Shown here: in pieces, positions 1 through 64,000 of the stretch
Layout: the number at the start of each line of letters is the position of its first letter
Position numbering within the stretch: position 1 is the stretch's first letter
NCBI RefSeq assembly: GCF_001050155.1
Contig: NZ_LFVY01000019.1
Span: forward strand, 1 to 64,000
Reading direction: 5' to 3'
From: Nitratireductor soli
GTDB lineage: Bacteria > Pseudomonadota > Alphaproteobacteria > Rhizobiales > Rhizobiaceae
DNA: 64,000 nt
The notes under the pieces: generated by a model
What the model was told of the DNA's origin: nothing
Seen by the model: only the letters and a program-made list of their open reading frames with translations
The model's database searches: none
Translations under genes and position numbers: made by a program

Positions 1-74
1 TTGTCGAACCACGCACCGGATCAATGCAACGGGATGTAGGTATTGTACCGTGTTCGGACGCACAAAGGACGCAC

Positions 75-135
75 CATCTCATTGTTCTCCGCATTTATGC
101 GAACAGTCAGGTGTTTCCACCAGACTGCAAGATGC
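75..135. repeat. 61-bp palindromic intergenic repeat, copy 1
   Basis: This copy carries the same blocks as the copies at 4467 and 36391: a CATCTCATTG lead, a CCGCATTTATGCG segment, a GTCAGGTG arm, and a GACTGCAAGATGC end. It is more degenerate than the others: the outer CCGCAT dyad is broken (GCGAA for GCGGA) and the inner dyad is imperfect (CACCAGAC). It lies 15 bp beyond the stop codon of the AraC-type gene ending at 150, so on the minus strand it would form a hairpin in that gene's 3' untranslated region. The remaining bases of 1-149 show no supported gene. Confidence 0.75.
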
Positions 136-149
136 TCGTGCCTCTCCCC

Positions 150-1154
150 TCAATAGGTCGTGCGGCGCTCGTCGGAGGGCGGGCGGTCGAATTGCTGGCG
201 ATAGCTTTGCGCGAAATAGGAATGCGAGGTGAAGCCGGTGGCGATCGCCACGTCGAGGATCGGCATGTTGGTCTGGCGCAGCAGTTCGCGGGCGCGCTCC
301 AGCCTCAGCCGCATATAGTAGCGGCCAGGCGTCATGCCGAGATGGCGCAGGAACAGGCGCTCCACCTGGCGCACCGAAAGGCCGGCCGCCTTGGCCAGTT
401 GCACCGCCGAATAGGGTTCGTCGAGATTGTCGGCCATCAGCTCGACGATCTTCTTCAGCTTCTCCGACTTGCCCGTCAGGTCCCGCTCGGGACCCGTGCG
501 CTGGCGGTCGCCGGCGGAGCGGATGCGCTCGTGCTGGAACTGGTTGGCGACCTCATTGGCAAGTTCGGCGCCGAGATCGCCCCGGACGATCTCCAGCATC
601 AGGTCGATGGAGGTGGTGACGCCGGCGCAGGTGAAGCGCTTGCGGTCGATCTCGAAGACATTGCCGGTGCAGTCGATTTCGGGAAACCGTTCCATGAAGG
701 AGGCACGGTTTTCCCAATGGATGGTGCAGCGATGGCCCTCAAGCTGTCCCGCCTCGGCAAGCAAATACGAGCCCGCCGCCAGCGCTCCCAGCCCGCCGCC
801 GCGCCGACCCCATGAACGCAGGGCGGCAAGCACCGTGCTCTTGCCCGGGAACTCGAGGGCGAGACCGACGCAGACGAAGAGAATATCGACGGTGGGCAGA
901 TCGGCAACCGCGTAGTCGATCTTGATGGGAAGGCCATTGGACGCCATCACCGCCTCGCCGTCGGCCGACACGGTCACCCAACTGTAGACATCGCGTCCAA
1001 GAAGCCGGTTGGCCGAGCGGAACGTGTCAATCGCCGCCGACAGGGAGAACATCGAGAACTTGTCGACCAGCAGAAAGGCGAACTGCCGGCTCACATGTTT
1101 CGCCTCGCCCATGATGCGTGGTTCTGCAGGAAACGTCGGCGGCGCGAAAGGCAT
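150..1154 (-). CDS. GlxA family AraC-type transcriptional regulator
   Basis: A 334-residue regulator. The N-terminal two thirds (about residues 22-190) has the DJ-1/PfpI-like fold of GlxA proteins (FAFLLVDKFSMFSLSAAID, then the GLGALAAGSYLLAEAG region). The C-terminal 100 residues form an AraC/XylS double helix-turn-helix (YSAVQLAKAAGLSVRQVER and MPILDVAIATGFTSHSYFAQ). Family members such as GbdR respond to quaternary amines, but the ligand here is unknown. It lies 13 bp downstream of folD on the same strand and may be co-transcribed. A second ATG (Met15, position 1112) also fits; neither start has a clear ribosome binding site. Confidence 0.85.
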   Translation of the reverse strand: MPFAPPTFPAEPRIMGEAKHVSRQFAFLLVDKFSMFSLSAAIDTFRSANRLLGRDVYSWVTVSADGEAVMASNGLPIKIDYAVADLPTVDILFVCVGLALEFPGKSTVLAALRSWGRRGGGLGALAAGSYLLAEAGQLEGHRCTIHWENRASFMERFPEIDCTGNVFEIDRKRFTCAGVTTSIDLMLEIVRGDLGAELANEVANQFQHERIRSAGDRQRTGPERDLTGKSEKLKKIVELMADNLDEPYSAVQLAKAAGLSVRQVERLFLRHLGMTPGRYYMRLRLERARELLRQTNMPILDVAIATGFTSHSYFAQSYRQQFDRPPSDERRTTY

Positions 1155-1167
1155 TGGAGCGGCCGGG

Positions 1168-2064
1168 TCAGAAAGCCGGCGGCTCGCGCCCGGCGGCGCG
1201 AAAGGCGGAGGTCAGCGTGTTGGCCATCAGCATGGCGATGGTCATCGGACCGACACCGCCCGGCACCGGCGTGATGGCGCCGGCGTTCCGGCTGGCCTCG
1301 GCAAAGGCGACATCGCCGACGAGGCGGGTCTTGCCTTCGCCCTTTTCGGGTGCGGCGATGCGGTTGATGCCGACATCGATCACCGTCGCGCCGGGCTTGA
1401 CCCAATCGCCGCGGATCATTTCGGGACGGCCGACGGCGGCAACCAGGATATCCGCCGTGCGGGCAAGGCCCGGCAGGTCCTTCGTGCGGCTGTGGGCGAT
1501 GGTGACGGTGGCGTTGGCGGCGAGCAACAGGTTCGCCATCGGCTTGCCGACGATGTTGGAGCGGCCGACGACGACCGCGCTGAGGCCGGAGAGATCCTTG
1601 CCCCGCACCCGCTCGAGCATCAGCATCGCGCCGGCGGGCGTGCATGGCACGAAGGCCGTCGCGACCTCGCCGGTGCCGAGCTTGCCGACATTGATGAAAT
1701 GGAAGCCGTCGACATCCTTCTCCGGCGCGATCGCCTGGATGATGCGGCCGGCATCGACATGATCGGGCAATGGAAGCTGGACCAAGATGCCATGGATGGC
1801 CGGGTCCGCGTTCAATTCATCGATCAATGCGACAAGCGCCTCCTCCGAGGTCTCCGCCGGCAGCGAATGCTGCACCGAGTGAAACCCGCATTCCTTAGCG
1901 CGCCGCGACTTCGAGGCGACATAGACCTGGCTGGCGGGATCCTCGCCGACGATCACCACGGCCAATCCCGGCGTCACGCCCGACCCGGCCAGGGACGCCG
2001 CCTGCTGTTTGACGCGGGCGATCACGTCCTCGGCGATGGTCTTTCCGTCAATGATCTCGGCCAT
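1168..2064 (-). CDS. folD: Bifunctional methylene-tetrahydrofolate dehydrogenase/cyclohydrolase FolD
   Basis: A 298-residue cytosolic enzyme that interconverts 5,10-methylene-, 5,10-methenyl- and 10-formyl-tetrahydrofolate using NADP. The family signatures are all visible: YVASK with the catalytic Tyr48/Lys52 pair, GILVQLPLP, the Rossmann motif [12 protein letters not shown], and the C-terminal [11 protein letters not shown]. Length is normal for FolD. A GAGGGA Shine-Dalgarno lies just upstream of the ATG. It is followed at 13 bp by the GlxA-type regulator. If that regulator controls methylated-amine catabolism, FolD would process the released one-carbon units, but this link is inference. Confidence 0.97.
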
Positions 2065-2172
2065 GTCTTTCCCTCACTGCTCTAAGCCGCATAATGGGGA
2101 AAACCGAGGACCGCAATCCCGCCGCAACGCCGTTGCCTGACGTTATTGGGAAAACGGCATGGATTTTCCCTC

Positions 2173-4446
2173 TCAGGAGCGCATATGGGAGCGACGTTCG
2201 GCGATGCGGTCGATCTCGCGGCGCACGGCGTGCAGCCGGCTGCGAATATCGGCGATCGGCGCCGCGACCTCCTCCGCTCCGCTGGCCGTCGCCTGTTCGA
2301 CCGGTGCCGTCGGTACGGGAACCGGGGCTGCCGAAGGAGGCGGCTCGGCCTGTGCAAGCGGTTTCCGGTCGCGGGTGCTCGCAAAGGAGCGTCGCATGCC
2401 GGAGCGGCCGCCGGATGGCGCGGGACCGGGGTCGAAATCATCACGGCGCATGCCGGAGCCGCCGCTCCCACCGCCGGCAGGCGGTGTGCGGCGCGGCTTG
2501 TCGTTCATGTTCTCGCGCAGGCTTTGCATCGCGCCGCCGAGGGCGCCCAGGCCGACGCCGGCGAAAAAGCCCAGCATCATGCCGGCGATGGCGATCGACG
2601 AGCGTGACGGGCCAACCGGGTCGAGCGGCGCGGACGCCTTCGAGATGATGCTGACATTGGCCGTGTTCAGGCCTTCCTGCTGGCCGGTCTCGCGGGCGCG
2701 CAACAGAAGCGCTTCATAGACTGAGCGCTTGGCGGTCGCCTCGCGCTCGAGCTCGCGCAGCGTGACGCGCTCGCCCTCCGCATCGCCCTTCTGCACCTTC
2801 AGCCGCGCAAGCTGCGCCGCCAAATCCTGTTCCAGTTGGACGGCGCGCTGCAATTCGACCTGGTTGGAGGCGACGACCCGGCGCAGTTCGCGGGCGATCT
2901 CGTCGCGCGCGCCGGCAAGCTCGGCCTCGACGGACTGGCGGTCGGGGTGGCGCGGGCCGAGGCGCACGGCCAGCCGGCCCGCCTGCTGCTTGACGCTGGA
3001 ATATTGGGCGAGCAACTCGGTCATCACCGGTGAGGCGACCTGTTCGGGCAGTGCCCCGCCAAGCACGGTTTCGACGTCCAGCGTGCGCGCGGCGGCGGCG
3101 CGGGCGTTCAATTCGGAGGTGCGGGCGCGGGCCGACGAAAGCTGCTCGTTGAGGCGGACGATCTCATCGTCGGCGATGAGCCGGCCCTGCGCGTCGACGA
3201 TGTCGTTCTTCGCCTTGAACTCGGCGATGGCGCGTTCGGCCCGCTCCACCTCGCCGCGCAGGGAATCGACCCGTTCGTTGATCTCCTTGTTGGCGCGGCC
3301 GGCCGTGGCGGATTGCAGGTCGCCATAGGTTTCGAGGAAAACGTCGGTCATGGTCTCAGCGATCAGGGCCGACTTTTCCGCGTCCCGCGTCGTCACGCCG
3401 ACGATGATGATGAACGTCTTGGCGTTGCGGCTGACGTCGAGCGCCTGGGCGAGATTGTCGATGGCGATGGAATGCCGCGTCCCGGCATCCGCGTCGCCGC
3501 CGCCATTCACCAGCGCCGAAAGCAGGGCGCGCGGGCTTGTGACAAGGCCCAGAATGCCGCCGCCGGAGCCGTTGAATTCGGGATCGCTGGCGAGATCAAG
3601 CCGCTCGACCACCCGGTTCAGGACCCGGCCGGACGTCATGATGGCGACCTGGTTCTCGATCAGGGCGAGCGTGGCGTCGGAGGGCAGCCCGCCGCGCGCC
3701 AGATCGCGCTCGACGATCTGCAGGTCGCGCGGGTCGAACAGGAGTTCGGTAGCGGCGAAGTACATTTTCGGCGTCGCCAGCGCAACGAGGACACCCAGGA
3801 GCGCGCCGAGGATCGTCGTCGCGACGATCAGCCATTTGGCGCGAATGATGCCGGAAATGACGCGCATGGGGTCGATCAGCGGCCGCCAGTAACGGTCGTC
3901 GGATGAATTCTCGGCAGGTGGCGCCGGATCGGGCTCAACAGGCGCCGAGGCGCGGCGCTCATAAGCCGGCGCACTATCGCGCCGGGGCTGTTCCCTTTCG
4001 CGTTCCGGCGTGCTTTGCGCTGCCGGCTCGGCCGGCCTGCCCGGAGGCAGCGGGAACAGGCGGTTGAAAAGCCGCTCCTTGACGGATCGGCCTTCCTGCT
4101 CGGCGGCGTTTGCCGACGCGGAGCGCGGCACCCGGTCATGGTCGCCGTGGCGGGAAACTGCCTGCACAGCCTCACCCGTCGTGCGGCGCTGGCCTGCCTC
4201 GGCGCGGCGCAGATAGGCCTCGGCGATGGCGGCGGTTTGCCGGCGCATCATCGTGTCGTGCGGATCGTCGAGCGCGCGCGCCGGCTGTCCCCGGCCTGCC
4301 TTCGCCTCGGGCTGGCTCAGCGCGGAGGAATGCCGGCTGGTCGCTTCCCGATGCCGCCTTTCCTCCGCCGAACGTTCCGCAAGCAACGAACCGTTGCGCA
4401 AATCCTTGCGAGGCCCGTTCTTTCGAGGGTTATCGGCATCGAACAT
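2173..4446 (-). CDS. GumC/Wzz-type exopolysaccharide chain-length or export protein
   Basis: A 757-residue inner-membrane polysaccharide co-polymerase. The first 200 residues are charged and probably disordered. A membrane segment (about residues 205-225, WLIVATTILGALLGVLVALA) is followed by the Wzz domain, a long periplasmic coiled coil, and a second membrane segment near 618-640 (SIAIAGMMLGFFAGVGLGAL). A 115-residue Gly/Pro-rich tail ends in a short helix. No Walker A tyrosine-kinase module is present, so this is GumC-like rather than a full Wzc. The open frame extends to 4551, but that extension runs through the repeat at 4467-4527, so the ATG at 4446 was chosen. It is divergent from the flippase gene. 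Confidence 0.85.
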   Translation of the reverse strand: MFDADNPRKNGPRKDLRNGSLLAERSAEERRHREATSRHSSALSQPEAKAGRGQPARALDDPHDTMMRRQTAAIAEAYLRRAEAGQRRTTGEAVQAVSRHGDHDRVPRSASANAAEQEGRSVKERLFNRLFPLPPGRPAEPAAQSTPEREREQPRRDSAPAYERRASAPVEPDPAPPAENSSDDRYWRPLIDPMRVISGIIRAKWLIVATTILGALLGVLVALATPKMYFAATELLFDPRDLQIVERDLARGGLPSDATLALIENQVAIMTSGRVLNRVVERLDLASDPEFNGSGGGILGLVTSPRALLSALVNGGGDADAGTRHSIAIDNLAQALDVSRNAKTFIIIVGVTTRDAEKSALIAETMTDVFLETYGDLQSATAGRANKEINERVDSLRGEVERAERAIAEFKAKNDIVDAQGRLIADDEIVRLNEQLSSARARTSELNARAAAARTLDVETVLGGALPEQVASPVMTELLAQYSSVKQQAGRLAVRLGPRHPDRQSVEAELAGARDEIARELRRVVASNQVELQRAVQLEQDLAAQLARLKVQKGDAEGERVTLRELEREATAKRSVYEALLLRARETGQQEGLNTANVSIISKASAPLDPVGPSRSSIAIAGMMLGFFAGVGLGALGGAMQSLRENMNDKPRRTPPAGGGSGGSGMRRDDFDPGPAPSGGRSGMRRSFASTRDRKPLAQAEPPPSAAPVPVPTAPVEQATASGAEEVAAPIADIRSRLHAVRREIDRIAERRSHMRS

Positions 4447-4762
4447 GGCGCGCCCGGCTTCCGCTCTATCTCTTTGTTCTTCCGCATTTATGCGGACGTC
4501 AGGTGATTCCACCTGACTGCAAAATGCTCTTAAGTGTGAGGCGGGCAGCATAAACCCGCGGTTATGTTAACCCAAGCTAAAGAGGCACGGGTAACAAATG
4601 GTTAACAACCGCGATGCGCAAAGCACTCCACAACGCTAAATTTTTGCGACGCTCCTCCCGGAACGGCGCATTAAACTTTGTCGGGTATCCCTTTCAGGCG
4701 TCAGGGCGGCCAGGCCGCAAACATCGCAATCCCAGGGGCCGGTCATTTCGATACGCGATTTC
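4447..4762. other. Divergent intergenic region of the polysaccharide block
   Basis: This 316-bp gap separates the GumC-like gene (minus) from the flippase gene (plus). It contains repeat copy 2 at 4467-4527 and then an AT-richer stretch around 4555-4675 that is likely to hold both promoters. No clear -35/-10 pair and no small gene could be assigned. Confidence 0.5.
4467..4527. repeat. 61-bp palindromic intergenic repeat, copy 2
   Basis: This is the best-formed copy. It contains two perfect dyads: CCGCAT/ATGCGG with a 2-base loop (4482-4495), and GTCAGGTG/CACCTGAC around ATTC (4498-4517). The outer GCATTT and AAATGC ends can also pair. Unlike the other copies it sits only 20 bp upstream of a start codon, in the probable 5' leader of the GumC-like gene. 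Confidence 0.85.
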
Positions 4763-6001
4763 ATGACAAGCCAGCGCAAGATGCTGCAGGATTATTTCGC
4801 GGCGATCAGCGGATCGGCCGGGCGGCTGGTCTTTTCGCTTGCCTATTTCGTCGTGCTGGCCAACACGCTGTCGATCGCCGAATTCGGCCTGTTTGCCACC
4901 GCATCGGCCGCCGGCATCATGCTGTCGCGCATTCTGGCGCTCGGCTTCACCGCCACGCTCTATCGCATCGCCACCGTCAAGCCGCGCCTGCTGGGCACCT
5001 ATGCCGCCGGCTTCATCCTCCTGGCGCTCGTGTCGCTGCCGCTTCTCGGACTGGCGAGCGCGCTGATGTACCTGGTCTTCTTTGCCGGCGACATGACCGC
5101 CCTGCCCTTTGCGCTGATCATCGCCGCGGAAGCGCTGCTCTGGCGACCGACAGAGACCGTGGTCATCGTCAACAACGGGCTCAACCGCTTCGCAAAAGCG
5201 GCGATGCTGGTCATCATCGGTGTCGCGCTCAGGGCGCTTGCGGCCGGTGTCTTCGCGTTCTACGCGATGACCGACCTGACGAGCTGGAGCCTGTTTTATC
5301 TCGCCGCCAACGGAATCTCGCTGGTCATCGCGCTTGTCTTCTTCTGCCCGCGGCAACGATTGCGGCTGCGGCCGGCGCTCTACTGGCGGCGATTGTCCGA
5401 CGCGCTCTACGTGGCGGGTGCGGAAATCCTGTTCTACCTGCAGATGGAACTCGACAAGCTTCTGGTGCTGGCGCTGGGCGGGGCGCAACTTGCCGGCATC
5501 TACGCCATGATCATGCGGCTGGTGGACCTGACCGCCATTCCGATCCGCTCCTTCTCGATGCTCCTGGTGCAGCGCATGATGCGAGCGCCGGAACTTTTGA
5601 GCCGGATGAAACTGAGGCTTGGCATCGAGGGCGCGATCTTCGCCGTTTCGACCCTCGCGCTGCTGATGCTTTCCGTCCTGCTCCTGCTTTATCCGACACT
5701 GCTCGGCAAGAACGTGGCCGAAGCGGCTCCGCTGGTGATCCTGGCGCTGGCGATCCCCGGCCTGCGCAATCTGACCGAGTATCAGGCAGAGCTTCTGTTC
5801 GCACGCGGACAGACCCTGCTGCGGGCGATCAACCTGGCCCTGCTGGCCGGCGTCAAGGCATTGCTCCTGTCGCTGGCGCTGATGACGTTCGACGCGGCGC
5901 GGCCGCTGGTCCTGTCGCTCAACGGCGTGTTCGTCGTGATCTATCTGGTCTCGGCGGCACTGACCTATCGGGCTCTGCGCAAGCCCGCCAAGCGCGTTTG
6001 A
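4763..6001 (+). CDS. Polysaccharide flippase (Wzx-like, MOP superfamily)
   Basis: A 412-residue, almost wholly hydrophobic membrane protein with roughly 10-12 predicted transmembrane helices. It begins with the amphipathic start seen in oligosaccharide flippases (MLQDYFAAISGSAGRLVFS, then FVVLANTLSIAEFGLFAT). The family moves lipid-linked repeat units across the inner membrane. It sits between the GumC-like gene and a glycosyltransferase operon, which supports a role in exopolysaccharide assembly. It is convergent with the DUF6492 gene, 43 bp away. Membership of the superfamily is firm; the exact substrate is unknown. Confidence 0.8.
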   Translation: MTSQRKMLQDYFAAISGSAGRLVFSLAYFVVLANTLSIAEFGLFATASAAGIMLSRILALGFTATLYRIATVKPRLLGTYAAGFILLALVSLPLLGLASALMYLVFFAGDMTALPFALIIAAEALLWRPTETVVIVNNGLNRFAKAAMLVIIGVALRALAAGVFAFYAMTDLTSWSLFYLAANGISLVIALVFFCPRQRLRLRPALYWRRLSDALYVAGAEILFYLQMELDKLLVLALGGAQLAGIYAMIMRLVDLTAIPIRSFSMLLVQRMMRAPELLSRMKLRLGIEGAIFAVSTLALLMLSVLLLLYPTLLGKNVAEAAPLVILALAIPGLRNLTEYQAELLFARGQTLLRAINLALLAGVKALLLSLALMTFDAARPLVLSLNGVFVVIYLVSAALTYRALRKPAKRV

Positions 6002-6044
6002 CGCGGCTTCGCGATCATCCCGACCCGGTATCCATCCTTCGCGT

Positions 6045-6962
6045 TCATGCCCGGTCAAGAAGCTTGCGCACCGGGTCGAGATTGGTGCCGGTGAAGGACT
6101 GGATGCCAACCGCAACCTGGAAAGACTCCATGCCGGCAATGAAATCGCGCATGCCGGCCTCGTCGAGGCCGGGGCCGGACCAGTAGACGCGGCACAATTC
6201 CCGATCGTCGTGGAAGTGGCCTGCGCCGCCCAGCACCTCATCGGCATAGCGGCCATAGAGAATGCATTCGGAGAACTGGCGGTTGATGGCGATTGCTTCC
6301 ACCCAATGGCGCCCGTGCTCGGCCTCGATGCGGGCGATCATGCCAAGCACCGCATCGCGCCGCCAGGCGATCAGCGTCGTGATGTAATCATGGGTGGATT
6401 GCTGCGCCGGTGGCAGGCCGAGCGCATATCCCGCATTGATCGACCAGTTCATGTGATCCGTGCCGCGCATGGCCGACAGGGCGCCGTCACGGCGATAGAG
6501 GCGCAATGCGTCGCCGCGCCAGAATGCGCCGCAATCGAAGGGCCTGAGAAACACGACGTCGGAATCGCAATAGACCAACGATGCTTCAGGCAGCTTTTCG
6601 GCAATGGCGATGCGGCGCAATTGCTGCACGTGCCAGCCGCGCAACGGAGCAAGACGCGTGCTCAGCCAAGCATGGCGTCGAAACAGGCTCGTCGGATCGC
6701 GCACCGCGTGCAGCCAGGAGGGCAGAAGATCGCGCTCGTCGACGACCGTGCGGCGGGCCGATTCAAGAGCGCGAAAACGGGCCAGGTCATGACCTGCGAC
6801 CAGAAGCACATGGCGGCTGTGGCCGGTGACGAAGCGGTCCATGGATTCGCACAGCAGGCGGCAACGTTCGAAATCACCGCTGTAGCTGGGCGTAACGATG
6901 GCGGCCGACGTCGCGGCATCGTCCGCGAGCGCTTTTCCCGGGCCTACGGCAGGACCGCTCAT
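6045..6962 (-). CDS. DUF6492-type putative glycosyltransferase
   Basis: A 305-residue cytosolic protein resembling the DUF6492 family of polysaccharide clusters. It starts with AAIVTPSYSGDFERC and has a DxD-type motif (YCDSDVVFLRP) that usually binds nucleotide-sugar and metal. The start is set at 6962 because this ATG overlaps the stop codon of the upstream WecG-type gene as ATGA. The longer frame to 7037 would overlap that gene by 79 bp. It is the last gene of a three-gene operon. The glycosyltransferase activity is inferred from the motif and the neighbours. Confidence 0.75.
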   Translation of the reverse strand: MSGPAVGPGKALADDAATSAAIVTPSYSGDFERCRLLCESMDRFVTGHSRHVLLVAGHDLARFRALESARRTVVDERDLLPSWLHAVRDPTSLFRRHAWLSTRLAPLRGWHVQQLRRIAIAEKLPEASLVYCDSDVVFLRPFDCGAFWRGDALRLYRRDGALSAMRGTDHMNWSINAGYALGLPPAQQSTHDYITTLIAWRRDAVLGMIARIEAEHGRHWVEAIAINRQFSECILYGRYADEVLGGAGHFHDDRELCRVYWSGPGLDEAGMRDFIAGMESFQVAVGIQSFTGTNLDPVRKLLDRA

Positions 6963-7735
6963 TGCCGCCTCCAGCCAAACTTCTGGCCGAGAACCCGCAG
7001 CAGGAACAGAGGATTGCCGACGACATAACGACGCCACAAGCGGCGCGGCTCAAGGCCAAGGCGAAACAGCCATTCGAGGCGGAGCCGGCGCATCCACAAG
7101 GGCGCGCGCGGGACCGAGCCGCTGAGGAAATCAAGCAGCGCGCCGACGGCCATCGGCACCGTGCAATGCCGCGCCGTTATGTTCCGGGCGATCCACAATT
7201 CCTGACGCGGAACGCCCATGGCAACCAGCAGGACGTCGAGGCGCGCCTCGGCGATCGCCGCCAGCACGCCCGCTTCCTCTTCCATGGTGAAATAGCCGTC
7301 GTGCAGGAAGACGAACTCGTGCTGCGGCGCCAGCGCCAGCAATTTCGCCTGCGCCGCCTCGGCGTTCTGCCGGCGCGCGCCCAAAAGGCCGACGCGCAGC
7401 GGGCCATTTTCCCGGCGCAGGAACTCCGGCACGAAATCAGTGCCGTTCAGATTATCGGGAAACGGCGCGCCATAGAGCATTTTCGCCGCGATATCGACGC
7501 CGATGCCATCAGCCAGGATCAGGAAATCCTGCAAGGCGGCGCGAAACTCCGCGTCGTCGACGGCGATGTTGGCGTTGTGCGCGTTGAGGAAGCCGACCTT
7601 GGTAAAGCGCCGCTTGGCCACATTACGCCCAAGCAAAGTCATCGCATCATCACGGGAGATGACCGTGACACCGGTACCCAGTATATCGCGCCGCTCATAA
7701 GACGCCGGCGCCGCGTGCAGAGGTTCAACGTTCAT
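6959..7735 (-). CDS. WecG/TagA/CpsF family glycosyltransferase (GT26)
   Basis: A 258-residue enzyme of the family that adds N-acetylmannosaminuronate or a related sugar to a lipid-linked acceptor. Family landmarks are FLNAHNANI near residue 45, LADGIGVDIAAK, and VAMGVPRQELWI (usual form GxPKQE). The C-terminus (LRLEWLFRLGLEPRRLWRRY) matches the conserved end of GT26 proteins, which sits at the membrane. It overlaps both neighbours by four bases (ATGA), showing translational coupling in the order GT4, WecG-type, DUF6492. The start at 7735 is fixed by this overlap. Confidence 0.92.
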   Translation of the reverse strand: MNVEPLHAAPASYERRDILGTGVTVISRDDAMTLLGRNVAKRRFTKVGFLNAHNANIAVDDAEFRAALQDFLILADGIGVDIAAKMLYGAPFPDNLNGTDFVPEFLRRENGPLRVGLLGARRQNAEAAQAKLLALAPQHEFVFLHDGYFTMEEEAGVLAAIAEARLDVLLVAMGVPRQELWIARNITARHCTVPMAVGALLDFLSGSVPRAPLWMRRLRLEWLFRLGLEPRRLWRRYVVGNPLFLLRVLGQKFGWRRQ

Positions 7736-8904
7736 GCCGCCTCTCCTTGCGGCGCAAAGCCGGCCTGGCGCAAACCATGCAGAACGGCCCTGTCCAGCGC
7801 ACCGAGCTGCGCCCGGTGGAAAGCCCGTCCGTCGAGATCGTTCGGCGTCCCCTCGGCTGCCCTGGCGAGCGCGGCGGCGAAGTCGCGCGGATCGTCGGCA
7901 ACAACGCAATTGTCGGGTGTGTGGGAAATGCCACGCAACGCGCTGCTGGTGGCAACGCTTGGCAGGCCTTGTTCGAAGGTCTCGATGGTCTTGAGCTGAA
8001 CCCCCGTGCCGGCACGGCTGACGAGGGGAACCACCTTGCCGCTGCGCACGAAAGCCACGGCATCCGGCACCCGGCCGATGAAGGAGACGCGCGGATGGCG
8101 CGATGCCAGAGCCGCCGGCGCATCGCCGGCTATCGCGACACGAAAGCCATCCGGCAGATGGGGCAGAACCTGTTCGAGGAACCAGTCGAGACCGATGCGG
8201 TTCGGCGCCCAGCTCCACGTGCCGATGAGCGCCGCGTCGTAAACCGTCTCGCGCGGGCCTTCCGCGCCTGCCGGCTCATGCGCCACCAGCGGCAGGACTG
8301 CCGAGCGCCCGTCGCCGGCCACGCCGAGCATCGGCCTGTCCTCCTCGGACAATGTGTAGACAAAGCGCGCCTCGGCACAGAGCTTGCCTTCCAGCCGCTT
8401 CAAAAGGCGCGCCTCGCGCCGGAACAGAAATCGCGCAATGGGGCCCTTGGCCGCCGCGGCGCTCTGCGCGGCGGAAACATACTCGACATTATGCGCGACG
8501 TAGAGGTTCGGTTTTCCGGCAAAAACATCCCTGAACGCGCCGGCAAACTGAGCGGAATTGAAGATGACGCCGTCGACCGGCTCGAGCTCTGCCAGCGCGG
8601 CGGACACCCGGCGCGGCGAGACGAACCGCATCTTGGCCGAAGAGAATGTGAGCCCGTGCCATAGCGCGGCGGCAAGCCAGCCGAACCTGGTCATGAACGT
8701 GGCCGCCTCGGTGCGCGGATCGAGCGCGCCCAGCACCACCGCATCCGCCGGCACCGCTTCCCGCCGCCCCTGCCAGGCAAAGCCCATGACGGTCAACCGG
8801 CAGCCGGCACGGGCAAAAGCGTCGATGATGGCAGCGTTGGCAATTTCATAGCCGCTCGTCGGCGTTCCATCGGGAACAATGGATGTGGCAAAGACCAAAT
8901 GCAT
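7732..8904 (-). CDS. Glycosyltransferase, group 1 (GT4-like)
   Basis: A 390-residue GT-B fold transferase. The C-terminal half carries GTWSWAPNRIGLDWF and GTGVQLKTIETFEQGLP, which match the sugar-nucleotide binding region of GT4-like enzymes that begin the second domain with a similar W-x-PN motif. The N-terminal half (MHLVFATSIVPDGTPTSGYE) is the acceptor-binding domain. The ATG at 8904 has an AGGAAAG ribosome binding site 6 bases upstream and was preferred over the frame start ten codons earlier. It is the first gene of the glycosyltransferase operon and is divergent from the GT2 gene at 9054. Confidence 0.85.
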   Translation of the reverse strand: MHLVFATSIVPDGTPTSGYEIANAAIIDAFARAGCRLTVMGFAWQGRREAVPADAVVLGALDPRTEAATFMTRFGWLAAALWHGLTFSSAKMRFVSPRRVSAALAELEPVDGVIFNSAQFAGAFRDVFAGKPNLYVAHNVEYVSAAQSAAAAKGPIARFLFRREARLLKRLEGKLCAEARFVYTLSEEDRPMLGVAGDGRSAVLPLVAHEPAGAEGPRETVYDAALIGTWSWAPNRIGLDWFLEQVLPHLPDGFRVAIAGDAPAALASRHPRVSFIGRVPDAVAFVRSGKVVPLVSRAGTGVQLKTIETFEQGLPSVATSSALRGISHTPDNCVVADDPRDFAAALARAAEGTPNDLDGRAFHRAQLGALDRAVLHGLRQAGFAPQGEAA

Positions 8905-9053
8905 ATTGCTTTCCTGTTCGGAATATTTTCTCAAACAGCCGTGAACGCTTGATTAAGCAATAGCCTTCGGACACCCTCTCGCAGCAAATAGCGGTCATTC
9001 CCGCAGGCTCGCGTCAAGGGTATTTAACGCAACCTTAATCGGCTCAGAGACTT

Positions 9054-10085
9054 ATGATGCCAACGCAACCCGCCCATGGCCACCCCTTGTCGGAAAACGC
9101 CCCGGACAAATCCGTCTCGATCGTCGCACGCACGCCCGGCCTGAACGCGCGCGCAATCGAATGCGTGGTGACCGTGCCGACCTTCAAACGGCCGCAACAG
9201 CTCCTGGACACGCTCCATTCGCTCGCCGCGCAGAAGACAGGGCGGCGCTTCGCGGTGATCGTCATGGAAAACGAGGCGGAGAAGCGCGAGGGCGCGACGG
9301 CGGCGTGTGCGCCCTTCGAGGAAGGCGTCTTTTCCGGACTGGTCGTCATCGCGCATCGTCGCGGCAATTGCCACGCCTACAATGCGGGCTGGGAAACGGC
9401 GCTCGAGGAATTCCCGGACTTCCGCTATCTGGCGGTCATCGACGACGACGAGATCGCCTCGCCCGACTGGCTGGAAAACCTGTGCCGCACGGCCGAAGCG
9501 CTGAACGCCGATATCGTCGGCGGGCCGCAAGTGCCCGTCTTCGCCGCGCCGGAGCATGGGCGCTGGGCAACGCATCCCGTGTTCGCCCCGCACTACGACA
9601 GGACCGGGCCGGTGCCGGCGCTTTATTCCTCGGGGAACCTGCTGATTTCGCGCGCTGTGCTCACGGCGATGCCACGCCCGTTTCTCGACCTGAAGTTCAA
9701 TTTCATGGGCGGCGGCGATTCGGATTTCCTCAGCCGCGCCGCGCAGAAGGGCTTTCGCCTCGCCTGGTGCGCCGAGGCGATCACCCAGGAGATCGTGCCG
9801 GCACGGCGCGTCGAGGCGGACTGGATCCGCGCCCGCGCCCTGCGCAACGGCGTCATCTCGACGCTGGTGGAAAAGAAGAAGCGCGCCGAAGAGCGTTTCG
9901 GCGCGCTGCGTGTTTTCGCCAAGAGCCTGGCCCTGCTCGGCCTGTCGCCGTTGCGCGGGCTTGGCCGGCTGTTGTCGACCGGATCGCTTTCGACGGCGAT
10001 GTATCCTGTCTATGTGGGGCTCGGTCGGGTGCTCGCCGAGTTCGGCTACGCCAACGAACAGTATCGCGAACCCGAGAAGAACTGA
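9054..10085 (+). CDS. Glycosyltransferase family 2
   Basis: A 343-residue GT-A fold transferase. The start of the domain is VVTVPTFKRPQQLLDTLHSL, and the nucleotide-sugar/metal motif is VIDDDEIASPDW (DDDE). The segment NLLISRAVL followed by FNFMGGGDSDFLSRA is typical of GT2 acceptor-side loops. No transmembrane segment is obvious, so it probably works at the cytoplasmic face of the membrane with the flippase system. It is divergent from the GT4-like gene with a 149-bp gap and is followed by proC. The start could also be the second ATG, one codon later. Confidence 0.88.
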   Translation: MMPTQPAHGHPLSENAPDKSVSIVARTPGLNARAIECVVTVPTFKRPQQLLDTLHSLAAQKTGRRFAVIVMENEAEKREGATAACAPFEEGVFSGLVVIAHRRGNCHAYNAGWETALEEFPDFRYLAVIDDDEIASPDWLENLCRTAEALNADIVGGPQVPVFAAPEHGRWATHPVFAPHYDRTGPVPALYSSGNLLISRAVLTAMPRPFLDLKFNFMGGGDSDFLSRAAQKGFRLAWCAEAITQEIVPARRVEADWIRARALRNGVISTLVEKKKRAEERFGALRVFAKSLALLGLSPLRGLGRLLSTGSLSTAMYPVYVGLGRVLAEFGYANEQYREPEKN

Positions 10086-10160
10086 GACACCGCCCGCTGT
10101 TGCAATGTGCGTCCGCTCGCGGCATTGCTGGGAGGCATTGATCACGGGAGAGCAACATCC

Positions 10161-10973
10161 ATGGGTAAATCGGTCATTCTCGTCGGCTGCGGCAATATGG
10201 GCTACGCCATGCTCAAGGGCTGGATGGCAGCCGGCAAACTGGCCTCCGGCGACGCCACCGTGATCGAACCGAACGACGACCTGCGCGACCGCGCAGCCAG
10301 GCTCGGCGTGTGGGTCGCCGGCACGGCCGATGGATTGCCGGCCGATGCCACGGCCGATCTCGTCATCTTCGCCGTCAAGCCACAGGTGATCCGCGAGGTC
10401 GCGCCGCCCTATGCGCGTTTTGCCGGCAAAGCGACTTTCGTCAGCGTCCTGGCTGGAACGGGAACCGCGACATTCGAGGAAATTCTCGGCCGCAACGCCG
10501 CCGTGATGCGCTGCATGCCGAACACGCCGGCGGCAATCGGCAAGGGCATGATGGTGTTGTTCTCGAACCGCAATGTTACCGACGAGGCCAAGACCTTCGT
10601 CAGCGCGCTTCTGGGCGTCAGCGGCGCGGTGACGACCATCGACAATGAGGAACTGATGGACGCGGTGACCGCCGTTTCAGGCTCAGGACCGGCCTATGTG
10701 TTCCACTTCATCGAGTGCTTGACGGCTGCCGGCGAAAAGGCCGGCCTGCCGAAGGAGACGGCCAAACTGCTTGCCATGCAGACGGTCTACGGCGCGGCCA
10801 GCCTCGCCAGGGAGAGCGACGACACGCCGGGGCGCCTGCGTGAACAGGTGACCAGCCCGAACGGCACAACGGCGGCAGCGCTGTCGGTGCTGATGGGCGA
10901 AAACCGCCTTCTCGACCTGGTGAGCGATGCGGTGGACGCTGCCAAGAAGCGGTCTATCGAACTAGGGAAGTAG
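10161..10973 (+). CDS. proC: Pyrroline-5-carboxylate reductase
   Basis: A 270-residue cytosolic enzyme that reduces 1-pyrroline-5-carboxylate to proline with NAD(P)H. It has the N-terminal nucleotide-binding loop ILVGCGNMGYAMLKGW, the substrate motif VSGSGPAYVFHFIE and the C-terminal LREQVTSPNGTTAAAL. The last is normally SPGGTT, so Gly is replaced by Asn here. The start at 10161 was chosen because the protein then begins right at the Rossmann strand, and GGGAG lies 10 bases upstream; the open frame extends 18 codons further. Confidence 0.95.
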   Translation: MGKSVILVGCGNMGYAMLKGWMAAGKLASGDATVIEPNDDLRDRAARLGVWVAGTADGLPADATADLVIFAVKPQVIREVAPPYARFAGKATFVSVLAGTGTATFEEILGRNAAVMRCMPNTPAAIGKGMMVLFSNRNVTDEAKTFVSALLGVSGAVTTIDNEELMDAVTAVSGSGPAYVFHFIECLTAAGEKAGLPKETAKLLAMQTVYGAASLARESDDTPGRLREQVTSPNGTTAAALSVLMGENRLLDLVSDAVDAAKKRSIELGK

Positions 10974-11010
10974 GCGGGCGAACTGGGGGCGTCGGCGCTC
11001 GCCCAAAAAC

Positions 11011-12330
11011 CTACCCGGCGCCGAACACCATCGCGTCCTGCTTCGCCCGCAGCGCGACGAGCCGCGAGGCCGGGTCGGGCGCAGCGTTCTCGTAGGTCAG
11101 CAATTTACCCTTCCTCACCGGCGCGGTGATGGTCCCGCCCTCGAGCAGGCCGCAAGGGATAGCTTTCGCCGCACGGGCTTCCGCCGCCGTCATGATCCAC
11201 GAGCGGTAGGAATATTCGCCGATGGCGTCGAGCGTGTCGCCGGGCTGCAGATCCTTCTTGGCCACCGCGCAGACCTCCGCCACCGGCTTGTCGAGCGGCA
11301 CCATGTCCGCCTTGCCGTAGAGCACCGCGCGAGCGCAGGTCAGCGGCACTTCCAGCGAGGTCAGATGATAGGGGCGGAAGAAGGTGTAGTAGGGCCCGGC
11401 GCCGAGCTTCAGATCGTTCATGCGCTCGCGCAGGCGCGGATGATCCATTTCGGCGATGACGAAGACGCCGGGCGCGACGCCCTTGCCGACGGTGAAATCG
11501 ACGCAGCCCTTTTTCGACAGGACACCGCCATCGGCCACGGGACAAAGGACGCCCGACAGTTCCTCGCGGCTGGCGGCCGGGCCATGCATGCCCGGTCTGT
11601 CGGGGACGAGGCCGGTGGCGTTGGCGATCGCCGCCATCTCGACCATGGTCTTCGACCCGTCGACGAACTCGACCAGCATGCGCACATTCATGTTGCGGCG
11701 CTCGGCTTCCTCGGCATAGTCGTCGGGTATCGCGTCGATGTTGAGCGGGTTGTTCTTGCCCTTGCCGGCGGCGACGATGTCGTGGCCCATGGCCGAGACG
11801 AACTCGATCAGCTCCATGCAGGAGGACGGCTCGTCGCCGGCGCCCACCGAATAGGTGACGCCGAGCCGGTCGGCCTCGCTCTTCAGGTAGGCGCCGATGG
11901 TGACGTCGGCCTCGACATTCATCATCACCAGGTGCTTGCCGGCCTGCATGGCGTTGAGGCCGATCTCGGCGCCGACCGCCGGCTTGCCGGTGGCGTCGAT
12001 CACCACGTCGACCATCTCGTTCTCGGCGACCAGCAGGGAATCGCCGACAAGAGCGGTCTTGCCGGCGCGGATCGTGTCGCTGATGGCGCCCATTGTTGCC
12101 GCCTCGGCGGCGCTTTCGGCGGCAAGGCCGGCGATCTCGATGGCGGCGGCGGCGCGCTCGGGCCTTGTGTCGGCGATGGCGGCGACCTCGATGCCCTTCA
12201 TCCGCGCCACCTGCGTGACGATGTCGGTGCCCATCTCGCCGCAACCGATCAGGCCGATGCGCACCGGCCTGCCTTCTTCCGCGCGCTGCGCCAGATCGCG
12301 CGCCAAACCTGTCAGGGCCACATTGGTCAT
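11011..12330 (-). CDS. Homoserine-dehydrogenase-like NAD(P) oxidoreductase with C-terminal SAF domain
   Basis: A 439-residue protein. The N-terminus is a Rossmann fold (VRIGLIGCGEMGTDIV, then VVIDATGKPAVGAEIG) as in homoserine dehydrogenase and Gfo/Idh-type enzymes. The C-terminal part (about 345-400, PLDKPVAEVCAVAKKDLQPG then AIPCGLLEGGTI) resembles a SAF domain, found in sugar-acid dehydratases and FlgA-like proteins. Such proteins are widespread in Proteobacteria, but I know no settled reaction for this one. The start at 12330 has an AGGAGGA ribosome binding site 8 bases away. It lies 56 bp downstream of the Lrp gene on the same strand. Confidence 0.75.
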   Translation of the reverse strand: MTNVALTGLARDLAQRAEEGRPVRIGLIGCGEMGTDIVTQVARMKGIEVAAIADTRPERAAAAIEIAGLAAESAAEAATMGAISDTIRAGKTALVGDSLLVAENEMVDVVIDATGKPAVGAEIGLNAMQAGKHLVMMNVEADVTIGAYLKSEADRLGVTYSVGAGDEPSSCMELIEFVSAMGHDIVAAGKGKNNPLNIDAIPDDYAEEAERRNMNVRMLVEFVDGSKTMVEMAAIANATGLVPDRPGMHGPAASREELSGVLCPVADGGVLSKKGCVDFTVGKGVAPGVFVIAEMDHPRLRERMNDLKLGAGPYYTFFRPYHLTSLEVPLTCARAVLYGKADMVPLDKPVAEVCAVAKKDLQPGDTLDAIGEYSYRSWIMTAAEARAAKAIPCGLLEGGTITAPVRKGKLLTYENAAPDPASRLVALRAKQDAMVFGAG

Positions 12331-12386
12331 CGGCTTGTTCCTCCTGTCACGATTGAAGCGAGATAGAGAGGCGGCGGCGGGACTTG

Positions 12387-12866
12387 TCAACCGGGCCCGG
12401 TCTGCACGGGAACGGCGCTGTGCTGCTTGATGTCCTTCAGCACCAGATTGGTGCGCACATTGGCGATGCCCGGCAGGCGGAACAGGAAATCTTCCAGAAA
12501 GCGGTTGTAGGCGGCCAGATCCCGGCAGACGACGCGCAGATGATAATCCGCCTCGCCCGTCGTCGAATAACAGTCGAGCACCTCCGAGCGGCGGCGGATC
12601 TCGGCGATGAACGTGTCGACATGCCGGTGGTCGTGCCGCGTCAGCGTGACGTGGACGATAGCCTGGAAGCCGAGGCCGGATTTCTCGATGTCAAGCAGCG
12701 CCGAATATCGGCGGACCAGCCCGGCCTCCTCCAGGGCGCGCACGCGCCGCCAGCAGGCCGAAGTGGACATGCCGGCGCGCTCGGCAAGCTCCTGGTTGGA
12801 CAGGCGGCAATTCTCCTGCAGCGCGTCGAGAAGCCGGCGATCCTGCTCGGTGAGTTTTTCTGGCAT
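12387..12866 (-). CDS. Lrp/AsnC family transcriptional regulator
   Basis: A 159-residue regulator. The N-terminal helix-turn-helix is LSNQELAERAGMSTSACWRR, followed by the RAM ligand-binding domain with HVTLTRHDHRHVDTF, YSTTGEADYHLRVVC and the end motif NVRTNLVLKDIKQ. It is divergent from the indolepyruvate oxidoreductase gene, separated by 142 bp that contain a Lrp-type site. It therefore probably controls aromatic or branched-chain amino-acid degradation through that enzyme. A TTG start at 12884 is possible, but the ATG at 12866 fits the family start (LTEQDRRLLDAL) better. Confidence 0.93.
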   Translation of the reverse strand: MPEKLTEQDRRLLDALQENCRLSNQELAERAGMSTSACWRRVRALEEAGLVRRYSALLDIEKSGLGFQAIVHVTLTRHDHRHVDTFIAEIRRRSEVLDCYSTTGEADYHLRVVCRDLAAYNRFLEDFLFRLPGIANVRTNLVLKDIKQHSAVPVQTGPG

Positions 12867-12908
12867 CGGCTGAAAACTTCCCAATCAGTTCGATTTGAAA
12901 CCAAGAAT

Positions 12909-12923
12909 CGGTAAATTCTACCA
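12909..12923. promoter_or_regulatory. Candidate Lrp-family binding site
   Basis: CGGTAAATTCTACCA matches 12 of 15 positions of the Lrp consensus YAGHAWATTWTDCTR and has a GGTA/TACC dyad. It lies midway between the divergent Lrp gene and the indolepyruvate oxidoreductase gene, where a site controlling both would be expected. Binding is inferred. Confidence 0.5.
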
Positions 12924-13008
12924 TATTGAAGCCCGTTACCGCCATATCTGGCAGGAAATTTCAGCCTGTCCGGTTTAGAATCTCTCCAAACTCAGTTGGA
13001 GGAGCCGC

Positions 13009-16000
13009 ATGACCGTGCACCACAAGGCGGGCGAGCTCGCGCAATACCGGCTCGAGGATCGCTACACCCAGAAAACAGGCCGCGTCTTCATGACCGGCAC
13101 GCAGGCGCTGGTGCGCGCGGCCCTCGACCAGGCGCGCCGCGACAAGGCGGCCGGGCTCGACACGGCCGGCTTCATCTCCGGCTATCGCGGCTCGCCGCTG
13201 GGGGCGCTCGACCTGGAGTTATGGCGCGCCAAGAAGCGAGTCGAGGACGCGCATATCGAATTCCTGCCGGCGGTCAATGAAGACCTCGCCGCCACCGCCG
13301 TGCTCGGCAGCCAGCAGGTGGAGACCAACCCGAAGCGCCAGGTCGAGGGCGTGTTCGGCCTGTGGTACGGCAAGGGCCCCGGCGTCGACCGCTCCGGCGA
13401 CGCGCTGAAGCACGGCAATGCCTATGGCTCCTCGCCGCATGGCGGCGTGCTGGTCGTCGCCGGCGACGACCATGGCTGCGTCTCATCCTCCATGCCGCAC
13501 CAATCCGATGTCGCCTTCATGGCCTGGTTCATGCCGACGCTGAACCCGGCAGGCATCGACGAGTATCTGCAATTCGCCGAATACGGCTATGCTCTGTCCC
13601 GCTTCTCCGGCATGTGGGTCGGCTTCAAGGCCATCTCGGAAACCGTCGAATCGGCCGCTTCCTTCGATCTTCCCGCCGACCGCGTCTTCAAGACCCCCGA
13701 TTTCACGCCGCCGCCCGGCGGGCTGCATTATCGCTGGCCGGACCTGCCCGGTCCGCAGATCGAGGAGCGGATGGAGGCGAAGAAGCATGCGGTGCTCGCC
13801 TTCGCCGAAGCCAACCCGATCGACCGGCACATCTACGATGTCAGGCACGCGCATTTCGGCATCGTCACCACGGGCAAGGCGCATCTCGACCTGATGGAGG
13901 CGCTGCGTCTCATCGGCGTCGGCGAAAAAGAATGCCGCAAGCTCGGCATCGACATCTTCAAGGTCGGCATGGTCTGGCCGCTGGCGCGGCGCGAGGCGCT
14001 GGCCTTCGTGCGCGAAAAGGAAGAAGTCCTCGTCATCGAGGAGAAGCGCGGCATCGTCGAAAGCCAGTTCAAGGAGTATTTCTACGATTGGCCGGGCGAC
14101 AAGCCGAAGCGCATGGTCGGCAAGCGCGACGAGGCCGGCGAGCGGCTGGTGCCATGGACCGGCGAGTTATCGCCGCGCCTCCTGTTACCCATCGTGGCGA
14201 AGCGGCTGGACGGCATATTCCCCGGCCATGGCTTCGTCGAACGGGCGGAAGCGATCCTCGCCCGGCCCGCCATCTCCCTGCAGGTCGAGGGCGCCACCCG
14301 CACCCCCTATTTCTGCTCCGGCTGCCCGCACAACATTTCGACGAAAGTTCCCGAAGGCTCCCAGGCACTGGCCGGCATCGGCTGCCATTTCATGGCGAGC
14401 TGGATGGACCGCGAGACCTCCTCGCTGATCCAGATGGGCGGCGAAGGGGTCAATTGGGCCGCGTCTTCCCTGTTCACCGGCAAGAACCACGTGTTCCAGA
14501 ATCTCGGCGAAGGCACCTGGTATCATTCGGGCTCGATGGCCGTCAGGCAGGCGGTCGCCGCCGAGGCGAACATCACCTTCAAGATCCTCTACAACGACGC
14601 CGTCGCCATGACCGGCGGCCAGCCCGTCGACGGGCCGGTCAGCGTGCAGGGCATCGCGCATGCCTCGCGCGCCGAGGGCGTCGAGCGCATCGCGCTCGTC
14701 TCCGACCAGCCGGACAAATTTCGAGCCGGCGATCTCCCCACCGGTGTCACCATTCACCACCGGCGCGAGATGGACGCCGTGCAGCGCGAATTGCGCCAGG
14801 TGAAAGGCGTTTCCGTCCTCATCTACGAGCAGGCCTGCGCCACCGAAAAGCGCCGCCGCCGCAAGCGTGGCCAGATGGAAGACCCGAAGAAATTCGTCGT
14901 CATCAACGACCTGGTCTGCGAGGGCTGCGGCGACTGTTCGGTGGAATCGAACTGCCTGTCCGTCGAGCCGAAGGAAACCGAGTTCGGCACCAAGCGGCAG
15001 ATCAACCAATCGTCCTGCAACAAGGATTTCTCCTGCCTCAACGGCTTCTGCCCGAGTTTCGTCACCGTCGAGGGGGCCGCGCGGCGCAAGCGCACCGGCA
15101 TGGAAGTCGACCTGACCGCGCTCGCCGCCGATCTTGCGGAGCCGGAATTACCGGGACTGGAAAAGCCGTTCGACCTTCTCATCACCGGTGTCGGCGGCAC
15201 CGGCGTCGTGACGGTCGGCGCGCTCGTCACCATGGCCGCGCATCTGGAGGGCAAGGGATCGAGCGTGCTCGATTTCACCGGCTTCGCGCAGAAGTTCGGC
15301 CCGGTTCTGTCCTATGTGCGGTTGGCCGACAAGCCCGCGGCGATCCACCAGGTACGCATCGACAAAGGGGCGGCGGACGCGCTGATCGGCTGTGACATCG
15401 TCGTCTCCTCCTCCCCCAAAGCGTCGGCCAGCTACCAGCCGGGCATGCGCGCCGCCGTCAATCTCGCCCAGATGCCGACCGGCGACATCGTCCGCAAACG
15501 CGATGCGAGCCTCAGGGTCGACGCGCGGCTCGCGGCGATCGAGGGTGTCACCGGCGCTGAAAACCTCGCCGCCATGGACGCCAACCGCCTTGCCGAAAAA
15601 CTGATGGGCGACACGGTGTTCGCCAATGTGATGATGCTCGGCTTCGCCTGGCAGATGGGGCTGGTGCCGGTGTCGCTCAACGCACTGGCGCAGGCCATCG
15701 AGCTGAACGGCGTGGCGGTGGAGAAGAACCACCGCGCCTTCCTGATCGGCCGCCTCGCCGCCGCCAAGCCGGAAGCCATGGCGGAATTGATCGGCCCGAA
15801 GCCGGTTGCCGATCAGACCCTGGATCAGATCGTCAGCCGCCGCGAAGCCTTCCTGACCGACTACCAGGATGCCGCCTATGCGGCGCGCTACCGTCGCCTC
15901 GTCGACCGGGTGCGCGCGGCCGAGGTGCCGCTCGGCACCGACGCGGTTTCGGCCGCGGTCGCCAAGTCGCTGTTCAAGCTGATGGCCTACAAGGACGAAT

Positions 16001-16440
16001 ATGAGGTCGCCCGCCTGCACATGGAGACCGGCTTCACAGAGCGGCTGGCGCAAGAGTTCGAGGACGGCTACCGCATCGTCCATCATCTGGCCCCGCCGTT
16101 CCTCGCCGCGGCCAAGGACGCGCGCGGGCGGCCGCTCAAGCGCGCCTTCGGCCCCTGGGTGCGCCTGCCCTTCCGCCTCCTTTCGCGATGCAAGCGCCTG
16201 CGCGGCACTCCCTTTGATCCCTTCGGCTACACCGCCGAACGGCGCATGGAGCAGGGACTGATCGGCTGGTACGAGGCGCAGGTGGAGACCGCCTTGCAGC
16301 GTCTCGACGCCGGCAATGCGGCAATGCTTGCCGAGGCGCTGGCCCTGCCGATGCAGATTCGTGGCTACGGTCCGGTGAAGGAGGAAGCGGCGGCGCGCGC
16401 AATAAAGCAAGTGGACGCGCTGCTGGCCCCGCAGACCTGA
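13009..16440 (+). CDS. Indolepyruvate:ferredoxin oxidoreductase, fused alpha-beta form
   Basis: A 1143-residue thiamine-diphosphate enzyme that oxidatively decarboxylates aryl- or branched 2-oxo acids to acyl-CoA, passing electrons to ferredoxin. The N-terminal domain carries GFISGYRGSPLGALDLELW. The thiamine-binding region includes FCSGCPHNISTKVPEGS and GGEGVNWAA. A cysteine-rich segment (about 645-690: CEGCGDCSVESNCLSVEP, then SSCNKDFSCLNGFCPSF) would hold an Fe-S cluster. The gamma-type domain follows with GVGGTGVVTVG. Archaea have separate IorA and IorB; the single long chain is typical of Proteobacteria. GGAGGAG precedes the ATG. It is divergent from an Lrp regulator. Confidence 0.95.
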   Translation: MTVHHKAGELAQYRLEDRYTQKTGRVFMTGTQALVRAALDQARRDKAAGLDTAGFISGYRGSPLGALDLELWRAKKRVEDAHIEFLPAVNEDLAATAVLGSQQVETNPKRQVEGVFGLWYGKGPGVDRSGDALKHGNAYGSSPHGGVLVVAGDDHGCVSSSMPHQSDVAFMAWFMPTLNPAGIDEYLQFAEYGYALSRFSGMWVGFKAISETVESAASFDLPADRVFKTPDFTPPPGGLHYRWPDLPGPQIEERMEAKKHAVLAFAEANPIDRHIYDVRHAHFGIVTTGKAHLDLMEALRLIGVGEKECRKLGIDIFKVGMVWPLARREALAFVREKEEVLVIEEKRGIVESQFKEYFYDWPGDKPKRMVGKRDEAGERLVPWTGELSPRLLLPIVAKRLDGIFPGHGFVERAEAILARPAISLQVEGATRTPYFCSGCPHNISTKVPEGSQALAGIGCHFMASWMDRETSSLIQMGGEGVNWAASSLFTGKNHVFQNLGEGTWYHSGSMAVRQAVAAEANITFKILYNDAVAMTGGQPVDGPVSVQGIAHASRAEGVERIALVSDQPDKFRAGDLPTGVTIHHRREMDAVQRELRQVKGVSVLIYEQACATEKRRRRKRGQMEDPKKFVVINDLVCEGCGDCSVESNCLSVEPKETEFGTKRQINQSSCNKDFSCLNGFCPSFVTVEGAARRKRTGMEVDLTALAADLAEPELPGLEKPFDLLITGVGGTGVVTVGALVTMAAHLEGKGSSVLDFTGFAQKFGPVLSYVRLADKPAAIHQVRIDKGAADALIGCDIVVSSSPKASASYQPGMRAAVNLAQMPTGDIVRKRDASLRVDARLAAIEGVTGAENLAAMDANRLAEKLMGDTVFANVMMLGFAWQMGLVPVSLNALAQAIELNGVAVEKNHRAFLIGRLAAAKPEAMAELIGPKPVADQTLDQIVSRREAFLTDYQDAAYAARYRRLVDRVRAAEVPLGTDAVSAAVAKSLFKLMAYKDEYEVARLHMETGFTERLAQEFEDGYRIVHHLAPPFLAAAKDARGRPLKRAFGPWVRLPFRLLSRCKRLRGTPFDPFGYTAERRMEQGLIGWYEAQVETALQRLDAGNAAMLAEALALPMQIRGYGPVKEEAAARAIKQVDALLAPQT

Positions 16441-16480
16441 CCTGAAGCGCCGCGATACTTCCGTCAGACAACCATGACGT

Positions 16481-16505
16481 GGACCAGGCACGAGATGCCT
16501 GATCC
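16481..16505 (+). terminator. Terminator-like hairpin after the indolepyruvate oxidoreductase gene
   Basis: GGACCAGGCA and TGCCTGATCC pair around CGAGA with one mismatch, 40 bases after the stop codon. No T-run follows, so this is a hairpin or processing site rather than a proven intrinsic terminator. The rest of 16441-16599 holds no recognisable riboswitch. Confidence 0.4.
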
Positions 16506-16599
16506 TCCATCCGAACTACGCCCTATTCCGCATCGTTCTTGCGCTTGCTCCAAGCTTATGCAAGGAGCATCCTCAAGCGGGGTGTTTTAGGAGTATTCC

Positions 16600-17616
16600 A
16601 TGTTTTCATTTTCACGCAGAACCTTTGGTGTATTGGCTTTTGCCGGTGCAGTCGCATTCACGACCGGCGCATTTGCCGCCGACAAGATCAATGTCGGCAT
16701 CCTGTCGCTGACATCGCACTCGCCCAGCATCATAGCCGAAGCCAAGGGCTATTTCACCGAGCAGGATCTGGAGGTCGAGTTCATCTCCTTCCAGGCGGCG
16801 CAGCCCATGGCGGTGGCCATCGCCTCGGGCGATGTCGATTTCGGCATGACGGCGATTTCCGGCGGGCTGATCAGCCTGGCGGACAAGGGTGTCATCAAGA
16901 TCATCGGCGGCGCGCTCCAGGAAACGCCGGAGATCGAGGGCCAGAAGATCATCGTCTCGAAGGCCGCCCATGACGCCGGCGTGACCACGCCTGCCGCACT
17001 GAAGGGCCGCAGCTTCGGCATCACCACCACCGGCTCCTCCTTCCATTACATGGCACACAAGATCGCCGACAAGGAAGGGTTCGACCGGGCGGAAATCCAC
17101 CTGAAACCCCTGCAGAAAGTACCGGCCGTCATCGCCGCGCTGAAGAGCGGGCAGATCGATGCCTGGTCGATCGTGCCGAACATCGCCGGCCCGCTGACAA
17201 AGGGGCCGGAAGTGGTCGAGATCGGCAAGATCGCCGACTACATCGACAATTACCAGGTTACCACCGTGTTCACCTCGACCGCCAACGCAGAAGGCAAGCA
17301 GGAGCTGGTGAAGCGCTTCCTGGCCGGCCTCTCCAGGGGCATCGCCGACTACAATGCGGCGCTGGTCGACAAGTCCATGAGCGAGGAAGACATCGCGGCC
17401 ATCGTCGCCATGATCCACAAATACATCTATTCCGACCAGCCGATCGACAAGGCCGATCCGCGCATCCGCGCCGGCGCCATGCGCATCAACGAGAATGCGG
17501 TGCTGAGCCTGGCGAGCGTCGAAGACCAGCTCGAATGGTTCAAGTCGGAGGGTCTGGTTCCCGAGGGCATCACCATGGACAAGCTGGTCGATACCAGCTT
17601 CGTCGAAACCCGCTAG
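16600..17616 (+). CDS. NMT1/THI5-like ABC transporter substrate-binding protein (NitT/TauT type)
   Basis: A 338-residue periplasmic binding protein with a signal peptide (FSRRTFGVLAFAGAVAF, probable cleavage after TGAFA). The mature part begins DKINVGILSLTSHSPSIIAE and includes AVAIASGDVDFGMTAISGG and PAALKGRSFGITTTGSSFHY, typical of the nitrate/sulfonate/taurine-type NMT1 family. It is the first gene of a three-gene importer with the ATPase (17660) and permease (18420). The ligand is not readable from sequence; taurine, other sulfonates, pyrimidine precursors and aromatic acids are all known for the group. Confidence 0.88.
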   Translation: MFSFSRRTFGVLAFAGAVAFTTGAFAADKINVGILSLTSHSPSIIAEAKGYFTEQDLEVEFISFQAAQPMAVAIASGDVDFGMTAISGGLISLADKGVIKIIGGALQETPEIEGQKIIVSKAAHDAGVTTPAALKGRSFGITTTGSSFHYMAHKIADKEGFDRAEIHLKPLQKVPAVIAALKSGQIDAWSIVPNIAGPLTKGPEVVEIGKIADYIDNYQVTTVFTSTANAEGKQELVKRFLAGLSRGIADYNAALVDKSMSEEDIAAIVAMIHKYIYSDQPIDKADPRIRAGAMRINENAVLSLASVEDQLEWFKSEGLVPEGITMDKLVDTSFVETR

Positions 17617-17620
17617 CGTT

Positions 17621-17649
17621 CTCGCCGCCCCGCAAGGAGGGGCGGCGAG
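17621..17649 (+). promoter_or_regulatory. Perfect 11-bp hairpin between binding-protein and ATPase genes
   Basis: CTCGCCGCCCC and GGGGCGGCGAG pair perfectly around a 7-base loop, starting 4 bases after the stop codon at 17616. Such hairpins commonly stabilise the upstream binding-protein mRNA or attenuate the downstream genes. A ribosome-binding-like AAGGAGG lies across the loop and the right arm, 19 bases from the ATPase ATG, which is rather far to serve it. Confidence 0.6.
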
Positions 17650-17659
17650 CGGCCAACCG

Positions 17660-18430
17660 ATGCAGCTCGTTCTCCAAAACATCAGCCACCGCTACGGCGG
17701 CACCACCGTGCTCGAAGACATCTCTTTCACCGTGGATGACGGCGAGATCGTCTGCATCGTCGGCCCGTCGGGCTGCGGCAAATCCACCCTGCTGCGGATT
17801 GCCGGCGGGCTTGAGCAGCCGGGCGCCGGCGCGGCGCTGATTTCCGGCGCGCCGCCGGAGGGGTCGCTCAATCCGCTGACCTATATTTTCCAGGATTTCG
17901 CCCTGCTGCCCTGGCGCACCGTGGAGGATAATGTCAGCCTGGTGCTGGAAGACCACGGGATCGAGCGCCGGGAGCGGCGCTCCATCATTGCCGACGTGCT
18001 CGCACGCACCAATCTTGCCGATTTCGCCAAGGCGCTGCCGCGCCAGCTTTCCGGCGGCATGAGGCAGCGCGTGGCGATTGCCCGCGCGCTGGCCGTCAAG
18101 CCCGCCATCATGCTGATGGACGAGCCGCTTTCGGCGCTCGACAGCCAGACGCGCGAATTGCTGATGGACGATCTGATCGCCCTGTGGAGCCGGGAGCGGT
18201 TTTCCGCCTGCTACGTGACGCACAATCTCAATGAAGCCGTGCGGCTTGGGCGGCGCATCGTCGTCCTGTCGCGCCGGCCGGGCCGCATTCGCGAAGTGGT
18301 CGAGATCGACATGCCGCTCACCGAGCGCGCCGCGCGGCTTGGCGAACTGGAGACGCTGCAGCGCCGCGTCTGGGAGATCATGCGCGAGGAAGCGCGCGAG
18401 GCCGACCGGGAGATTTCCGATGTCGCATGA
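17660..18430 (+). CDS. ABC transporter ATP-binding protein (NitT/TauT type)
   Basis: A 256-residue cytoplasmic ATPase that powers the importer. Walker A is GPSGCGKST (about residue 35), the Q-loop region is YIFQDFALLPWR, the signature is [15 protein letters not shown] and Walker B is IMLMDEPLSALD, followed by the switch histidine in YVTHNLNEAVRLG. Q-loop and D-loop spacing are as in SsuB/TauB. It follows the binding-protein gene after a strong hairpin, and its last 11 bases overlap the permease start, indicating translational coupling. Confidence 0.95.
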   Translation: MQLVLQNISHRYGGTTVLEDISFTVDDGEIVCIVGPSGCGKSTLLRIAGGLEQPGAGAALISGAPPEGSLNPLTYIFQDFALLPWRTVEDNVSLVLEDHGIERRERRSIIADVLARTNLADFAKALPRQLSGGMRQRVAIARALAVKPAIMLMDEPLSALDSQTRELLMDDLIALWSRERFSACYVTHNLNEAVRLGRRIVVLSRRPGRIREVVEIDMPLTERAARLGELETLQRRVWEIMREEAREADREISDVA

Positions 18431-19271
18431 AACCACAGTGCCGGAGACGGCCCGCGCCGACGCCGTCGGCACAAGGGACGAGGCGACGTTGCGGCCCGTG
18501 CCGTTTCGTGGCGGCGGTTTCGTCCATCGGCCGCTCGGCCCGGTGGCGCCGATCGTGTTCCTCGCCATCCTTGCCTTGTGGGAGATCGGCTCGCGCAGCG
18601 GTTTCATCAGCCAGATCGCCCTGCCCGCCCCTTCCGAGGCCTTTGGCGCGCTGGTCGACCTGGCGACAAGCGGGATGCTGTGGAAGCATGTCGGAGCAAG
18701 CCTCTACCGCCTGTTTGTCGGCTGGACGCTGGGGAGCCTTCTGGGCATCGCCGTCGGGCTTGCCGTCGGCTTGTTCTCCCTTGCCCGCGCCGGCCTCCTG
18801 CCGCTGGTCTCGGCGCTATTTCCGGTGCCCAAGATCGCGCTCCTGCCGCTGTTCATCATCTGGTTCGGCATTGGCGAGGGATCGAAGGTGGCGACCATCC
18901 TGTTCGGCACGTTCTTCCCCACCGTGATCGCCACCTATGCCGGGGTCGACAATGTCGACCGCAATCTGATCCGCATGGGGCAATCCTTCGGGCTTTCCTG
19001 GCTGTCGATCGTCCGCAAGATCATCGTGCCGGGCGCGATGCCGGCGATCCTGTCGGGCTTCCGCATTTCCGCCTCCATCGCCATCGTGCTTCTGGTGGCG
19101 GCCGAGATGATCGGCGCCGAGTTCGGCATCGGCGCCTACATCCTGATGGCGGGTGCGCTGTTCGCACTCGATCAGCTGATCGCCGGCGTTGCCCTTCTCT
19201 CGGTTCTCGGCCTGTGCATTTCCTGGCTCATCGGCAAGGCGGAGAAGCGCCTGCTTTCCTGGCGCGCGTGA
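18420..19271 (+). CDS. ABC transporter permease (NitT/TauT type)
   Basis: A 283-residue inner-membrane permease with about six helices. The N-terminal 40 residues are hydrophilic. The BPD_transp_1 coupling loop is recognisable near MGQSFGLSWLSIVRKIIVPG, followed by AMPAILSGFRISASIAIVLL. The ATG at 18420 overlaps the end of the ATPase gene by 11 bases and was chosen over the much longer open frame, which would lie inside the ATPase gene. It completes the importer begun at 16600; the two permeases of the complex are presumably a homodimer. Confidence 0.93.
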   Translation: MSHETTVPETARADAVGTRDEATLRPVPFRGGGFVHRPLGPVAPIVFLAILALWEIGSRSGFISQIALPAPSEAFGALVDLATSGMLWKHVGASLYRLFVGWTLGSLLGIAVGLAVGLFSLARAGLLPLVSALFPVPKIALLPLFIIWFGIGEGSKVATILFGTFFPTVIATYAGVDNVDRNLIRMGQSFGLSWLSIVRKIIVPGAMPAILSGFRISASIAIVLLVAAEMIGAEFGIGAYILMAGALFALDQLIAGVALLSVLGLCISWLIGKAEKRLLSWRA

Positions 19272-19418
19272 CGGCCATGGGGACGGGGGAAAAATCTGCC
19301 GGCAAATCGGCGCAACGGCGCTTGCCAGCGGCAAATCTCGTGCTATAACCCACGCGCTTTCGGTGGAGTACCAACCCTGCCGATCCGCCGCCGACAATGG
19401 CTCGGCGGTAAATGGCAA

Positions 19419-19494
19419 GCCCAGATAGCTCAGTTGGTAGAGCAGCGGATTGAAAATCCGCGTGTCGGTGGTTCGAATCCGCCTCTGGGCACCA
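19419..19494 (+). tRNA. tRNA-Phe (anticodon GAA)
   Basis: A complete 76-base cloverleaf including an encoded CCA end. The acceptor stem GCCCAGA pairs with TCTGGGC, the D-loop is AGCTCAGTTGGTAGAGC, the anticodon loop reads TTGAAAA with GAA, and the T-arm contains GGTTCGAATCC. tRNA genes are frequent integration sites, but no integrase or duplicated 3' end was seen nearby. Confidence 0.98.
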
Positions 19495-19874
19495 TTCCCT
19501 CTTTGTACGACATACCTCTCGACCAAAGATTCTACGCTTGAATCTCCGTATCCCGCTGATTTTTCTCACTTTTTGTAACGCGTTCGGCGCACTTGAGCGT
19601 GTCGTGGAGGGCTTCGGCAAAATTGGTCCAACGAGGCAGGACGTTGGTGCTTCTGTTGGCACTGGCAACCTGTTGGTATCGAAGCCGCCGGCAGGAGGTC
19701 CCCATATGCCTCTCTCAGATGTGAGTTGCCGAAACTCCCGGCCCGCAGCCAAGCTCCAGAAGCTTTCCGATGACGGTGGTCTCCAGCTCTGGGCGCGGTG
19801 TCTATAGCATTCTGCCGTCAGACGATTTCATCTGACAGCAGAATGCGCTGGGTGCCGCCGCACTTCCTCAGGGT
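19495..19874. other. Intergenic stretch downstream of tRNA-Phe
   Basis: These 380 bp contain no convincing gene. An open frame of 89 codons exists at 19538-19807 (+) but it has no ribosome binding site and no family I recognise. The only clear structure is the 40-base hairpin at 19807-19846. The block may be a relic of a lost element, or simply spacer. Confidence 0.45.
19807..19846. terminator. Long hairpin related to the palindromic repeat family
   Basis: GCATTCTGC and GCAGAATGC form a perfect 9-bp outer stem. Inside, GTCAGACG and CATCTGAC pair around ATTT with one G/A mismatch. It shares the GTCAGA..ATT..CTGAC core and GCAT ends with the 61-bp repeats but lacks their left block. It lies 28 bp after the stop codon of the DapA-like gene (19875, minus), and so probably terminates the catabolic operon that starts at 29233. 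Confidence 0.7.
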
Positions 19875-20942
19875 TCAGTCCGCCAGCCAGCGCTCCAGAT
19901 TGGCCGCGACGAAAGCGTCGTCGTTGAGTTCAGGATAATCGCGGCAGATGCGGTCGAGTTCTTCCAGCTGGCCGGGGCCCATCGCCTCGTCCGGGTTGAG
20001 GCACCACGTGCCTTCCAGCAGGCCCTGCCGGCGCAGCACCTCGTGCAGACAGGCAATGCAGCCGGCGAAATCATTGGCGACGTCGAACAGCACGCCATTG
20101 GCGTCGGTGGTGCGCGCGTCGAGCGCCAGCCATTCGCTGGCGCTGCGCGCCTGCGGCCGCTGCTGGATGTCGGCCATCAGCGCGACGGCCTTGCGCGTCC
20201 ACACCGACCAATGGCCGAGCAGCCCGCCCTTGATGCGCACGCTGACCGGTTTGCCGTCACGGACGAAGGTGAACTCCGTCATCAGGTCGGCGACGATGTG
20301 ATCGTCATTGCCGGTGTAGAGCGTGATGCGGTCCTCGGCGTGGGCATCGACGACGGCGCGCACCACGTCGAGCGTGCGGTAGCGGTTGAACGGCGCCATC
20401 TTGATCGCCAGCACATTGTCGATCTCGGCGAAGCGGCGCCAGAAGGCATAGGGCAAAGCTTGCCCGCCGACCGCCGTCTGCAGGTAGAAGCCGATCACCG
20501 GCATGACCGCGGCGACGGCACGGCAATGGTCGACGAGTTCGTCCACGCTCGCATCGCGCATCGCGGCCAGGCTGAGGAGCACGGCGTGATAGCCCTTGGC
20601 GCGCGCCAGTTCCGCCTCGCTGACGGCCTGCGCGGTCCGGCCGACGGCGCCCGCCACCATGAAGGGCGTGCTGGCGTGAGCCGCCGCCTCCGCCGCTGCC
20701 AGCGACAGGACCGGCTCCAGCAGGCCATGGTCGCGGATCTCGAACTGGGTGGTGTGGACGGCGACGGCCAGGCCGATCGAACCGGCGTCGAGATAATAGC
20801 GCGACAACGCCCGCTGGCGGCGCTCGTCCAGCTTGCGTTCGGCGGTGAGCGCCAGCGGATGGGCGGGGATAACGCCCCCCTTGCGCAGGGCGGCAAGCGG
20901 CGTGGCGGGAAGATCGCTGATGTGCATGGAATGGGCTTTCAT
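19875..20942 (-). CDS. Dihydrodipicolinate synthase (DapA) family lyase/aldolase
   Basis: A 355-residue member of the DapA/NAL class I aldolase superfamily, longer than the usual 290-300. The candidate Schiff-base lysine is Lys181 in NVLAIKMAPFNR, and the preceding FYLQTAVGG occupies the place of the YNxP tyrosine strand. An additional 60 residues at the C-terminus are unusual for DapA proper. It is the last gene of the TetR-controlled operon and probably cleaves or dehydrates a sugar-acid-like intermediate. A second ATG at 20927 (MHISDLPATP) is an alternative start. Confidence 0.8.
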   Translation of the reverse strand: MKAHSMHISDLPATPLAALRKGGVIPAHPLALTAERKLDERRQRALSRYYLDAGSIGLAVAVHTTQFEIRDHGLLEPVLSLAAAEAAAHASTPFMVAGAVGRTAQAVSEAELARAKGYHAVLLSLAAMRDASVDELVDHCRAVAAVMPVIGFYLQTAVGGQALPYAFWRRFAEIDNVLAIKMAPFNRYRTLDVVRAVVDAHAEDRITLYTGNDDHIVADLMTEFTFVRDGKPVSVRIKGGLLGHWSVWTRKAVALMADIQQRPQARSASEWLALDARTTDANGVLFDVANDFAGCIACLHEVLRRQGLLEGTWCLNPDEAMGPGQLEELDRICRDYPELNDDAFVAANLERWLAD

Positions 20943-20969
20943 TGTCAGGCCTTCACAGGCCTTTCGTTG

Positions 20970-21686
20970 TCATGACTTCGCAGGCGAAGGCAGGTCGGTC
21001 ACGTCGGCGTCCGGGCGCAGATAGCCCAGGATGACGTCGATCACGTGCTCGCGCCGCCGCGCCAGCACGTCGGGCGTCTTCGGCAGGCCGAAGATCGCCG
21101 ACAGCGTCGAGCGGTTGGCGATGAAGAAATAGCAGATGCTGGCGATGGAGATGTAGAGCTGCACCGGGTCGACGCCGGCGCGGAACCTGCCCTCCGCCTG
21201 GCCGCGCTCGAGGATCGCCTCGATCATGGCCACCAGCGGGCTGTTCAGGTCGCGTGCCTTGGCCGAATGGGCGACATGCACGCCGCCATGCATGTTCTCG
21301 TCATTGATCAGCGAGATGAATTCGGGGTGCGCGCTGACATAATCGAAGGAGAAGCCGATCAACTCGCGCATCGCCGCAACCGGCTCGCGATGCACCAGTT
21401 CAAGCCGGCGCTCGGCCTCGCGGATGTCCTCATAGGTCTTTTCGAGGACGGTGCTGAACAGCGCCTCCTTGTTGCCGAAATAATGATAGATCAGCGCCTT
21501 GTTGCAGCGCGCCCGCTTGGCGATGGCGTCGATGCGCGTGCCTTTCAGCCCCTTCTTGGCGAATTCCTTCGAAGCGGCGTTGAGGATGCGGGCACGTGTC
21601 GCCACCGCGTCGCGCGTCGCCTTCTGGCCAGACCTGGCCGTCTTCATTGTCTCCGCGCCTTCGGCAGGCCGGTCAGTATGTTCCAT
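20970..21686 (-). CDS. TetR/AcrR family transcriptional regulator
   Basis: A 238-residue repressor. The N-terminal helix-turn-helix is RILNAASKEFAKKGLKGTR followed by IDAIAKRARCNKALIYHYFG, with a TetR_C ligand domain behind it. Its first 14 bases overlap the epimerase gene end, so it is encoded inside the operon it probably controls. A TetR-type operator (29248-29263) lies at the operon promoter, which suggests autoregulated repression relieved by a pathway metabolite. Met14 (21647) is an alternative start. Confidence 0.93.
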   Translation of the reverse strand: MEHTDRPAEGAETMKTARSGQKATRDAVATRARILNAASKEFAKKGLKGTRIDAIAKRARCNKALIYHYFGNKEALFSTVLEKTYEDIREAERRLELVHREPVAAMRELIGFSFDYVSAHPEFISLINDENMHGGVHVAHSAKARDLNSPLVAMIEAILERGQAEGRFRAGVDPVQLYISIASICYFFIANRSTLSAIFGLPKTPDVLARRREHVIDVILGYLRPDADVTDLPSPAKS

Positions 21687-22701
21687 CGCGCACCTCGAAA
21701 TGCGTCGGCTTGCCGAGCGAGCGTCCGCCCTCCCTCATCCATTCGGCCGTCCACTCGATCAGGCGCGGCAGCGGCACGGAGGGATAGCCGAACAGCTTCT
21801 GCTGCAGGCTGGTGTCGATGATCCAGGCCTGCGGCTGCTCGGATCCTTCCAGCACCGGCTCCTTGCCGAAAAACTCTCCGAACTTCAGCGCCAGATTGCG
21901 CACATTGACCAGTTCCGGCCCCGACAGGTTGAGGACGAAGGGCGGGCTGTCGGCATGGGCCAGCGACTGCAGGGCGATGTCGTTGGCGTCGCCCTGCCAG
22001 ATGACGTTGCAATGGCCGCTGTCGATCTGCACCGGCTCGCCATTCAGCACGGCGCTTGCCACGTCGTGCAGCACGCCATAGCGCATGTCGATCGCGTAGG
22101 AGAGCCGGATCAGCGAAACGCGCGTGTCATGCACGCTGGCGAAATGCTCGAACATGCGCTCGCGCCCGACGCAGGAATTGGCGTATTCGCCGGGCGGGTT
22201 CGGCACCACATCCTCGCGCGCGCCCTGCTGCGTGACGTCGACGAAGGGATAGACGCAGGCCGTCGAGAAGACGGCGATGCGCGACGCCTTGAACGCCTCG
22301 GCGACCAGCGCCGGCACATGCACGTTCATCGCCCAGGTCAGGCCCTGATTGCCGCTGGAACCGAATTTGCGCCCGGCCATGAAGATCACATTCGTCGTCT
22401 TTTCAAGGCTCTCAACCGCCTGCCGGTCGAGCAGGTCGCACGGCACCGTCTCGATGCCCCAACCTTCCAGCTTCTCCTTCAGGCCCGGCTCGGAGAAGCG
22501 GGCGACACCGATGACCCGCTTGTGCGGCGCGGCGCGCTTGGCCATGCGCGCCAGCGTCGGGCCCATCTTGCCGCCGACACCGAGAATGGTGATGTCGCCG
22601 TCGAGATCAGCCAGCACCGAGACGAGCCTGTCGCTCGGCCGCGACAAGAGGTCTTCCAGCTCGGCTTCGTTCAGGACGGCGTCTGGCAGGGTGTGGGTCA
22701 T
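21673..22701 (-). CDS. NAD-dependent epimerase/dehydratase family protein with altered active site
   Basis: A 342-residue extended-SDR protein. The Rossmann loop is ITILGVGGKMGPTLARMAKR, and the strand with FSTACVYPF precedes the active site. The canonical YxxxK reads YANSC (positions matching Tyr, Ser and the later Glu are kept, but Lys is replaced by Cys), so catalysis may differ or be lost. AGGAG lies 9 bases before the ATG at 22701. The open frame continues upstream into the enolase-superfamily gene, so this start is well supported. It follows that gene by 4 bp. Confidence 0.85.
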   Translation of the reverse strand: MTHTLPDAVLNEAELEDLLSRPSDRLVSVLADLDGDITILGVGGKMGPTLARMAKRAAPHKRVIGVARFSEPGLKEKLEGWGIETVPCDLLDRQAVESLEKTTNVIFMAGRKFGSSGNQGLTWAMNVHVPALVAEAFKASRIAVFSTACVYPFVDVTQQGAREDVVPNPPGEYANSCVGRERMFEHFASVHDTRVSLIRLSYAIDMRYGVLHDVASAVLNGEPVQIDSGHCNVIWQGDANDIALQSLAHADSPPFVLNLSGPELVNVRNLALKFGEFFGKEPVLEGSEQPQAWIIDTSLQQKLFGYPSVPLPRLIEWTAEWMREGGRSLGKPTHFEVRDGTY

Positions 22702-22705
22702 GGTT

Positions 22706-24184
22706 TCAGTCTCCTGTGCCGGCATGTCCGGCATCGCTTTTGTTGAGGCTATCGAAGGTCCAGCCGGCGGCGGGAATGCGCCGGTCGAGATCGGGAAGGC
22801 AGGCAAAGCCCATGCCGGGCACCTGCAGCGAGGCGATGTCGAGCGCGCCGCCATTGACGGCGGTGACGATGGAGCTGCCCTCGCGCCGGTAGAGATCGGG
22901 ATGAGCGGCAAGTGCGGCCCCGGCCTCGGCCCGCGGCAGATGGTCGAGGCCGTGGAAATAGTGATGGCCGTTGCGCTCCACATGCGAAATGCCGAGCGCG
23001 GCGACCACGGCAAGGTCGGCCTGCAGCGAGACGACGGGCAGGCAGGTCAGGTCTTCCGCCGACTGGAAATAGGCACCCGGCCCGGCCATGCGGTTGCGCT
23101 CATGGGCGAGCATCGCGTTGAGCAACGAGCGGATGACACCCTTGCAGTTCTTGTGGCTGACGCCGCGATAGCCGAGCGCGATCGCCTCGCGATAGGCGCT
23201 CGTCCAGCCGTCGGCCTCGTCGACCAGCAGCGGCTTGCCGATCGCCTCCAGCGCCGCCTGGTCGAGCGGGCCGGCCAGCGCCACCGAACGCTCCAGCGGC
23301 TGCTCGACGAACAGGATCGCCTCGTAGAAGCGTTGCAGCTTCGCATTGGCGCGGATCGCCTCCATCAGCCCGGCGAAATCCTCCAGTCGCTTGTACTGTT
23401 CATTGCCGTCGAGCGTCAGCGCGAAGGTGCGGCCCGAGCGGTCGAGCAGGCTGGCGATGCTTTCGAGCCTGGCGAGATCCGACGCGGCGTCGCCGGCGAT
23501 CTTGATCTTCAGATAGCCGAGAGCGTCCTGCTCGATATAGTCGGCCAGCGTTTCGGGCTGCCCGTCGTCCAGGCGGTCGGCCGGCGCGATGTCGCCGGCG
23601 GCGATGGGATCGACCAGCCCGACCGTGTGGCGCAGGCCGATGCGGGCAAGCGGCCTCCCCGGCAGCGCGTCGGCAAGGGAGATGCCGGCCAGTTCGGGAA
23701 ACAGCGCCGCGCCGTCGAGGCCGAAGGCATTGCCCTGCGCCATGTCGAAGAAGCTCTGCCCCGTCGCGCGCCCCAATGCGTCGATCAGCGCCCGCTCGAC
23801 CATCGACGTGCCGAACGATGCGCCCAGCCGGTTGAAGCCGGCCGCCACGGAACGGCGGTCGACCTCCACGTCCAGTTCGCGCCACAGATCAAACAGCGGC
23901 GCCTCCGGCAGATCGCCGGCAACGCTCAGCGCCTCCTCGATCACCCAGATAAGGTCGGCCACATTGTCGGCCGGCGTCTTCTCGGGCCGCTTGTCGAACC
24001 ATTTGTAAGCCAGCAGGTCGGAGGCGTAGCCGGTCGCCGGCCTACCGTTCACCGTCACCCGCAGTTCGAGCGTGGCGCTCGCCGCCGCCTCCATGGTGAT
24101 GACGCCGAAGCGGAAGGGCATGCGGGCGAAGGCATTGGCGATGCCGATGCGCCCGCCAAGCACCTTGAGTTTCGCGGTGGTCAT
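22706..24184 (-). CDS. Enolase-superfamily (mandelate racemase/muconate lactonizing-like) enzyme
   Basis: A 492-residue protein, longer than the 370-430 usual for the group. The barrel motifs are visible in order: YLKIKIAGD (KxK-type base), LTLDGNEQYK (metal Asp/Asn), LFVEQPLER (metal Glu), LLVDEADGW (metal Glu/Asp), and SHKNCKGV near the last strand. The N-terminal capping domain has FRFGVITMEAAASA. It probably dehydrates or epimerises a sugar acid. It overlaps the isomerase gene by four bases. The acid substrate cannot be named from sequence. Confidence 0.82.
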   Translation of the reverse strand: MTTAKLKVLGGRIGIANAFARMPFRFGVITMEAAASATLELRVTVNGRPATGYASDLLAYKWFDKRPEKTPADNVADLIWVIEEALSVAGDLPEAPLFDLWRELDVEVDRRSVAAGFNRLGASFGTSMVERALIDALGRATGQSFFDMAQGNAFGLDGAALFPELAGISLADALPGRPLARIGLRHTVGLVDPIAAGDIAPADRLDDGQPETLADYIEQDALGYLKIKIAGDAASDLARLESIASLLDRSGRTFALTLDGNEQYKRLEDFAGLMEAIRANAKLQRFYEAILFVEQPLERSVALAGPLDQAALEAIGKPLLVDEADGWTSAYREAIALGYRGVSHKNCKGVIRSLLNAMLAHERNRMAGPGAYFQSAEDLTCLPVVSLQADLAVVAALGISHVERNGHHYFHGLDHLPRAEAGAALAAHPDLYRREGSSIVTAVNGGALDIASLQVPGMGFACLPDLDRRIPAAGWTFDSLNKSDAGHAGTGD

Positions 24185-25020
24185 CGAATGTCCTCCAGCA
24201 CTTCGAACAGGCCGCGCACATAACCGCTGGCAAAGGCCGCCACGTTGGCGCCATCGGGATGATAATCGAAGGGTTCGATGGCGATGCCTCCGTCATAACG
24301 GTGCCGCTTGAGGCAATCGGCGATTTTCGCGAAGCGGTCATCACCGAGTCCCGGAACGCGCTTGCTGCGGTCGTTGAAATGAATGTGGCGGATGTGCCCG
24401 CCAGGCAGCCAGCGCTCCAGAAGCGCGTCGGTGGGTTCAGCCTCGCCGCCGGCCGCGGCATAGGTGTCGAGCATGGTTTCCAGCCCCGGCGAACCGACAG
24501 CTTCGACCAGCGCCACCGCCTCGGCGACCGTGGTGATGAAGTCGGTCATCTGCGGGGCCAACGGCTCGATGCAGTAGACGAGTCCGGCCGGGGCCGCCGC
24601 GTCGCCCGCCGCCGCCAGATGCGCCATCGCCGTTTCGCGCGCCGCTTCCCGCGACGAGGCGTGGCGCATCTGCCGCTGCTCCGGCGAGCCGTGTACCAGC
24701 ACGTTGCCGCCGAGATCGGCGCACAGCTCGACCATGGCCAGCATGTGGTCGCGCGTCCGGGCGACGACGGCGGCATCGTCATTCGTCAGCGAAAGCCCGT
24801 CCGGTGCGGTGAGCAGCCAATGCAGGCCGGTGATGGCAATGCCGTTGTCGGCGGCTACCTGCCGCAGATGGCGCCGTTCCTTCGCCGATATCCGCGACGG
24901 CTCCGGCGACAGCGTGAACGGAGCGATCTCCAATCCATCATAGCGCAATGCGGCAGCCAGCCGGCATTGCTCCTCGAAGGACAGGTCGCGCACCACTTCG
25001 TTGCAGAGGGAAAGCTTCAT
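24181..25020 (-). CDS. Xylose isomerase-like TIM-barrel protein (sugar phosphate isomerase/epimerase family)
   Basis: A 279-residue protein with AP_endonuc_2-type barrel motifs: the start MKLSLCNEVV, LRYDGLEIAP on the second strand, VYCIEPLAP (metal Glu), TMLDTYAAAG, HIHFNDRSKRVPGLG (metal His) and YDGGIAIEPFDY near the end. Such proteins interconvert ketoses or keto-acids, including hydroxypyruvate-type substrates. The ATG at 25020 is 4 bp after the TctB stop codon, so the genes are transcribed together. The enolase-superfamily gene overlaps its end. Confidence 0.85.
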   Translation of the reverse strand: MKLSLCNEVVRDLSFEEQCRLAAALRYDGLEIAPFTLSPEPSRISAKERRHLRQVAADNGIAITGLHWLLTAPDGLSLTNDDAAVVARTRDHMLAMVELCADLGGNVLVHGSPEQRQMRHASSREAARETAMAHLAAAGDAAAPAGLVYCIEPLAPQMTDFITTVAEAVALVEAVGSPGLETMLDTYAAAGGEAEPTDALLERWLPGGHIRHIHFNDRSKRVPGLGDDRFAKIADCLKRHRYDGGIAIEPFDYHPDGANVAAFASGYVRGLFEVLEDIR

Positions 25021-25024
25021 TGGA

Positions 25025-25543
25025 TCATCCTGGCAGCCGGACGAGGAACAAATCGGTGAAGACGAAGTTGATGGCGAAAGCCGCAACAACCGCCAGAACC
25101 AGCGCACCGATGACGAGCATCGGCGTCGACAGCCGGCGCTCGGCATTGATCAGCTCGGCGCCGATGGTGAAGGCGAAGACGAACAGCGCTGTGGCCAGCA
25201 TGAACGGCATCCGGCCGAACAGCAGAACACCGTAGACCAGCACCGAAACGACGGTGAAGATCGAGCGGATGGCGCTCGCCCGGTCCCATCGCGTGATGCT
25301 CGGCCGCGCGCCCTCGGCAACCATATGCCCCGACAGGCCGCGCAGGAGAAGCACAGCCCCGAGCACGCAAAGCACCGCGCTGAGCAACCCCGGCGTCAGC
25401 CCCGGCACGGTGAACGGGTCGGCACCGCGCGTCTCGAAGCGCGGCATGCGCAACGCTTCCACCAGCGCCGCCGCTCCGGCGATGGTGACGGCCAGGCCGG
25501 CGAGAAAATCGGTGCGGTTGATCCTTCGTGCCGCCATGGTCAT
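25025..25543 (-). CDS. Tripartite tricarboxylate transporter small membrane subunit (TctB family)
   Basis: A 172-residue protein with four predicted transmembrane helices, among them VLCVLGAVLLLRGL, VVSVLVYGVLLFG and LVIGALVLAVVAAFAINFVF, matching TctB. With TctA and TctC it forms a secondary importer for carboxylates. The start at 25543 overlaps the upstream oxidoreductase stop as ATGA; an ATG two codons later is also possible. The usual order is tctC-B-A or tctC-A-B; here a Gfo/Idh oxidoreductase lies between tctA and tctB. Confidence 0.85.
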   Translation of the reverse strand: MTMAARRINRTDFLAGLAVTIAGAAALVEALRMPRFETRGADPFTVPGLTPGLLSAVLCVLGAVLLLRGLSGHMVAEGARPSITRWDRASAIRSIFTVVSVLVYGVLLFGRMPFMLATALFVFAFTIGAELINAERRLSTPMLVIGALVLAVVAAFAINFVFTDLFLVRLPG

Positions 25544-26571
25544 GCCTCCAGTTCGATCGGCGCCACAGGCGGCCGGGCCAGCGCCCGGTCGATGCCTTCC
25601 AGGAGGCGCGCCATTTCGAGCGCTCCCTCGTCCGCCGGGCACAGGGTCGGGCCGCCATCGGCCGCCGCCGCCATGAAGATGTCGAAGCTCTTGGCCAGCA
25701 GAGATGGCGGCGTGATGCCGATCACCTGCTCGCTCGTCATCGCTCCGGGCACGACGTTCCAGCCGCCGGCGGATGCCTCATAGACCACCTGCGCGTGGGT
25801 CAGCGTGTTGCGGTTGAAGTCGACGACAATGTTGCCGCGCTCGCCGATCAGCCGCAGGCGCTTGGTGGTCACCGCGCCGGGCATGAAACCGTCCTCCACC
25901 TCGCCGCAGGCGAGAACGCCGAGCCGGAGATGCCCCGCCACGCCGTCGGCAAAAGTGAGGTCGATGCGGATGTCGTCGGCCTTCTCGGCTCCCAGGAGCG
26001 CCACGGCGCGGGCCTCGACGGCGCGTATCGGAACGCCGGCCAGATGCCGCATCAGATCGAGGAAATGAACCCCGTCATTCTCGATGACGGTGGAATCCGC
26101 CCGCATGCGCTTCCAGCCGGAGAAATCGCCTTCGACGGAAAGGAGGCGGCCGACGGCATTGTCCGCCAGAAGCTGCCGCGCCCGGATCGTCAGCGGATGA
26201 CAGCGCAGCACGAAGCCGATCTGCACGGCGCTGCCGGCAGCCTCGACCGCCGCTATCAGCAGCCTGGCCTCGTCGAGCGAGACGACCGCCGGCTTTTCGA
26301 TGAAGACATGCTTCTTCCGCCGCAGCGCTTCCAGCGCCACCGGCAGGTGCAGCCTGGGCGGCGTGACGATGTCGACCATGTCGGCCCGGTCGAGGAACAC
26401 ATCCGGCGTGTCCGCCACCTCGGCGAAACCGAGCGCCCGCGCCTTCGCCTGCGCCGCCGGGTCGGGATCGCTGATCAGCAGCTTCGGCGCGGCCTTCGTG
26501 CGCTGCCAGGCGGCGGCGTGCTGCGCGCCGAACGCGCCGAAGCCGCAAAGGAGAACGGTTCTGTCGGTCAT
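25540..26571 (-). CDS. Gfo/Idh/MocA family oxidoreductase
   Basis: A 343-residue NAD(P)-dependent oxidoreductase. The N-terminal Rossmann loop is VLLCGFGAFGAQHAAAW. The family motif normally EKP appears in KKHVFIEKPAVVSLDEARL. The second domain begins at VQIGFVLRCHPL. These enzymes oxidise cyclic sugars or sugar acids. Both ends overlap neighbours by four bases (TctA upstream, TctB downstream), so its expression is tied to that of the transporter. It probably performs the first oxidation of the imported carbohydrate or acid; this is inference. Confidence 0.9.
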   Translation of the reverse strand: MTDRTVLLCGFGAFGAQHAAAWQRTKAAPKLLISDPDPAAQAKARALGFAEVADTPDVFLDRADMVDIVTPPRLHLPVALEALRRKKHVFIEKPAVVSLDEARLLIAAVEAAGSAVQIGFVLRCHPLTIRARQLLADNAVGRLLSVEGDFSGWKRMRADSTVIENDGVHFLDLMRHLAGVPIRAVEARAVALLGAEKADDIRIDLTFADGVAGHLRLGVLACGEVEDGFMPGAVTTKRLRLIGERGNIVVDFNRNTLTHAQVVYEASAGGWNVVPGAMTSEQVIGITPPSLLAKSFDIFMAAAADGGPTLCPADEGALEMARLLEGIDRALARPPVAPIELEA

Positions 26572-28088
26572 GATACCCCTCCCGCGAAGCGCGCCTTGAG
26601 CGCCGCCGCGCCGCGCCGCACCGGCGGCAGGCTGAAGACGATGATCAGCAGCACGAGGAAGGCAATGACGGCGCTGATCGGCCGCGTGACGAAGGGGAGC
26701 GGATCGCCCTGCGTCAGCGCCAGGCTGCGCCGCAAATTGTTGTCGAGGATCGGTCCCAGCACCACGCCGAGGATCATCGGCGCAATGGGAAAGCCCGCCT
26801 CGCGCATCACGAAGCCGACCAGGCCGAAGCCGATCATCACCCAGACGTCGAAGATGCGCCCGGCGATGGCGAAGGCGCCGACCGTGCACAGGACGAAGAT
26901 GATGCCCATCAGCCATTCGCGCCGCACGCGCAGGATGAGCAGCAGCGGCCGGGTCAAGAGCAGGCCGAGCACCAGCATGGCGCAGCTTGCCCAGAAAACC
27001 ATGGCGACGACCGAATAGAAGAAATCCGCCTGGGTGATCATGATCAGCGGGCCGGGACGCAGGCCGTGGATGATCATCGCCGCCAGCAGCACCGCCGCCG
27101 GCGCCGAACCCGGAATGGCGAGCGTCAGCACCGGGATCAGCGCGCCGGGCACGGCGGCGTTGTTGCCGGTCTCGGCGGCCAATAGCCCCTCGGTCGAGCC
27201 CTGGCCGAACGCATCCTTGTGCTTGGAGGCACGCTTGGCCGCCGCATAGGAGACCCAGGCCCCCATATCCTCGCCGACGCCCGGCACGACGCCCATGAAG
27301 GTGCCGATCAGGCCGGAGCGCAGCCAGGTGCGGGCATGACGGAACGAGGAGAAGGCGGCGCTGAGAACGCCCGTGACATTGCCGGCAATGACGCGCGTCG
27401 CCTCCTGGCGCATGACCATGAAGACCTCGGTGCAGCCGAAGGCGCCGACCAGCACCGGCAGCAGGCCGAAGCCCGCTTCCAGGTCGGGGAAGCCGTAGGA
27501 GAAGCGCGCATAGGCATGGATGCTCTCCTGCCCGACCATGGCGATCAGCAGGCCGAAGAAGCCGGCGATCCAGCCCTTCAGCGCGTCGTCCATCGCCGTG
27601 AGCTGGCCGCACAGGACGATGCCGAACACGGCGAGCCAGAAGAATTCGAACGAGGTGAAATCAAGGGCGAACTCGGCCAGCCACGGCGCCACCAGCGCCA
27701 GCCCCACCATGCCGACCAGCGAGCCGAGGAACGAGCCCGTCGTGGCGATCGCCATCGCCTCGCCCGCCCTGCCCTTGCGGGCGAGCGGAAAGCCGTCGAG
27801 CGCCGAGGCGGCGTTGGCCGGCGTGCCTGGAATGTTGAGCAGGATCGCCGTGCGCCCGCCGCCATAGATCGCGCCGATATAGACGCAGATCAACACCAGG
27901 ATCGCCGTGTTCGGCTCCATGGTGAAGGTCAGCGTGGTGACCAGCGCCACGCCGAGCGTCGCCGTCAGGCCGGGGATCATGCCGACCGTGATGCCGAGCA
28001 GAGTCGCCCAGACGACAACGATGATCTGCGCGGAAAAGCCGATCTCGGCGACCGCGGCGAGGAAGTGTGAAAGTCCGTCCATGGCCAT
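26568..28088 (-). CDS. Tripartite tricarboxylate transporter large membrane subunit (TctA family)
   Basis: A 506-residue protein with about 11-12 helices. The two TctA signature regions are present: GMIPGLTATLGVALVT with GGGRTAILLNIPGTPANAAS, and the second-half equivalent GVVPGVGEDMGAWVSYAAAK with PGALIPVLTLAIPGSAPAAV. This inverted-repeat design is diagnostic of the family. It follows the binding-protein gene after a 122-bp gap containing a strong hairpin, and its stop codon overlaps the oxidoreductase start. Confidence 0.95.
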   Translation of the reverse strand: MAMDGLSHFLAAVAEIGFSAQIIVVVWATLLGITVGMIPGLTATLGVALVTTLTFTMEPNTAILVLICVYIGAIYGGGRTAILLNIPGTPANAASALDGFPLARKGRAGEAMAIATTGSFLGSLVGMVGLALVAPWLAEFALDFTSFEFFWLAVFGIVLCGQLTAMDDALKGWIAGFFGLLIAMVGQESIHAYARFSYGFPDLEAGFGLLPVLVGAFGCTEVFMVMRQEATRVIAGNVTGVLSAAFSSFRHARTWLRSGLIGTFMGVVPGVGEDMGAWVSYAAAKRASKHKDAFGQGSTEGLLAAETGNNAAVPGALIPVLTLAIPGSAPAAVLLAAMIIHGLRPGPLIMITQADFFYSVVAMVFWASCAMLVLGLLLTRPLLLILRVRREWLMGIIFVLCTVGAFAIAGRIFDVWVMIGFGLVGFVMREAGFPIAPMILGVVLGPILDNNLRRSLALTQGDPLPFVTRPISAVIAFLVLLIIVFSLPPVRRGAAALKARFAGGVS

Positions 28089-28168
28089 GTTTACCGACAG
28101 AGCGTCGCCTGCGCCACTGAAGCGTCAGCGGTCGGGCGTCTCCGGTTGCGGGTGCGCGAAGCGTCGAA

Positions 28169-28196
28169 GGCTCCCCGGCCGTGACGGCGGGGAGCC
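28169..28196 (-). promoter_or_regulatory. GC-rich hairpin between tctC and tctA
   Basis: GGCTCCCCG and CGGGGAGCC form a perfect 9-bp stem, with a further CCG/CGG pair inside and a TGA loop. It begins 14 bases after the tctC stop codon. Its place, right behind a binding-protein gene and before the membrane subunits, matches the structure at 17621-17649 and suggests differential expression by mRNA stabilisation or partial termination. Confidence 0.6.
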
Positions 28197-28210
28197 CGGG
28201 CAAAGCGCCC

Positions 28211-29233
28211 TTATTCGGGACGCGGAATGCCGAACGTGCTCGGGTCGTTCGGCGCCGCGCCGCTGTCGAACTGCTGCCATGCGTTGATCGACAGGAACGG
28301 CAGGGCGGTCTTTGCCGCTTCCTCGCCATGGGTGGCCTTGAACAGCGCGCCGCGCTCGGCCGCGTGCTCCTTCATGACGTCGGAAGTGGCGATCTTCTCC
28401 GCCCACACCTTGTCCATCGTGTCGAGCACCTCCTGCGGCGCATCGGCCGGGATGAAGATGCCGAAGAAGTTCGGCGCGCTCGCCACGTCGGGCAGCCAGT
28501 CGGTCACCGGCGGCACGGTGCCGAAGCCTTGCAGTTCGAGCGGCTGGTCGGCGATCACCGCCAGCGGCCGCAGGCGGCCGGCGCGGATCATGTCGACCTG
28601 CTCGGTCGCCGTCTGCGCAGTGAACTGGGTCTCGCCGGCGACGGTCGAGATGACGGCGGGGTTGCCGCCCTCATAGACGATCTGGCGGAACTTGATGCCC
28701 GGCGCGGCCTTTTCCAGGGCCTGCATGCTGATCGCCGTGGCCGAGGACAGGCCGCCGGAGGACACCGTGACCGGCTCCTGCGCCGTTTTCATCGCTTCCA
28801 GAAGATCGCCGAAATCCTTCCACTCGCTGTCGGCGCGCACCGAAACAAGCCCCGGATTGGCGACGTGGAGATAGAGACGCCATTTGTCGAGCGTCGCATC
28901 GAGCGTGCCGAAGACGGGATAGGCGCCGAGATCGGCGGCAGCGCCCGCGGCAATCGTCATGCCGTCATGCGGCGCTTCCCAGACGGCGCGCGTGCCCAGA
29001 GAGCCGGAAGCGCCCGGCTGGTTGAGAATGACGAAGTTCTGGCCGAAGGCCTTGGTGAGTTCGCCCGCGACGACGCGGGTCACGGTGTCGGTGGAGCCGC
29101 CGGCCGACCACGGAACGATGATCGTCACCGGTTCGGTGGGCTTCCAATCTTCGGCAAGAGCAGGCGCCGCCAGGGCGACGCAGAGTGCCAGGGCACCCGA
29201 GATGGCATGCGTGAGACGCTTCTTATTGTTCAC
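28211..29233 (-). CDS. Tripartite tricarboxylate transporter substrate-binding protein (TctC family)
   Basis: A 340-residue periplasmic protein with a signal peptide (LTHAISGALALCVALAAPAL, cleavage likely before AEDWKP). The TctC start EPVTIIVPWSAGGSTDTVTR is conserved, as are PGASGSLGTRAVW and FGTLDATLDKW region features. TctC proteins bind small carboxylates and, in many soil bacteria, uronic or aromatic acids. It is the first gene of the nine-gene minus-strand operon ending at 19875. A TetR-type operator overlaps its promoter. Confidence 0.95.
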   Translation of the reverse strand: MNNKKRLTHAISGALALCVALAAPALAEDWKPTEPVTIIVPWSAGGSTDTVTRVVAGELTKAFGQNFVILNQPGASGSLGTRAVWEAPHDGMTIAAGAAADLGAYPVFGTLDATLDKWRLYLHVANPGLVSVRADSEWKDFGDLLEAMKTAQEPVTVSSGGLSSATAISMQALEKAAPGIKFRQIVYEGGNPAVISTVAGETQFTAQTATEQVDMIRAGRLRPLAVIADQPLELQGFGTVPPVTDWLPDVASAPNFFGIFIPADAPQEVLDTMDKVWAEKIATSDVMKEHAAERGALFKATHGEEAAKTALPFLSINAWQQFDSGAAPNDPSTFGIPRPE

Positions 29234-29247
29234 AATCGTTCCCCTAA

Positions 29248-29263
29248 CTAACCAAACGGTTAG
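29248..29263. promoter_or_regulatory. TetR-type operator in the promoter of the catabolic operon
   Basis: CTAACC and GGTTAG form a perfect dyad around AAAC, the usual form for TetR/AcrR repressor sites. On the minus strand a consensus -35 box (TTGACA) lies at 29295-29290, and the dyad starts about where the -10 region should end. The only TetR gene in the window is at 20970-21686 in the same operon. The rest of 29264-29617 also holds the upstream region of the gene at 29618; no other site or gene was recognised there. Confidence 0.7.
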
Positions 29264-29617
29264 ATAATTAGCAATGGGAAACGTTATCCTGTCAAGCGGA
29301 TTCGGCTTTTCCTGCCCACAGCAGGCAAGCTCCGAGCCTTCGGAACCTTATGCCTGGCCTTTCACCAGCAAAATCTGGAGGATATGGAAGTGCCGATGTT
29401 TGCGGCAGTTTCCCAGAAGGACAGTATTTCGCTGATATCGACGTCCAGGCATCGACCATCCTGTGAGAAACATCAAGAAACGATCATTCTATCAAGAGAT
29501 GGCCATAAAGCCCGATTGCAACGGACGGCGATCTAGCTTCAGGTAACGGCTTTGCGCAGACTGGCACGCATTCGCGTTGCCTCCGGGCGGCTTATGAACA
29601 TGTGAGGTCTGCAACCT

Positions 29618-30061
29618 ATGCCCAGCCTTTCCAACTTTCACGCACTTCGAGCAGCAAGCCTTACCGTGTCTGCGGCCACCATCGTCGTTTCACTGGCAGT
29701 CGTTCCGGCCGGTGCAAGCCCGCTAAAGTGCGACGGCGTGGACACGCAATTGACGAAGGAGCGGCGGGCTGAATACACCGGACTGGTAGCCCAAGCCCTT
29801 GAAATGAAACCGAAAGTCGCGAATGTCGAGATAGACAAATTCATGCAGAGCGGTGCCTGGAGCGCGGTTTATGCTTCGACAGCGGTGTCCGATGACGGTG
29901 TTCTTTTCTTCGAAACGGTCGGCGGCAAAAAGCAGTTCAAGGATGTTTGGGGCGGTATTGCCGATCCTTCCGAGCGCAAGGAACTGATCGACTGGGCAAA
30001 GGACCTCGGATCGCCGGAAAATCTGGCGAAATGCTTTGCCCACATGATCGTCGACAACTGA
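29618..30061 (+). CDS. Small secreted protein of unknown function
   Basis: A 147-residue protein with a signal peptide (LTVSAATIVVSLAVVPAGAS, cleavage near the Ala-Ser before PLKCDG). The mature part has two cysteines (Cys38 and Cys139) that could form one disulfide. I do not recognise the family. It precedes the DUF3011-like gene by 28 bp on the same strand, so both are probably exported together. No promoter could be assigned with confidence. Confidence 0.7.
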   Translation: MPSLSNFHALRAASLTVSAATIVVSLAVVPAGASPLKCDGVDTQLTKERRAEYTGLVAQALEMKPKVANVEIDKFMQSGAWSAVYASTAVSDDGVLFFETVGGKKQFKDVWGGIADPSERKELIDWAKDLGSPENLAKCFAHMIVDN

Positions 30062-30089
30062 TCCTGCGCAGGTAAAGGAAAGCCGCGAA

Positions 30090-30704
30090 ATGCTTCTTCT
30101 CAGAACCTTGTCGTTTGCCGCAATCATGTTTGCAGGATCGCTGAATGTCGTCGAAGTCCGCGCAGAATCGACGCTCGACTGTCGTTCGCGCAACCACCAG
30201 TACGACGAGTGCTGGGCCGGCCCGCTGCGCAAGCCGCAGCTCATTCATCAGATTTCAAGCAGCCCCTGCATCCTGAACCGGACCTGGGGCTACAACCCCA
30301 AGAGCCAGTACATCTGGGTTGCTGAAGGTTGCGCAGGCGTGTTCGCCGATGTTGCCGGCTACCACCATGGCCGGGGTGGCGGGTTCGACGGTAATGCACG
30401 CATGTACGACAATCGGGGGCACGATATCGGCGCAGTGATCGGTGGTGCGGTCATTGGGGCGCTTATCGAAGGCATGGCGGACGAACAGAGCAGAAAGCGT
30501 CGCCACACCATCAGCAACCACCGCGATGACGGCGGCTACAATGGCTGCCACGGTGTCGGCTGCCTCGTCGACGACCCGGACGAGTATGTGGATTCGACCC
30601 CGCAGTTCGACCGGGAAGGGGAGCCGAATTTCGACGAACATGGAAACTATCAGGGCTGCCATGGCGTCGGTTGCCTGGTGGATGATCCAGGGGATCTGGA
30701 TTAA
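30090..30704 (+). CDS. DUF3011-like secreted protein with duplicated Cys-rich C-terminal motif
   Basis: A 204-residue protein with a short signal peptide (FAAIMFAGSLNVVEVRA). Residues 30-85 match the DUF3011 pattern: CRSRNHQYDECWAG, LIHQISSSPCILNRTWGY and IWVAEGCAGVFADV. A Gly-rich hydrophobic stretch (IGAVIGGAVIGALIEG) follows. The C-terminus carries an exact 12-residue duplication, GCHGVGCLVDDP, at about 149-160 and again at about 189-200, separated by an acidic linker. The function is unknown; the location is periplasm or surface. It converges with an AraC gene 27 bp away. Confidence 0.75.
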   Translation: MLLLRTLSFAAIMFAGSLNVVEVRAESTLDCRSRNHQYDECWAGPLRKPQLIHQISSSPCILNRTWGYNPKSQYIWVAEGCAGVFADVAGYHHGRGGGFDGNARMYDNRGHDIGAVIGGAVIGALIEGMADEQSRKRRHTISNHRDDGGYNGCHGVGCLVDDPDEYVDSTPQFDREGEPNFDEHGNYQGCHGVGCLVDDPGDLD

Positions 30705-30731
30705 GCCAGAACCGGTTCTCCCGGCAGGTTT

Positions 30732-31646
30732 TCAGGCGCCCAGCCGGCGTAGTTCCATCGGTGTGATCGACTGCAAGCGCCGCATTGTCGCTGTCATATG
30801 GCTGTGATTGCAAAAGCCCGACAGGGTGGCAATTTCATCGAACGACAGGTTGGTATTCAAAATGAGTTCCTGCGCTCTGTTGAGACGCAGGTTCAGGAGA
30901 TAGCGGTATGGTGGCATACCGGCGGATTTGCGGAACGCGCGCAGGAAGTGGCTATAGGACAATCCGCAGCGCTCAGACAGCGTTTTGAGATTTACGTCTG
31001 AGGCGAGGTGCTCACGCAGATAATCATCGGTGTCTTTCCAGTGCCACGACGAAAGCCCGCCCTTGTGGAGGCGACCTCTCCGGGGGGCGGCATCTCCAGC
31101 ACTGGAATGGGAGCGAAGCAGGTGCGCAGCATAGGCCATGACGAGACCTTCGAGGTACAGGCGGCTCGGCTGCGCCATGGTCGCAATCTCGTTGCGGATG
31201 AGTTGCGCCAACTGGTGCCCGACGGTATCGACGGTGCCACGTGCGGGCGGGCGCATGTCTAAATGCCCGCAATTGAACTCTTGCTCCGCAAGCTCCTTCA
31301 GCCAATTCGGGTCAAAGGCAAAAAGGCAATTCTCCTTGGGCGTGTGCCAACGGCCGGCAAAATCCGAGGTGTCGGGGATGAGTTCGAGCGTTCCGGCCTC
31401 CGCTGAAAATTGATGCAGCTCGTCGGACGCGAGCGCCGTTTCCCGTTTCGGTTGCGCAGAGAGCATCTGCACCACGTAGTGCGCATCGGCGGTGAACGCC
31501 ACGGCATTGGGGCCTGTGCGGGTAAGCGTTATGCTGAAATGATCGAAATCGAACTTTGGACCCCAGTCATTCGGGACAAAATCCAGAAGGCCTTGCCGTG
31601 GTTCTTCAGAAGCCTGTCCGCCTGACGGGGTTCCGTTTACATTCAT
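30732..31646 (-). CDS. AraC family transcriptional regulator
   Basis: A 304-residue regulator. The C-terminal 100 residues form the AraC DNA-binding domain (LKTLSERCGLSYSHFLRAFR for the first helix-turn-helix and LSFDEIATLSGFCNHSHM for the second). The N-terminal 190 residues have no named family and probably form a cupin-like sensor (VVQMLSAQPKRETALAS region). It has no obvious target next door: it converges with the DUF3011-like gene and is transcribed away from the 313-bp gap upstream. Confidence 0.9.
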   Translation of the reverse strand: MNVNGTPSGGQASEEPRQGLLDFVPNDWGPKFDFDHFSITLTRTGPNAVAFTADAHYVVQMLSAQPKRETALASDELHQFSAEAGTLELIPDTSDFAGRWHTPKENCLFAFDPNWLKELAEQEFNCGHLDMRPPARGTVDTVGHQLAQLIRNEIATMAQPSRLYLEGLVMAYAAHLLRSHSSAGDAAPRRGRLHKGGLSSWHWKDTDDYLREHLASDVNLKTLSERCGLSYSHFLRAFRKSAGMPPYRYLLNLRLNRAQELILNTNLSFDEIATLSGFCNHSHMTATMRRLQSITPMELRRLGA

Positions 31647-31959
31647 CTACGCCGGCCTCGTTTCCCTCCCCGCCGCTCATTGTGGACTATCTGCATCGTC
31701 AGTTCCTGCGCAGGCAATCACATTGGTGGGCAACGTCAATCAACACGCGCAAGCCTGCAGATGTCAAGAATGGGGCAGACCAAAAGAGTGGCCGGTAATT
31801 CGTCAGAAACCATAGAGAACGACCGGCAGCAACAAGCCCCGAGAATGATGGACTGTGCATGCAATGCGAGCTCCCGGTCTGGGCGTCGTGCCTGTCAAGA
31901 GATCATCGCGGGGTAGGCGGGGATGCGGGACCTCGCCATGCCGCTCATCACGCGCCGTG
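31647..31959. other. Intergenic region upstream of the AraC gene
   Basis: This 313-bp stretch lies between the start of the AraC gene and the end of the UPF0126 gene, both on the minus strand. It should hold the AraC promoter and the end of the channel-pair transcript. I see no hairpin, repeat or small gene that can be supported. Confidence 0.4.
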
Positions 31960-32595
31960 TCAGTGCAGATCGCGGGTATAGACGAACTTCGGCATACTCC
32001 AGCCAAAGCGAAGCGCAAGCAAGCGGAGCGAAAGCCCAAAGGCCAGCGCAATGACCAACGCAATGTCATGATGCAGTCCGGCCATTTGTCCCGTCCAGTA
32101 GATCAAGCCAGTCAGGATCGCCACCGTTGCATAAAGTTCGGCACGGAACAGCAAGGGGATCTCGTTGCACAGAATATCTCTCAGCACCCCGCCTACACAG
32201 CCGGTAATCATGCCCGATGCGATAACGACGATAAACGGCTTGTCCAGAGCCATCGCCACGTTGCAGCCGATCACGGTGAAAACCACAAGCCCTGCCGCAT
32301 CCAGCAACAGGAACAAGCGGCGCAGGTGGTGAATGTGTCGGGCGATGGCGATTGTCGCGAGTGCTGCTCCGGCGGTGATCAGGAGCAGATAGGGATTGGC
32401 TTCCCAGGAGAGCGGGTGATGATCAAGCAGCACATCACGCATCGAGCCGCCGCCCAGCGCCGTGATGCAGCCGAGAAGAGAAACGCCGATCCAGTCCATT
32501 TGCCGTCGTCCGGCAGCCAGGGCAGCGGTCATAGCCTCCACTATGATCGCAACGAAATACAAGACATGCAGGGCTTCCTCTGTAACGGCAGCCAT
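31960..32595 (-). CDS. UPF0126/TRIC family membrane channel protein (YicG-like)
   Basis: A 211-residue membrane protein with about seven helices made of two repeated halves. Each half carries the family glycine-arginine motif: TALGGGSMRDVLLD near residue 45 and GCVGGVLRDILCNE near residue 130. Prokaryotic homologues of TRIC channels conduct monovalent cations. Its ATG overlaps the stop codon of the upstream glutamate-receptor-like gene by one base (TGATG form), so the two are translationally coupled. Confidence 0.9.
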   Translation of the reverse strand: MAAVTEEALHVLYFVAIIVEAMTAALAAGRRQMDWIGVSLLGCITALGGGSMRDVLLDHHPLSWEANPYLLLITAGAALATIAIARHIHHLRRLFLLLDAAGLVVFTVIGCNVAMALDKPFIVVIASGMITGCVGGVLRDILCNEIPLLFRAELYATVAILTGLIYWTGQMAGLHHDIALVIALAFGLSLRLLALRFGWSMPKFVYTRDLH

Positions 32596-33686
32596 CAGAG
32601 TGCGTTTCCGAAATATTTGAGGCGCAGATCTTCAATCGTCCCGCTCTCCTGGAGATCCAGGATCTGCAGCGTGACCGGCTTCGTCAGGTCACCGTCATGG
32701 GGAAAGGCAAAGCCGTATTTGTCGGGGTGAAAGAGGCTGCCGACGACTGCCGTCTTCTGCTCGGGATGCATGTGTGCGTGGTACTCCAGAATAGGCGCGT
32801 CGGCCACGATGGCCTCGATGCGGCCGGCCTCGAGTGCGGCGATCGCGCTCTCAATGCCCGAATAGGAACGCGTGCCGATGCCGACCTTGCTCAGATAATC
32901 CTCCGCAGCGCTGCCGGTAAAGACGCCGGCTGTTTTGCCGGGCAGATCGGCAAGCGAATTGATCCCCTGCTCGATCGACACCGCGGTCATGACACTTGTG
33001 ACGGACGAGGTGATGTAGGCGACGACGGCGACGCCGCAGACCATCCATACGGCCGACCAGATGCGGCCCTTCCAGCCGAACAGGTTCTTTCTCGACGTTC
33101 TGCCGGACGTCGCCACCGACATGACCTGATAGAAGCTCTCCGCGAATCCTTCACGCCATCGGCTCGGGAAATCCCTGTCGAACTTGCGGTCGAACAGGGT
33201 TACGAGAATGGTTGAAAGCACAATCACGAAAGCAAGCCACGCATAGGCGCGCAAATGCCCCGCATTGCTCAGCCCGGCGACAACGCTCCGGAAGCCGGCT
33301 GAACCTTCTTCCGGCACCATGAGGCGCAAGCCGGCATCATACCAGGGCTGGGTGTAGGATATGACCGCAGCGCGCTTGTGGGTTATCGTCAGATTCGTGA
33401 CCGCCGCGTCCACCTCGCCATCGCGCGTCGCTTCAACCAATTCCCGGAGGGTCGGATAGGCGACATAATGGGTCGCCAACCCCAGTTTTCCCGCGATAAT
33501 CTCCCAAAGATCGATTGCCATGCCGTCATAATTGCCGGCCTGCTCGCTCACGAAGGGCGGGCTGACATAAACCCCGACATTAACGCTTCTTGTCGAACCC
33601 GCTTCGTTCGACTGCGCCTCGGCATTCTGTGCCCATGCAAAGACTGTCGCCAGACACAGGAGCGCAAGAAACCCGAGGCGACGCAT
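32595..33686 (-). CDS. Prokaryotic ionotropic glutamate receptor-like ion channel
   Basis: A 363-residue protein. The signal peptide is LGFLALLCLATVFAWAQNAE. The ligand-binding domain (SBP_bac_3 type: VNVGVYVSPPFVSEQAGNY, then AVTNLTITHKRAAVISYTQP) is split by a channel: a membrane helix WLAFVIVLSTILVTLF, a pore loop, and a second helix AVWMVCGVAVVAYITSSVTS. The second lobe follows. GluR0-type channels have TVGYGD in the pore; here the region reads VMSVATSGRTSRKNLFGW with no GYG. The open frame extends to 33878, but the ATG at 33686 sits directly before the signal peptide. Confidence 0.82.
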   Translation of the reverse strand: MRRLGFLALLCLATVFAWAQNAEAQSNEAGSTRSVNVGVYVSPPFVSEQAGNYDGMAIDLWEIIAGKLGLATHYVAYPTLRELVEATRDGEVDAAVTNLTITHKRAAVISYTQPWYDAGLRLMVPEEGSAGFRSVVAGLSNAGHLRAYAWLAFVIVLSTILVTLFDRKFDRDFPSRWREGFAESFYQVMSVATSGRTSRKNLFGWKGRIWSAVWMVCGVAVVAYITSSVTSVMTAVSIEQGINSLADLPGKTAGVFTGSAAEDYLSKVGIGTRSYSGIESAIAALEAGRIEAIVADAPILEYHAHMHPEQKTAVVGSLFHPDKYGFAFPHDGDLTKPVTLQILDLQESGTIEDLRLKYFGNAL

Positions 33687-33938
33687 GAGGGAAACGGCAA
33701 GCAAAAGACGTCCATGCGGCGCAATCGCCGGATGGGCGTCGTGACGTTGGTTATTCAGGAAGGTCATGAGTTCGAGAATGGTTCTGCCCCAAGCCAGATA
33801 TCTTCGGATAGACACATGTTGACCGTGGCGACAACCTAGATCGATTGTCCACTCGGTCCAAGCGAAACGACGGCGCAAGAGCGATCATATGCCGTCGCCC
33901 TTGCGTGTCGGAATTCGGTGCGAGTGGTCTTACCGAAA

Positions 33939-33954
33939 CAGATGGTACCATCTG
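33939..33954. promoter_or_regulatory. Perfect 16-bp palindrome upstream of the channel gene
   Basis: CAGATGGT and ACCATCTG abut to form a perfect palindrome, centred on TGGTACCA, which resembles GntR/FadR-type operators. It lies about 250 bp upstream of the receptor-like channel gene within the gap 33687-34082, which otherwise shows no gene. No GntR gene is in the window, so the regulator is unknown. Confidence 0.4.
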
Positions 33955-34082
33955 CCAGGATCGCGCCACCAGAGCGGGATGAGCAACAATTTGGAGCGGT
34001 TTTCCGCCCGCATCCAGCCCTAACCTGTTGAGAGCGATCACGTTTTTATTTCTGGATCGCTTCAATCCGAAATCATTCTGGT

Positions 34083-34382
34083 CTAACGCGTAAAGCCTTT
34101 TGCCCGCATACAGGACTGAACAAGTTCCGCTTCGTCCAGGCCACGCACGACACCGCTTGCAACCCCATCGGAAATCGCATCGCCCCAGGTTTTGGGACGA
34201 TTGCTCGAGCCGATCGTAACGGTCGCGGCTTCAGCTTGATACTTGCAGTCGGCCAACGCCTGTTCCGCCTCGGACCTTGGGGCATCATCCCTCACCCATT
34301 CGCTCTCAGTCGTCGTACAGCCAGCAAATGCAACCGGCGCCGCCAGGAGCAATGCGCAAAAACGATACTTCACGATCTTCAT
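34083..34382 (-). CDS. Small putative lipoprotein
   Basis: A 99-residue protein with a lipoprotein signal peptide (FCALLLAAPVAFAGC, so lipid attachment at Cys21 is likely). The mature part is hydrophilic and contains two more cysteines (DCKYQAEAA and VQSCMRAKGFTR); the CMRAKG ending recurs in small lipoproteins of related bacteria. The function is unknown. The ATG at 34382 was chosen because it starts directly before the signal peptide; the frame is open to 34481. Confidence 0.75.
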   Translation of the reverse strand: MKIVKYRFCALLLAAPVAFAGCTTTESEWVRDDAPRSEAEQALADCKYQAEAATVTIGSSNRPKTWGDAISDGVASGVVRGLDEAELVQSCMRAKGFTR

Positions 34383-34822
34383 CCTTTCGTGATCAGGTGC
34401 CCCAAGCATCTGAAATGCGGTCTGGCGGGAGCCCATATGTTGCTCGGAGCGGTCGTCCACGCCGCCGATACGAAACGGCACCCCTCAAGCCTTCGTTTCC
34501 GGCGCGCGTTCAAGCGTGGTGGATGTCCAACCATCGGTTTGTGTAAAATGGTTTCTCTAGTCCGCCGTTTCATGAAGATGACCGTTTGCTCCTGTCCTGT
34601 ATGGACGCAATAAACCCAGGGCGCCAACCGGAGACCCCGACCGCCGTCAGAAAATTTGATCGTTATCTTAAAACGAGATTGCTTCGTGATAGTGATCCGG
34701 CAATGCCGAAAGTGAATTCTATACATCGTCCGGCGCCTCTCAACGAGGACGCGCCCCGTCTGCACTCTGGTCGGCAATCCACCGGTCGACGGCACCGGCT
34801 TGACGATGTCGATCAGCACCAC
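34383..34822. other. Intergenic region between lipoprotein and DUF1127 genes
   Basis: These 440 bp lie upstream of the lipoprotein gene and downstream of the DUF1127 gene (both minus). Open frames here lack ribosome binding sites and recognisable domains, and are judged random. No hairpin or repeat is evident. Confidence 0.4.
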
Positions 34823-35092
34823 TCATCCCAGCGAACCGCGTTGGGATGGATCAACGGATTGCCAAAACGGCTTTGCCGTCTCGCGGGCGATATCCGCTCG
34901 CGTCAGGCCGATGTCAGCGAGAGTGTGGTCGTCGAGTTCGGAGAGGTGTCGCCGCTCCTGCGCACGCGCGCTCCACAAGCGAGGCAATGCCAGTATTGAC
35001 CGGATGTATATGAGAACGTCTAATCCATTGTCGAATGAACGCTCGGCTCCGAAAATTGCGGTCATGCGCGTTTTTGGGGAAGTGTAAGCCAT
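34823..35092 (-). CDS. DUF1127 domain protein (YjiS-like)
   Basis: An 89-residue protein. The C-terminal half is a DUF1127 domain: RRHLSELDDHTLADIGLT then RADIARET. The N-terminus is a short variable lead. Small DUF1127 proteins in alphaproteobacteria have been linked to phosphate, carbon metabolism and RNA turnover, but the role here is unknown. It is divergent from the LysR gene (140-bp gap), so that regulator may control it. Confidence 0.85.
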   Translation of the reverse strand: MAYTSPKTRMTAIFGAERSFDNGLDVLIYIRSILALPRLWSARAQERRHLSELDDHTLADIGLTRADIARETAKPFWQSVDPSQRGSLG

Positions 35093-35232
35093 GGATCAGT
35101 CTCCTCTGACCGGAATTCAGGGATAGAAACAGTTCAAAGCTGCTTATGCGCTGAAGCATGACCGATATGGGATTGCATCACAAACGAGCATTTCTCCCAA
35201 TTCGGATAAGGAATGATTATGCGAATGAGCAA

Positions 35233-36183
35233 ATGACGAGACGTCTTCCCTCCCTCAACGCGCTACGCGCCTTCGAGGCTGCGGCACGCCACCTGTCGTT
35301 CACGAAGGCGGCAGATGAATTGTGCGTCACGCAGGCGGCGATAAGCCACCAGATCAAGTCACTGGAGGAGGTGCTGGGGGTTTGCTTGTTCCGGCGATAC
35401 AATCGTCGGCTCGAACTCACACGGGCAGGCCAAGGCTATTTGCCGCCGCTGCGCGATGCCTTCGACATGATGGCGGCCGCCACGCGGCAACTGCAACCAG
35501 ACAACGAATCCGGACAACTCAAGGTCAGCACGCTTCAGTCGTTTGCCACCAAATGGCTTATTCCGCGTCTGACCCGTTTTCACGAGCGGCATCCGGACAT
35601 CGACCCGATGATCTCCACCTCACATCGCCTGGTCGACCTTGGCGCGGACGAGATCGACGTCGCGATCCGCGTGGGATACGGCCACTATCCCGGGCTGCAT
35701 GTCGTACTGTTGATGGACGACCTGGCCTTCCCGGTCTGTTCGCCGCGCCTCATCGAGGGGCCGAAGCTTCTTCGCCATCCGGCCGATCTCGCGCACCAAG
35801 TGCTGCTTCATGACTTCTCGGTGTCCCGCGATGGAGACGCGCCGAACTGGCGCAACTGGCTGAAACGTGCCCAGGTGACAGACGTCGACGCGGAAAAAGG
35901 TCCCTCCTACAACGATACCGCCATGGCGCTCCAGGCTGCCATCGCCGGCCAGGGCATCGCTCTTGCCCGACGATCCCTCGTGGTCGACGACCTCAAGGCG
36001 GGCACCCTGGTCTGCCCATTCGGACCGGAGATACCGACACGGTTTTCCTGGTACTTCGTCTGCACGCCCTCAAGCGCCGAGCACTCCAGGGTCCGCGTGT
36101 TCCTGCAATGGCTAAAGGACGAGATTGCGGATGATTTTGGCGACGTTCTCGAAGAGGCCTCCGTCAATATCCCCTCGAAATAG
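35233..36183 (+). CDS. LysR family transcriptional regulator, GcvA-like
   Basis: A 316-residue regulator. The start MTRRLPSLNALRAFEAAARH and helix-turn-helix FTKAADELCVTQAAISHQI are characteristic of the GcvA/AmpR subgroup. The effector domain contains VSTLQSFATKWLIPRL and IDVAIRVGYGHYPGL. The ATG at 35233 matches the family start; the frame is open to 35158. GcvA controls glycine cleavage in enterics, but no glycine genes are near, so the target is unclear. The divergent DUF1127 gene is a candidate. Confidence 0.9.
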   Translation: MTRRLPSLNALRAFEAAARHLSFTKAADELCVTQAAISHQIKSLEEVLGVCLFRRYNRRLELTRAGQGYLPPLRDAFDMMAAATRQLQPDNESGQLKVSTLQSFATKWLIPRLTRFHERHPDIDPMISTSHRLVDLGADEIDVAIRVGYGHYPGLHVVLLMDDLAFPVCSPRLIEGPKLLRHPADLAHQVLLHDFSVSRDGDAPNWRNWLKRAQVTDVDAEKGPSYNDTAMALQAAIAGQGIALARRSLVVDDLKAGTLVCPFGPEIPTRFSWYFVCTPSSAEHSRVRVFLQWLKDEIADDFGDVLEEASVNIPSK

Positions 36184-36390
36184 CGTGTTGATTGCCGTTT
36201 GATCGGCAAACCGCGTCCTCGAGCGCCCCTGCGCACTGCTCCTGACGCGTGGTCGGCGGTCGACATCCCCGTCTACGCCGGTTCATGGAGCAGCCTTCTT
36301 CCAGAGCAAATCCGGACGGAAAACTGCTTCCTGCTTTTCCTCATCCCACTCCAGATCGGTTCAGTGTTACTTAGAAACGCCGAACCGACC

Positions 36391-36451
36391 CATCTCATTG
36401 CTGTTCCGCATTTATGCGGACGTCAGATGATTCCGCCTGACTGCAAGATGC
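36391..36451. repeat. 61-bp palindromic intergenic repeat, copy 3
   Basis: Its length equals copies 1 and 2, and it keeps CCGCAT/ATGCGG as a perfect dyad. The second dyad is GTCAGATG and CGCCTGAC around ATTC, with one mismatch at the inner end of the arms. Its last 29 bases lie inside the FAH-family gene and encode that protein's final nine residues and stop codon, so repeat insertion has probably replaced the original 3' end. Confidence 0.85.
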
Positions 36452-37298
36452 GCTCGTTGTCGGCCTTGATCACCTGCCTCTGGCTTCCAAGCCCGTCGAT
36501 GCCGAGTTCGACGATGTCGCCCGCCTTCAGATAACGCGGCGGCTTCATGCCCATGCCGACGCCGGGCGGGGTGCCGGTCGATATGATGTCGCCAGGATGA
36601 AGGCTCATGAATTGCGAAAGATATGACACAAGGTGTGCCACGCCGAAGATCATCGTCCTGGAAGAGCCCTTCTGCATCGTCTCTCCGTTGAGCGTCAACC
36701 ACATGCCGAGGTCTTCGGGATCGGCCACCGCATCACGCGTCACCAGCCAGGGGCCGACCGGGCCGAAGGTGTCGCAGGACTTGCCTTTGGTCCACTGGCC
36801 CTGGCGCTCGATCTGAAAGGCCCGTTCGGAGACGTCGTGCACCACGCAATAGCCGGCGACGTGATCGAGCGCCGCGTCCTCGTCGACATATTTGGCTGTC
36901 CGGCCGATGACGACGCCGAGTTCGACCTCCCAGTCGACCTTCTGCGCGCCACGCGGAATGATGACGTCGTCGTTCGGGCCGACAATGGCCGAATTCGCCT
37001 TCATGAAGACGATCGGTTCGCTCGGCACGGCAGCGCCGGCCTCAGCCGCATGATCGGAGTAGTTCAGTCCGATGCAGATGAACTTGCCGGTTCCCGCGAC
37101 GCACGGACCCAGGCGCGGCGTTCCCTTCACGCGCGGAAGCGAAGCCGTGTCGATCGCGCGCAGCGCCGCCAGCGCGCTCGGATCGAGCGCCGCACCGGAC
37201 AGGTCCTCGACATGGGCCGACAGATCGCGGATGGCACCGTCCGCATCCACGATGCCCGGCCGCTCACGACCCGGTTCGCCATAACGAATGAGCTTCAT
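36423..37298 (-). CDS. Fumarylacetoacetate hydrolase (FAH) family protein
   Basis: A 291-residue member of the FAH/2-keto-4-pentenoate hydratase/ureidoglycolate lyase family. The catalytic region has FICIGLNYSDHAAE, the metal-binding VDWEVELGVVIG (E-x-E) and SCDTFGPVGPWLVT, with ISTGTPPGVGMGM near the end. The C-terminus ILQSGGII is encoded by the palindromic repeat and is not typical of the family. It lies 31 bp downstream of the dipeptide-type transporter genes, so it is probably the last gene of that operon, cleaving a keto-acid product. The exact reaction is unknown. Confidence 0.88.
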   Translation of the reverse strand: MKLIRYGEPGRERPGIVDADGAIRDLSAHVEDLSGAALDPSALAALRAIDTASLPRVKGTPRLGPCVAGTGKFICIGLNYSDHAAEAGAAVPSEPIVFMKANSAIVGPNDDVIIPRGAQKVDWEVELGVVIGRTAKYVDEDAALDHVAGYCVVHDVSERAFQIERQGQWTKGKSCDTFGPVGPWLVTRDAVADPEDLGMWLTLNGETMQKGSSRTMIFGVAHLVSYLSQFMSLHPGDIISTGTPPGVGMGMKPPRYLKAGDIVELGIDGLGSQRQVIKADNERILQSGGII

Positions 37299-37329
37299 CG
37301 TCTTTTTCCTCTTTCACTGAATCGTTTTG

Positions 37330-38307
37330 TCATCCGAGCGGCCAGGACCGGCAGGAAACGCCGTGCCCGTCGCCGTCAACATGAAACGGCGCCGTCCCCG
37401 TCCGACGGTGGTCCTCGCCGAAGCGGCATGGACCGTCTTCCTCGGGTCCGGCGAAATCCAGATCCGGGGGAGCGGCGCGCAGCCTTTCGCGCTGGATGGT
37501 CGGGTCCGGTATCGGTACGGCGTCAAGCAGCATCCGCGTGTAGGGGTGTTGCGGATCGTCATAGACCTGCGCCACGCTGCCGCGTTCGACGATCCTGCCG
37601 CCGAACATCACGGCAACGTTGTGCGCGACCTCACGGACGATCGCCAGGTCATGGGCGATGAACAGATAAGACAGGCCGAGCTTTTCCTGCAGCGATTGCA
37701 GGAGCGCGACGATCTGCGCCTGTGTCCTGACATCGAGCGCGGAGACGGGCTCGTCGCAAACGACGAAATCCGGATTGACGGCCAGGGCGCGTGCGATGAC
37801 GATCCGCTGCCGCTGCCCGCCGGAGAATTCATGCGGATATCTGTGCATCACCGCCGGGTCCATGCTGACGAGTTCCAGCAACTCCTCGACCCGCTCGCGG
37901 ATGCGACTGGACGGCACAGAGCGGTGCACGCGCAGCGGTTCGGCCAGGGTCTGCGCGATGGTCATGCGCGGATGCAGGCTCGAATAGGGATTCTGCAGAA
38001 CGAACTGCATATGGCGACGCATCCGCCGCAACCGCGACGACGACATGCCGATCAGTTCCTCGCCGAGCAGCCTGACCGATCCGGAATGCGCCTTCTGCAA
38101 TTGAAGGACGGCGCGGCCCGTCGTCGTCTTGCCCGAACCCGACTGTCCAACCAGGCCCAGCGTCTGGCCGGGCTCGATGTCGAACGACACCCGATCGACG
38201 GCGGTCACCGGCGGCTTGCCGCGGCGCGCGGGAAAGACCACGGAAAGGTCGCGAACGCGCGCCAGCGGCGCCGTGCCGTCCGATGCAACTTTGGTGGCTT
38301 CCGTCAT
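37330..38307 (-). CDS. Dipeptide/oligopeptide ABC transporter ATP-binding protein (DppF type)
   Basis: A 325-residue cytoplasmic ATPase. Walker A is GQSGSGKTT, the signature is [14 protein letters not shown], and Walker B is [12 protein letters not shown]. The Cys-containing oligopeptide extension (oligo_HPY) seems reduced: the tail is short of the usual cysteine motif apart from PCRFGED. It overlaps the DppD-type gene by four bases. With the genes up to 42588 it forms the first complete peptide importer in the island. Confidence 0.94.
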
Positions 38308-39122
38308 CGGCGCTGCCTCGTGGTATCGAGACGCGGGACGGCGTCGAGGAGCGCCCGCGTGTATTCATGGCGTGGCGCGTTGAAGACCTGCTCCACCGGA
38401 CCGGATTCGACGATTTCGCCGCCATACATGACGTTGACCTTGCCGACCATTCCGGCAGCCACGCCGAAATCATGGGTGATCAGCATGAGCGACATGCCCC
38501 GCTCTTCGCGCAGCCGCAGCAGCAGGCGCAGAATCTGCGCCTGGACCGTGACGTCGAGCGCCGTGGTCGGTTCGTCGGCGATGAGAAGTTCCGGATCGCA
38601 CGAAATGGCGACGGCGATCAGGACGCGCTGCCGCATGCCGCCGGAGAACTGGTGCGGATAATCGTCCGCCCGATGCGCGGCATCGGGAATGCCGACCAGG
38701 TGAAGCAACTCCACCGTTCGCTGCCGGGCCTCACGGCGCGAGAGCCCCATGTGCCGGCACACGATGTCGTCGATCTGCGACCCGATGGTCATCACCGGAT
38801 TGAGCGAGGTCATCGGGTCCTGGAAGACCATGGCGATCCGGCGGCCGCGAATGTCCCGCATCGCCTTCTCACCGAGGTGGAGGAGGTCCTGCCCGTGGAA
38901 ATCGACCGCGCCGCCAAGCGCGATCGCCGTGCCCTCGGGCGCAAGGCGCATGAGCGCCCGCGCCGTCACGCTCTTTCCGCAGCCGGATTCGCCGACGAAG
39001 CCGACGGCTTCGCCGGCGCCGATGTCGAACGATATGCCCCGCACCGCCTCCACCGTTTCCTTGCGGGTAACGATGCGCGCGGTGAGATCGCGGACGCGAA
39101 GAATGGGGTCGGCCGTGCTCAA
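38304..39122 (-). CDS. Dipeptide/oligopeptide ABC transporter ATP-binding protein (DppD type), short
   Basis: A 272-residue ATPase with Walker [15 protein letters not shown], signature [14 protein letters not shown] and Walker [13 protein letters not shown]. It is about 50 residues shorter than usual DppD (around 325), ending just after the motif region ([11 protein letters not shown]), so it lacks the C-terminal oligo_HPY extension. The start codon is TTG at 39122, overlapping the permease stop as TTGA, with GGGAG 6 bases upstream, so this is a well-supported non-ATG start. It overlaps both neighbours. Confidence 0.93.
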
Positions 39123-40000
39123 CCTACGCTCCCGACATCAAGGACTTCGCGCAGCCCATTGGCCAGCACGATGAAGGTGAGGGTGGCAAAAACGATCGCT
39201 CCGGCCGGTGCGATCACGGTGAGGGGCGCGAGTTCCATGAACTGGCGCGCCTCCGCGAGCATGCCGCCCCAGTTGGGATCGGGCGGCGGCGGCCCCAAGC
39301 CGAGGAAGGACAGCGCGGTGATGGTGAAGATCGTCTGCGCCAGGGTCAGGCTCGTGGCCACGACGATCGGCGATACGACCATCGGCAGGACGTGGCGGGT
39401 GACAATCCGCAACTCGCTGACACCGACGCTCCGCGCCGCTTCCACATGGTCCCATTGCTTGACGCTCAGGACCGGCCCGCGGACGACGCGGGCCATGGCC
39501 GGCGTGTAGACGATGGCGATCGTCAGGATCAGGTTCGGCACGCTCGGCCCGAGCCCCGCCACCACGGCGATTGCCAGCAGGAACACCGGAAAGGCAAAGA
39601 TTACATCGAGCAGGCGCATGATGACGTCGTCGACGATCCCGCCGACATAGCCCGACAGGAGGCCGAGCACGAGGCCGGCGGCCAGCGCCAGGAACACTGC
39701 GACGCCGGTGATGAGCAGGGTGGTGCGTCCTCCGACGATCAAGCGGCTCAGCACATCCCGGCCGATCGAATCCGTGCCGAGCCAATGCTGTGAACTCGGC
39801 GCGGCAAGGGAACTGGCTGACGTCATGGACGGGTCGAACGGCGCGATGACCGGCGCCAGCACCGTGACGACAATCATCAGGGCAAGCATGAACAAGCCCA
39901 ATCCCAGGAGGATCTGACCGCTGGTCAGCGGCAGGCGCCGGTACGAGGATGATCCGCGCCGCAATGCCTCCTTGGCCTGCATGTGAACCGTGTCGCTCAT
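39119..40000 (-). CDS. Dipeptide-type ABC transporter permease (DppC type)
   Basis: A 293-residue inner-membrane permease. The first helix is LLGLGLFMLALMIVVTVLAPV, preceded by a 30-residue cytoplasmic lead. The DppC region HWLGTDSIGRDVLSRLIVG and the coupling loop EAARSVGVSELRIVTRHVLP are intact. The 4-base overlap ATGA with the DppB-type gene upstream shows coupled translation. It pairs with the DppB-type subunit to form the transport channel. Confidence 0.94.
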   Translation of the reverse strand: MSDTVHMQAKEALRRGSSSYRRLPLTSGQILLGLGLFMLALMIVVTVLAPVIAPFDPSMTSASSLAAPSSQHWLGTDSIGRDVLSRLIVGGRTTLLITGVAVFLALAAGLVLGLLSGYVGGIVDDVIMRLLDVIFAFPVFLLAIAVVAGLGPSVPNLILTIAIVYTPAMARVVRGPVLSVKQWDHVEAARSVGVSELRIVTRHVLPMVVSPIVVATSLTLAQTIFTITALSFLGLGPPPPDPNWGGMLAEARQFMELAPLTVIAPAGAIVFATLTFIVLANGLREVLDVGSVG

Positions 40001-40938
40001 GTCTGCGCCCTCGCGTCGATCCGTGCATAGGCGATGTCGACGAGCATGTTGACGAGGACAACGACCGCGGAAGCCAGCAAAACGATGGCCTGGATGACCG
40101 GGTAGTCACGGCCGGTGATTGAATCGAACAGATATTGCCCCATTCCGGGAATGGCGAAGATGGTCTCGACCAGTATGCTGCCGCCAAGCAATGTCGCCAC
40201 CTGCAGGCCCGTCACCGTGACGATCGGCGTCATGGCGTTGCGCATGAGGTAGTTTGTCAGCACCGTTCGCGGCAGCAGCCCCTTGGCCCGGGCGACCATG
40301 ACGAAATCCTGGCCCGAGACCTCCAGGACCGCCGCCCTGGTGTTTTCCGAGATGGTCACGGAAACAGCCAACGCCAGGGACAATGCGGGCAGGAGCAGCC
40401 CTGAAACGTTCGCCAGCGGATCGGTGAAAAACGGGGTGTAGTTGAAGATCGCGATCTGCGGGAAATAAAGGCCGACGATCAGGACGATCAACGTTGCCAC
40501 GATGAAGTTCGGAACGGCAAGGATGCAGCCATTGTAGATGCGGACGATCCAGTCGGCCCGTCCGCGCAGGCGCGCTGATGCCAGCCCCGTCGCGACCCCC
40601 ATTGCCATGGCAATGATTCCGGCAATCAGAGTGAGCTGGAACGTGACGATGAAGCGCGGCAGCAATTCACCGAGAACCGGTTGCCGGGTCACGAAGGAAT
40701 TGCCGAAATCCCCCCTTGCGGCCTGACCGAGCCAGATCAGATACTGTTCGAGGAGCGGCCGGTCGATGCCCAGGTCGCGTCGGGCAGCTTCCAGCACCTC
40801 CGGCGCGACATTCTGCGCGCCGGCCGCTGCCTGGGCGAAGTCGCCCGGCAGCGCGCGAACCAGCATGAAGGCAACGAACGAGACGCCGAGCAGGATCGCG
40901 GCTGTCCAGACGAGGCGTGCGAGGATCATTCGTTTCAT
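39997..40938 (-). CDS. Dipeptide-type ABC transporter permease (DppB type)
   Basis: A 313-residue permease with six predicted helices. The start RMILARLVWTAAILLGVSF is typical, and the coupling loop is MVARAKGLLPRTVLTNYLM. The ATG at 40938 has GGGAAGG 7 bases upstream, better than the GTG two codons earlier. It sits 39 bp after the binding-protein stop codon. Confidence 0.94.
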   Translation of the reverse strand: MKRMILARLVWTAAILLGVSFVAFMLVRALPGDFAQAAAGAQNVAPEVLEAARRDLGIDRPLLEQYLIWLGQAARGDFGNSFVTRQPVLGELLPRFIVTFQLTLIAGIIAMAMGVATGLASARLRGRADWIVRIYNGCILAVPNFIVATLIVLIVGLYFPQIAIFNYTPFFTDPLANVSGLLLPALSLALAVSVTISENTRAAVLEVSGQDFVMVARAKGLLPRTVLTNYLMRNAMTPIVTVTGLQVATLLGGSILVETIFAIPGMGQYLFDSITGRDYPVIQAIVLLASAVVVLVNMLVDIAYARIDARAQT

Positions 40939-40977
40939 CGGCACGCCTTCCCGGCCGGGCCTTGCAGAGCCATCGGC

Positions 40978-42588
40978 CTATTCATCCCGCCAGGTTGTAC
41001 GGACGAACGAGCGGATGTTGGCCGCCAGCGGCTCGTATCCCTTGACGCTATCCCACCATATCTCCCAGCGCAGCGGATATTGGTAGACCTGCATGATGTA
41101 GACATTGTCGGCGATGTACCTCTGGATCTCCATGTTCCTGGCCGCTCGTGCGGCGGCGTCCACCTCCGAGCGCGCCGCGGCGATCATCGCATCGAGCTTT
41201 TCGTCCGACACGCCGATTGCCTTGCCGAACTTGCTGTCGGAAACGAGGTACTGGAAAATCGCATCGGCATCGGGTGTCCAGCTCAACGCGACCGACAGGA
41301 GCGTCGGCCATGTTCCAGTACTCCACTGGTTGAGCAGCGGCGCCGTTTCCATCGGCATCAGCTTGACGGTGATGCCCGCCGCCTGCCATTGCTGCTGCAG
41401 GATCTGGGCGCAGGCAACGTCGAGCGGGTTGGCGGCGACGACGATGTAGTCGCCCAGGTCGATGCCGTCCGGATACCCCGCTTCGGCAAGCAGTTTCTTC
41501 GCTGCCTCCGGGTCATGCCTGTAGTAGGGCATCTCGCCGACGCCGTCGTAACCGCCCACCTGGCTCTCCGGGATCATCGCCCCGACCTTGCCCGAACCGC
41601 CGAGGACCGTCTGCACGCAGGCTTCGCGGTCGGTGGCCAGGCTCAGCGCCCGCCGCACCCGGATGTCGTCGAACGGCTTGGCCTTCATGTTCAGCCAGAT
41701 CGGGAAGGTCCGCGAGGTCTGGCCAGGTGCCGAAACGAGCTGCGGGGATGTCCTGGTCATCAGGGCGGCGACCTTCGGATCCTTCAGCCATGTCATGTCG
41801 ATGGCCTTGGAGCGCAGCGCCGACGACAGGGTCGACTGGTCCTTGTAGAAGCGGAAAACCACTTTCGAGAGATAGGGCAACCCTTCCTCGTAATAGTCCG
41901 GATTGGCGGTCAGGGTGAACTGTTGGTTCGGCTGGTAGGATTCGAAGACGAACGGACCGGTTCCAACCGGCTTGGTTGCAAGATCCTCGACCCCCTTCGG
42001 TACGATGGCGCCATCCGGAGCGGTTGCCAGATAGTTGAGGAAAGCCGCATTGGGCGCTTCGAGCTCGAACTTCACGGTGAACGGATCGACCACGGTCACT
42101 GCGCTGATGCTGGAGTATTGCGCACGCAGCTTGCTTGCGGTGGCCGGATCGAGAATCCGGTCAAAGGTGTACTTCACGTCCTCGGCGGTAAAATCCTGGC
42201 CGTTGTGGAACTTCACCCCTTCGCGCAGCTTGAAGATGTAGGTCTTCTCGTCCGGCATCTCGTAGCTGACGGCCAGATCCGGCTCGATTCCCATCCCGGC
42301 GTTCCAGCGCAGCAGGCCCGTATAGATCAGTGCGAGAAAGTCGCTCGACGAAAAGGCCGTGACGGTCGTGGGATCGAGACCGATCGGGTCGGCGTCGGCG
42401 CCGATCGTCAGCATGCCGCCAGCCACCGGTGTTGCCCGCTCGCCGTCGCCTGCCGCAAATGCAGGGGCGGAGAAAAGCATCGCGCCTCCGGTCAATCCCA
42501 GGCGAAGGAGGCTACGCCGTGAAAGGGCGTAGGCTTCGCTGGCTTCGCCGCTTACGGCTGCTGCGGTTGGCGGTGTTTTCCTCAACAT
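40978..42588 (-). CDS. Peptide ABC transporter substrate-binding protein (SBP_bac_5), Tat-exported
   Basis: A 536-residue periplasmic binding protein of the DppA/OppA family. The leader contains a twin-arginine motif (SRRSLLRLGLTGGAMLF), so export by Tat is likely; cleavage would be near APAFAAG. The mature part has the cluster features FKLREGVKFHNGQDFTAEDV and VGTGPFVFESYQ. It is the first gene of the importer operon that runs to 36423. GGGGAG lies 9 bases before the ATG. Confidence 0.93.
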   Translation of the reverse strand: MLRKTPPTAAAVSGEASEAYALSRRSLLRLGLTGGAMLFSAPAFAAGDGERATPVAGGMLTIGADADPIGLDPTTVTAFSSSDFLALIYTGLLRWNAGMGIEPDLAVSYEMPDEKTYIFKLREGVKFHNGQDFTAEDVKYTFDRILDPATASKLRAQYSSISAVTVVDPFTVKFELEAPNAAFLNYLATAPDGAIVPKGVEDLATKPVGTGPFVFESYQPNQQFTLTANPDYYEEGLPYLSKVVFRFYKDQSTLSSALRSKAIDMTWLKDPKVAALMTRTSPQLVSAPGQTSRTFPIWLNMKAKPFDDIRVRRALSLATDREACVQTVLGGSGKVGAMIPESQVGGYDGVGEMPYYRHDPEAAKKLLAEAGYPDGIDLGDYIVVAANPLDVACAQILQQQWQAAGITVKLMPMETAPLLNQWSTGTWPTLLSVALSWTPDADAIFQYLVSDSKFGKAIGVSDEKLDAMIAAARSEVDAAARAARNMEIQRYIADNVYIMQVYQYPLRWEIWWDSVKGYEPLAANIRSFVRTTWRDE

Positions 42589-42727
42589 GACGCATTCTCC
42601 CCATTATAATGATTTTCGTCTTGCGGCCGGCTATGGCTCGCCAGCTCCGTTTCCGTGGTGCGCACCGTGTCAGACGGCGTTCCAGTGACGTTGGGCATCC
42701 AGCTTCCTCCAACAGTGACGTCGAGTG

Positions 42728-42763
42728 GGCGAGGTCCCGGCAACCCCATACCGGGACCTCGCC
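42728..42763. terminator. Strong hairpin between M81 gene and importer operon
   Basis: GGCGAGGTCCCGG and CCGGGACCTCGCC form a perfect 13-bp stem around a 10-base loop. It lies 142 bp beyond the stop codon of the M81 gene (42905) and 140 bp upstream of the binding-protein gene, in a 316-bp gap with no gene. It probably terminates or attenuates transcription from the M81 gene toward the importer; no T-run follows. Confidence 0.6.
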
Positions 42764-42904
42764 GCGCCAGTCAGCCAATCCGGCTGAGGCGCAATCACCG
42801 TCAAAGGTTTCTGCCTGTTTGCTTGCGGCGTGCGGTGATGAAGCATTCCGATGGCACTCCAGTGATCTTGTTGCGATCAAACGGGCACGATTTGGCGCTC
42901 CTGC

Positions 42905-44398
42905 TCAGATCGGGTCGAGGGGGTAGATCGGACGGCGCAGCTTGCGGTAGGGCAGCGTGCGCAAATTGCTGGCGCACGGCCCCGGCGTGCTGACCGTGTA
43001 GCTTGCAGCCGCGATGCGATCATAGGCACGGCGGTGGGCGACGGCAGCCTTCACCCCGATCACCGAAAGCTGTTCCGGCGTGATCCCCTGCGAGCGCAGT
43101 TGACCCAGGTCGAACGGCGGTGTCTTGCGGCTGGTGAGAAGGACGGTAACGGTGTCGTCGGCGACCACCACGGCACAGGGGCCCATGTCGAACGTGGCGC
43201 CCTGGGCGGCGGCAAGGTGGCTGTTCAGATCCTCCAGCCGGAATGCGCCGTCGCTCAACCGCACGAGCCTGGCGGAAACCTCGACCGGCCCCTCGTCCAG
43301 CGAACTCCGTTTGCCGCCGATGCGCAGGCGCCTGACCTCGCCCGGTTTTGCATCCTGCAGGCTGGCGACCGCCTCGGGATCGGCGATCACGACGGCCGAA
43401 TTCTCCATGCCGTGGCGCAGGAGCCCTCGCAGAACCGCCGTGCAATCGCCGGGCGCGCCGCCACCGATATTGTCGGCGGGTTCAACGATGATGCTCGGGC
43501 CTGGCGCGTTGCCAATGGCTCTTAGCGCCGCGTCCAGGTCCCATTCGCGCGGCAGGCCGCGCTCGCGCAGCGCCATGGCCAAATCGGCCAGCGTCTGCAG
43601 GTGGATGTCGGCTGCCGCGTCATCGCCTTCGGTGACCAGCGAAATTGCCACGCCGGCATCGCGTACGTCCGAGAACGAGAACCCGGCGACGACGTTGATC
43701 GCCCAGATCGACGCATCCTGCCGCTCGATCTCACGGGCCCGCGCCTCAAGCTCCTTCATCGGATCGTCGGCGGTGCCCGTTCCCGTCGGCGGCCACATCA
43801 AGGGCAGATTGCGCACCTTCATCCGCGGCGTCGTACCATCTTCGAGGCAGCGCGCCAGCAGCCGCGCCGAGCGAACCGCGGCTTCGCGCGCATCCGTGTG
43901 CGGGTTCTCGCGGTAGCACACCAGGCCGTTGGCGTTGACCGCCATGGTTTCGGTGAAGGTGGCGTGAAGATCGAAGACGCCGAATACCGGCAGGTGCCCT
44001 GCGCCGGCGACGTTCCGGATACGCCGGAGGAATTCCCCCTCCAGGTCGTCGCATCGATCGGTTACGGCGGCGCCGTGCAGCGCAAGCCATATTCCGTCGA
44101 GCCGCCCGCCGCCCAGCGCCTGACGGAGGTCCGCCTCGAACGCGCGCCAAAACTGCTCGAAAACCGCGTGATCGATCATTCCCGAAGGAAGCGCGACATA
44201 CTCCACGGAGGCGACGAGGTCCCAATCATTCTCCCCGGCGACTTCCAGGAAACCGTCAACCGTCGAGGCGTCGCCGCGCCGCGCGAGGAGATCGTCGCCG
44301 CGCCGGACATCGAAATCCGTCGCCGTCGTGCACTCCTCGACGAAGGTGTGGGTCTCATGAAAAAACCCGGCGAAGAATATCCTCGGACGCTGCTTCAT
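42905..44398 (-). CDS. M81 family metallopeptidase (MlrC-like), paralogue 1
   Basis: A 497-residue protein of the MlrC family, zinc enzymes named for the third enzyme of microcystin degradation. Likely active-site residues are visible in the order known for MlrC: the Glu of GFFHETHTF, the His of LALHGAAV, the Asp and His of FDLHATFTE, and the His of YRENPHTDAREA. The C-terminal domain begins near IIVEPADNIGGGAPGD. GGAG lies just before the ATG at 44398; the frame is open to 44617. It is closest to paralogue 4 (56907). It diverges from an IclR gene. Confidence 0.88.
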   Translation of the reverse strand: MKQRPRIFFAGFFHETHTFVEECTTATDFDVRRGDDLLARRGDASTVDGFLEVAGENDWDLVASVEYVALPSGMIDHAVFEQFWRAFEADLRQALGGGRLDGIWLALHGAAVTDRCDDLEGEFLRRIRNVAGAGHLPVFGVFDLHATFTETMAVNANGLVCYRENPHTDAREAAVRSARLLARCLEDGTTPRMKVRNLPLMWPPTGTGTADDPMKELEARAREIERQDASIWAINVVAGFSFSDVRDAGVAISLVTEGDDAAADIHLQTLADLAMALRERGLPREWDLDAALRAIGNAPGPSIIVEPADNIGGGAPGDCTAVLRGLLRHGMENSAVVIADPEAVASLQDAKPGEVRRLRIGGKRSSLDEGPVEVSARLVRLSDGAFRLEDLNSHLAAAQGATFDMGPCAVVVADDTVTVLLTSRKTPPFDLGQLRSQGITPEQLSVIGVKAAVAHRRAYDRIAAASYTVSTPGPCASNLRTLPYRKLRRPIYPLDPI

Positions 44399-44525
44399 CT
44401 CACTCCAGTTCCTGCGCATCGCGTGACGAGCGGTTCCACACGCCCGCGCCGCGCCCAATCGCACAGCCCGTCCGCGATCGACCCGGCCGCCCCGATCGCC
44501 ACCATGGCGGCAACATAACGCTTGA

Positions 44526-44550
44526 AGACGTTCAACAATATAGTACGATT
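44526..44550. promoter_or_regulatory. Candidate IclR-type dyad, site A
   Basis: AGACGT-N13-ACGATT shares length, spacing and its right arm with the perfect dyad AATCGT-N13-ACGATT at 56678-56702. It lies in the 364-bp region between M81 paralogue 1 (minus) and the IclR gene (plus). A looser copy, beginning TTTCGT, starts at 44678. The regulator is presumably the adjacent IclR protein; this is inference. Confidence 0.45.
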
Positions 44551-44762
44551 TAGCTTTGCTTTTCGAAGGGAGTAAATGACCAAACTTCCGCGCCGTCAAC
44601 CTGTTTTTATCACACATATGAACAGAAATGGCTTTCCGTCACCTGACGTCTCCGCGCGTCTGGCTTGCAACATTTCCTTTCGTCCTATATTATAAGATAC
44701 AATCTGTCTTGCCTGCCCACCCGGCGCGTGGCATGAAAACCGGACATCAAGGAGAAGCCATC

Positions 44763-45548
44763 ATGGTCGATGCCACCCGGCAACAGAGCCCTTCCGTGGA
44801 AGCGCGGATCCAGTCCGTCGCCCGCGCCAAGGCGCTGCTCGACGCAATGATCGAAGGCGACTGGGTGTCGCTGCGGGTCCTGGCGGCCAGGACCGGTCTG
44901 GTGAAGACAACCGCGTTCAACCTCATCAACGCTCTTGTCGAAACGGGTCTCGCCGAGCGGGACATCCAAACCGGATCCTACCGCCTCAGCCTGCAGCACG
45001 TCGTCTACGGACGCGCCGTCGAACGCAGGCTGGACATCCTCGCAATCGCCCGGCCGCATCTGATATCGCTGTGCGCCGAAACACGGGAAACCATCAATCT
45101 GGCCCTGCCCTGCCCCGCCGATGCGACCATCGTCGAGAGCCTGGAAGGCAGCCAGAACCTGCGCGTCTCATCCTATTCGGGCACACGGGCGCCCTATCAT
45201 TCGACCGCCTGCGGCCGCGCCCTGCTGGCCTACCAGACCGACCATTTCCGCAGGTTCATCTATGCCGTCGGGCCGCTGCTCAAGCTCACGCCCAACACCA
45301 TCACGGACCCGGAAGAGCTCGAAGCGGCGCTGGTGCGCTGCCGCACGGATGGGTGGACGGTGGAAATGGAAGAGAACGAATTGGGCAGCGCCTGCATCGC
45401 CGCGCCGATCTTCGGGCCAAGCGGCGATGTCATCGCCTCGGTCAGCATCGCCGGCCCGGCGGCGCGTTTCGATCCAAAGACCGTGCAGCGGTTCGGCACG
45501 TTGCTCGTCGCCAATCTGGCGCGGATCAGTCACGACCTGGCGCACTGA
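44763..45548 (+). CDS. IclR family transcriptional regulator
   Basis: A 261-residue regulator. The N-terminal winged helix is SLRVLAARTGLVKTTAFNLI with INALVETGLAERD. The effector domain includes HSTACGRALLAYQTDHFRRF and GSACIAAPIFGPSGDVIASV, typical of IclR. AAGGAG precedes the ATG at 44763; the frame is open to 44628. It lies divergent from M81 paralogue 1 and converges with the second importer. It probably controls one or both M81/importer units. Confidence 0.92.
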   Translation: MVDATRQQSPSVEARIQSVARAKALLDAMIEGDWVSLRVLAARTGLVKTTAFNLINALVETGLAERDIQTGSYRLSLQHVVYGRAVERRLDILAIARPHLISLCAETRETINLALPCPADATIVESLEGSQNLRVSSYSGTRAPYHSTACGRALLAYQTDHFRRFIYAVGPLLKLTPNTITDPEELEAALVRCRTDGWTVEMEENELGSACIAAPIFGPSGDVIASVSIAGPAARFDPKTVQRFGTLLVANLARISHDLAH

Positions 45549-45636
45549 CAAGGGCGCGTGGACAGAGGCATATCGGAGGCAAGGGAGAACACTCCCGCCT
45601 GTCATCGACCGGCCAGCCGGCGCCGTCCGATGCCGC

Positions 45637-46584
45637 TCACCCATAGTCGATGCGCGGATCGACATAGGCGTAGAGCACATCGACGGCCAGGTTGATCGCG
45701 ACATAGAGGACCAGGATGACGACGATGCAGCCCTGGATCAGCGGATAGTCGCGCGTGCCGATCGCCTGTATCAGCAGGCGGCCGAGACCGGGATAGGTGA
45801 ACACCGCCTCGGTGACGACCGCGCCGCCGATGAAGCTTGCCATCATCAGTCCGACAATGGTGATGAAGGGCAGCAGAGCGTTGCGCATGATGTGGATGCC
45901 CACCACCTGGCGTTCGGGAAGACCCTTGGCGCGTGCGGTGCGCACATAATCGGCGCGCAGCTCGCTCACCAGCGAAGCGCGCAGGAAGCGCGCCAGGATG
46001 CCTGACACGTAGACGCCGAGCGTTATCGCCGGAAGCAGCAGATTGCGGATCGAGGCAATGGGATCCTCCCAGATCGGCACGTAGCCGGAGACCGCGGGAA
46101 GCCAGCGCAGATCCACGGCAAACCACAAGATCAGCAGGATGCCCAGCCAGAACGTCGGCACGCCGAGCGCCAGCGCACTCCAGGCGGACAAGATGCGATC
46201 GATCCACGAGCCGGGATAGATGGCGCTGGCAACGCCGACGGGAATGCCCAGCGCCAGTGCCACCACCGTCGCGGAGACCGCCAGATGCAGGGTTGCAGGC
46301 AGGCGTTGGCCGATGAGATCGAGAACCGGTTCGCGCCCATAGATCGAGATGCCCAGATCGCCGAAGGCGGCGCGTCGGAGCCAATCGAGATACTGGACGA
46401 CAACGGGCCGGTCGAGACCGTACTGGGCGGTCACGGCGGCGATCTGCTCCTGCGTCGCGTTCTCGCCGACAAGCCCGGCGATGGGCCCTCCCGGCACGGC
46501 GTAAAGCATCGCCCAGACGCCAATGGAAGCAATGAGCACGACAGGCACCAGCTGCACCAGCCGGCGAAGTACGAAGCCGATCAT
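45637..46584 (-). CDS. Dipeptide-type ABC transporter permease (DppB type), second importer
   Basis: A 315-residue permease with six helices, starting MIGFVLRRLVQLVPVVLIAS as in most DppB/GsiC proteins. The coupling loop is YVRTARAKGLPERQVVGIHI. It is the last gene of the second importer operon, overlapping the DppC-type gene by four bases. It is related to but clearly distinct from the DppB-type protein at 39997, so the two importers are separate acquisitions rather than a recent tandem copy. Confidence 0.94.
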   Translation of the reverse strand: MIGFVLRRLVQLVPVVLIASIGVWAMLYAVPGGPIAGLVGENATQEQIAAVTAQYGLDRPVVVQYLDWLRRAAFGDLGISIYGREPVLDLIGQRLPATLHLAVSATVVALALGIPVGVASAIYPGSWIDRILSAWSALALGVPTFWLGILLILWFAVDLRWLPAVSGYVPIWEDPIASIRNLLLPAITLGVYVSGILARFLRASLVSELRADYVRTARAKGLPERQVVGIHIMRNALLPFITIVGLMMASFIGGAVVTEAVFTYPGLGRLLIQAIGTRDYPLIQGCIVVILVLYVAINLAVDVLYAYVDPRIDYG

Positions 46585-47459
46585 GGCGTGGTCCTCTCGA
46601 TCTCTGCACCACTGGCGTCGTGGCGGTCTTCCAGGAGCGTTGCCAGCGCGCGGCCGATCACGTCAAAGGAAAGGATTGTGAATGTCAGAACAACGCCGGG
46701 CAGGACCGCATAATACGGCGCTTCGTAGAGATAGGATTTGCCCGTGCGCAGCATCTCGCCCCAACTCGGCGTCGGCGGCGCAACGCCGACACCGAGGAAG
46801 GCGAGCGCGGCTTCCAGAAGAATGGCGACCGAACACAGGACCACGACCTGGACCAGGATCGGGCTCCAGGAATTGGGCAGGATGGTGCGGAACATGTTGT
46901 ATCCCGACGAGCCGCCGAACGCCTCGACGGCCGTTACGAAATCGCGTTTGCGCAACGACAACACGCGGGCTCGCGTGATGCGGGCGAAGTTCGGAATGCC
47001 GGTGATGCCGACGGCGATGACGGCGGCCATCTGGCTGCGCCCGAGGACGGCAATCAGGGCCATGGCGAAAAGGATGGCCGGCAGGGCGAGCAGGACATCG
47101 ATGAAACGCATCAGCACCGTATCGCGCCAGCCCCCAAAGAAGCCGGCGACGAGCCCTATCGGAATGCCGAGGGCAGCGGCGATGATCACCGCTGCGCCCG
47201 CCGTGCTGAGCGAGGTGCGGGCGCCGTAGACCACCCTGGCGAAGATGTCGCGGCCGAGTTCGTCGGTGCCGAACCAGTTGGTGGCGGACGGACCCTTCAG
47301 CGCGTCGACCAGCCGCTGGGCGAACGGATCGATCGGAAGCACATCCACCAGCAGCGCGGCGCTCACCAGCGTAAGCAGGAAAAAGAGTGCCGCGGCGCTT
47401 GCCACGCGCGACATCAGTCCGCTCAGCAACCAGTATGTCGAATTCAGCGCCCGGTTCAT
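46581..47459 (-). CDS. Dipeptide-type ABC transporter permease (DppC type), second importer
   Basis: A 292-residue permease. The conserved NWFGTDELGRDIFARVVYG and the coupling loop AVEAFGGSSGYNMFRTILPN are present, with six membrane helices. The start at 47459 overlaps the ATPase stop as ATGA; the longer frame to 47525 would run into that gene. It pairs with the DppB-type protein at 45637. Confidence 0.93.
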   Translation of the reverse strand: MNRALNSTYWLLSGLMSRVASAAALFFLLTLVSAALLVDVLPIDPFAQRLVDALKGPSATNWFGTDELGRDIFARVVYGARTSLSTAGAAVIIAAALGIPIGLVAGFFGGWRDTVLMRFIDVLLALPAILFAMALIAVLGRSQMAAVIAVGITGIPNFARITRARVLSLRKRDFVTAVEAFGGSSGYNMFRTILPNSWSPILVQVVVLCSVAILLEAALAFLGVGVAPPTPSWGEMLRTGKSYLYEAPYYAVLPGVVLTFTILSFDVIGRALATLLEDRHDASGAEIERTTP

Positions 47460-49522
47460 CGCGACACCTCCGCAAGCGTGGCAGACTTGCGGTCCAGGGG
47501 GCCGGCATGGTGACAGGCGGTCCATGTCGACAGGCCGGAATATGGCTGAAACGCCGGCGCTTCAACGCTGCAGCGCCCACTCGCGCGGAAACAGCGCGGA
47601 TGGAAAACGCAGCCGTCAGGCGGTGCGGCGGGACTGGGAATCTCGCCTTCCAGAACGATGCGCCGCCCGGCATGCCGCGCCGCCGGGTCCGGATCAGGCG
47701 CGGCCGACAAAAGGCTCTGCGTATAGGGATGGACAGGGTTGTCGTAAAGCTCGTCGCGCGTGCCCTGTTCAACGATACGGCCAAGATACATGACGGCGAC
47801 GCGGTCTGAGATGTGGCGCACCACGGAAAGGTTGTGCGCGATGAAGAGGTAGGACAGGCCCAGCTCCGCCTGCAGGTCCTGCAGCAGGTTGAGGATCTGC
47901 GCCTGGATCGAGACATCCAGGGCGGCGACCGGTTCATCCAGGATGAGGAGGCGCGGCTCGAGGATCAACGCGCGGGCAATGCCAATGCGCTGACGCTGGC
48001 CGCCGGAGAACTCACTCGGATAGCGGCCGAGCATTCCACGCGACAGGCCGACCATGTCGAACAGCTCGGCCACGCGCCGCGCGCCGCCCATTTCCTCGTA
48101 GAGGCCGTGAATGCGCAGCGGCTCGGAAACGATGTCCTCGGCCGGCAGGACCGGGTTCAGCGACGAATAGGGATCCTGGAAGATGTACTGCATCCGGCGA
48201 CGCGCCGCGCGCATCTCGCCACGGCCAAGCCGCACCATGGATTGACCGTCGAAGCGGATGTCGCCGGCACTTGCCGGCACGAGCCCCATCACGGTCCTGC
48301 CGATCGTCGTCTTGCCGCAGCCAGATTCACCGACAAGGCTCAGGGTCTCGCCGGCGCGCACGCTGATGTTGACGCCATCGACGGCCCGCACCCACCCGGT
48401 GGTGCGCCTGAGAACGCTCGACTTGATGGGAAAATGAACCTTCAGCCCCTCGACTTCCAGGAGCGGCGGGGCAGTCGTTTCAGTCGGTTTCGGCTTTGCC
48501 ATCGCATGGACTTTCGCCGGCGGCAGCGCTTCATCGACATAGTGACAGGCGGCCTGCTGCAGCGCGGCGACCGCCGACAGCGTCGGATCCTCGGTGCGGC
48601 AGCGCGGGCGGCCCGATCCGACTGCGCAGCGCGGCTCGAAGGCGCACCCCGGCGGCAGAGCGTAGGGCATGGGCGGCTGACCGGGGATGGGATCGAGCCT
48701 GGCCTCGCCCGCGTCCATCCGCGGGATCGAGCGCAGCAGCGCGCGGGTGTAGGGATGGCGCGGCGAACGGAAGATCGCGTCCACCGGCCCCGTCTCGACG
48801 ATGCGCCCGCCATACATGACGGCGACGCGGTCGGCCACCTGGGCGACGACCCCGAGGTCGTGCGTGATGAGAACGACGGCGGCGCGCATCTCCGCCTGGC
48901 GTCGCGCCAGCACGGTCAGCACCTGCGCCTGCACGGTGACATCGAGCGCCGTGGTCGGTTCATCGGCAATGATCAATTTCGGCTGACCGGCGATGGCCAT
49001 GGCGATGACGGCGCGCTGGCGCATGCCGCCGGAAAACTGGTGCGGATACTGCCGCACGCGCTGTTCGGGGTCGGCGATGTCGACGTCCCGCAGCAGTTCG
49101 ACGGCGCGGGCCTCCGCGTCGGCGCGGCGCAAACGAGACAGCGCCACCTGGCCCTCCGTGATCTGGCGACCGACCTTCAGAACCGGATTGAGCGTGGTGC
49201 CGGGATCCTGAAAGACAAAACCGACGTCCTCGCCACGCATGCGCCGCAGGACATCGCGGTCGGCGCCGTTCACTTCCATGCCGCCAAGCCTGATGCTGCC
49301 TTCGATCTGCGCCGTCTCCGGCAGCAGGCCGGTAACGGCCAGCGAGGTGACGCTCTTGCCGGAACCGGACTCGCCGACGATGCACAGCACCTCGTTCGGA
49401 TAAACGTCGAAGTCGATGCCGCGCACGACCGGCACGCGGCGGTCCGAAACTGAAAACTCCACCTTCAGGCCCCGTACGGAAAGTACGGGGCCTGTGGTTG
49501 CGGTCTCTTCCGCCAACTTCAT
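47456..49522 (-). CDS. Fused dual ATP-binding protein of peptide ABC transporter (DppD-DppF fusion)
   Basis: A 688-residue protein with two full ATPase domains in one chain, as in GsiA. Domain 1 has Walker [15 protein letters not shown], signature [14 protein letters not shown] and Walker [13 protein letters not shown], with an oligo_HPY Cys-containing tail ([12 protein letters not shown]). Domain 2 has [28 protein letters not shown] and [12 protein letters not shown], and its own tail ([12 protein letters not shown]). The first importer uses separate DppD and DppF genes. It overlaps the binding-protein gene and DppC-type gene by four bases each. Confidence 0.96.
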
Positions 49523-51075
49523 TCCTTGAAGCCGATCGTTCGGGCGACGAGGAGGTTGTCGATGTCCAGCGTGAAACCGGAAAGCTTCGGCGAGGCAACG
49601 ATCAGACCGATGTCATAGGAGTTGGTGGGTATGGCGAAGGACGATTCCACCAGCACCTTGTTGAGGTTGTCGTAGGCCGCCTTGACCTCCTCGACCGACC
49701 CCAGCGTCGTGTTCACCCGCTCGATCGCGGCGACATAATCGGGGAAGGGATGCGGGTCCTTCAGGACCGGGTTGTTCGCCGTCCGATAGATGCTGTTGGT
49801 GGCGACGCGCGAGGGGAACTTCTGGATGTTGCCGACGCCGCCGAAGGTGGCCTTGTAGTCACCGGAAAGCTGCGCCTCGACATACTCGGACCCTTCACGC
49901 AGATCGAGCTCGATGTTTACGTCGAGGTCGGCGAGGGCCGCCTGCACGATCTGGCTGATGGTGACGGATGCCGCATCGGTGCTGTAGACCAGCAGTTTCC
50001 AGTCCTCCATCTCGGCCTGGCTCAAACCGGATTCTGCGATCAGCTCGCGCGCCTTGTCGAGGTTGAAGGCATAGTTTTCCGTATAGGAGGAATCGAAGGC
50101 CGGGCCGGCCGGCGCCCATGGCAATGCCACCGGTTGACCCAGGCCGGCATAGCCGACGCGCAGGATTCCCTCGCGGTCGAGCAGGTAGTTGAAAGCCTGG
50201 CGGAACTTGGCATTGTCGAATGGCGCCTGCGTCGCGTTGATGCGGAACACCTGCACCAGGGGACCGGGGCCACGGATCAGCTGATAGCCGGCGTCCTTCA
50301 GGCGCACCGCGCTTCGCGCCGTGCCGCCATAGACCATGTCCATGCCGCCGGATTCGAGCGCCGCACTGGCCGAGGCATCGTCGCTGAAGATGGTGAAGCG
50401 GAGTTCGCCGATGGTCGGCTCTCCCTCTCGCCAATAGTCGGCATTCGCCTTCAGCACGATGCTTTGACCGACGGCGCGGCTATCGAACGTGTAGGGTCCG
50501 GTGCCTGCGGGAACGGTTTCCACCGTGTCGATGCCCGCCGCCTCGATCGGCATGACGAATTGCAGCAGATCGAGCATCTGCCGGTCCGGTGTCGGCGCCT
50601 TGAAATTGATCACCACCGTGCGGTCGTCGGGCGTTACCCAGTCCTTGACGATCGCCATGGTGGCGTAAACGTTCTTGCCTTTCTCGGGGTCCGCGGCCTT
50701 GGCCAGGGTGGCGGCAACATCCGCCGATGTGAGTGCAGCCCCGGAATGGAACTTCACATCGTCGCGCAGGGTGACGCTGACCGACATGTTGTCGTCGGCG
50801 ACCGTCCATGCGGTGGCGAGGCTCGCGACAGCCTCGCCCTCGGGCGTGTATTCGATCAGGCTGTCATAGAGGTTCTTGATCAGCGGGAAATTGACCGTCG
50901 AGAACTGCATCGGATCGAAATTGGTCATGTCGGCGAGCACGGCCACCCGCAGCGTTCCGCCCTGCAATTGCTCTGCCTGCGCCCGGGCGGGCATGGCGGC
51001 AAGGAAGGCCGGGGCGGCGGCGACTGCAAGCAGGACCCCCAGCAATCTGATTGGTCGTAAGAATGCGTTCTTCAT
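49519..51075 (-). CDS. Peptide ABC transporter substrate-binding protein (SBP_bac_5), second importer
   Basis: A 518-residue periplasmic protein with a Sec signal peptide (LLGVLLAVAAAPAFLAAMPA, cleavage near ARA-QAEQ). The mature part includes MTNFDPMQFSTVNFPLIKNL and VTLRDDVKFHSGAALTSADV, typical of DppA-like proteins. The ATG at 51075 has GGGAG 8 bases upstream and is preferred to the GTG five codons earlier. It follows M81 paralogue 2 by 80 bp and overlaps the dual ATPase gene, giving the operon M81-binding protein-ATPase-permeases. Confidence 0.92.
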   Translation of the reverse strand: MKNAFLRPIRLLGVLLAVAAAPAFLAAMPARAQAEQLQGGTLRVAVLADMTNFDPMQFSTVNFPLIKNLYDSLIEYTPEGEAVASLATAWTVADDNMSVSVTLRDDVKFHSGAALTSADVAATLAKAADPEKGKNVYATMAIVKDWVTPDDRTVVINFKAPTPDRQMLDLLQFVMPIEAAGIDTVETVPAGTGPYTFDSRAVGQSIVLKANADYWREGEPTIGELRFTIFSDDASASAALESGGMDMVYGGTARSAVRLKDAGYQLIRGPGPLVQVFRINATQAPFDNAKFRQAFNYLLDREGILRVGYAGLGQPVALPWAPAGPAFDSSYTENYAFNLDKARELIAESGLSQAEMEDWKLLVYSTDAASVTISQIVQAALADLDVNIELDLREGSEYVEAQLSGDYKATFGGVGNIQKFPSRVATNSIYRTANNPVLKDPHPFPDYVAAIERVNTTLGSVEEVKAAYDNLNKVLVESSFAIPTNSYDIGLIVASPKLSGFTLDIDNLLVARTIGFKE

Positions 51076-51155
51076 TTGGATAGCTCCCACTCCTTAGTTG
51101 CTCTTATCGTTCGTTCTTGGCGCGCAATACGCGCGCTGTATGTACCTTGCCGTCC

Positions 51156-52670
51156 CTAACCGCGTGCCGGCACCAGTCCCGGCTGGGACGAATGCGCCCG
51201 CCAGTCCTCGAAGCTCTCGAGCGGATACATGGGCCGGGGAACGCGCTGCCACGGCAGTGTCAGGACATCGGATTGGCCGGGACCGCGCGTGTCGGCGCGA
51301 ATGAGCTGCGAAGCGATGGGCGCGAAGTACTGGAAGTTCGACGCGGTCTTCAGCACCGCCATCTTGTACTCGGCGGGCTCGATGCCCATCACCCGGTAGA
51401 CGCTCGGCACATTGCCCGCCACGCCCCGGAACTCGGTGATCAGCATCGTCACCGGCCCGACCTCGAAAACGACGGCGCAACCAAGGTCCAACTCGCTCTG
51501 CTGGTTGTAGTCGATCTTGACGATTCCGCCGCCGATCCTGCGCACGACGCCGGTGACTTCGAGCGGCTGGAAGAATGCGGTGGCCGTATCACCGCCCAGC
51601 GTCAGGGTGACCTCCGCCCCCTCGCCCGCGGCGGCCAGCTTGTGCGCCGTCGAAGCGGATATCATCGGCATCAGCGCCTTGCCCCTGATGCCCAGCCGCA
51701 GCATGGCTTCGAGGATCACATTGCTATCGCCGCCGGCCCCGCCGAACACGGTGTCGCCGGTATCGCTGATGATGACGACGCCTTTGTCTGCCGCGTCGGC
51801 GCGGAGCACCGCCTCGTCCACCGGGACGGCCTCCCGCACCTGGAATTCGTCACGCAGCGACCAGCACAGATCGGCAAGCTCGTCGGCCAGTTCCTCCGCC
51901 AACGCCCGGTCACCGTTGGTGACGACAACCGCCGACCAGCCGCCCTCGGCCACGTCCAGCCACGGCTGCATCGGATAGTTGGACACCTGGAGAACACGCG
52001 GATCCTGCTCCATCTCACGTGCCCGGTCGAACCAGATCTTCATCGGCCCCTGCGAGGTGAGAAACTGCTCCTGATGGGAGACGAGCGGAATCTTGCGCCA
52101 AGCGATGACCGGCTTGAGCTTCTCGGTCAGGATGCGCAACAACAGCCGCGTGCCGACCACCCCGGTGTCGAAGGTGTCGTGCGGCTGCGTGCGGTGCCCG
52201 ACGATCGCATCGCAGTTGTCGATGATCTTGCGCGTGATGTTCGCATGATGATCGAGGCCGAGCACGATCGGCACATCCGCGCCGAGCAGCGACCGGCACA
52301 GCTCCACCTGCGCGCCCTCGACGTCGTCGATGCCATCGGCCGCGCACGCGCCGTGAAGCTGCAGCGCGAGACCGTCGATCGGACCGGCAGCGGTGAGGCC
52401 GTCGCGGATCTTCTTCTGGAAAAAATCAAAGGCCTCGCGGCTGATGCGCCCGCCCGCCACCGCATATCCACGGATGATCGGGACGGATTCCACCGCAATG
52501 CCGCTCTCCTCGACAGCGTGCAGATAGCCCCCTATCTGCCCATAGCCACGCATCTTCTCGAAGACGTCGGCGCCATCGAGGATCCCGAAAGACCGGTAAT
52601 CGTCCAGAGTTGTCAGCTTCGGATTGAAGTCGTTCGTCTCCTGGGCGACATGTATTACTGCGATTCGCAC
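51156..52670 (-). CDS. M81 family metallopeptidase (MlrC-like), paralogue 2
   Basis: A 504-residue M81 protein, the most divergent of the four. The first motif is HVAQETNDF, so Glu is kept but the preceding His is Gln. The others are LQLHGACAADG, LGLDHHANITRK (Asp-x-His) and HRTQPHDTFDTG. The C-terminal domain begins near VVIISDTGDTVFGGAGGD. The start codon is GTG with AAGGGA 9 bases upstream. It leads the second importer operon, which suggests its substrate is what that importer brings in. The upstream 156 bp are AT-rich and probably hold the promoter. Confidence 0.88.
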   Translation of the reverse strand: MRIAVIHVAQETNDFNPKLTTLDDYRSFGILDGADVFEKMRGYGQIGGYLHAVEESGIAVESVPIIRGYAVAGGRISREAFDFFQKKIRDGLTAAGPIDGLALQLHGACAADGIDDVEGAQVELCRSLLGADVPIVLGLDHHANITRKIIDNCDAIVGHRTQPHDTFDTGVVGTRLLLRILTEKLKPVIAWRKIPLVSHQEQFLTSQGPMKIWFDRAREMEQDPRVLQVSNYPMQPWLDVAEGGWSAVVVTNGDRALAEELADELADLCWSLRDEFQVREAVPVDEAVLRADAADKGVVIISDTGDTVFGGAGGDSNVILEAMLRLGIRGKALMPMISASTAHKLAAAGEGAEVTLTLGGDTATAFFQPLEVTGVVRRIGGGIVKIDYNQQSELDLGCAVVFEVGPVTMLITEFRGVAGNVPSVYRVMGIEPAEYKMAVLKTASNFQYFAPIASQLIRADTRGPGQSDVLTLPWQRVPRPMYPLESFEDWRAHSSQPGLVPARG

Positions 52671-52826
52671 GGCTATCTTCCCTTGTTATTATTAACCGGA
52701 AGCAGAATTCCAGAATTATATATTCAATAATTATTCATAGTTCTTTCGATACTTCACAAAATTATTTAGGATAAACCCAGGTGTCAACGACGCCGGGTTC
52801 CGCCTGAAGGAACAACGCGCCTCGCT

Positions 52827-53645
52827 TCACGCCTGCATCCCGATTTGCATCGGCGCTGCCGTAACGGGCGAAGGCATGGTTCCCATGCAAGCGGAGATGC
52901 GCAATGCCGCGTCCTTCAACGCCTGCGCCGCCTGCGCCGTCATATCCCGGCATCGCAGGCGCTTTTCGGGCGCCGAAAGGCTCATGGCGGCGACCGGATA
53001 GCCCGAACCGTCGAGAATAGGCACGCCGATGCACATGAGACCGTCTTCGTTCTCGCCGATCTCGACCGCGTAGCCGCAGCGGCGCACGTTGCTTGCCTGG
53101 CGACGCAGACTGCGCTCGTCGGTCAGTGTGTTGATGGTCATTGCCGGCAGTGGGGCGCGGCATATCGGCCCCATTGCGTCCTCGGGCAGATAGGCGGCCA
53201 TTGCCTTTCCGAGCGAGGTGGAATGCACGGGATGCCGATGGCCGACCCGCGCCTGCATACGCACCGGCCGACCCGTGCCGATGATGTCGATGTAGACGAT
53301 CTCGCCCTGCGAGCGCACGGCAAGGTTGACCGTCTCGCAGAAGGTCTCCGCCAGCCGGTGCATTTCGGGCCGGGCGTGATCACGCAGATCCTGCAGATCG
53401 CGGTCGACCCGCGCCAAGTCGCGAAAGCGCGGTCCCGTGCGATAACGGTCGTGGCGCAGATCGTATTCCAGGAAAGAAGCGGCCGAAAGGCTTTGCAGAT
53501 AGCGGAAGACGGTGGTCTTGGGCAGCTTCACATTGTGCACCGTCTCGGTGAGCGTCACGTCCCGGCCCTGCCGCGTCACGTATTCGAGGACCTGAAGGGC
53601 CCTCATCACCGGTTGAACGACATAGTCATCGCCGATCCCGCTCAT
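52827..53645 (-). CDS. IclR family transcriptional regulator, second
   Basis: A 272-residue regulator. The winged helix-turn-helix is VTLTETVHNVKLPKTTVFRY with LQSLSAASFLEYD. The effector domain contains HSTSLGKAMAAYLPEDAM and GLMCIGVPILDGSGYPVAAM, and resembles KdgR-type IclR proteins. The ATG at 53645 has AGGGCGAGG just upstream. It lies between the PLP-enzyme gene (82 bp upstream) and M81 paralogue 2, in one direction, so it may regulate both the operon behind it and its own. Confidence 0.92.
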   Translation of the reverse strand: MSGIGDDYVVQPVMRALQVLEYVTRQGRDVTLTETVHNVKLPKTTVFRYLQSLSAASFLEYDLRHDRYRTGPRFRDLARVDRDLQDLRDHARPEMHRLAETFCETVNLAVRSQGEIVYIDIIGTGRPVRMQARVGHRHPVHSTSLGKAMAAYLPEDAMGPICRAPLPAMTINTLTDERSLRRQASNVRRCGYAVEIGENEDGLMCIGVPILDGSGYPVAAMSLSAPEKRLRCRDMTAQAAQALKDAALRISACMGTMPSPVTAAPMQIGMQA

Positions 53646-53726
53646 CGCCTCGCCCTTTCGTGTTCTGCCTCGCGCAGGCATTGCTGCCGGCGCCCTTCAC
53701 AAACCTTTCCCCTGGTGCGAGAGCGA

Positions 53727-55028
53727 TCAGAAATACGTCTTCAGCGCTTTCGTCACCCGATATCCCTCATCGACCACCAGCAGCATCGACCATTTGTCGA
53801 AGGTCGTGCAGGGATGGCCGATGCCGAAGCCCACCATGTCGCCAAACGCCAGCGGACTGTCCTGCGGCGTTGCGAGATGGCAATGCTGATCGTTGAGCGC
53901 CACGGTTTCATGCCCGTCGGGGATGGGTTGCGGGGCGTCCATGCCCGATCCCGGGCGATACCAGCGCTGCGGCTGCGGAAGCCCGGCATCGAACCCCACA
54001 TCCCGCTTGCCCATGGTCAGCATGGCGCGGGTCGCTTCGGGCCGCGACTGCACGAACGCCCACACCTCCAGCGCCGGCTCCAGTCCGCCGGCCGGCAGCA
54101 CGAGCGTCGTCTCGGCCAGGATGCGGCGGAAAGCCCTGGCATAGCTCATCGTATCGTGGGTCAGGTAGCACCCCGAGCGCAGAACGCGCAGGATCGGCCG
54201 GGAAAACGACACCCGCCCGAAGCGCTCGCCCACCCGGTCGAAGAAGGCTGAGCCGCCGGCACTGATGATCACCGGCGCCTCCGCCGCGATCATGCCCTCG
54301 TCGAGGGCGCGGCGCGCAAGCTCGGCAACGTCGTCGATCAATCCATCTGCCGCCTGGGGCGTCGGCAAGACGCCCTCGAAACATTCGAAGCCCGCCAGTT
54401 GCAAACCGGGCATCGCGGCGATGCTGCGCGCCAGCGCCAGCGCCTCCTGGCGCGTCCGCGCGCCGGTGCGGCCACCGGGGAAGCCGGCCTCGACCAGGAT
54501 GCGCAGCGGATTGCCGGCGGGTGGCGGATTGCGACGCGCGGCATCGGCGAGCAGAGCCAATCCCGCCACGCCGTCGGCCAGGCAGTAAAGCTCGAATGTC
54601 TCATCGCGAAGGGCCCGGAAGCAGGCGTCGACAGCAGGACGTCCGACCGGTTGGTTGGCCAGAAGAACACGCTTCACGCCAAAGCTACGGCAGACCTCCA
54701 TCTGCTGGATGGTCGCCACGGTGATTGCCCAGGCCCCGTCCGCTATCTGCAAGTCGAACAGCTGCGGCGACATGGTGGTCTTGCCGTGCGGCGCGAGCGC
54801 AAGGCCGTTGGCCGTCGTGAAATCGCGCATCCATGCGCTGTTGGCTTGCAGAATCTCCTGGCGGACGATTGCCGCCGGCAGCGGAATGTCTCCGTCCAGG
54901 AGGCTCCAACCCCGCCCGCCGACATCACCAACCCGCATGGGCGGCGAACCAAAGGGCAGGCCCTTGGTCAGCGGATCGAGCGGCTGTTCTTCAAGCGCGG
55001 CGATGTCGAGGCGCGGGATCATAGCCAT
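53727..55028 (-). CDS. D-serine dehydratase/D-threonine aldolase-like PLP enzyme (amino acid deaminase)
   Basis: A 433-residue fold-type III PLP enzyme (alanine racemase-like N-terminal barrel). The PLP lysine is Lys83 in LALAPHGKTTMSPQ, which matches the PHxKT motif of D-threonine aldolase and DSD1-type D-serine dehydratase. NDQHCHLATP near the C-terminus is where these enzymes place metal ligands (His/Cys). It probably removes ammonia from a D- or beta-hydroxy amino acid. The coding frame overlaps M81 paralogue 3 by ten bases; an ATG at 55022 (ATGA overlap) is the alternative start. Confidence 0.85.
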   Translation of the reverse strand: MAMIPRLDIAALEEQPLDPLTKGLPFGSPPMRVGDVGGRGWSLLDGDIPLPAAIVRQEILQANSAWMRDFTTANGLALAPHGKTTMSPQLFDLQIADGAWAITVATIQQMEVCRSFGVKRVLLANQPVGRPAVDACFRALRDETFELYCLADGVAGLALLADAARRNPPPAGNPLRILVEAGFPGGRTGARTRQEALALARSIAAMPGLQLAGFECFEGVLPTPQAADGLIDDVAELARRALDEGMIAAEAPVIISAGGSAFFDRVGERFGRVSFSRPILRVLRSGCYLTHDTMSYARAFRRILAETTLVLPAGGLEPALEVWAFVQSRPEATRAMLTMGKRDVGFDAGLPQPQRWYRPGSGMDAPQPIPDGHETVALNDQHCHLATPQDSPLAFGDMVGFGIGHPCTTFDKWSMLLVVDEGYRVTKALKTYF

Positions 55029-56482
55029 GGGTTTGCGTCCAGCGGCGATATCGGGCGACGGACCTTCCGGTAGGTGACCTTGGTCACGTCGGCGGGGTAA
55101 GGCCCACCCGTGTCGAGATAGTGGATTTGCGCGGCGATCTTCGAGAACGCGGCATAGAAATGGTTCGAGGATTTCACCACGACGATCTTCTTGCACGACA
55201 GATCGATGCCCAAATCGGTGAAGGCCGGCGGGCTGAAGGTCTGGGCGCGGCCTGTCGCAAGCACGATGTCGAGATTGCCGATCGCGATGGATGCGGCCGG
55301 GCCGAGTGAAACCCAACTCTGCTCGAACGGGATAAGCAGATCGTCGGTCGTCGCGCGGACCGTCACCACGGCATCGATCGGCGCGCCGGAAGTCGCTGCG
55401 GCCTTGCCGCAGAAACGCAGCGGTATCTCGGCGCCGGCACCGGCGCCGCGGCAAAGCGAGACGGCGATCGGGTCCCAGAACGCGCCGATCGCCGCCGGGA
55501 TTTCCGGATGGCGCAACAGTGCCTCGACCATCACCGTTGAATCGCCCGCAACGCCGCCGCCGGGACTGTCCCAACGATCGGCGAAGACGATCGGCTGGCC
55601 TTCCTCGGCCAGAGCGAGGGCAATGGCCTCCTCCGGCTTGTAATGGCGCGGCCCGGCTCCGGAACCGCCCCATCCGAGGATCTCCCGCCCGAGCGCCTCG
55701 GCCAGCGTCCTGGCCTTCTGCCGGTTCGCCTCCCCGTCGACCACCACCAGCACCTTGGTGCCGACATCGTAGACATCGGCAGCCTGGAAACCGTGTGCGA
55801 CAGAGATGCTGAGAATGCCGTCCCGCCCCTCCATGGCAAGCATGCGATCGACGAAGGCACGGCCTGGCTGGCGGCTCGTCATGAAGCCCGACATGGCGCG
55901 ACAGTCGAAAACCTCGGATACCGGCGTCACCTCCCCGTGCGCGGTGCGCAGGCAAAGCTCCACCAGGTCATCTGCCCGCTGCAGGAAATCGGTATGCGGA
56001 AACTCCTTGAAGGCGACCAGCACATCGGCTGCCTCAACCCGCTTGTCGGTCAGGTGACAATGCATGTCGAGCTCGGCGCCGATCACGCAGCCCGGCCCGA
56101 CGATGGCGCGGGCGCGGGCGAGCAGGTCGCCCTCGCAATCGTCATAGCCGCGCGCCACCATCGCGCCGTGCAGCCCGAACAAGGCGATGTCGAGCGGCAG
56201 CGCCTGTTGCAGTTGGTCGAGGATCTCGTCGCGCAGGCTCTCATAGGCCTGACGCGACACGAGGCCGGCCGGCTCGGCCCAGGTCGCCGTCCCCTCGATC
56301 AGCGTGAAGCCGTCGGCGCGGGCGCGCCGCCGCGCCGCGACAACGGGCGCCGAGCACAGTGTCGGCGTCTGCGGATGGGTTCCCGGCGGACAATAGAAGG
56401 CCGCCTCGAACGCTGTTCTGTCGACGAAAAGCGGCGAGAACGTATTTGTCTCGGTTGCCAGAGAAGCGACGAAAACGCGCAA
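55019..56482 (-). CDS. M81 family metallopeptidase (MlrC-like), paralogue 3
   Basis: A 487-residue M81 protein. Motifs are ASLATETNTF (Glu kept), FGLHGAMVARG, AELDMHCHLTD (Asp-x-His) and FKEFPHTDFLQ. The C-terminal domain starts near IVFADRWDSPGGGVAGDS. The start codon is TTG with AGGAGG 7 bases upstream, a convincing non-ATG start. It is coupled to the D-serine-dehydratase-like gene by overlap, suggesting that the product of this hydrolase is deaminated by that enzyme. It is divergent from paralogue 4. Confidence 0.88.
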   Translation of the reverse strand: MRVFVASLATETNTFSPLFVDRTAFEAAFYCPPGTHPQTPTLCSAPVVAARRRARADGFTLIEGTATWAEPAGLVSRQAYESLRDEILDQLQQALPLDIALFGLHGAMVARGYDDCEGDLLARARAIVGPGCVIGAELDMHCHLTDKRVEAADVLVAFKEFPHTDFLQRADDLVELCLRTAHGEVTPVSEVFDCRAMSGFMTSRQPGRAFVDRMLAMEGRDGILSISVAHGFQAADVYDVGTKVLVVVDGEANRQKARTLAEALGREILGWGGSGAGPRHYKPEEAIALALAEEGQPIVFADRWDSPGGGVAGDSTVMVEALLRHPEIPAAIGAFWDPIAVSLCRGAGAGAEIPLRFCGKAAATSGAPIDAVVTVRATTDDLLIPFEQSWVSLGPAASIAIGNLDIVLATGRAQTFSPPAFTDLGIDLSCKKIVVVKSSNHFYAAFSKIAAQIHYLDTGGPYPADVTKVTYRKVRRPISPLDANPWL

Positions 56483-56531
56483 TCAATCCCCTCCTTGCCG
56501 CTTTCCAATTCCGCAGACCATACTACATTAT

Positions 56532-56613
56532 GGAATGCATTACTTCTGCAGTTGTTCATTCTGCGACCAGATCGGAATTTTTGTCAACCGAATATCGCGT
56601 CGGAATGCATAAC
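56532..56613. promoter_or_regulatory. Direct repeat GGAATGCATWAC, two copies
   Basis: GGAATGCATTAC at 56532-56543 and GGAATGCATAAC at 56602-56613 are 70 bp apart, i.e. close to an integral number of helical turns (about 6.7). They lie in the 424-bp region between M81 paralogues 3 and 4. Each contains AATGCAT, largely self-complementary. They may bind a regulator; the identity is unknown. No gene is visible in the region 56483-56906. Confidence 0.45.
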
Positions 56614-56677
56614 CTCCGCGCTATTGCCTTGCAATTTGCGAGTTCTCATAGTTTCAATGCTCCGTCCAACCATTTGG

Positions 56678-56702
56678 AATCGTCTTATTATATAGAACGA
56701 TT
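56678..56702. promoter_or_regulatory. Candidate IclR-type dyad, site C
   Basis: AATCGT and ACGATT form a perfect 6-bp dyad with a 13-base AT-rich spacer. The equivalent at 44526-44550 has the same spacing and right arm. It lies 205 bp upstream of M81 paralogue 4, the closest relative of paralogue 1, which has the other site. A shared regulator is likely; whether it is an IclR protein is inference. Confidence 0.5.
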
Positions 56703-56906
56703 GACTGGAATGATCGAGAAAAGCGCCATCACTGCCTCTTCGAGAATGGCCCCGCCTGGCGACCTGAAACGGATTGCGAACCCGGATGCCGAAAAGCATC
56801 CGCGGGGCATCCCAGACGGCGCAGGGGCTTTCGCCCGTCCAGTTCTGTTCATCGGCCAGCCGAGGGCGGCCGAACCCGTTCCAGCCAACCATAGCGGTGA
56901 GGAGAA

Positions 56907-58403
56907 ATGAGAAAGAAGCGCATACTGCTCGCGGCGATCTTCCACGAGACCCACACCTTCGTCGAGCACACCACCACGTTCGACGATTTTTCCATCATGC
57001 GGGGCGACGACATACTGCGGAGAAGAGGAGACGGCTCCACCATCTCCGGCTTCCTCGAAGTGGCCGAAGCCGAGGATTGGGATGTGGTCCCGATCGCCGA
57101 CTACGCCGCGGTTGCCTCCGGCACGGTCGACCACGCCGTGTTCGATCAGTTCTGCGGCGAGATGGAGGCGGGCCTGAAGAAGGCGCTCGCCGATGGCGGC
57201 CTCGACGGGATCTGGCTTTCCCTTCACGGCGCCATGGTCACCACGCAATCCGTCGATCCGGAAGGCGATCTGCTGGCCCTGATACGCGCCGTGCCCGGTG
57301 CCGAAGCGCTGCCGTTGTTCGCCGTCTTCGACCTGCACGCCACCATGACCGCCAAGATGGCGGCACACGCCAACGGTCTCGTCGGCTACCGCGAGAACCC
57401 GCACATCGATTCCCGGGATTCGGCGATGCGTTCTGCGCGCATGCTGGCCCGGTCCCTGCGCGAGGGCGTGCTGCCGAGGGTGCTGGCGCGGAACGCACCC
57501 GTCATATGGGCGCCGCCCGGCACCGGCACAGCGGATCGGCCCATGCGCGATCTTGAACAGGAAGCACGCCGGCTGGAAGCACAGAACCCCGACATCTGGG
57601 AAGCCAGTGTCGTCGCCGGCTACGCCTTTTCCGATGTTCCTCACGCCGGTGTCGCGTTCAGCGTCATCACCACCGGTCCCGAGCAGGACGCGGCCCTCGC
57701 CCTCGATGCGCTGGAGCAGTTGGCCGTGGAGCTTCGCGCCCTCGGCCAGCCCGAGGAATGGGACCTCGATGCCGCCCTGTCGGAAATCAGCGGCAAAAGC
57801 GGCGGGCCGTTCGTCATCGTCGAGCCGGCCGACAATATCGGCGGCGGTGCGCCCGGCGACGATACGGCGGTGCTGCGCGGTTTCCTCAGGCACGGCTTCA
57901 CCAACGCCGCCGTGATCATCGCCGACGCCGCCGCCGTGGCCGCGCTGGCGGACGCAAAACCGGGCGACCGGCGACGCCTCAGCATCGGCGGCAAGGGCAG
58001 TCCCCTCGGCGCCGGCCCGCTCGACGCCGACGTCGCGTTCATCAGCCGCAGCGATGGCGCCTTCACGCTCGAGGACCGCAACAGCCACATGGTTGCCTCC
58101 AGGGGCGTCCACATCCGCATGGGGGCTTCTGCGGTGGTCCGCATAGAAGGCGTCACGGTGCTGCTGACCAGTCTGAAAACATCTCCGAACGATCTCGGGC
58201 AGCTTCGCTCCCAGGGCATCGTGCCGGAAAAACTGTTCGCCATCGGCGTCAAGGCAGCGGTTGCGCATCAGCGCGCCTACGACCCCATCGCCGCCGGCAG
58301 CTACACGGTCAGGACACCCGGCCCCTGCACCAGCGCACTGACCACCTTGCCGTATCGCCGGCTGCGCCAGCCAGTCTTTCCCATCAGCCATCAGAGGACA
58401 TGA
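56907..58403 (+). CDS. M81 family metallopeptidase (MlrC-like), paralogue 4
   Basis: A 498-residue M81 protein very similar in plan to paralogue 1: AIFHETHTFVEH, LSLHGAMVTT, FDLHATMTAKM, YRENPHIDSRDS, and the C-terminal start VIVEPADNIGGGAPGDD. Both begin with near-identical layout (RRGDGSTISGFLEVA here, RRGDASTVDGFLEVA in paralogue 1), so they are a recent pair within the four. AGGAG lies just before the ATG. RidA follows after one base. Confidence 0.9.
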   Translation: MRKKRILLAAIFHETHTFVEHTTTFDDFSIMRGDDILRRRGDGSTISGFLEVAEAEDWDVVPIADYAAVASGTVDHAVFDQFCGEMEAGLKKALADGGLDGIWLSLHGAMVTTQSVDPEGDLLALIRAVPGAEALPLFAVFDLHATMTAKMAAHANGLVGYRENPHIDSRDSAMRSARMLARSLREGVLPRVLARNAPVIWAPPGTGTADRPMRDLEQEARRLEAQNPDIWEASVVAGYAFSDVPHAGVAFSVITTGPEQDAALALDALEQLAVELRALGQPEEWDLDAALSEISGKSGGPFVIVEPADNIGGGAPGDDTAVLRGFLRHGFTNAAVIIADAAAVAALADAKPGDRRRLSIGGKGSPLGAGPLDADVAFISRSDGAFTLEDRNSHMVASRGVHIRMGASAVVRIEGVTVLLTSLKTSPNDLGQLRSQGIVPEKLFAIGVKAAVAHQRAYDPIAAGSYTVRTPGPCTSALTTLPYRRLRQPVFPISHQRT

Positions 58404-58404
58404 A

Positions 58405-58791
58405 ATGACCATCGAGTATCCGAGCAACCCTCAGACGCCGCGCTCCCATCTGCCGTTCAGCCCCGCCACCCGCGTCGGCAACCTGATCTTCGTTTCCGGA
58501 CAGGCATCCGTCGACGCGACGGGCAAGATCGTCTCAGACAGCTTCGAGGGCGAACTGCGCCGCTCGATCGAGAACCTGCGCAAGGTGTTGGAAGCAGCCG
58601 GCAGTGATCTCGCCCATGTCGTCCAGACGCGCAACTACGTCCGCGACGACGGTGATCTGGCGGAGTTCAACCGCCTTTATCTTGAATACTTCAAACCGCC
58701 CTATCCGGCCCGCACCACGCTGTCGCGCTGCCTGGGCGGGCTGCGCTACGAGATCGATTGCATCGCCGTGGTGAACGAGGACCGCGCTTGA
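58405..58791 (+). CDS. RidA family enamine/imine deaminase
   Basis: A 128-residue protein of the RidA/YjgF/YER057c family, which hydrolyses reactive enamines and imines formed by PLP enzymes. The family region PYPARTTLSRCLGGLRYEID has the conserved Arg and Glu that bind the substrate carboxylate and water. It starts one base after the M81 paralogue 4 stop codon. The nearby DSD-like PLP enzyme (53727) would produce exactly such enamines; this supports an amino-acid-deaminating pathway. Confidence 0.93.
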   Translation: MTIEYPSNPQTPRSHLPFSPATRVGNLIFVSGQASVDATGKIVSDSFEGELRRSIENLRKVLEAAGSDLAHVVQTRNYVRDDGDLAEFNRLYLEYFKPPYPARTTLSRCLGGLRYEIDCIAVVNEDRA

Positions 58792-58805
58792 GCGGAAATG
58801 CATGA

Positions 58806-58865
58806 CACCAGCCAGTATTCCGTCACACGGAACGAAGTCCAATTTACAACAGAGCGGGGCTGGTG
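58806..58865 (+). promoter_or_regulatory. Complex hairpin leader upstream of the aminotransferase gene
   Basis: CACCAGCC (58806-58813) and GGCTGGTG (58858-58865) can pair as an outer 8-bp stem. Inside lies a perfect 6-bp hairpin, TTCCGT-CAC-ACGGAA (58818-58832). The structure is 66 bases upstream of the ATG at 58932. It could be a terminator for the M81-RidA transcript or an attenuator. No known riboswitch family was recognised. Confidence 0.45.
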
Positions 58866-58931
58866 CCAGTTACCGTGAGTACGATCAGGAGCATCGCCTT
58901 GTCTATTTCGTCAACGATTGGAAATCCGAAA

Positions 58932-60251
58932 ATGGACTCCAAGAATCTGCTGTCCTTTGAAAAATCGGCAGCGACAATAAAGCACAATTCGCAATGGATG
59001 TCGGGGGGCGTCAACAGCAATTTCCGATTGAACATATCGCCGACGCCCCTCGTCTTCGAGCGCGGCGAAGGCCCTTATCTCTACGATGTCGATGGCAACA
59101 GGCTGATCGACTATTATCTCGGCATGGGGCCGATGATCCTCGGGCACAATCCGGCCGGGCTGACCGCGGCGGTGAAAGCCCAGATCGACAGCGGCATTCT
59201 CTTTGCGGGCCAGACGGCGGTAGAGGCGGAGGCCGCGCGCCTGGTGTGCGAGATGGTGCCCTCGGCCGAGCGCATGCGCTTCGGCAGTTCGGGATCGGAG
59301 GTCGACCAGGCGGCGCTGCGCGTCGCGCGTGCCGCCACCGGCCGGCAGAAGGTGATCAAGTTCGAAGGGCACTATCACGGCTGGTTCGACAACGTCCTCT
59401 GGTCGACAGCCCCGGCGCTCGACGCGGCCGGTCCCTATGAAGCACCGAACGCCATTGCCGGCAGCAAAGGGCAACTTGCCGATACGTCCGACACGCTGGT
59501 CGTCCTGCCGTGGAACGACCTGGATCTGCTGGCCGCACGTCTGGCGAAGGGCGACATCGCCGCGGTCATCATGGAAGCGGCCATGTGCAATGCCGGTGCG
59601 GTGCATCCGGCCGCCGGCTACCTCGAAGGCGTGCGCGAAGCCTGTACCCGCCACGGCACGATCCTGATCTTCGACGAAGTCATCACCGGCTTTCGCCTGG
59701 CGCCGGGAGGGGCCCAGGAACGCTTCGGCGTTTCACCGGACATCTCGACCTTCGGCAAGGCCATCGCCAACGGCTTCCCGGTGGCGGCGATCGCCGGGCG
59801 TGCCGATCTGCTCGACCTGTTCTCGACCGGCGGCGTCGTGCATGGGGGCACCTACAATTCGCAGCCCATCGCCATGGCCGCCACGGTGGCCACACTCAAG
59901 GCGCTGCAGCCGTCGCTCTATGCGGCGATCGACGTGACCGGGACGCGCCTGATGATGGGCATGCGCGAGATCTTTGCCCGCACCGGCGTCAAGGCGGTGG
60001 TGGAAGGCTTCCCGCAGGTCTTTCACGTTGCCTTCGGTCTCGAAGAGCCGGCCAGCAACTATCGGGATCTGGCGCGCATGGACAAGCAGGCCTATGTCGC
60101 CTTCACCACGGCGCTGTTGCGGCGTGGCGTGCGCGCGCTCGAGCGCGGCGCCTGGTTCATGTCGAGCGAGCATGACGATGCCGTGATCGGCCAAACGCTG
60201 AATGTGGTCGAAGACGCGGTCCGCCAGATCAAGGCCGACGGCGTGATCTGA
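58932..60251 (+). CDS. Class III aminotransferase (glutamate-1-semialdehyde aminomutase-like)
   Basis: A 439-residue PLP enzyme. The PLP lysine is Lys276 in STFGKAIANGFPVAA, and the preceding ILIFDEVITGFRLAPGG is the family Asp-containing motif. The N-terminal MSGGVNSNFR resembles HemL-like aminotransferases, but this is not expected to be the heme enzyme in an alphaproteobacterium that uses the ALA synthase route. It probably transaminates an amino acid from the catabolic pathway. The ATG at 58932 is preferred to a GTG at 58863, which lies inside the hairpin leader. Confidence 0.88.
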   Translation: MDSKNLLSFEKSAATIKHNSQWMSGGVNSNFRLNISPTPLVFERGEGPYLYDVDGNRLIDYYLGMGPMILGHNPAGLTAAVKAQIDSGILFAGQTAVEAEAARLVCEMVPSAERMRFGSSGSEVDQAALRVARAATGRQKVIKFEGHYHGWFDNVLWSTAPALDAAGPYEAPNAIAGSKGQLADTSDTLVVLPWNDLDLLAARLAKGDIAAVIMEAAMCNAGAVHPAAGYLEGVREACTRHGTILIFDEVITGFRLAPGGAQERFGVSPDISTFGKAIANGFPVAAIAGRADLLDLFSTGGVVHGGTYNSQPIAMAATVATLKALQPSLYAAIDVTGTRLMMGMREIFARTGVKAVVEGFPQVFHVAFGLEEPASNYRDLARMDKQAYVAFTTALLRRGVRALERGAWFMSSEHDDAVIGQTLNVVEDAVRQIKADGVI

Positions 60252-60272
60252 CCGCCTTGCCGGAATGCGCCT

Positions 60273-60304
60273 GCCGGGCAGTGTGACAGGCCGCACTGCC
60301 CGGC
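60273..60304 (+). terminator. Hairpin after the aminotransferase gene
   Basis: GCCGGGCAGTG and CACTGCCCGGC pair perfectly (11 bp) around a 10-base loop, 21 bases after the stop codon at 60251. It is followed by GGCATTT rather than a long T-run. It probably separates the aminotransferase gene from the dehydratase gene that begins at 60385. Confidence 0.6.
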
Positions 60305-60384
60305 GGCATTTCCAGATTTCACCTTTCCATATAGGCTGATCACGCGGCAGCCCCTGCGGCTGGGATCGAGACGCCGGAGCCCTC

Positions 60385-62202
60385 ATGAGCGACAATACGA
60401 CGAAACCCCCATTGCGCTCGCGCGCCTGGTTCGACAATCCGGACAACCCCGACATGACGGCGCTCTATCTCGAGCGCTATCTGAATTTCGGCCTGTCGCA
60501 GCGTGAACTGCAATCTGGCCGGCCGATCATCGGCATCGCCCAGACCGGCTCCGACCTGTCACCGTGCAACCGGCACCATCTGGAGCTTGCCAAACGCGTG
60601 CGCGACGGCATTCGCGAAGCGGGTGGCATCCCTATCGAATTCCCCGTCCACCCGATCCAGGAAACCGGCAAGCGGCCCACGGCCTCGCTCGACCGCAACC
60701 TCGCCTATCTCAGTCTGGTCGAGGTTCTGTACGGCTACCCGCTCGACGGCGTGGTGCTGACCATCGGCTGCGACAAGACCGCGCCTGCCCTGCTCATGGC
60801 GGCGGCGACGGTCAACATCCCGGCCATCGCATTCTCGGTCGGCCCAATGCTGAACGGCTGGTTCCGCGGTGAACGCATCGGCTCCGGAACGATCGTCTGG
60901 AAAGCGCGCGAGATGATGGCCACCGGTGAGATCGACTATGAGGGCTTCGTCAAGCTCGTCGCCTCGTCCGCCCCCTCGACCGGCTTCTGCAACACGATGG
61001 GCACGGCGACGACGATGAACACGCTCGCCGAAGCGCTGGGCATGCAATTGCCCGGGTCGGCGGCCATTCCCGCGACCTATCGCGACCGGCAGGAGATGGC
61101 CTATCGCACGGGATTGCGGATCGTCGACATGGTCCGCGAAGACCTGAAGCCGACCGACGTGATGACCCGCGCGGCCTTCATCAACGCGATCCGCGTCAAC
61201 TCGGCCATCGGCGGTTCGACGAACGCGCCGATCCACCTCAACGGCATCGCCCGGCATCTGGGCGTCGAACTCACCATCCAGGACTGGCAGACCTATGGCG
61301 AGACCGTTCCGCTCCTCGTCAACCTGCAGCCGGCCGGCGAGTATCTGGGCGAGGACTTTTATCACGCCGGCGGCGCTCCGGCCGTCATCAGCCAGCTCAT
61401 GTCGGCTGGCTTGATCAACGAGGACGCGCTGACGGTCAACGGCCGCAGCATCGGCGAGAACTGCCGCGGCGCGACGATCGAGGACGAAAGGGTGATCCGT
61501 CCCTTCGACCGGCCGTTGCAAAAGGATGCCGGCTTCCGGGTCCTGTCCGGCAATCTGTTCCACTCGGCCATCATGAAGCTCTCGGTCGTCTCCGACGAGT
61601 TCCGCGGCCGGTATTTGTCGAACCCGGACGACCCGATGGCCTTCGAGGGGCGCGCCATCGTCTTCGACGGGCCGGAGGACTATCACGCGCGGATCGACGA
61701 TCCGGCGCTGGCCATCGACGAGCATTGCATATTGTTCATGCGCGGCGCCGGGCCGATCGGTTATCCGGGGGCAGCCGAGGTCGTCAACATGCGGGCGCCG
61801 GACTATCTGCTCAAGCGTGGCATTCATTCCCTGCCCTGCGTCGGCGACGGCCGTCAGTCCGGCACCTCCGGCTCGCCGTCAATCCTCAACGCTTCGCCGG
61901 AAGCCGCGGCGGGCGGCGGCCTGGCGCTGCTGAAGATGAACGACCGCGTCCGGATCGACCTCGTGAAGTGCACTGCCGACATGCTGGTCGCCGATGCCGA
62001 ACTGGAAAATCGACGCAAGGATCTGGAAGCTGCCGGCGGCTATCCCTATCCGGCGCACCAGACCCCCTGGCAGGAGATCCAGCGCGGCATCGTCGGGCAG
62101 CTCGAAGCCGGCATGGTGCTTGAGCCGGCCGTCAACTACCGGCGGCTCGCCCAGGGCGGCGCTGACGGAACCATGCCCCCCGTGCCCCGCGACAATCATT
62201 GA
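60385..62202 (+). CDS. IlvD/Edd family dehydratase (sugar-acid dehydratase-like)
   Basis: A 605-residue Fe-S dehydratase. The three cluster cysteines expected for the family are visible in [21 protein letters not shown] and [10 protein letters not shown]. The C-terminal motif [20 protein letters not shown] is diagnostic. Sequence and length suggest the L-arabinonate/D-xylonate dehydratase branch rather than dihydroxyacid dehydratase of branched-chain synthesis. GGAG lies 5 bases before the ATG. It may dehydrate a hydroxy acid generated in the pathway. It converges with the amino-acid permease genes. Confidence 0.92.
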
Positions 62203-62266
62203 GGCCTTTCGAGCGAGGTGCTGTGCGTCCATTGTCTTCGGCCGCCCGCCGTCGTCAGCGACAGGA

Positions 62267-62992
62267 TCAGGCGGGGGCTTTCTTCCATGCGATTTCGGAC
62301 CGGGATCGCGGCCGTTCGTGCAGTGGCGTGAGATACAGTTCCAACGAGCGCAGGGCCAGGATCAAAATGGTGTTGATCGCCAGGTAGATAGCGGCGACCA
62401 TGCAGAATACCTGGATCACGGCAAAGGTCTGGCTCATGAGATCCTTGGCGACACCGGTCAGCTCCATCACGGTGATCGTGCTGGCGAGCGAGGTTGCCTT
62501 TAGCGTTACGACAATCTCGTTGCTGTAGGCGGGCAAAGCGCGCCTTGCCGCAATGGGGACGGTAACCAGGAACAGAACCTTCAACGGCGACAGCCCGAGT
62601 GCGCGGGCAGCCTCGATCGCCCCTTTCGGCACCGCCGCCAGGCCTCCGCGCATCACCTCGGCCGTGTAGGCGCCCGTACACAGGCTCATAGCGATGACCG
62701 CGCAGGCAAAGGGTTCCTTCAGGACGATCCAGGCGGGGCTTTCCCTCAGCCAGGCAAACTGGCTGAGGCCGTAATAGAGCACGAATATCTGGACCAGTAG
62801 CGGCGTGGAGCGGAAGGACAGGACATAGGCCGAGGCGATCATGCGCAAGATCCGCCGCCGCGACGCGCGAGCCCAGGTGGCGATCGCAGCCAGAACGAAA
62901 CCGAGCGGCAATGTGGCAGCCGCCAGGGCAAGCGTGACCCATATGGCGCCTGCCAGCTCGATCAGAACGTGGAGTGCGGTTTCGAAATCCAT
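62267..62992 (-). CDS. Polar amino acid ABC transporter permease, second subunit
   Basis: A 241-residue permease of the HisM/ArtM family with five predicted helices. The coupling region is IEAARALGLSPLKVLFLVTV, and YVLSFRSTPLLVQIFVLYYG is characteristic. It lies 2 bp after the other permease gene and forms a heterodimer with it. The C-terminus is hydrophilic (TPLHERPRSRSEIAWKK). Confidence 0.93.
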   Translation of the reverse strand: MDFETALHVLIELAGAIWVTLALAAATLPLGFVLAAIATWARASRRRILRMIASAYVLSFRSTPLLVQIFVLYYGLSQFAWLRESPAWIVLKEPFACAVIAMSLCTGAYTAEVMRGGLAAVPKGAIEAARALGLSPLKVLFLVTVPIAARRALPAYSNEIVVTLKATSLASTITVMELTGVAKDLMSQTFAVIQVFCMVAAIYLAINTILILALRSLELYLTPLHERPRSRSEIAWKKAPA

Positions 62993-62994
62993 GA

Positions 62995-63705
62995 TCAGCC
63001 CCAGCGCATTCGGTTTTCAGCCGCGACGAACGCCCGCGAGGAAACGGCCACCAGAACGAGGTAGATGACCGCGGCTGCGCCATAGAAGACGAAGGGCTGT
63101 CCCGTCGTGCGCCCGGCGAGCCCGACCACACGCATGAGTTCGGCAAGGGAAATCACCGAAAGCAGTGTCGTTTCCTTGATGGCCATGATCCAGACATTGC
63201 CGAGTCCCGGCAGTGCCAGCCGAAACATCTGCGGCATGATCACCAGACAAAGACCCGTAAACGGACGAAGACCGAGGGCGGCAAAAGCCTCGAACTGCCC
63301 CTCTGGAATGGTGGCATAAGCGCCGCGAAACACCTCGGAACTGTAGGACGCCGAGACGAGGGTGACCGCCATGACGCCGACCGTGAACGCATCCACCTCG
63401 ATATAGCCTGTGTAGCCGAAGCCACGCGCGATCCACATCAGGGCGCCGTTGGTTCCAAAGAACAGCAGGAAAATGACAAGCAGCGGTGGCACGCCGCGCA
63501 CGACCGTCGTGTAGACGTTGGCCGCGGCGGCGATCCATCTGTTGCGGCCCAGTTTTGCCAGTGCAAGCCCAAACCCAAGGGCGATGCCCAGAATGTAGCC
63601 CAGGCTGGCGCAAGCCACCGTAACGCCCAGCCCGACCAGGAGCGGCCTCGACCACCCCTGATCTCCCCAGGCCAGGATTTCCAGGAGGGAAGCGTCCCCA
63701 GCCAT
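62995..63705 (-). CDS. Polar amino acid ABC transporter permease, first subunit
   Basis: A 236-residue permease of the HisQ/ArtQ family. The VVRGVPPLLVIFLLFFG segment and the coupling loop FEAFAALGLRPFTGLCLVIM identify it. It follows the truncated binding-protein gene by 6 bp and precedes the second permease by 2 bp. No ATPase gene is within the window; it would be expected to the right of 64000 or elsewhere. Confidence 0.93.
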   Translation of the reverse strand: MAGDASLLEILAWGDQGWSRPLLVGLGVTVACASLGYILGIALGFGLALAKLGRNRWIAAAANVYTTVVRGVPPLLVIFLLFFGTNGALMWIARGFGYTGYIEVDAFTVGVMAVTLVSASYSSEVFRGAYATIPEGQFEAFAALGLRPFTGLCLVIMPQMFRLALPGLGNVWIMAIKETTLLSVISLAELMRVVGLAGRTTGQPFVFYGAAAVIYLVLVAVSSRAFVAAENRMRWG

Positions 63706-63711
63706 CCGGAA

Positions 63712-64000
63712 TCAGGCTCCGCAGATCTTCGGATCCGCCTTGGTCGAAATGTCGAAGCCGAACCAGTGCTCTGATATGCGCTTGACCTCCCCTTCCTTCT
63801 TCAGCGCGCACAGAGCCACGTCCCATGCCTTGCGCAGTTCATCCGCATCCTTGCGCATCAGGCCGCCGACGCCGACACCCAGGTAGTTGAACTGCTCGAA
63901 ATCGAGATTGGGCGACAGAATCTCGATGCCTTGTCCCTGCGAAGAGCCTGTCAGCGCTATCCATGGAGAGCGCCCGGCAAGCGCCGCGTCGAGGCGACCA
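63712..64000 (-). CDS. Amino acid ABC transporter substrate-binding protein (partial, C-terminal end)
   Basis: The minus-strand frame is open to the right edge and ends with TGA at 63714-63712. The visible 95 residues include GRLDAALAGRSPWIALTGSS, NYLGVGVGGLMRKDADELRK and HWFGFDISTKADPKICGA, which match the C-terminal part of family 3 binding proteins (SBP_bac_3): the Asp-containing hinge, the GVGVG strand and the final EHWFG helix. The start and signal peptide lie beyond the window. It is the first gene of the importer operon with both permeases. Confidence 0.88.
   Translation of the reverse strand, partial: GRLDAALAGRSPWIALTGSSQGQGIEILSPNLDFEQFNYLGVGVGGLMRKDADELRKAWDVALCALKKEGEVKRISEHWFGFDISTKADPKICGA

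What the first reader, a model, noticed from the sequence alone, without database searches (positions are those of the whole stretch)
42905..58403. Four divergent M81 (MlrC-like) metallopeptidase genes within 16 kb, interleaved with two peptide importers
Genes at 42905, 51156, 55019 and 56907 encode four M81 paralogues of 487-504 residues. All keep a Glu/His/Asp-x-His/His set resembling the MlrC active site. They stand beside two complete dipeptide-type ABC importers, two IclR regulators, a DSD-like PLP enzyme, RidA, an aminotransferase and an IlvD/Edd dehydratase. Single M81 genes next to importers are common; four in one island is unusual. I infer a catabolic system for a family of related cyclic or N-acylated amino-acid compounds, with each M81 enzyme taking a different member.
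Basis: partly seen in the sequence, partly recalled or inferred. Interest (0 to 1): 0.85.

Follow-up and report, generated by a model that had tools for sequence, protein, structure and literature searches.

The report
Conserved multi-M81 peptidase catabolic island
This bacterium carries a block of genes, shared by some distant relatives, in which three or four cousins of the enzyme that dismantles a cyanobacterial toxin sit beside importers and D-amino-acid-type enzymes, which suggests one uncharacterised route for using unusual D-amino-acid or amino-sugar compounds.

Summary
Four full M81 genes (PF07364+PF07171) lie at 42905-58403 with two Dpp-type importers, two IclR regulators, a D-serine-deaminase-like fold-III PLP enzyme (DSD), RidA and a GSAM-like aminotransferase (AT3). 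They are not equally divergent: A and D are 60% identical, the other pairs 24-29%. They fall into three well-supported clades. Sixteen of 29 named loci found through M81B also carry C and A/D orthologues within 10 kb. C is nearest MlrC (42%). C-type M81 loci often hold both RidA and a fold-III PLP gene (19 of 43, against 1 of 27 other M81 loci and 1 of 40 controls); 13 of 43 also have a hexosaminidase, recalling the published oxidative-chitin (ong) cluster. I infer that these M81 enzymes hydrolyse N-acyl or peptide bonds of D-configured 2-amino acids or amino-sugar acids, feeding DSD and RidA. No substrate, activity or regulation is shown.

The parts
36423..37298 (-). FAA-hydrolase-family protein; probably accessory
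   Evidence: PF01557; syntenic in N. pacificus; not seen beside importer 1 in L014, L016, L043
37330..38307 (-). importer 1 ATPase (DppF-like)
38304..39122 (-). importer 1 ATPase (DppD-like)
39119..40000 (-). importer 1 permease (DppC-like)
39997..40944 (-). importer 1 permease (DppB-like)
40978..42588 (-). importer 1 binding protein SBP1 (family 5)
   Evidence: nearest solved 8upi, then AgaA 6hlx; importer 1 lies between DSD and M81B in L014 and L016
42905..44398 (-). M81A
   Evidence: Pfam; A/D clade; start
44628..45548 (+). IclR1 regulator, divergent from M81A
   Evidence: within 10 kb in 12 of 16 triple loci
45637..46584 (-). importer 2 permease (DppB/GsiC type)
   Evidence: best NCBIfam score Opp2B 309.8 bits, below its cut-off 350
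46581..47525 (-). importer 2 permease (DppC type by elimination)
   Evidence: PF00528
47456..49522 (-). importer 2 fused double ATPase (DppD-DppF)
   Evidence: two ABC_tran and two oligo_HPY stretches
49519..51090 (-). importer 2 binding protein SBP2 (family 5)
   Evidence: nearest solved AgaA 6hlx, E 5.9e-40; 15 of 16 triple loci
51156..52670 (-). M81B
   Evidence: clade of 28 rows, support 100
52827..53681 (-). IclR2 regulator
   Evidence: 6 of 16 triple loci
53727..55028 (-). DSD: D-serine-deaminase-like fold-III PLP enzyme, overlaps the end of M81C
   Evidence: PF14031/PF01168; 3gwq E 1.2e-99; 14 of 16 triple loci
55019..56482 (-). M81C, nearest to MlrC
   Evidence: 7ylq E 1.1e-109, 42% identity
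56907..58403 (+). M81D
   Evidence: model matches 3iuu and 7ylq
58405..58791 (+). RidA (imine/enamine deaminase family)
   Evidence: PF01042; TIGR00004 78.1 bits, below its cut-off 106.25; 12 of 16 triple loci
58863..60251 (+). AT3: GSAM-like class-III aminotransferase
   Evidence: PF00202; nearest solved GSAM; co-occurrence; 11 of 16 triple loci
60385..62202 (+). IlvD/Edd-family dehydratase; accessory
   Evidence: NF009560 above cut-off; 1 of 16 triple loci, N. pacificus

Best explanation
One conserved catabolic system. Family-5 ABC importers bring in a small peptide-like or N-acylated compound. Three M81 zinc enzyme types (B, C and A/D) hydrolyse successive amide bonds, releasing a D-configured 2-amino acid with a 3-hydroxyl (D-Ser/D-Thr type or a 2-amino-2-deoxy sugar acid). 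DSD eliminates water from it, RidA clears the resulting imine to a 2-keto acid and ammonia, and AT3 handles a second amine. IclR proteins sense the compound. Shown by computation: the gene content, the three clades, their conserved clustering and co-occurrence, intact metal sites, and the link of C-type M81 with RidA plus fold-III PLP enzymes. Inferred: all chemistry, the D-configuration, the order of steps, the regulation.
For: 16 of 29 M81B loci hold B+C+A/D; of those 16, SBP2 in 15, DSD in 14, RidA in 12, AT3 in 11. In 397 genomes all 10 with B have D and 9 have C; by genus 4 of 4, p 3.5e-7 and 6.9e-8. AT3 is in 9 of the 10 B genomes, although in 6 of those 9 it lies away from the island. 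C-type loci: RidA 23/43, fold-III PLP 22/43, both 19/43; other M81 2/27, 1/27, 1/27; controls 1/40 each. Two fold-III subfamilies fill the place: DSD type in the island and in L143, D-threonine-aldolase type in sister clusters. In the ong pathway OngC (fold III) deaminates GlcN1A, D-Ser and D-Thr, and the RidA protein OngD is needed for growth (PMC9537276). MlrC cuts only the Adda-Glu bond (PMC4810221); that this Glu is D is recalled.
Against: No substrate is shown. In vitro OngC alone made KDG and ammonia, and the authors call the role of OngD unknown, so a RidA step is not proven even in the parallel. No conserved operator was found. The RidA/PLP link is a property of the C branch; outside relatives of this island 0 of 25 other M81 loci had either, so extending it to A/D and B rests on their company alone. 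Of ten C-type loci at 41-46% identity eight lack both partners. Sugar permeases and SDR genes were not enriched near M81 (5 v 6, 14 v 9 of 40). Both binding proteins match nickel, dipeptide, murein-peptide and opine proteins. Seven of the 10 B genomes are one genus. MlrC E70 is D in A/D, mostly G in B, L in C, so MlrC specificity cannot be carried over.
Confidence: 0.5

Rival explanations
1. Catabolism of D-residue-containing peptides or lipopeptides (microbial non-ribosomal peptides, murein peptides): each M81 clips the bond before a particular D-residue, and no sugar is involved.
For: Family-5 importers, both with murein-peptide and dipeptide binding proteins among their matches; MlrC precedent for a non-ribosomal peptide; DSD nearest to a D-serine deaminase.
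Against: Sister C-type clusters often have MurR/RpiR regulators, a GH20 hexosaminidase or a sugar importer; a NagA-like gene follows the island in 7 loci of Kaistia and relatives.
Confidence: 0.25
2. One reading: each M81 serves a different member of a family of cyclic or lactam compounds, working in parallel rather than in series.
For: Three clades at 24-29% identity with different residues at MlrC position 70; two importers; SBP2 nearest to AgaA, which I recall as a binding protein for the lactam opine agropinic acid. The types can occur apart: B with an AT3-like gene but no C or D within the flank in L026 (38%), L028 and L036; A/D with RidA and an AT3-like gene in L150.
Against: In the order sample B, C and D are kept as a set. 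No hydantoinase or oxoprolinase among the island genes scanned with Pfam.
Confidence: 0.15
3. A chance neighbourhood of unrelated catabolic operons.
For: IlvD is not conserved with it; importer 1 with M81A and the AT3 module are separable.
Against: Conserved order and co-occurrence in four families of the order sample and beyond.
Confidence: 0.05

Closest known systems
MlrC, linearised-microcystin amidase (Sphingomonas ACM-3962; 7ylq)
   Same: M81 fold and metal site; M81C 42% identical
   Different: MlrC lies outside the C and C2 clades (support 93; long unsure branch); E70 not kept; the island's enzymes come as three types with DSD and RidA
ong cluster for oxidised chitin (Pseudoalteromonas prydzensis, PMC9537276)
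   Same: A fold-III PLP deaminase and a RidA protein follow an N-deacylation step
   Different: OngB is a D-aminoacylase-type amidohydrolase, not M81; the window island has family-5 importers and no GH20, MurR/RpiR or sugar kinase among the genes scanned
C2-type clusters of Rhizobiaceae and Phyllobacteriaceae (M81 + RidA + MurR/RpiR + SDR, with a D-TA enzyme and sugar ABC or with GH20 and a second M81)
   Same: Sister M81 clade with the same partner logic
   Different: Different PLP subfamily; no M81A/D or AT3 orthologue seen in the fetched stretches
3iuu, M81 of Mesorhizobium BNC1
   Same: Fold match to the M81D model (TM 0.83)
   Different: 22-29% identity to the four; no function that I know of

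Membership tests
M81 metallopeptidase family | PF07364 and PF07171 domains | tested here: met
   all four
M81 metallopeptidase family | Zinc ligands E39, D167, H169, H191 (MlrC numbering) | tested here: met
   invariant in 23 A/D, 28 B, 19 C rows; mutants of D167, H169, H191 inactive in PMC4810221 (passages)
M81 metallopeptidase family | MlrC/3iuu fold | tested here: met
   M81D only: model pLDDT 86.1, 3iuu E 9.8e-39 and 7ylq E 7.2e-32
Microcystinase MlrC proper | NCBIfam NF041767 above curated cut-off (999 bits) | tested here: not met
   best 386.7 bits, M81C
Microcystinase MlrC proper | Activity on linearised microcystin | not testable with these tools
   -
ong oxidative-chitin cluster | Fold-III PLP deaminase and RidA | tested here: met
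   DSD and RidA; whether DSD is of the OngC clade was not tested
ong oxidative-chitin cluster | GH20, MurR/RpiR regulator, D-aminoacylase-type OngB, KdgK | tested here: not met
   none among the 19 island proteins of 36.4-62.2 kb scanned with Pfam (a twentieth query was a wrong frame)
Glutamate-1-semialdehyde aminomutase (AT3) | TIGR00713 above cut-off 527.3 bits | tested here: not met
   354.5 bits; the genome has ALAS over its cut-off, so GSAM is not needed for haem (inference)
3-hydroxy-D-aspartate aldolase BhcC (DSD) | NF045642 above cut-off 690 bits | tested here: not met
   71.3 bits

The most novel reading that the evidence does not exclude
M81 is, at least in the MlrC-C-C2 branch, a family of amidohydrolases for N-acylated D-configured 2-amino acids, including N-acetyl-D-glucosaminate. 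Rhizobia then run an oxidative amino-sugar pathway in which an M81 enzyme replaces the D-aminoacylase-type OngB; the window's island is a three-amidase elaboration of the same plan for a larger, still unknown compound; and MlrC was recruited for microcystin (Adda-D-Glu bond) from this stock.
Probability: 0.35. Interest if true: 0.72.

Novelty: new variant of a known kind. Interest (0 to 1): 0.52.

Why it matters
I know of only one M81 member with a shown substrate, MlrC (recalled; the searches listed below showed me no other). A widespread family annotated as 'metallopeptidase' would gain a testable reaction, a D-amino-acid or amino-sugar-acid deacylase feeding a fold-III PLP eliminase and RidA, and a carbon and nitrogen route of Alphaproteobacteria that I did not find described would be opened. 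It would also offer an origin for the microcystin-degrading enzyme.

Tried and rejected
Shared operator between the divergent promoters: an ATATAG-ACGATT match in the window (3 mismatches in 16, the same as the best shuffle) is absent from the upstream regions of N. pacificus and of the other orthologues scanned; rejected. IlvD as a core member: rejected (1 of 16). FAA hydrolase as a core member: unlikely but not excluded. It is not beside importer 1 in L014, L016 or L043, and FAA-like genes were near 0 of 40 M81 loci and 2 of 40 controls; against this, a 66% FAA relative lies about 4 kb from another M81 gene of this genome (L042), and the 10-kb flank of most loci does not reach its place. AT3 as a haem enzyme: unlikely, the genome has ALAS. 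Foreign composition: GC is 0.64-0.65 over the island. Binding-protein homology as a guide to the ligand: inconclusive. Literature: I saw no paper that connects M81 with these partners under 'M81 family metallopeptidase' (2 papers), 'peptidase M81' (0), 'MlrC'+'D-serine'+'ABC transporter' (0), 'MlrC-like' (4), 'M81'+'RidA' (13), 'MlrC'+'D-aminoacylase' (3) and the GlcNAc1A/N-acetylglucosaminate/rhizobi/M81 set (41, of which 15 were listed). For these only the listings were seen, except passages of PMC4810221.

Limits of the counts. The 40 family M81 loci were picked by hand from the printed part, which stops at the higher Pfam scores, roughly one per genus with a few genera twice; low-scoring M81 clades are under-sampled. 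The 30 loci were picked: 28 as C-type hits out of the 97 genomes, two (G072, G556) for their D or B hits. Controls lie 100 kb away on the same contigs (60 kb for one); one control held an M81. In one search the two RidA cases among 'other M81' are L150 and L159, both relatives of this island (L159 is an island without C and supplies the single 'both' case); L151, an island, is among the C-type loci. tblastn hits under 40% query coverage were dropped (35%). M81 fragments under 380 aa were dropped from the first tree (two in L012, one each in L034 and L038), as were the duplicates L037, L038, L048. The first tree is FastTree with many weak deep forks.

Full report
Observation. The four M81 genes are real and complete. 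Pfam assigns both M81 domains to each. M81A runs 42905-44398 on the minus strand if it begins at ATG 'MKQRPR' (497 aa). B is 51156-52670 (-), C 55019-56482 (-), D 56907-58403 (+). A and D are 60% identical; the other pairs are 24-29%. The genome holds seven M81 genes; the other three are on other contigs. From the order I read three transcription units. Unit 1 (-): M81A, SBP1, DppB, DppC, DppD, DppF, FAA hydrolase. Unit 2 (-): M81C, DSD, IclR2, M81B, SBP2, fused DppDF and two permeases. Unit 3 (+): M81D, RidA, AT3, IlvD. IclR1 faces away from M81A. Operon limits are inferred.

Is it a system? A scan of species genomes with M81B gave 29 loci, mapped with window proteins. Three loci hold four M81 genes, thirteen three, five two, seven one, and one a fragment only. 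Sixteen hold B, C and A/D together. Within 10 kb of M81B in those sixteen: SBP2 15, DSD 14, the two importer 2 permeases 14 and 13, fused ATPase 13, RidA 12, IclR1 12, AT3 11, IclR2 6, SBP1 3, IlvD 1, FAA 0. Flanks are cut at 10 kb or at contig ends, so these are lower bounds; FAA and most of importer 1 lie further off in the window and could not be seen there even in N. pacificus, which has them. In L014 and in L016 (Bosea) importer 1 lies between DSD and M81B, and a Microvirga lotononidis plasmid has both importers with D, C and a third, C-related M81 but no B. Importer 1 is therefore part of the system in several lineages.

An independent sample of 397 genomes of the order gave orthologues of D in 12, of B in 10, and of C at 70% identity or more in 10. 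All ten B genomes have D, nine have C. By genus it is 4 of 4 (p 3.5e-7 and 6.9e-8 over 138 genera), which still ignores deeper kinship. AT3 occurs in 16 genomes, 10 of the 12 with D. In the three of these whose AT3 region I fetched it lies beside an IclR2-like regulator, a polar amino-acid importer and a reductase; the one reductase scanned is nearest to 2-hydroxy-3-oxopropionate reductase, below cut-off. AT3 is thus a separable module. In L150 an A/D relative (56%) stands with RidA (70%) and an AT3-like gene (48%) without B, C or DSD.

Trees. A FastTree of 135 M81 proteins places the island's enzymes in three clades: A/D 23 rows (support 100), B 28 rows (100), C 19 rows (99). The A/D and C rows come from island-type loci, but most of these were found through M81B, so that is partly by selection; the B clade also holds rows from loci where no other M81 was seen (L018, L026, L028, L031, L032, L036). 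C is sister to a clade C2 of 18 rows (98), and MlrC falls outside both (93). An IQ-TREE of 65 rows keeps the C and C2-type rows together (92) and leaves MlrC on a long, unsure branch nearby.

Metal site. E39, H133, D167, H169, H191 and D332 (MlrC numbering) are invariant in the A/D, B, C and C2 rows. MlrC E70, reported in substrate binding (PMC9982164, passages), is D in A/D, mostly G in B and L in C and C2, so substrates probably differ. A model of M81D (pLDDT 86.1) matches only 3iuu and 7ylq at E 0.001 or better.

What the partners say. C2-type genes on annotated replicons stand with RidA, a D-TA-family PLP enzyme, MurR/RpiR, SDR and a sugar importer, or with RidA, MurR/RpiR, SDR, a hexosaminidase (GH20 by Pfam in L047) and a second divergent M81; no D-TA gene is annotated in those last two stretches. 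In 40 hand-picked family loci against 40 control stretches: RidA 11 v 1, D-TA-type 9 v 1, DSD-type 5 v 1, MurR/RpiR 13 v 1, hexosaminidase 8 v 0, IclR 13 v 0, family-5 binding protein 23 v 2; not enriched were AT3 4 v 1, SDR 14 v 9, sugar permease 5 v 6, FAA 0 v 2, IlvD 0 v 1. With 30 more loci, C-type loci (40% or more identity to M81C) had RidA in 23 of 43, a fold-III PLP gene in 22, both in 19, hexosaminidase in 13; other M81 loci had 2, 1, 1 and 0 of 27; controls 1, 1, 1 and 0 of 40 (Fisher p 8.1e-5, 1.9e-5 and 2.5e-4 for the first three against other M81). These loci are related to each other, so the p values are too small. The link is a property of the C branch, not of all M81. In seven loci of Kaistia and relatives a NagA-like gene follows the island (the one scanned scores 195.6 bits, below its 225.65 cut-off), and in four of them a D-TA-type enzyme.

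The published ong pathway offers the parallel: OngB deacetylates GlcNAc1A; OngC, a fold-III PLP enzyme, deaminates GlcN1A and also D-Ser and D-Thr; deletion of the RidA gene ongD abolishes growth on GlcNAc1A, though OngC alone gives KDG and ammonia in vitro and the role of OngD is stated as unknown (PMC9537276: passages and section 13). OngB is D-aminoacylase-like (PMC12017989, passages). MlrC hydrolyses only the Adda-Glu bond (PMC4810221, passages); I recall that this Glu is D. From these I infer that C-type M81 enzymes free the amino group of a D-configured 2-amino acid for a fold-III PLP eliminase, with RidA clearing the imine. For the window this gives import, amide hydrolysis by B, C and A/D, elimination by DSD, imine hydrolysis by RidA, and a separate amine to AT3.

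Limits. No substrate, activity, regulation or order of steps is shown. The extension from C to A/D and B rests on their constant company. The neighbouring enzymes could equally serve D-residue peptides. Statements about print rest on the searches listed under Tried and rejected, in one open-access library.

Verdict. It is a new variant of a known kind (a catabolic ABC-importer gene cluster built on M81 enzymes), of moderate interest, rising if the D-amidase reading is confirmed.

Noticed in passing
L046, L047, L062-L069, L071: Eleven stretches with RidA, MurR/RpiR, SDR and two different M81 genes; 10 of 11 with a hexosaminidase and 6 of 11 with a D-TA-type PLP gene seen. They look like an ong-type oxidative amino-sugar pathway with M81 in the place of OngB.
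   Followed up: partly
window 32595-33878 (-): Protein with SBP_bac_3 spanning a Lig_chan pore segment: looks like a bacterial ionotropic-glutamate-receptor relative.
   Followed up: no
window 13009-16440 (+): 1143-aa protein with POR and DUF6537 domains, probably indolepyruvate ferredoxin oxidoreductase (recalled).
   Followed up: no
MlrC literature: PMC9982164 prints H196 as a zinc ligand, but in the aligned chain position 196 is E and the ligand is H191, as PMC4810221 states.
   Followed up: yes
L166, L167, L170 (AT3 loci of three g175 genomes): AT3 stands with an IclR2-like regulator, a polar amino-acid ABC importer and a 2-hydroxy-3-oxopropionate-reductase-like gene, which would fit a beta-amino acid going to a semialdehyde. 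The window also has two permeases at 62267-63705, after IlvD.
   Followed up: partly
L042 (own genome, another M81 locus): A 66% relative of the window's FAA hydrolase lies about 4 kb from another M81 gene that also has Dpp-type importer genes nearby.
   Followed up: no
window 56483-56906: Two copies of GGAATGCAT(T/A)AC in the M81C/M81D intergenic region, not found upstream of the orthologues scanned.
   Followed up: partly
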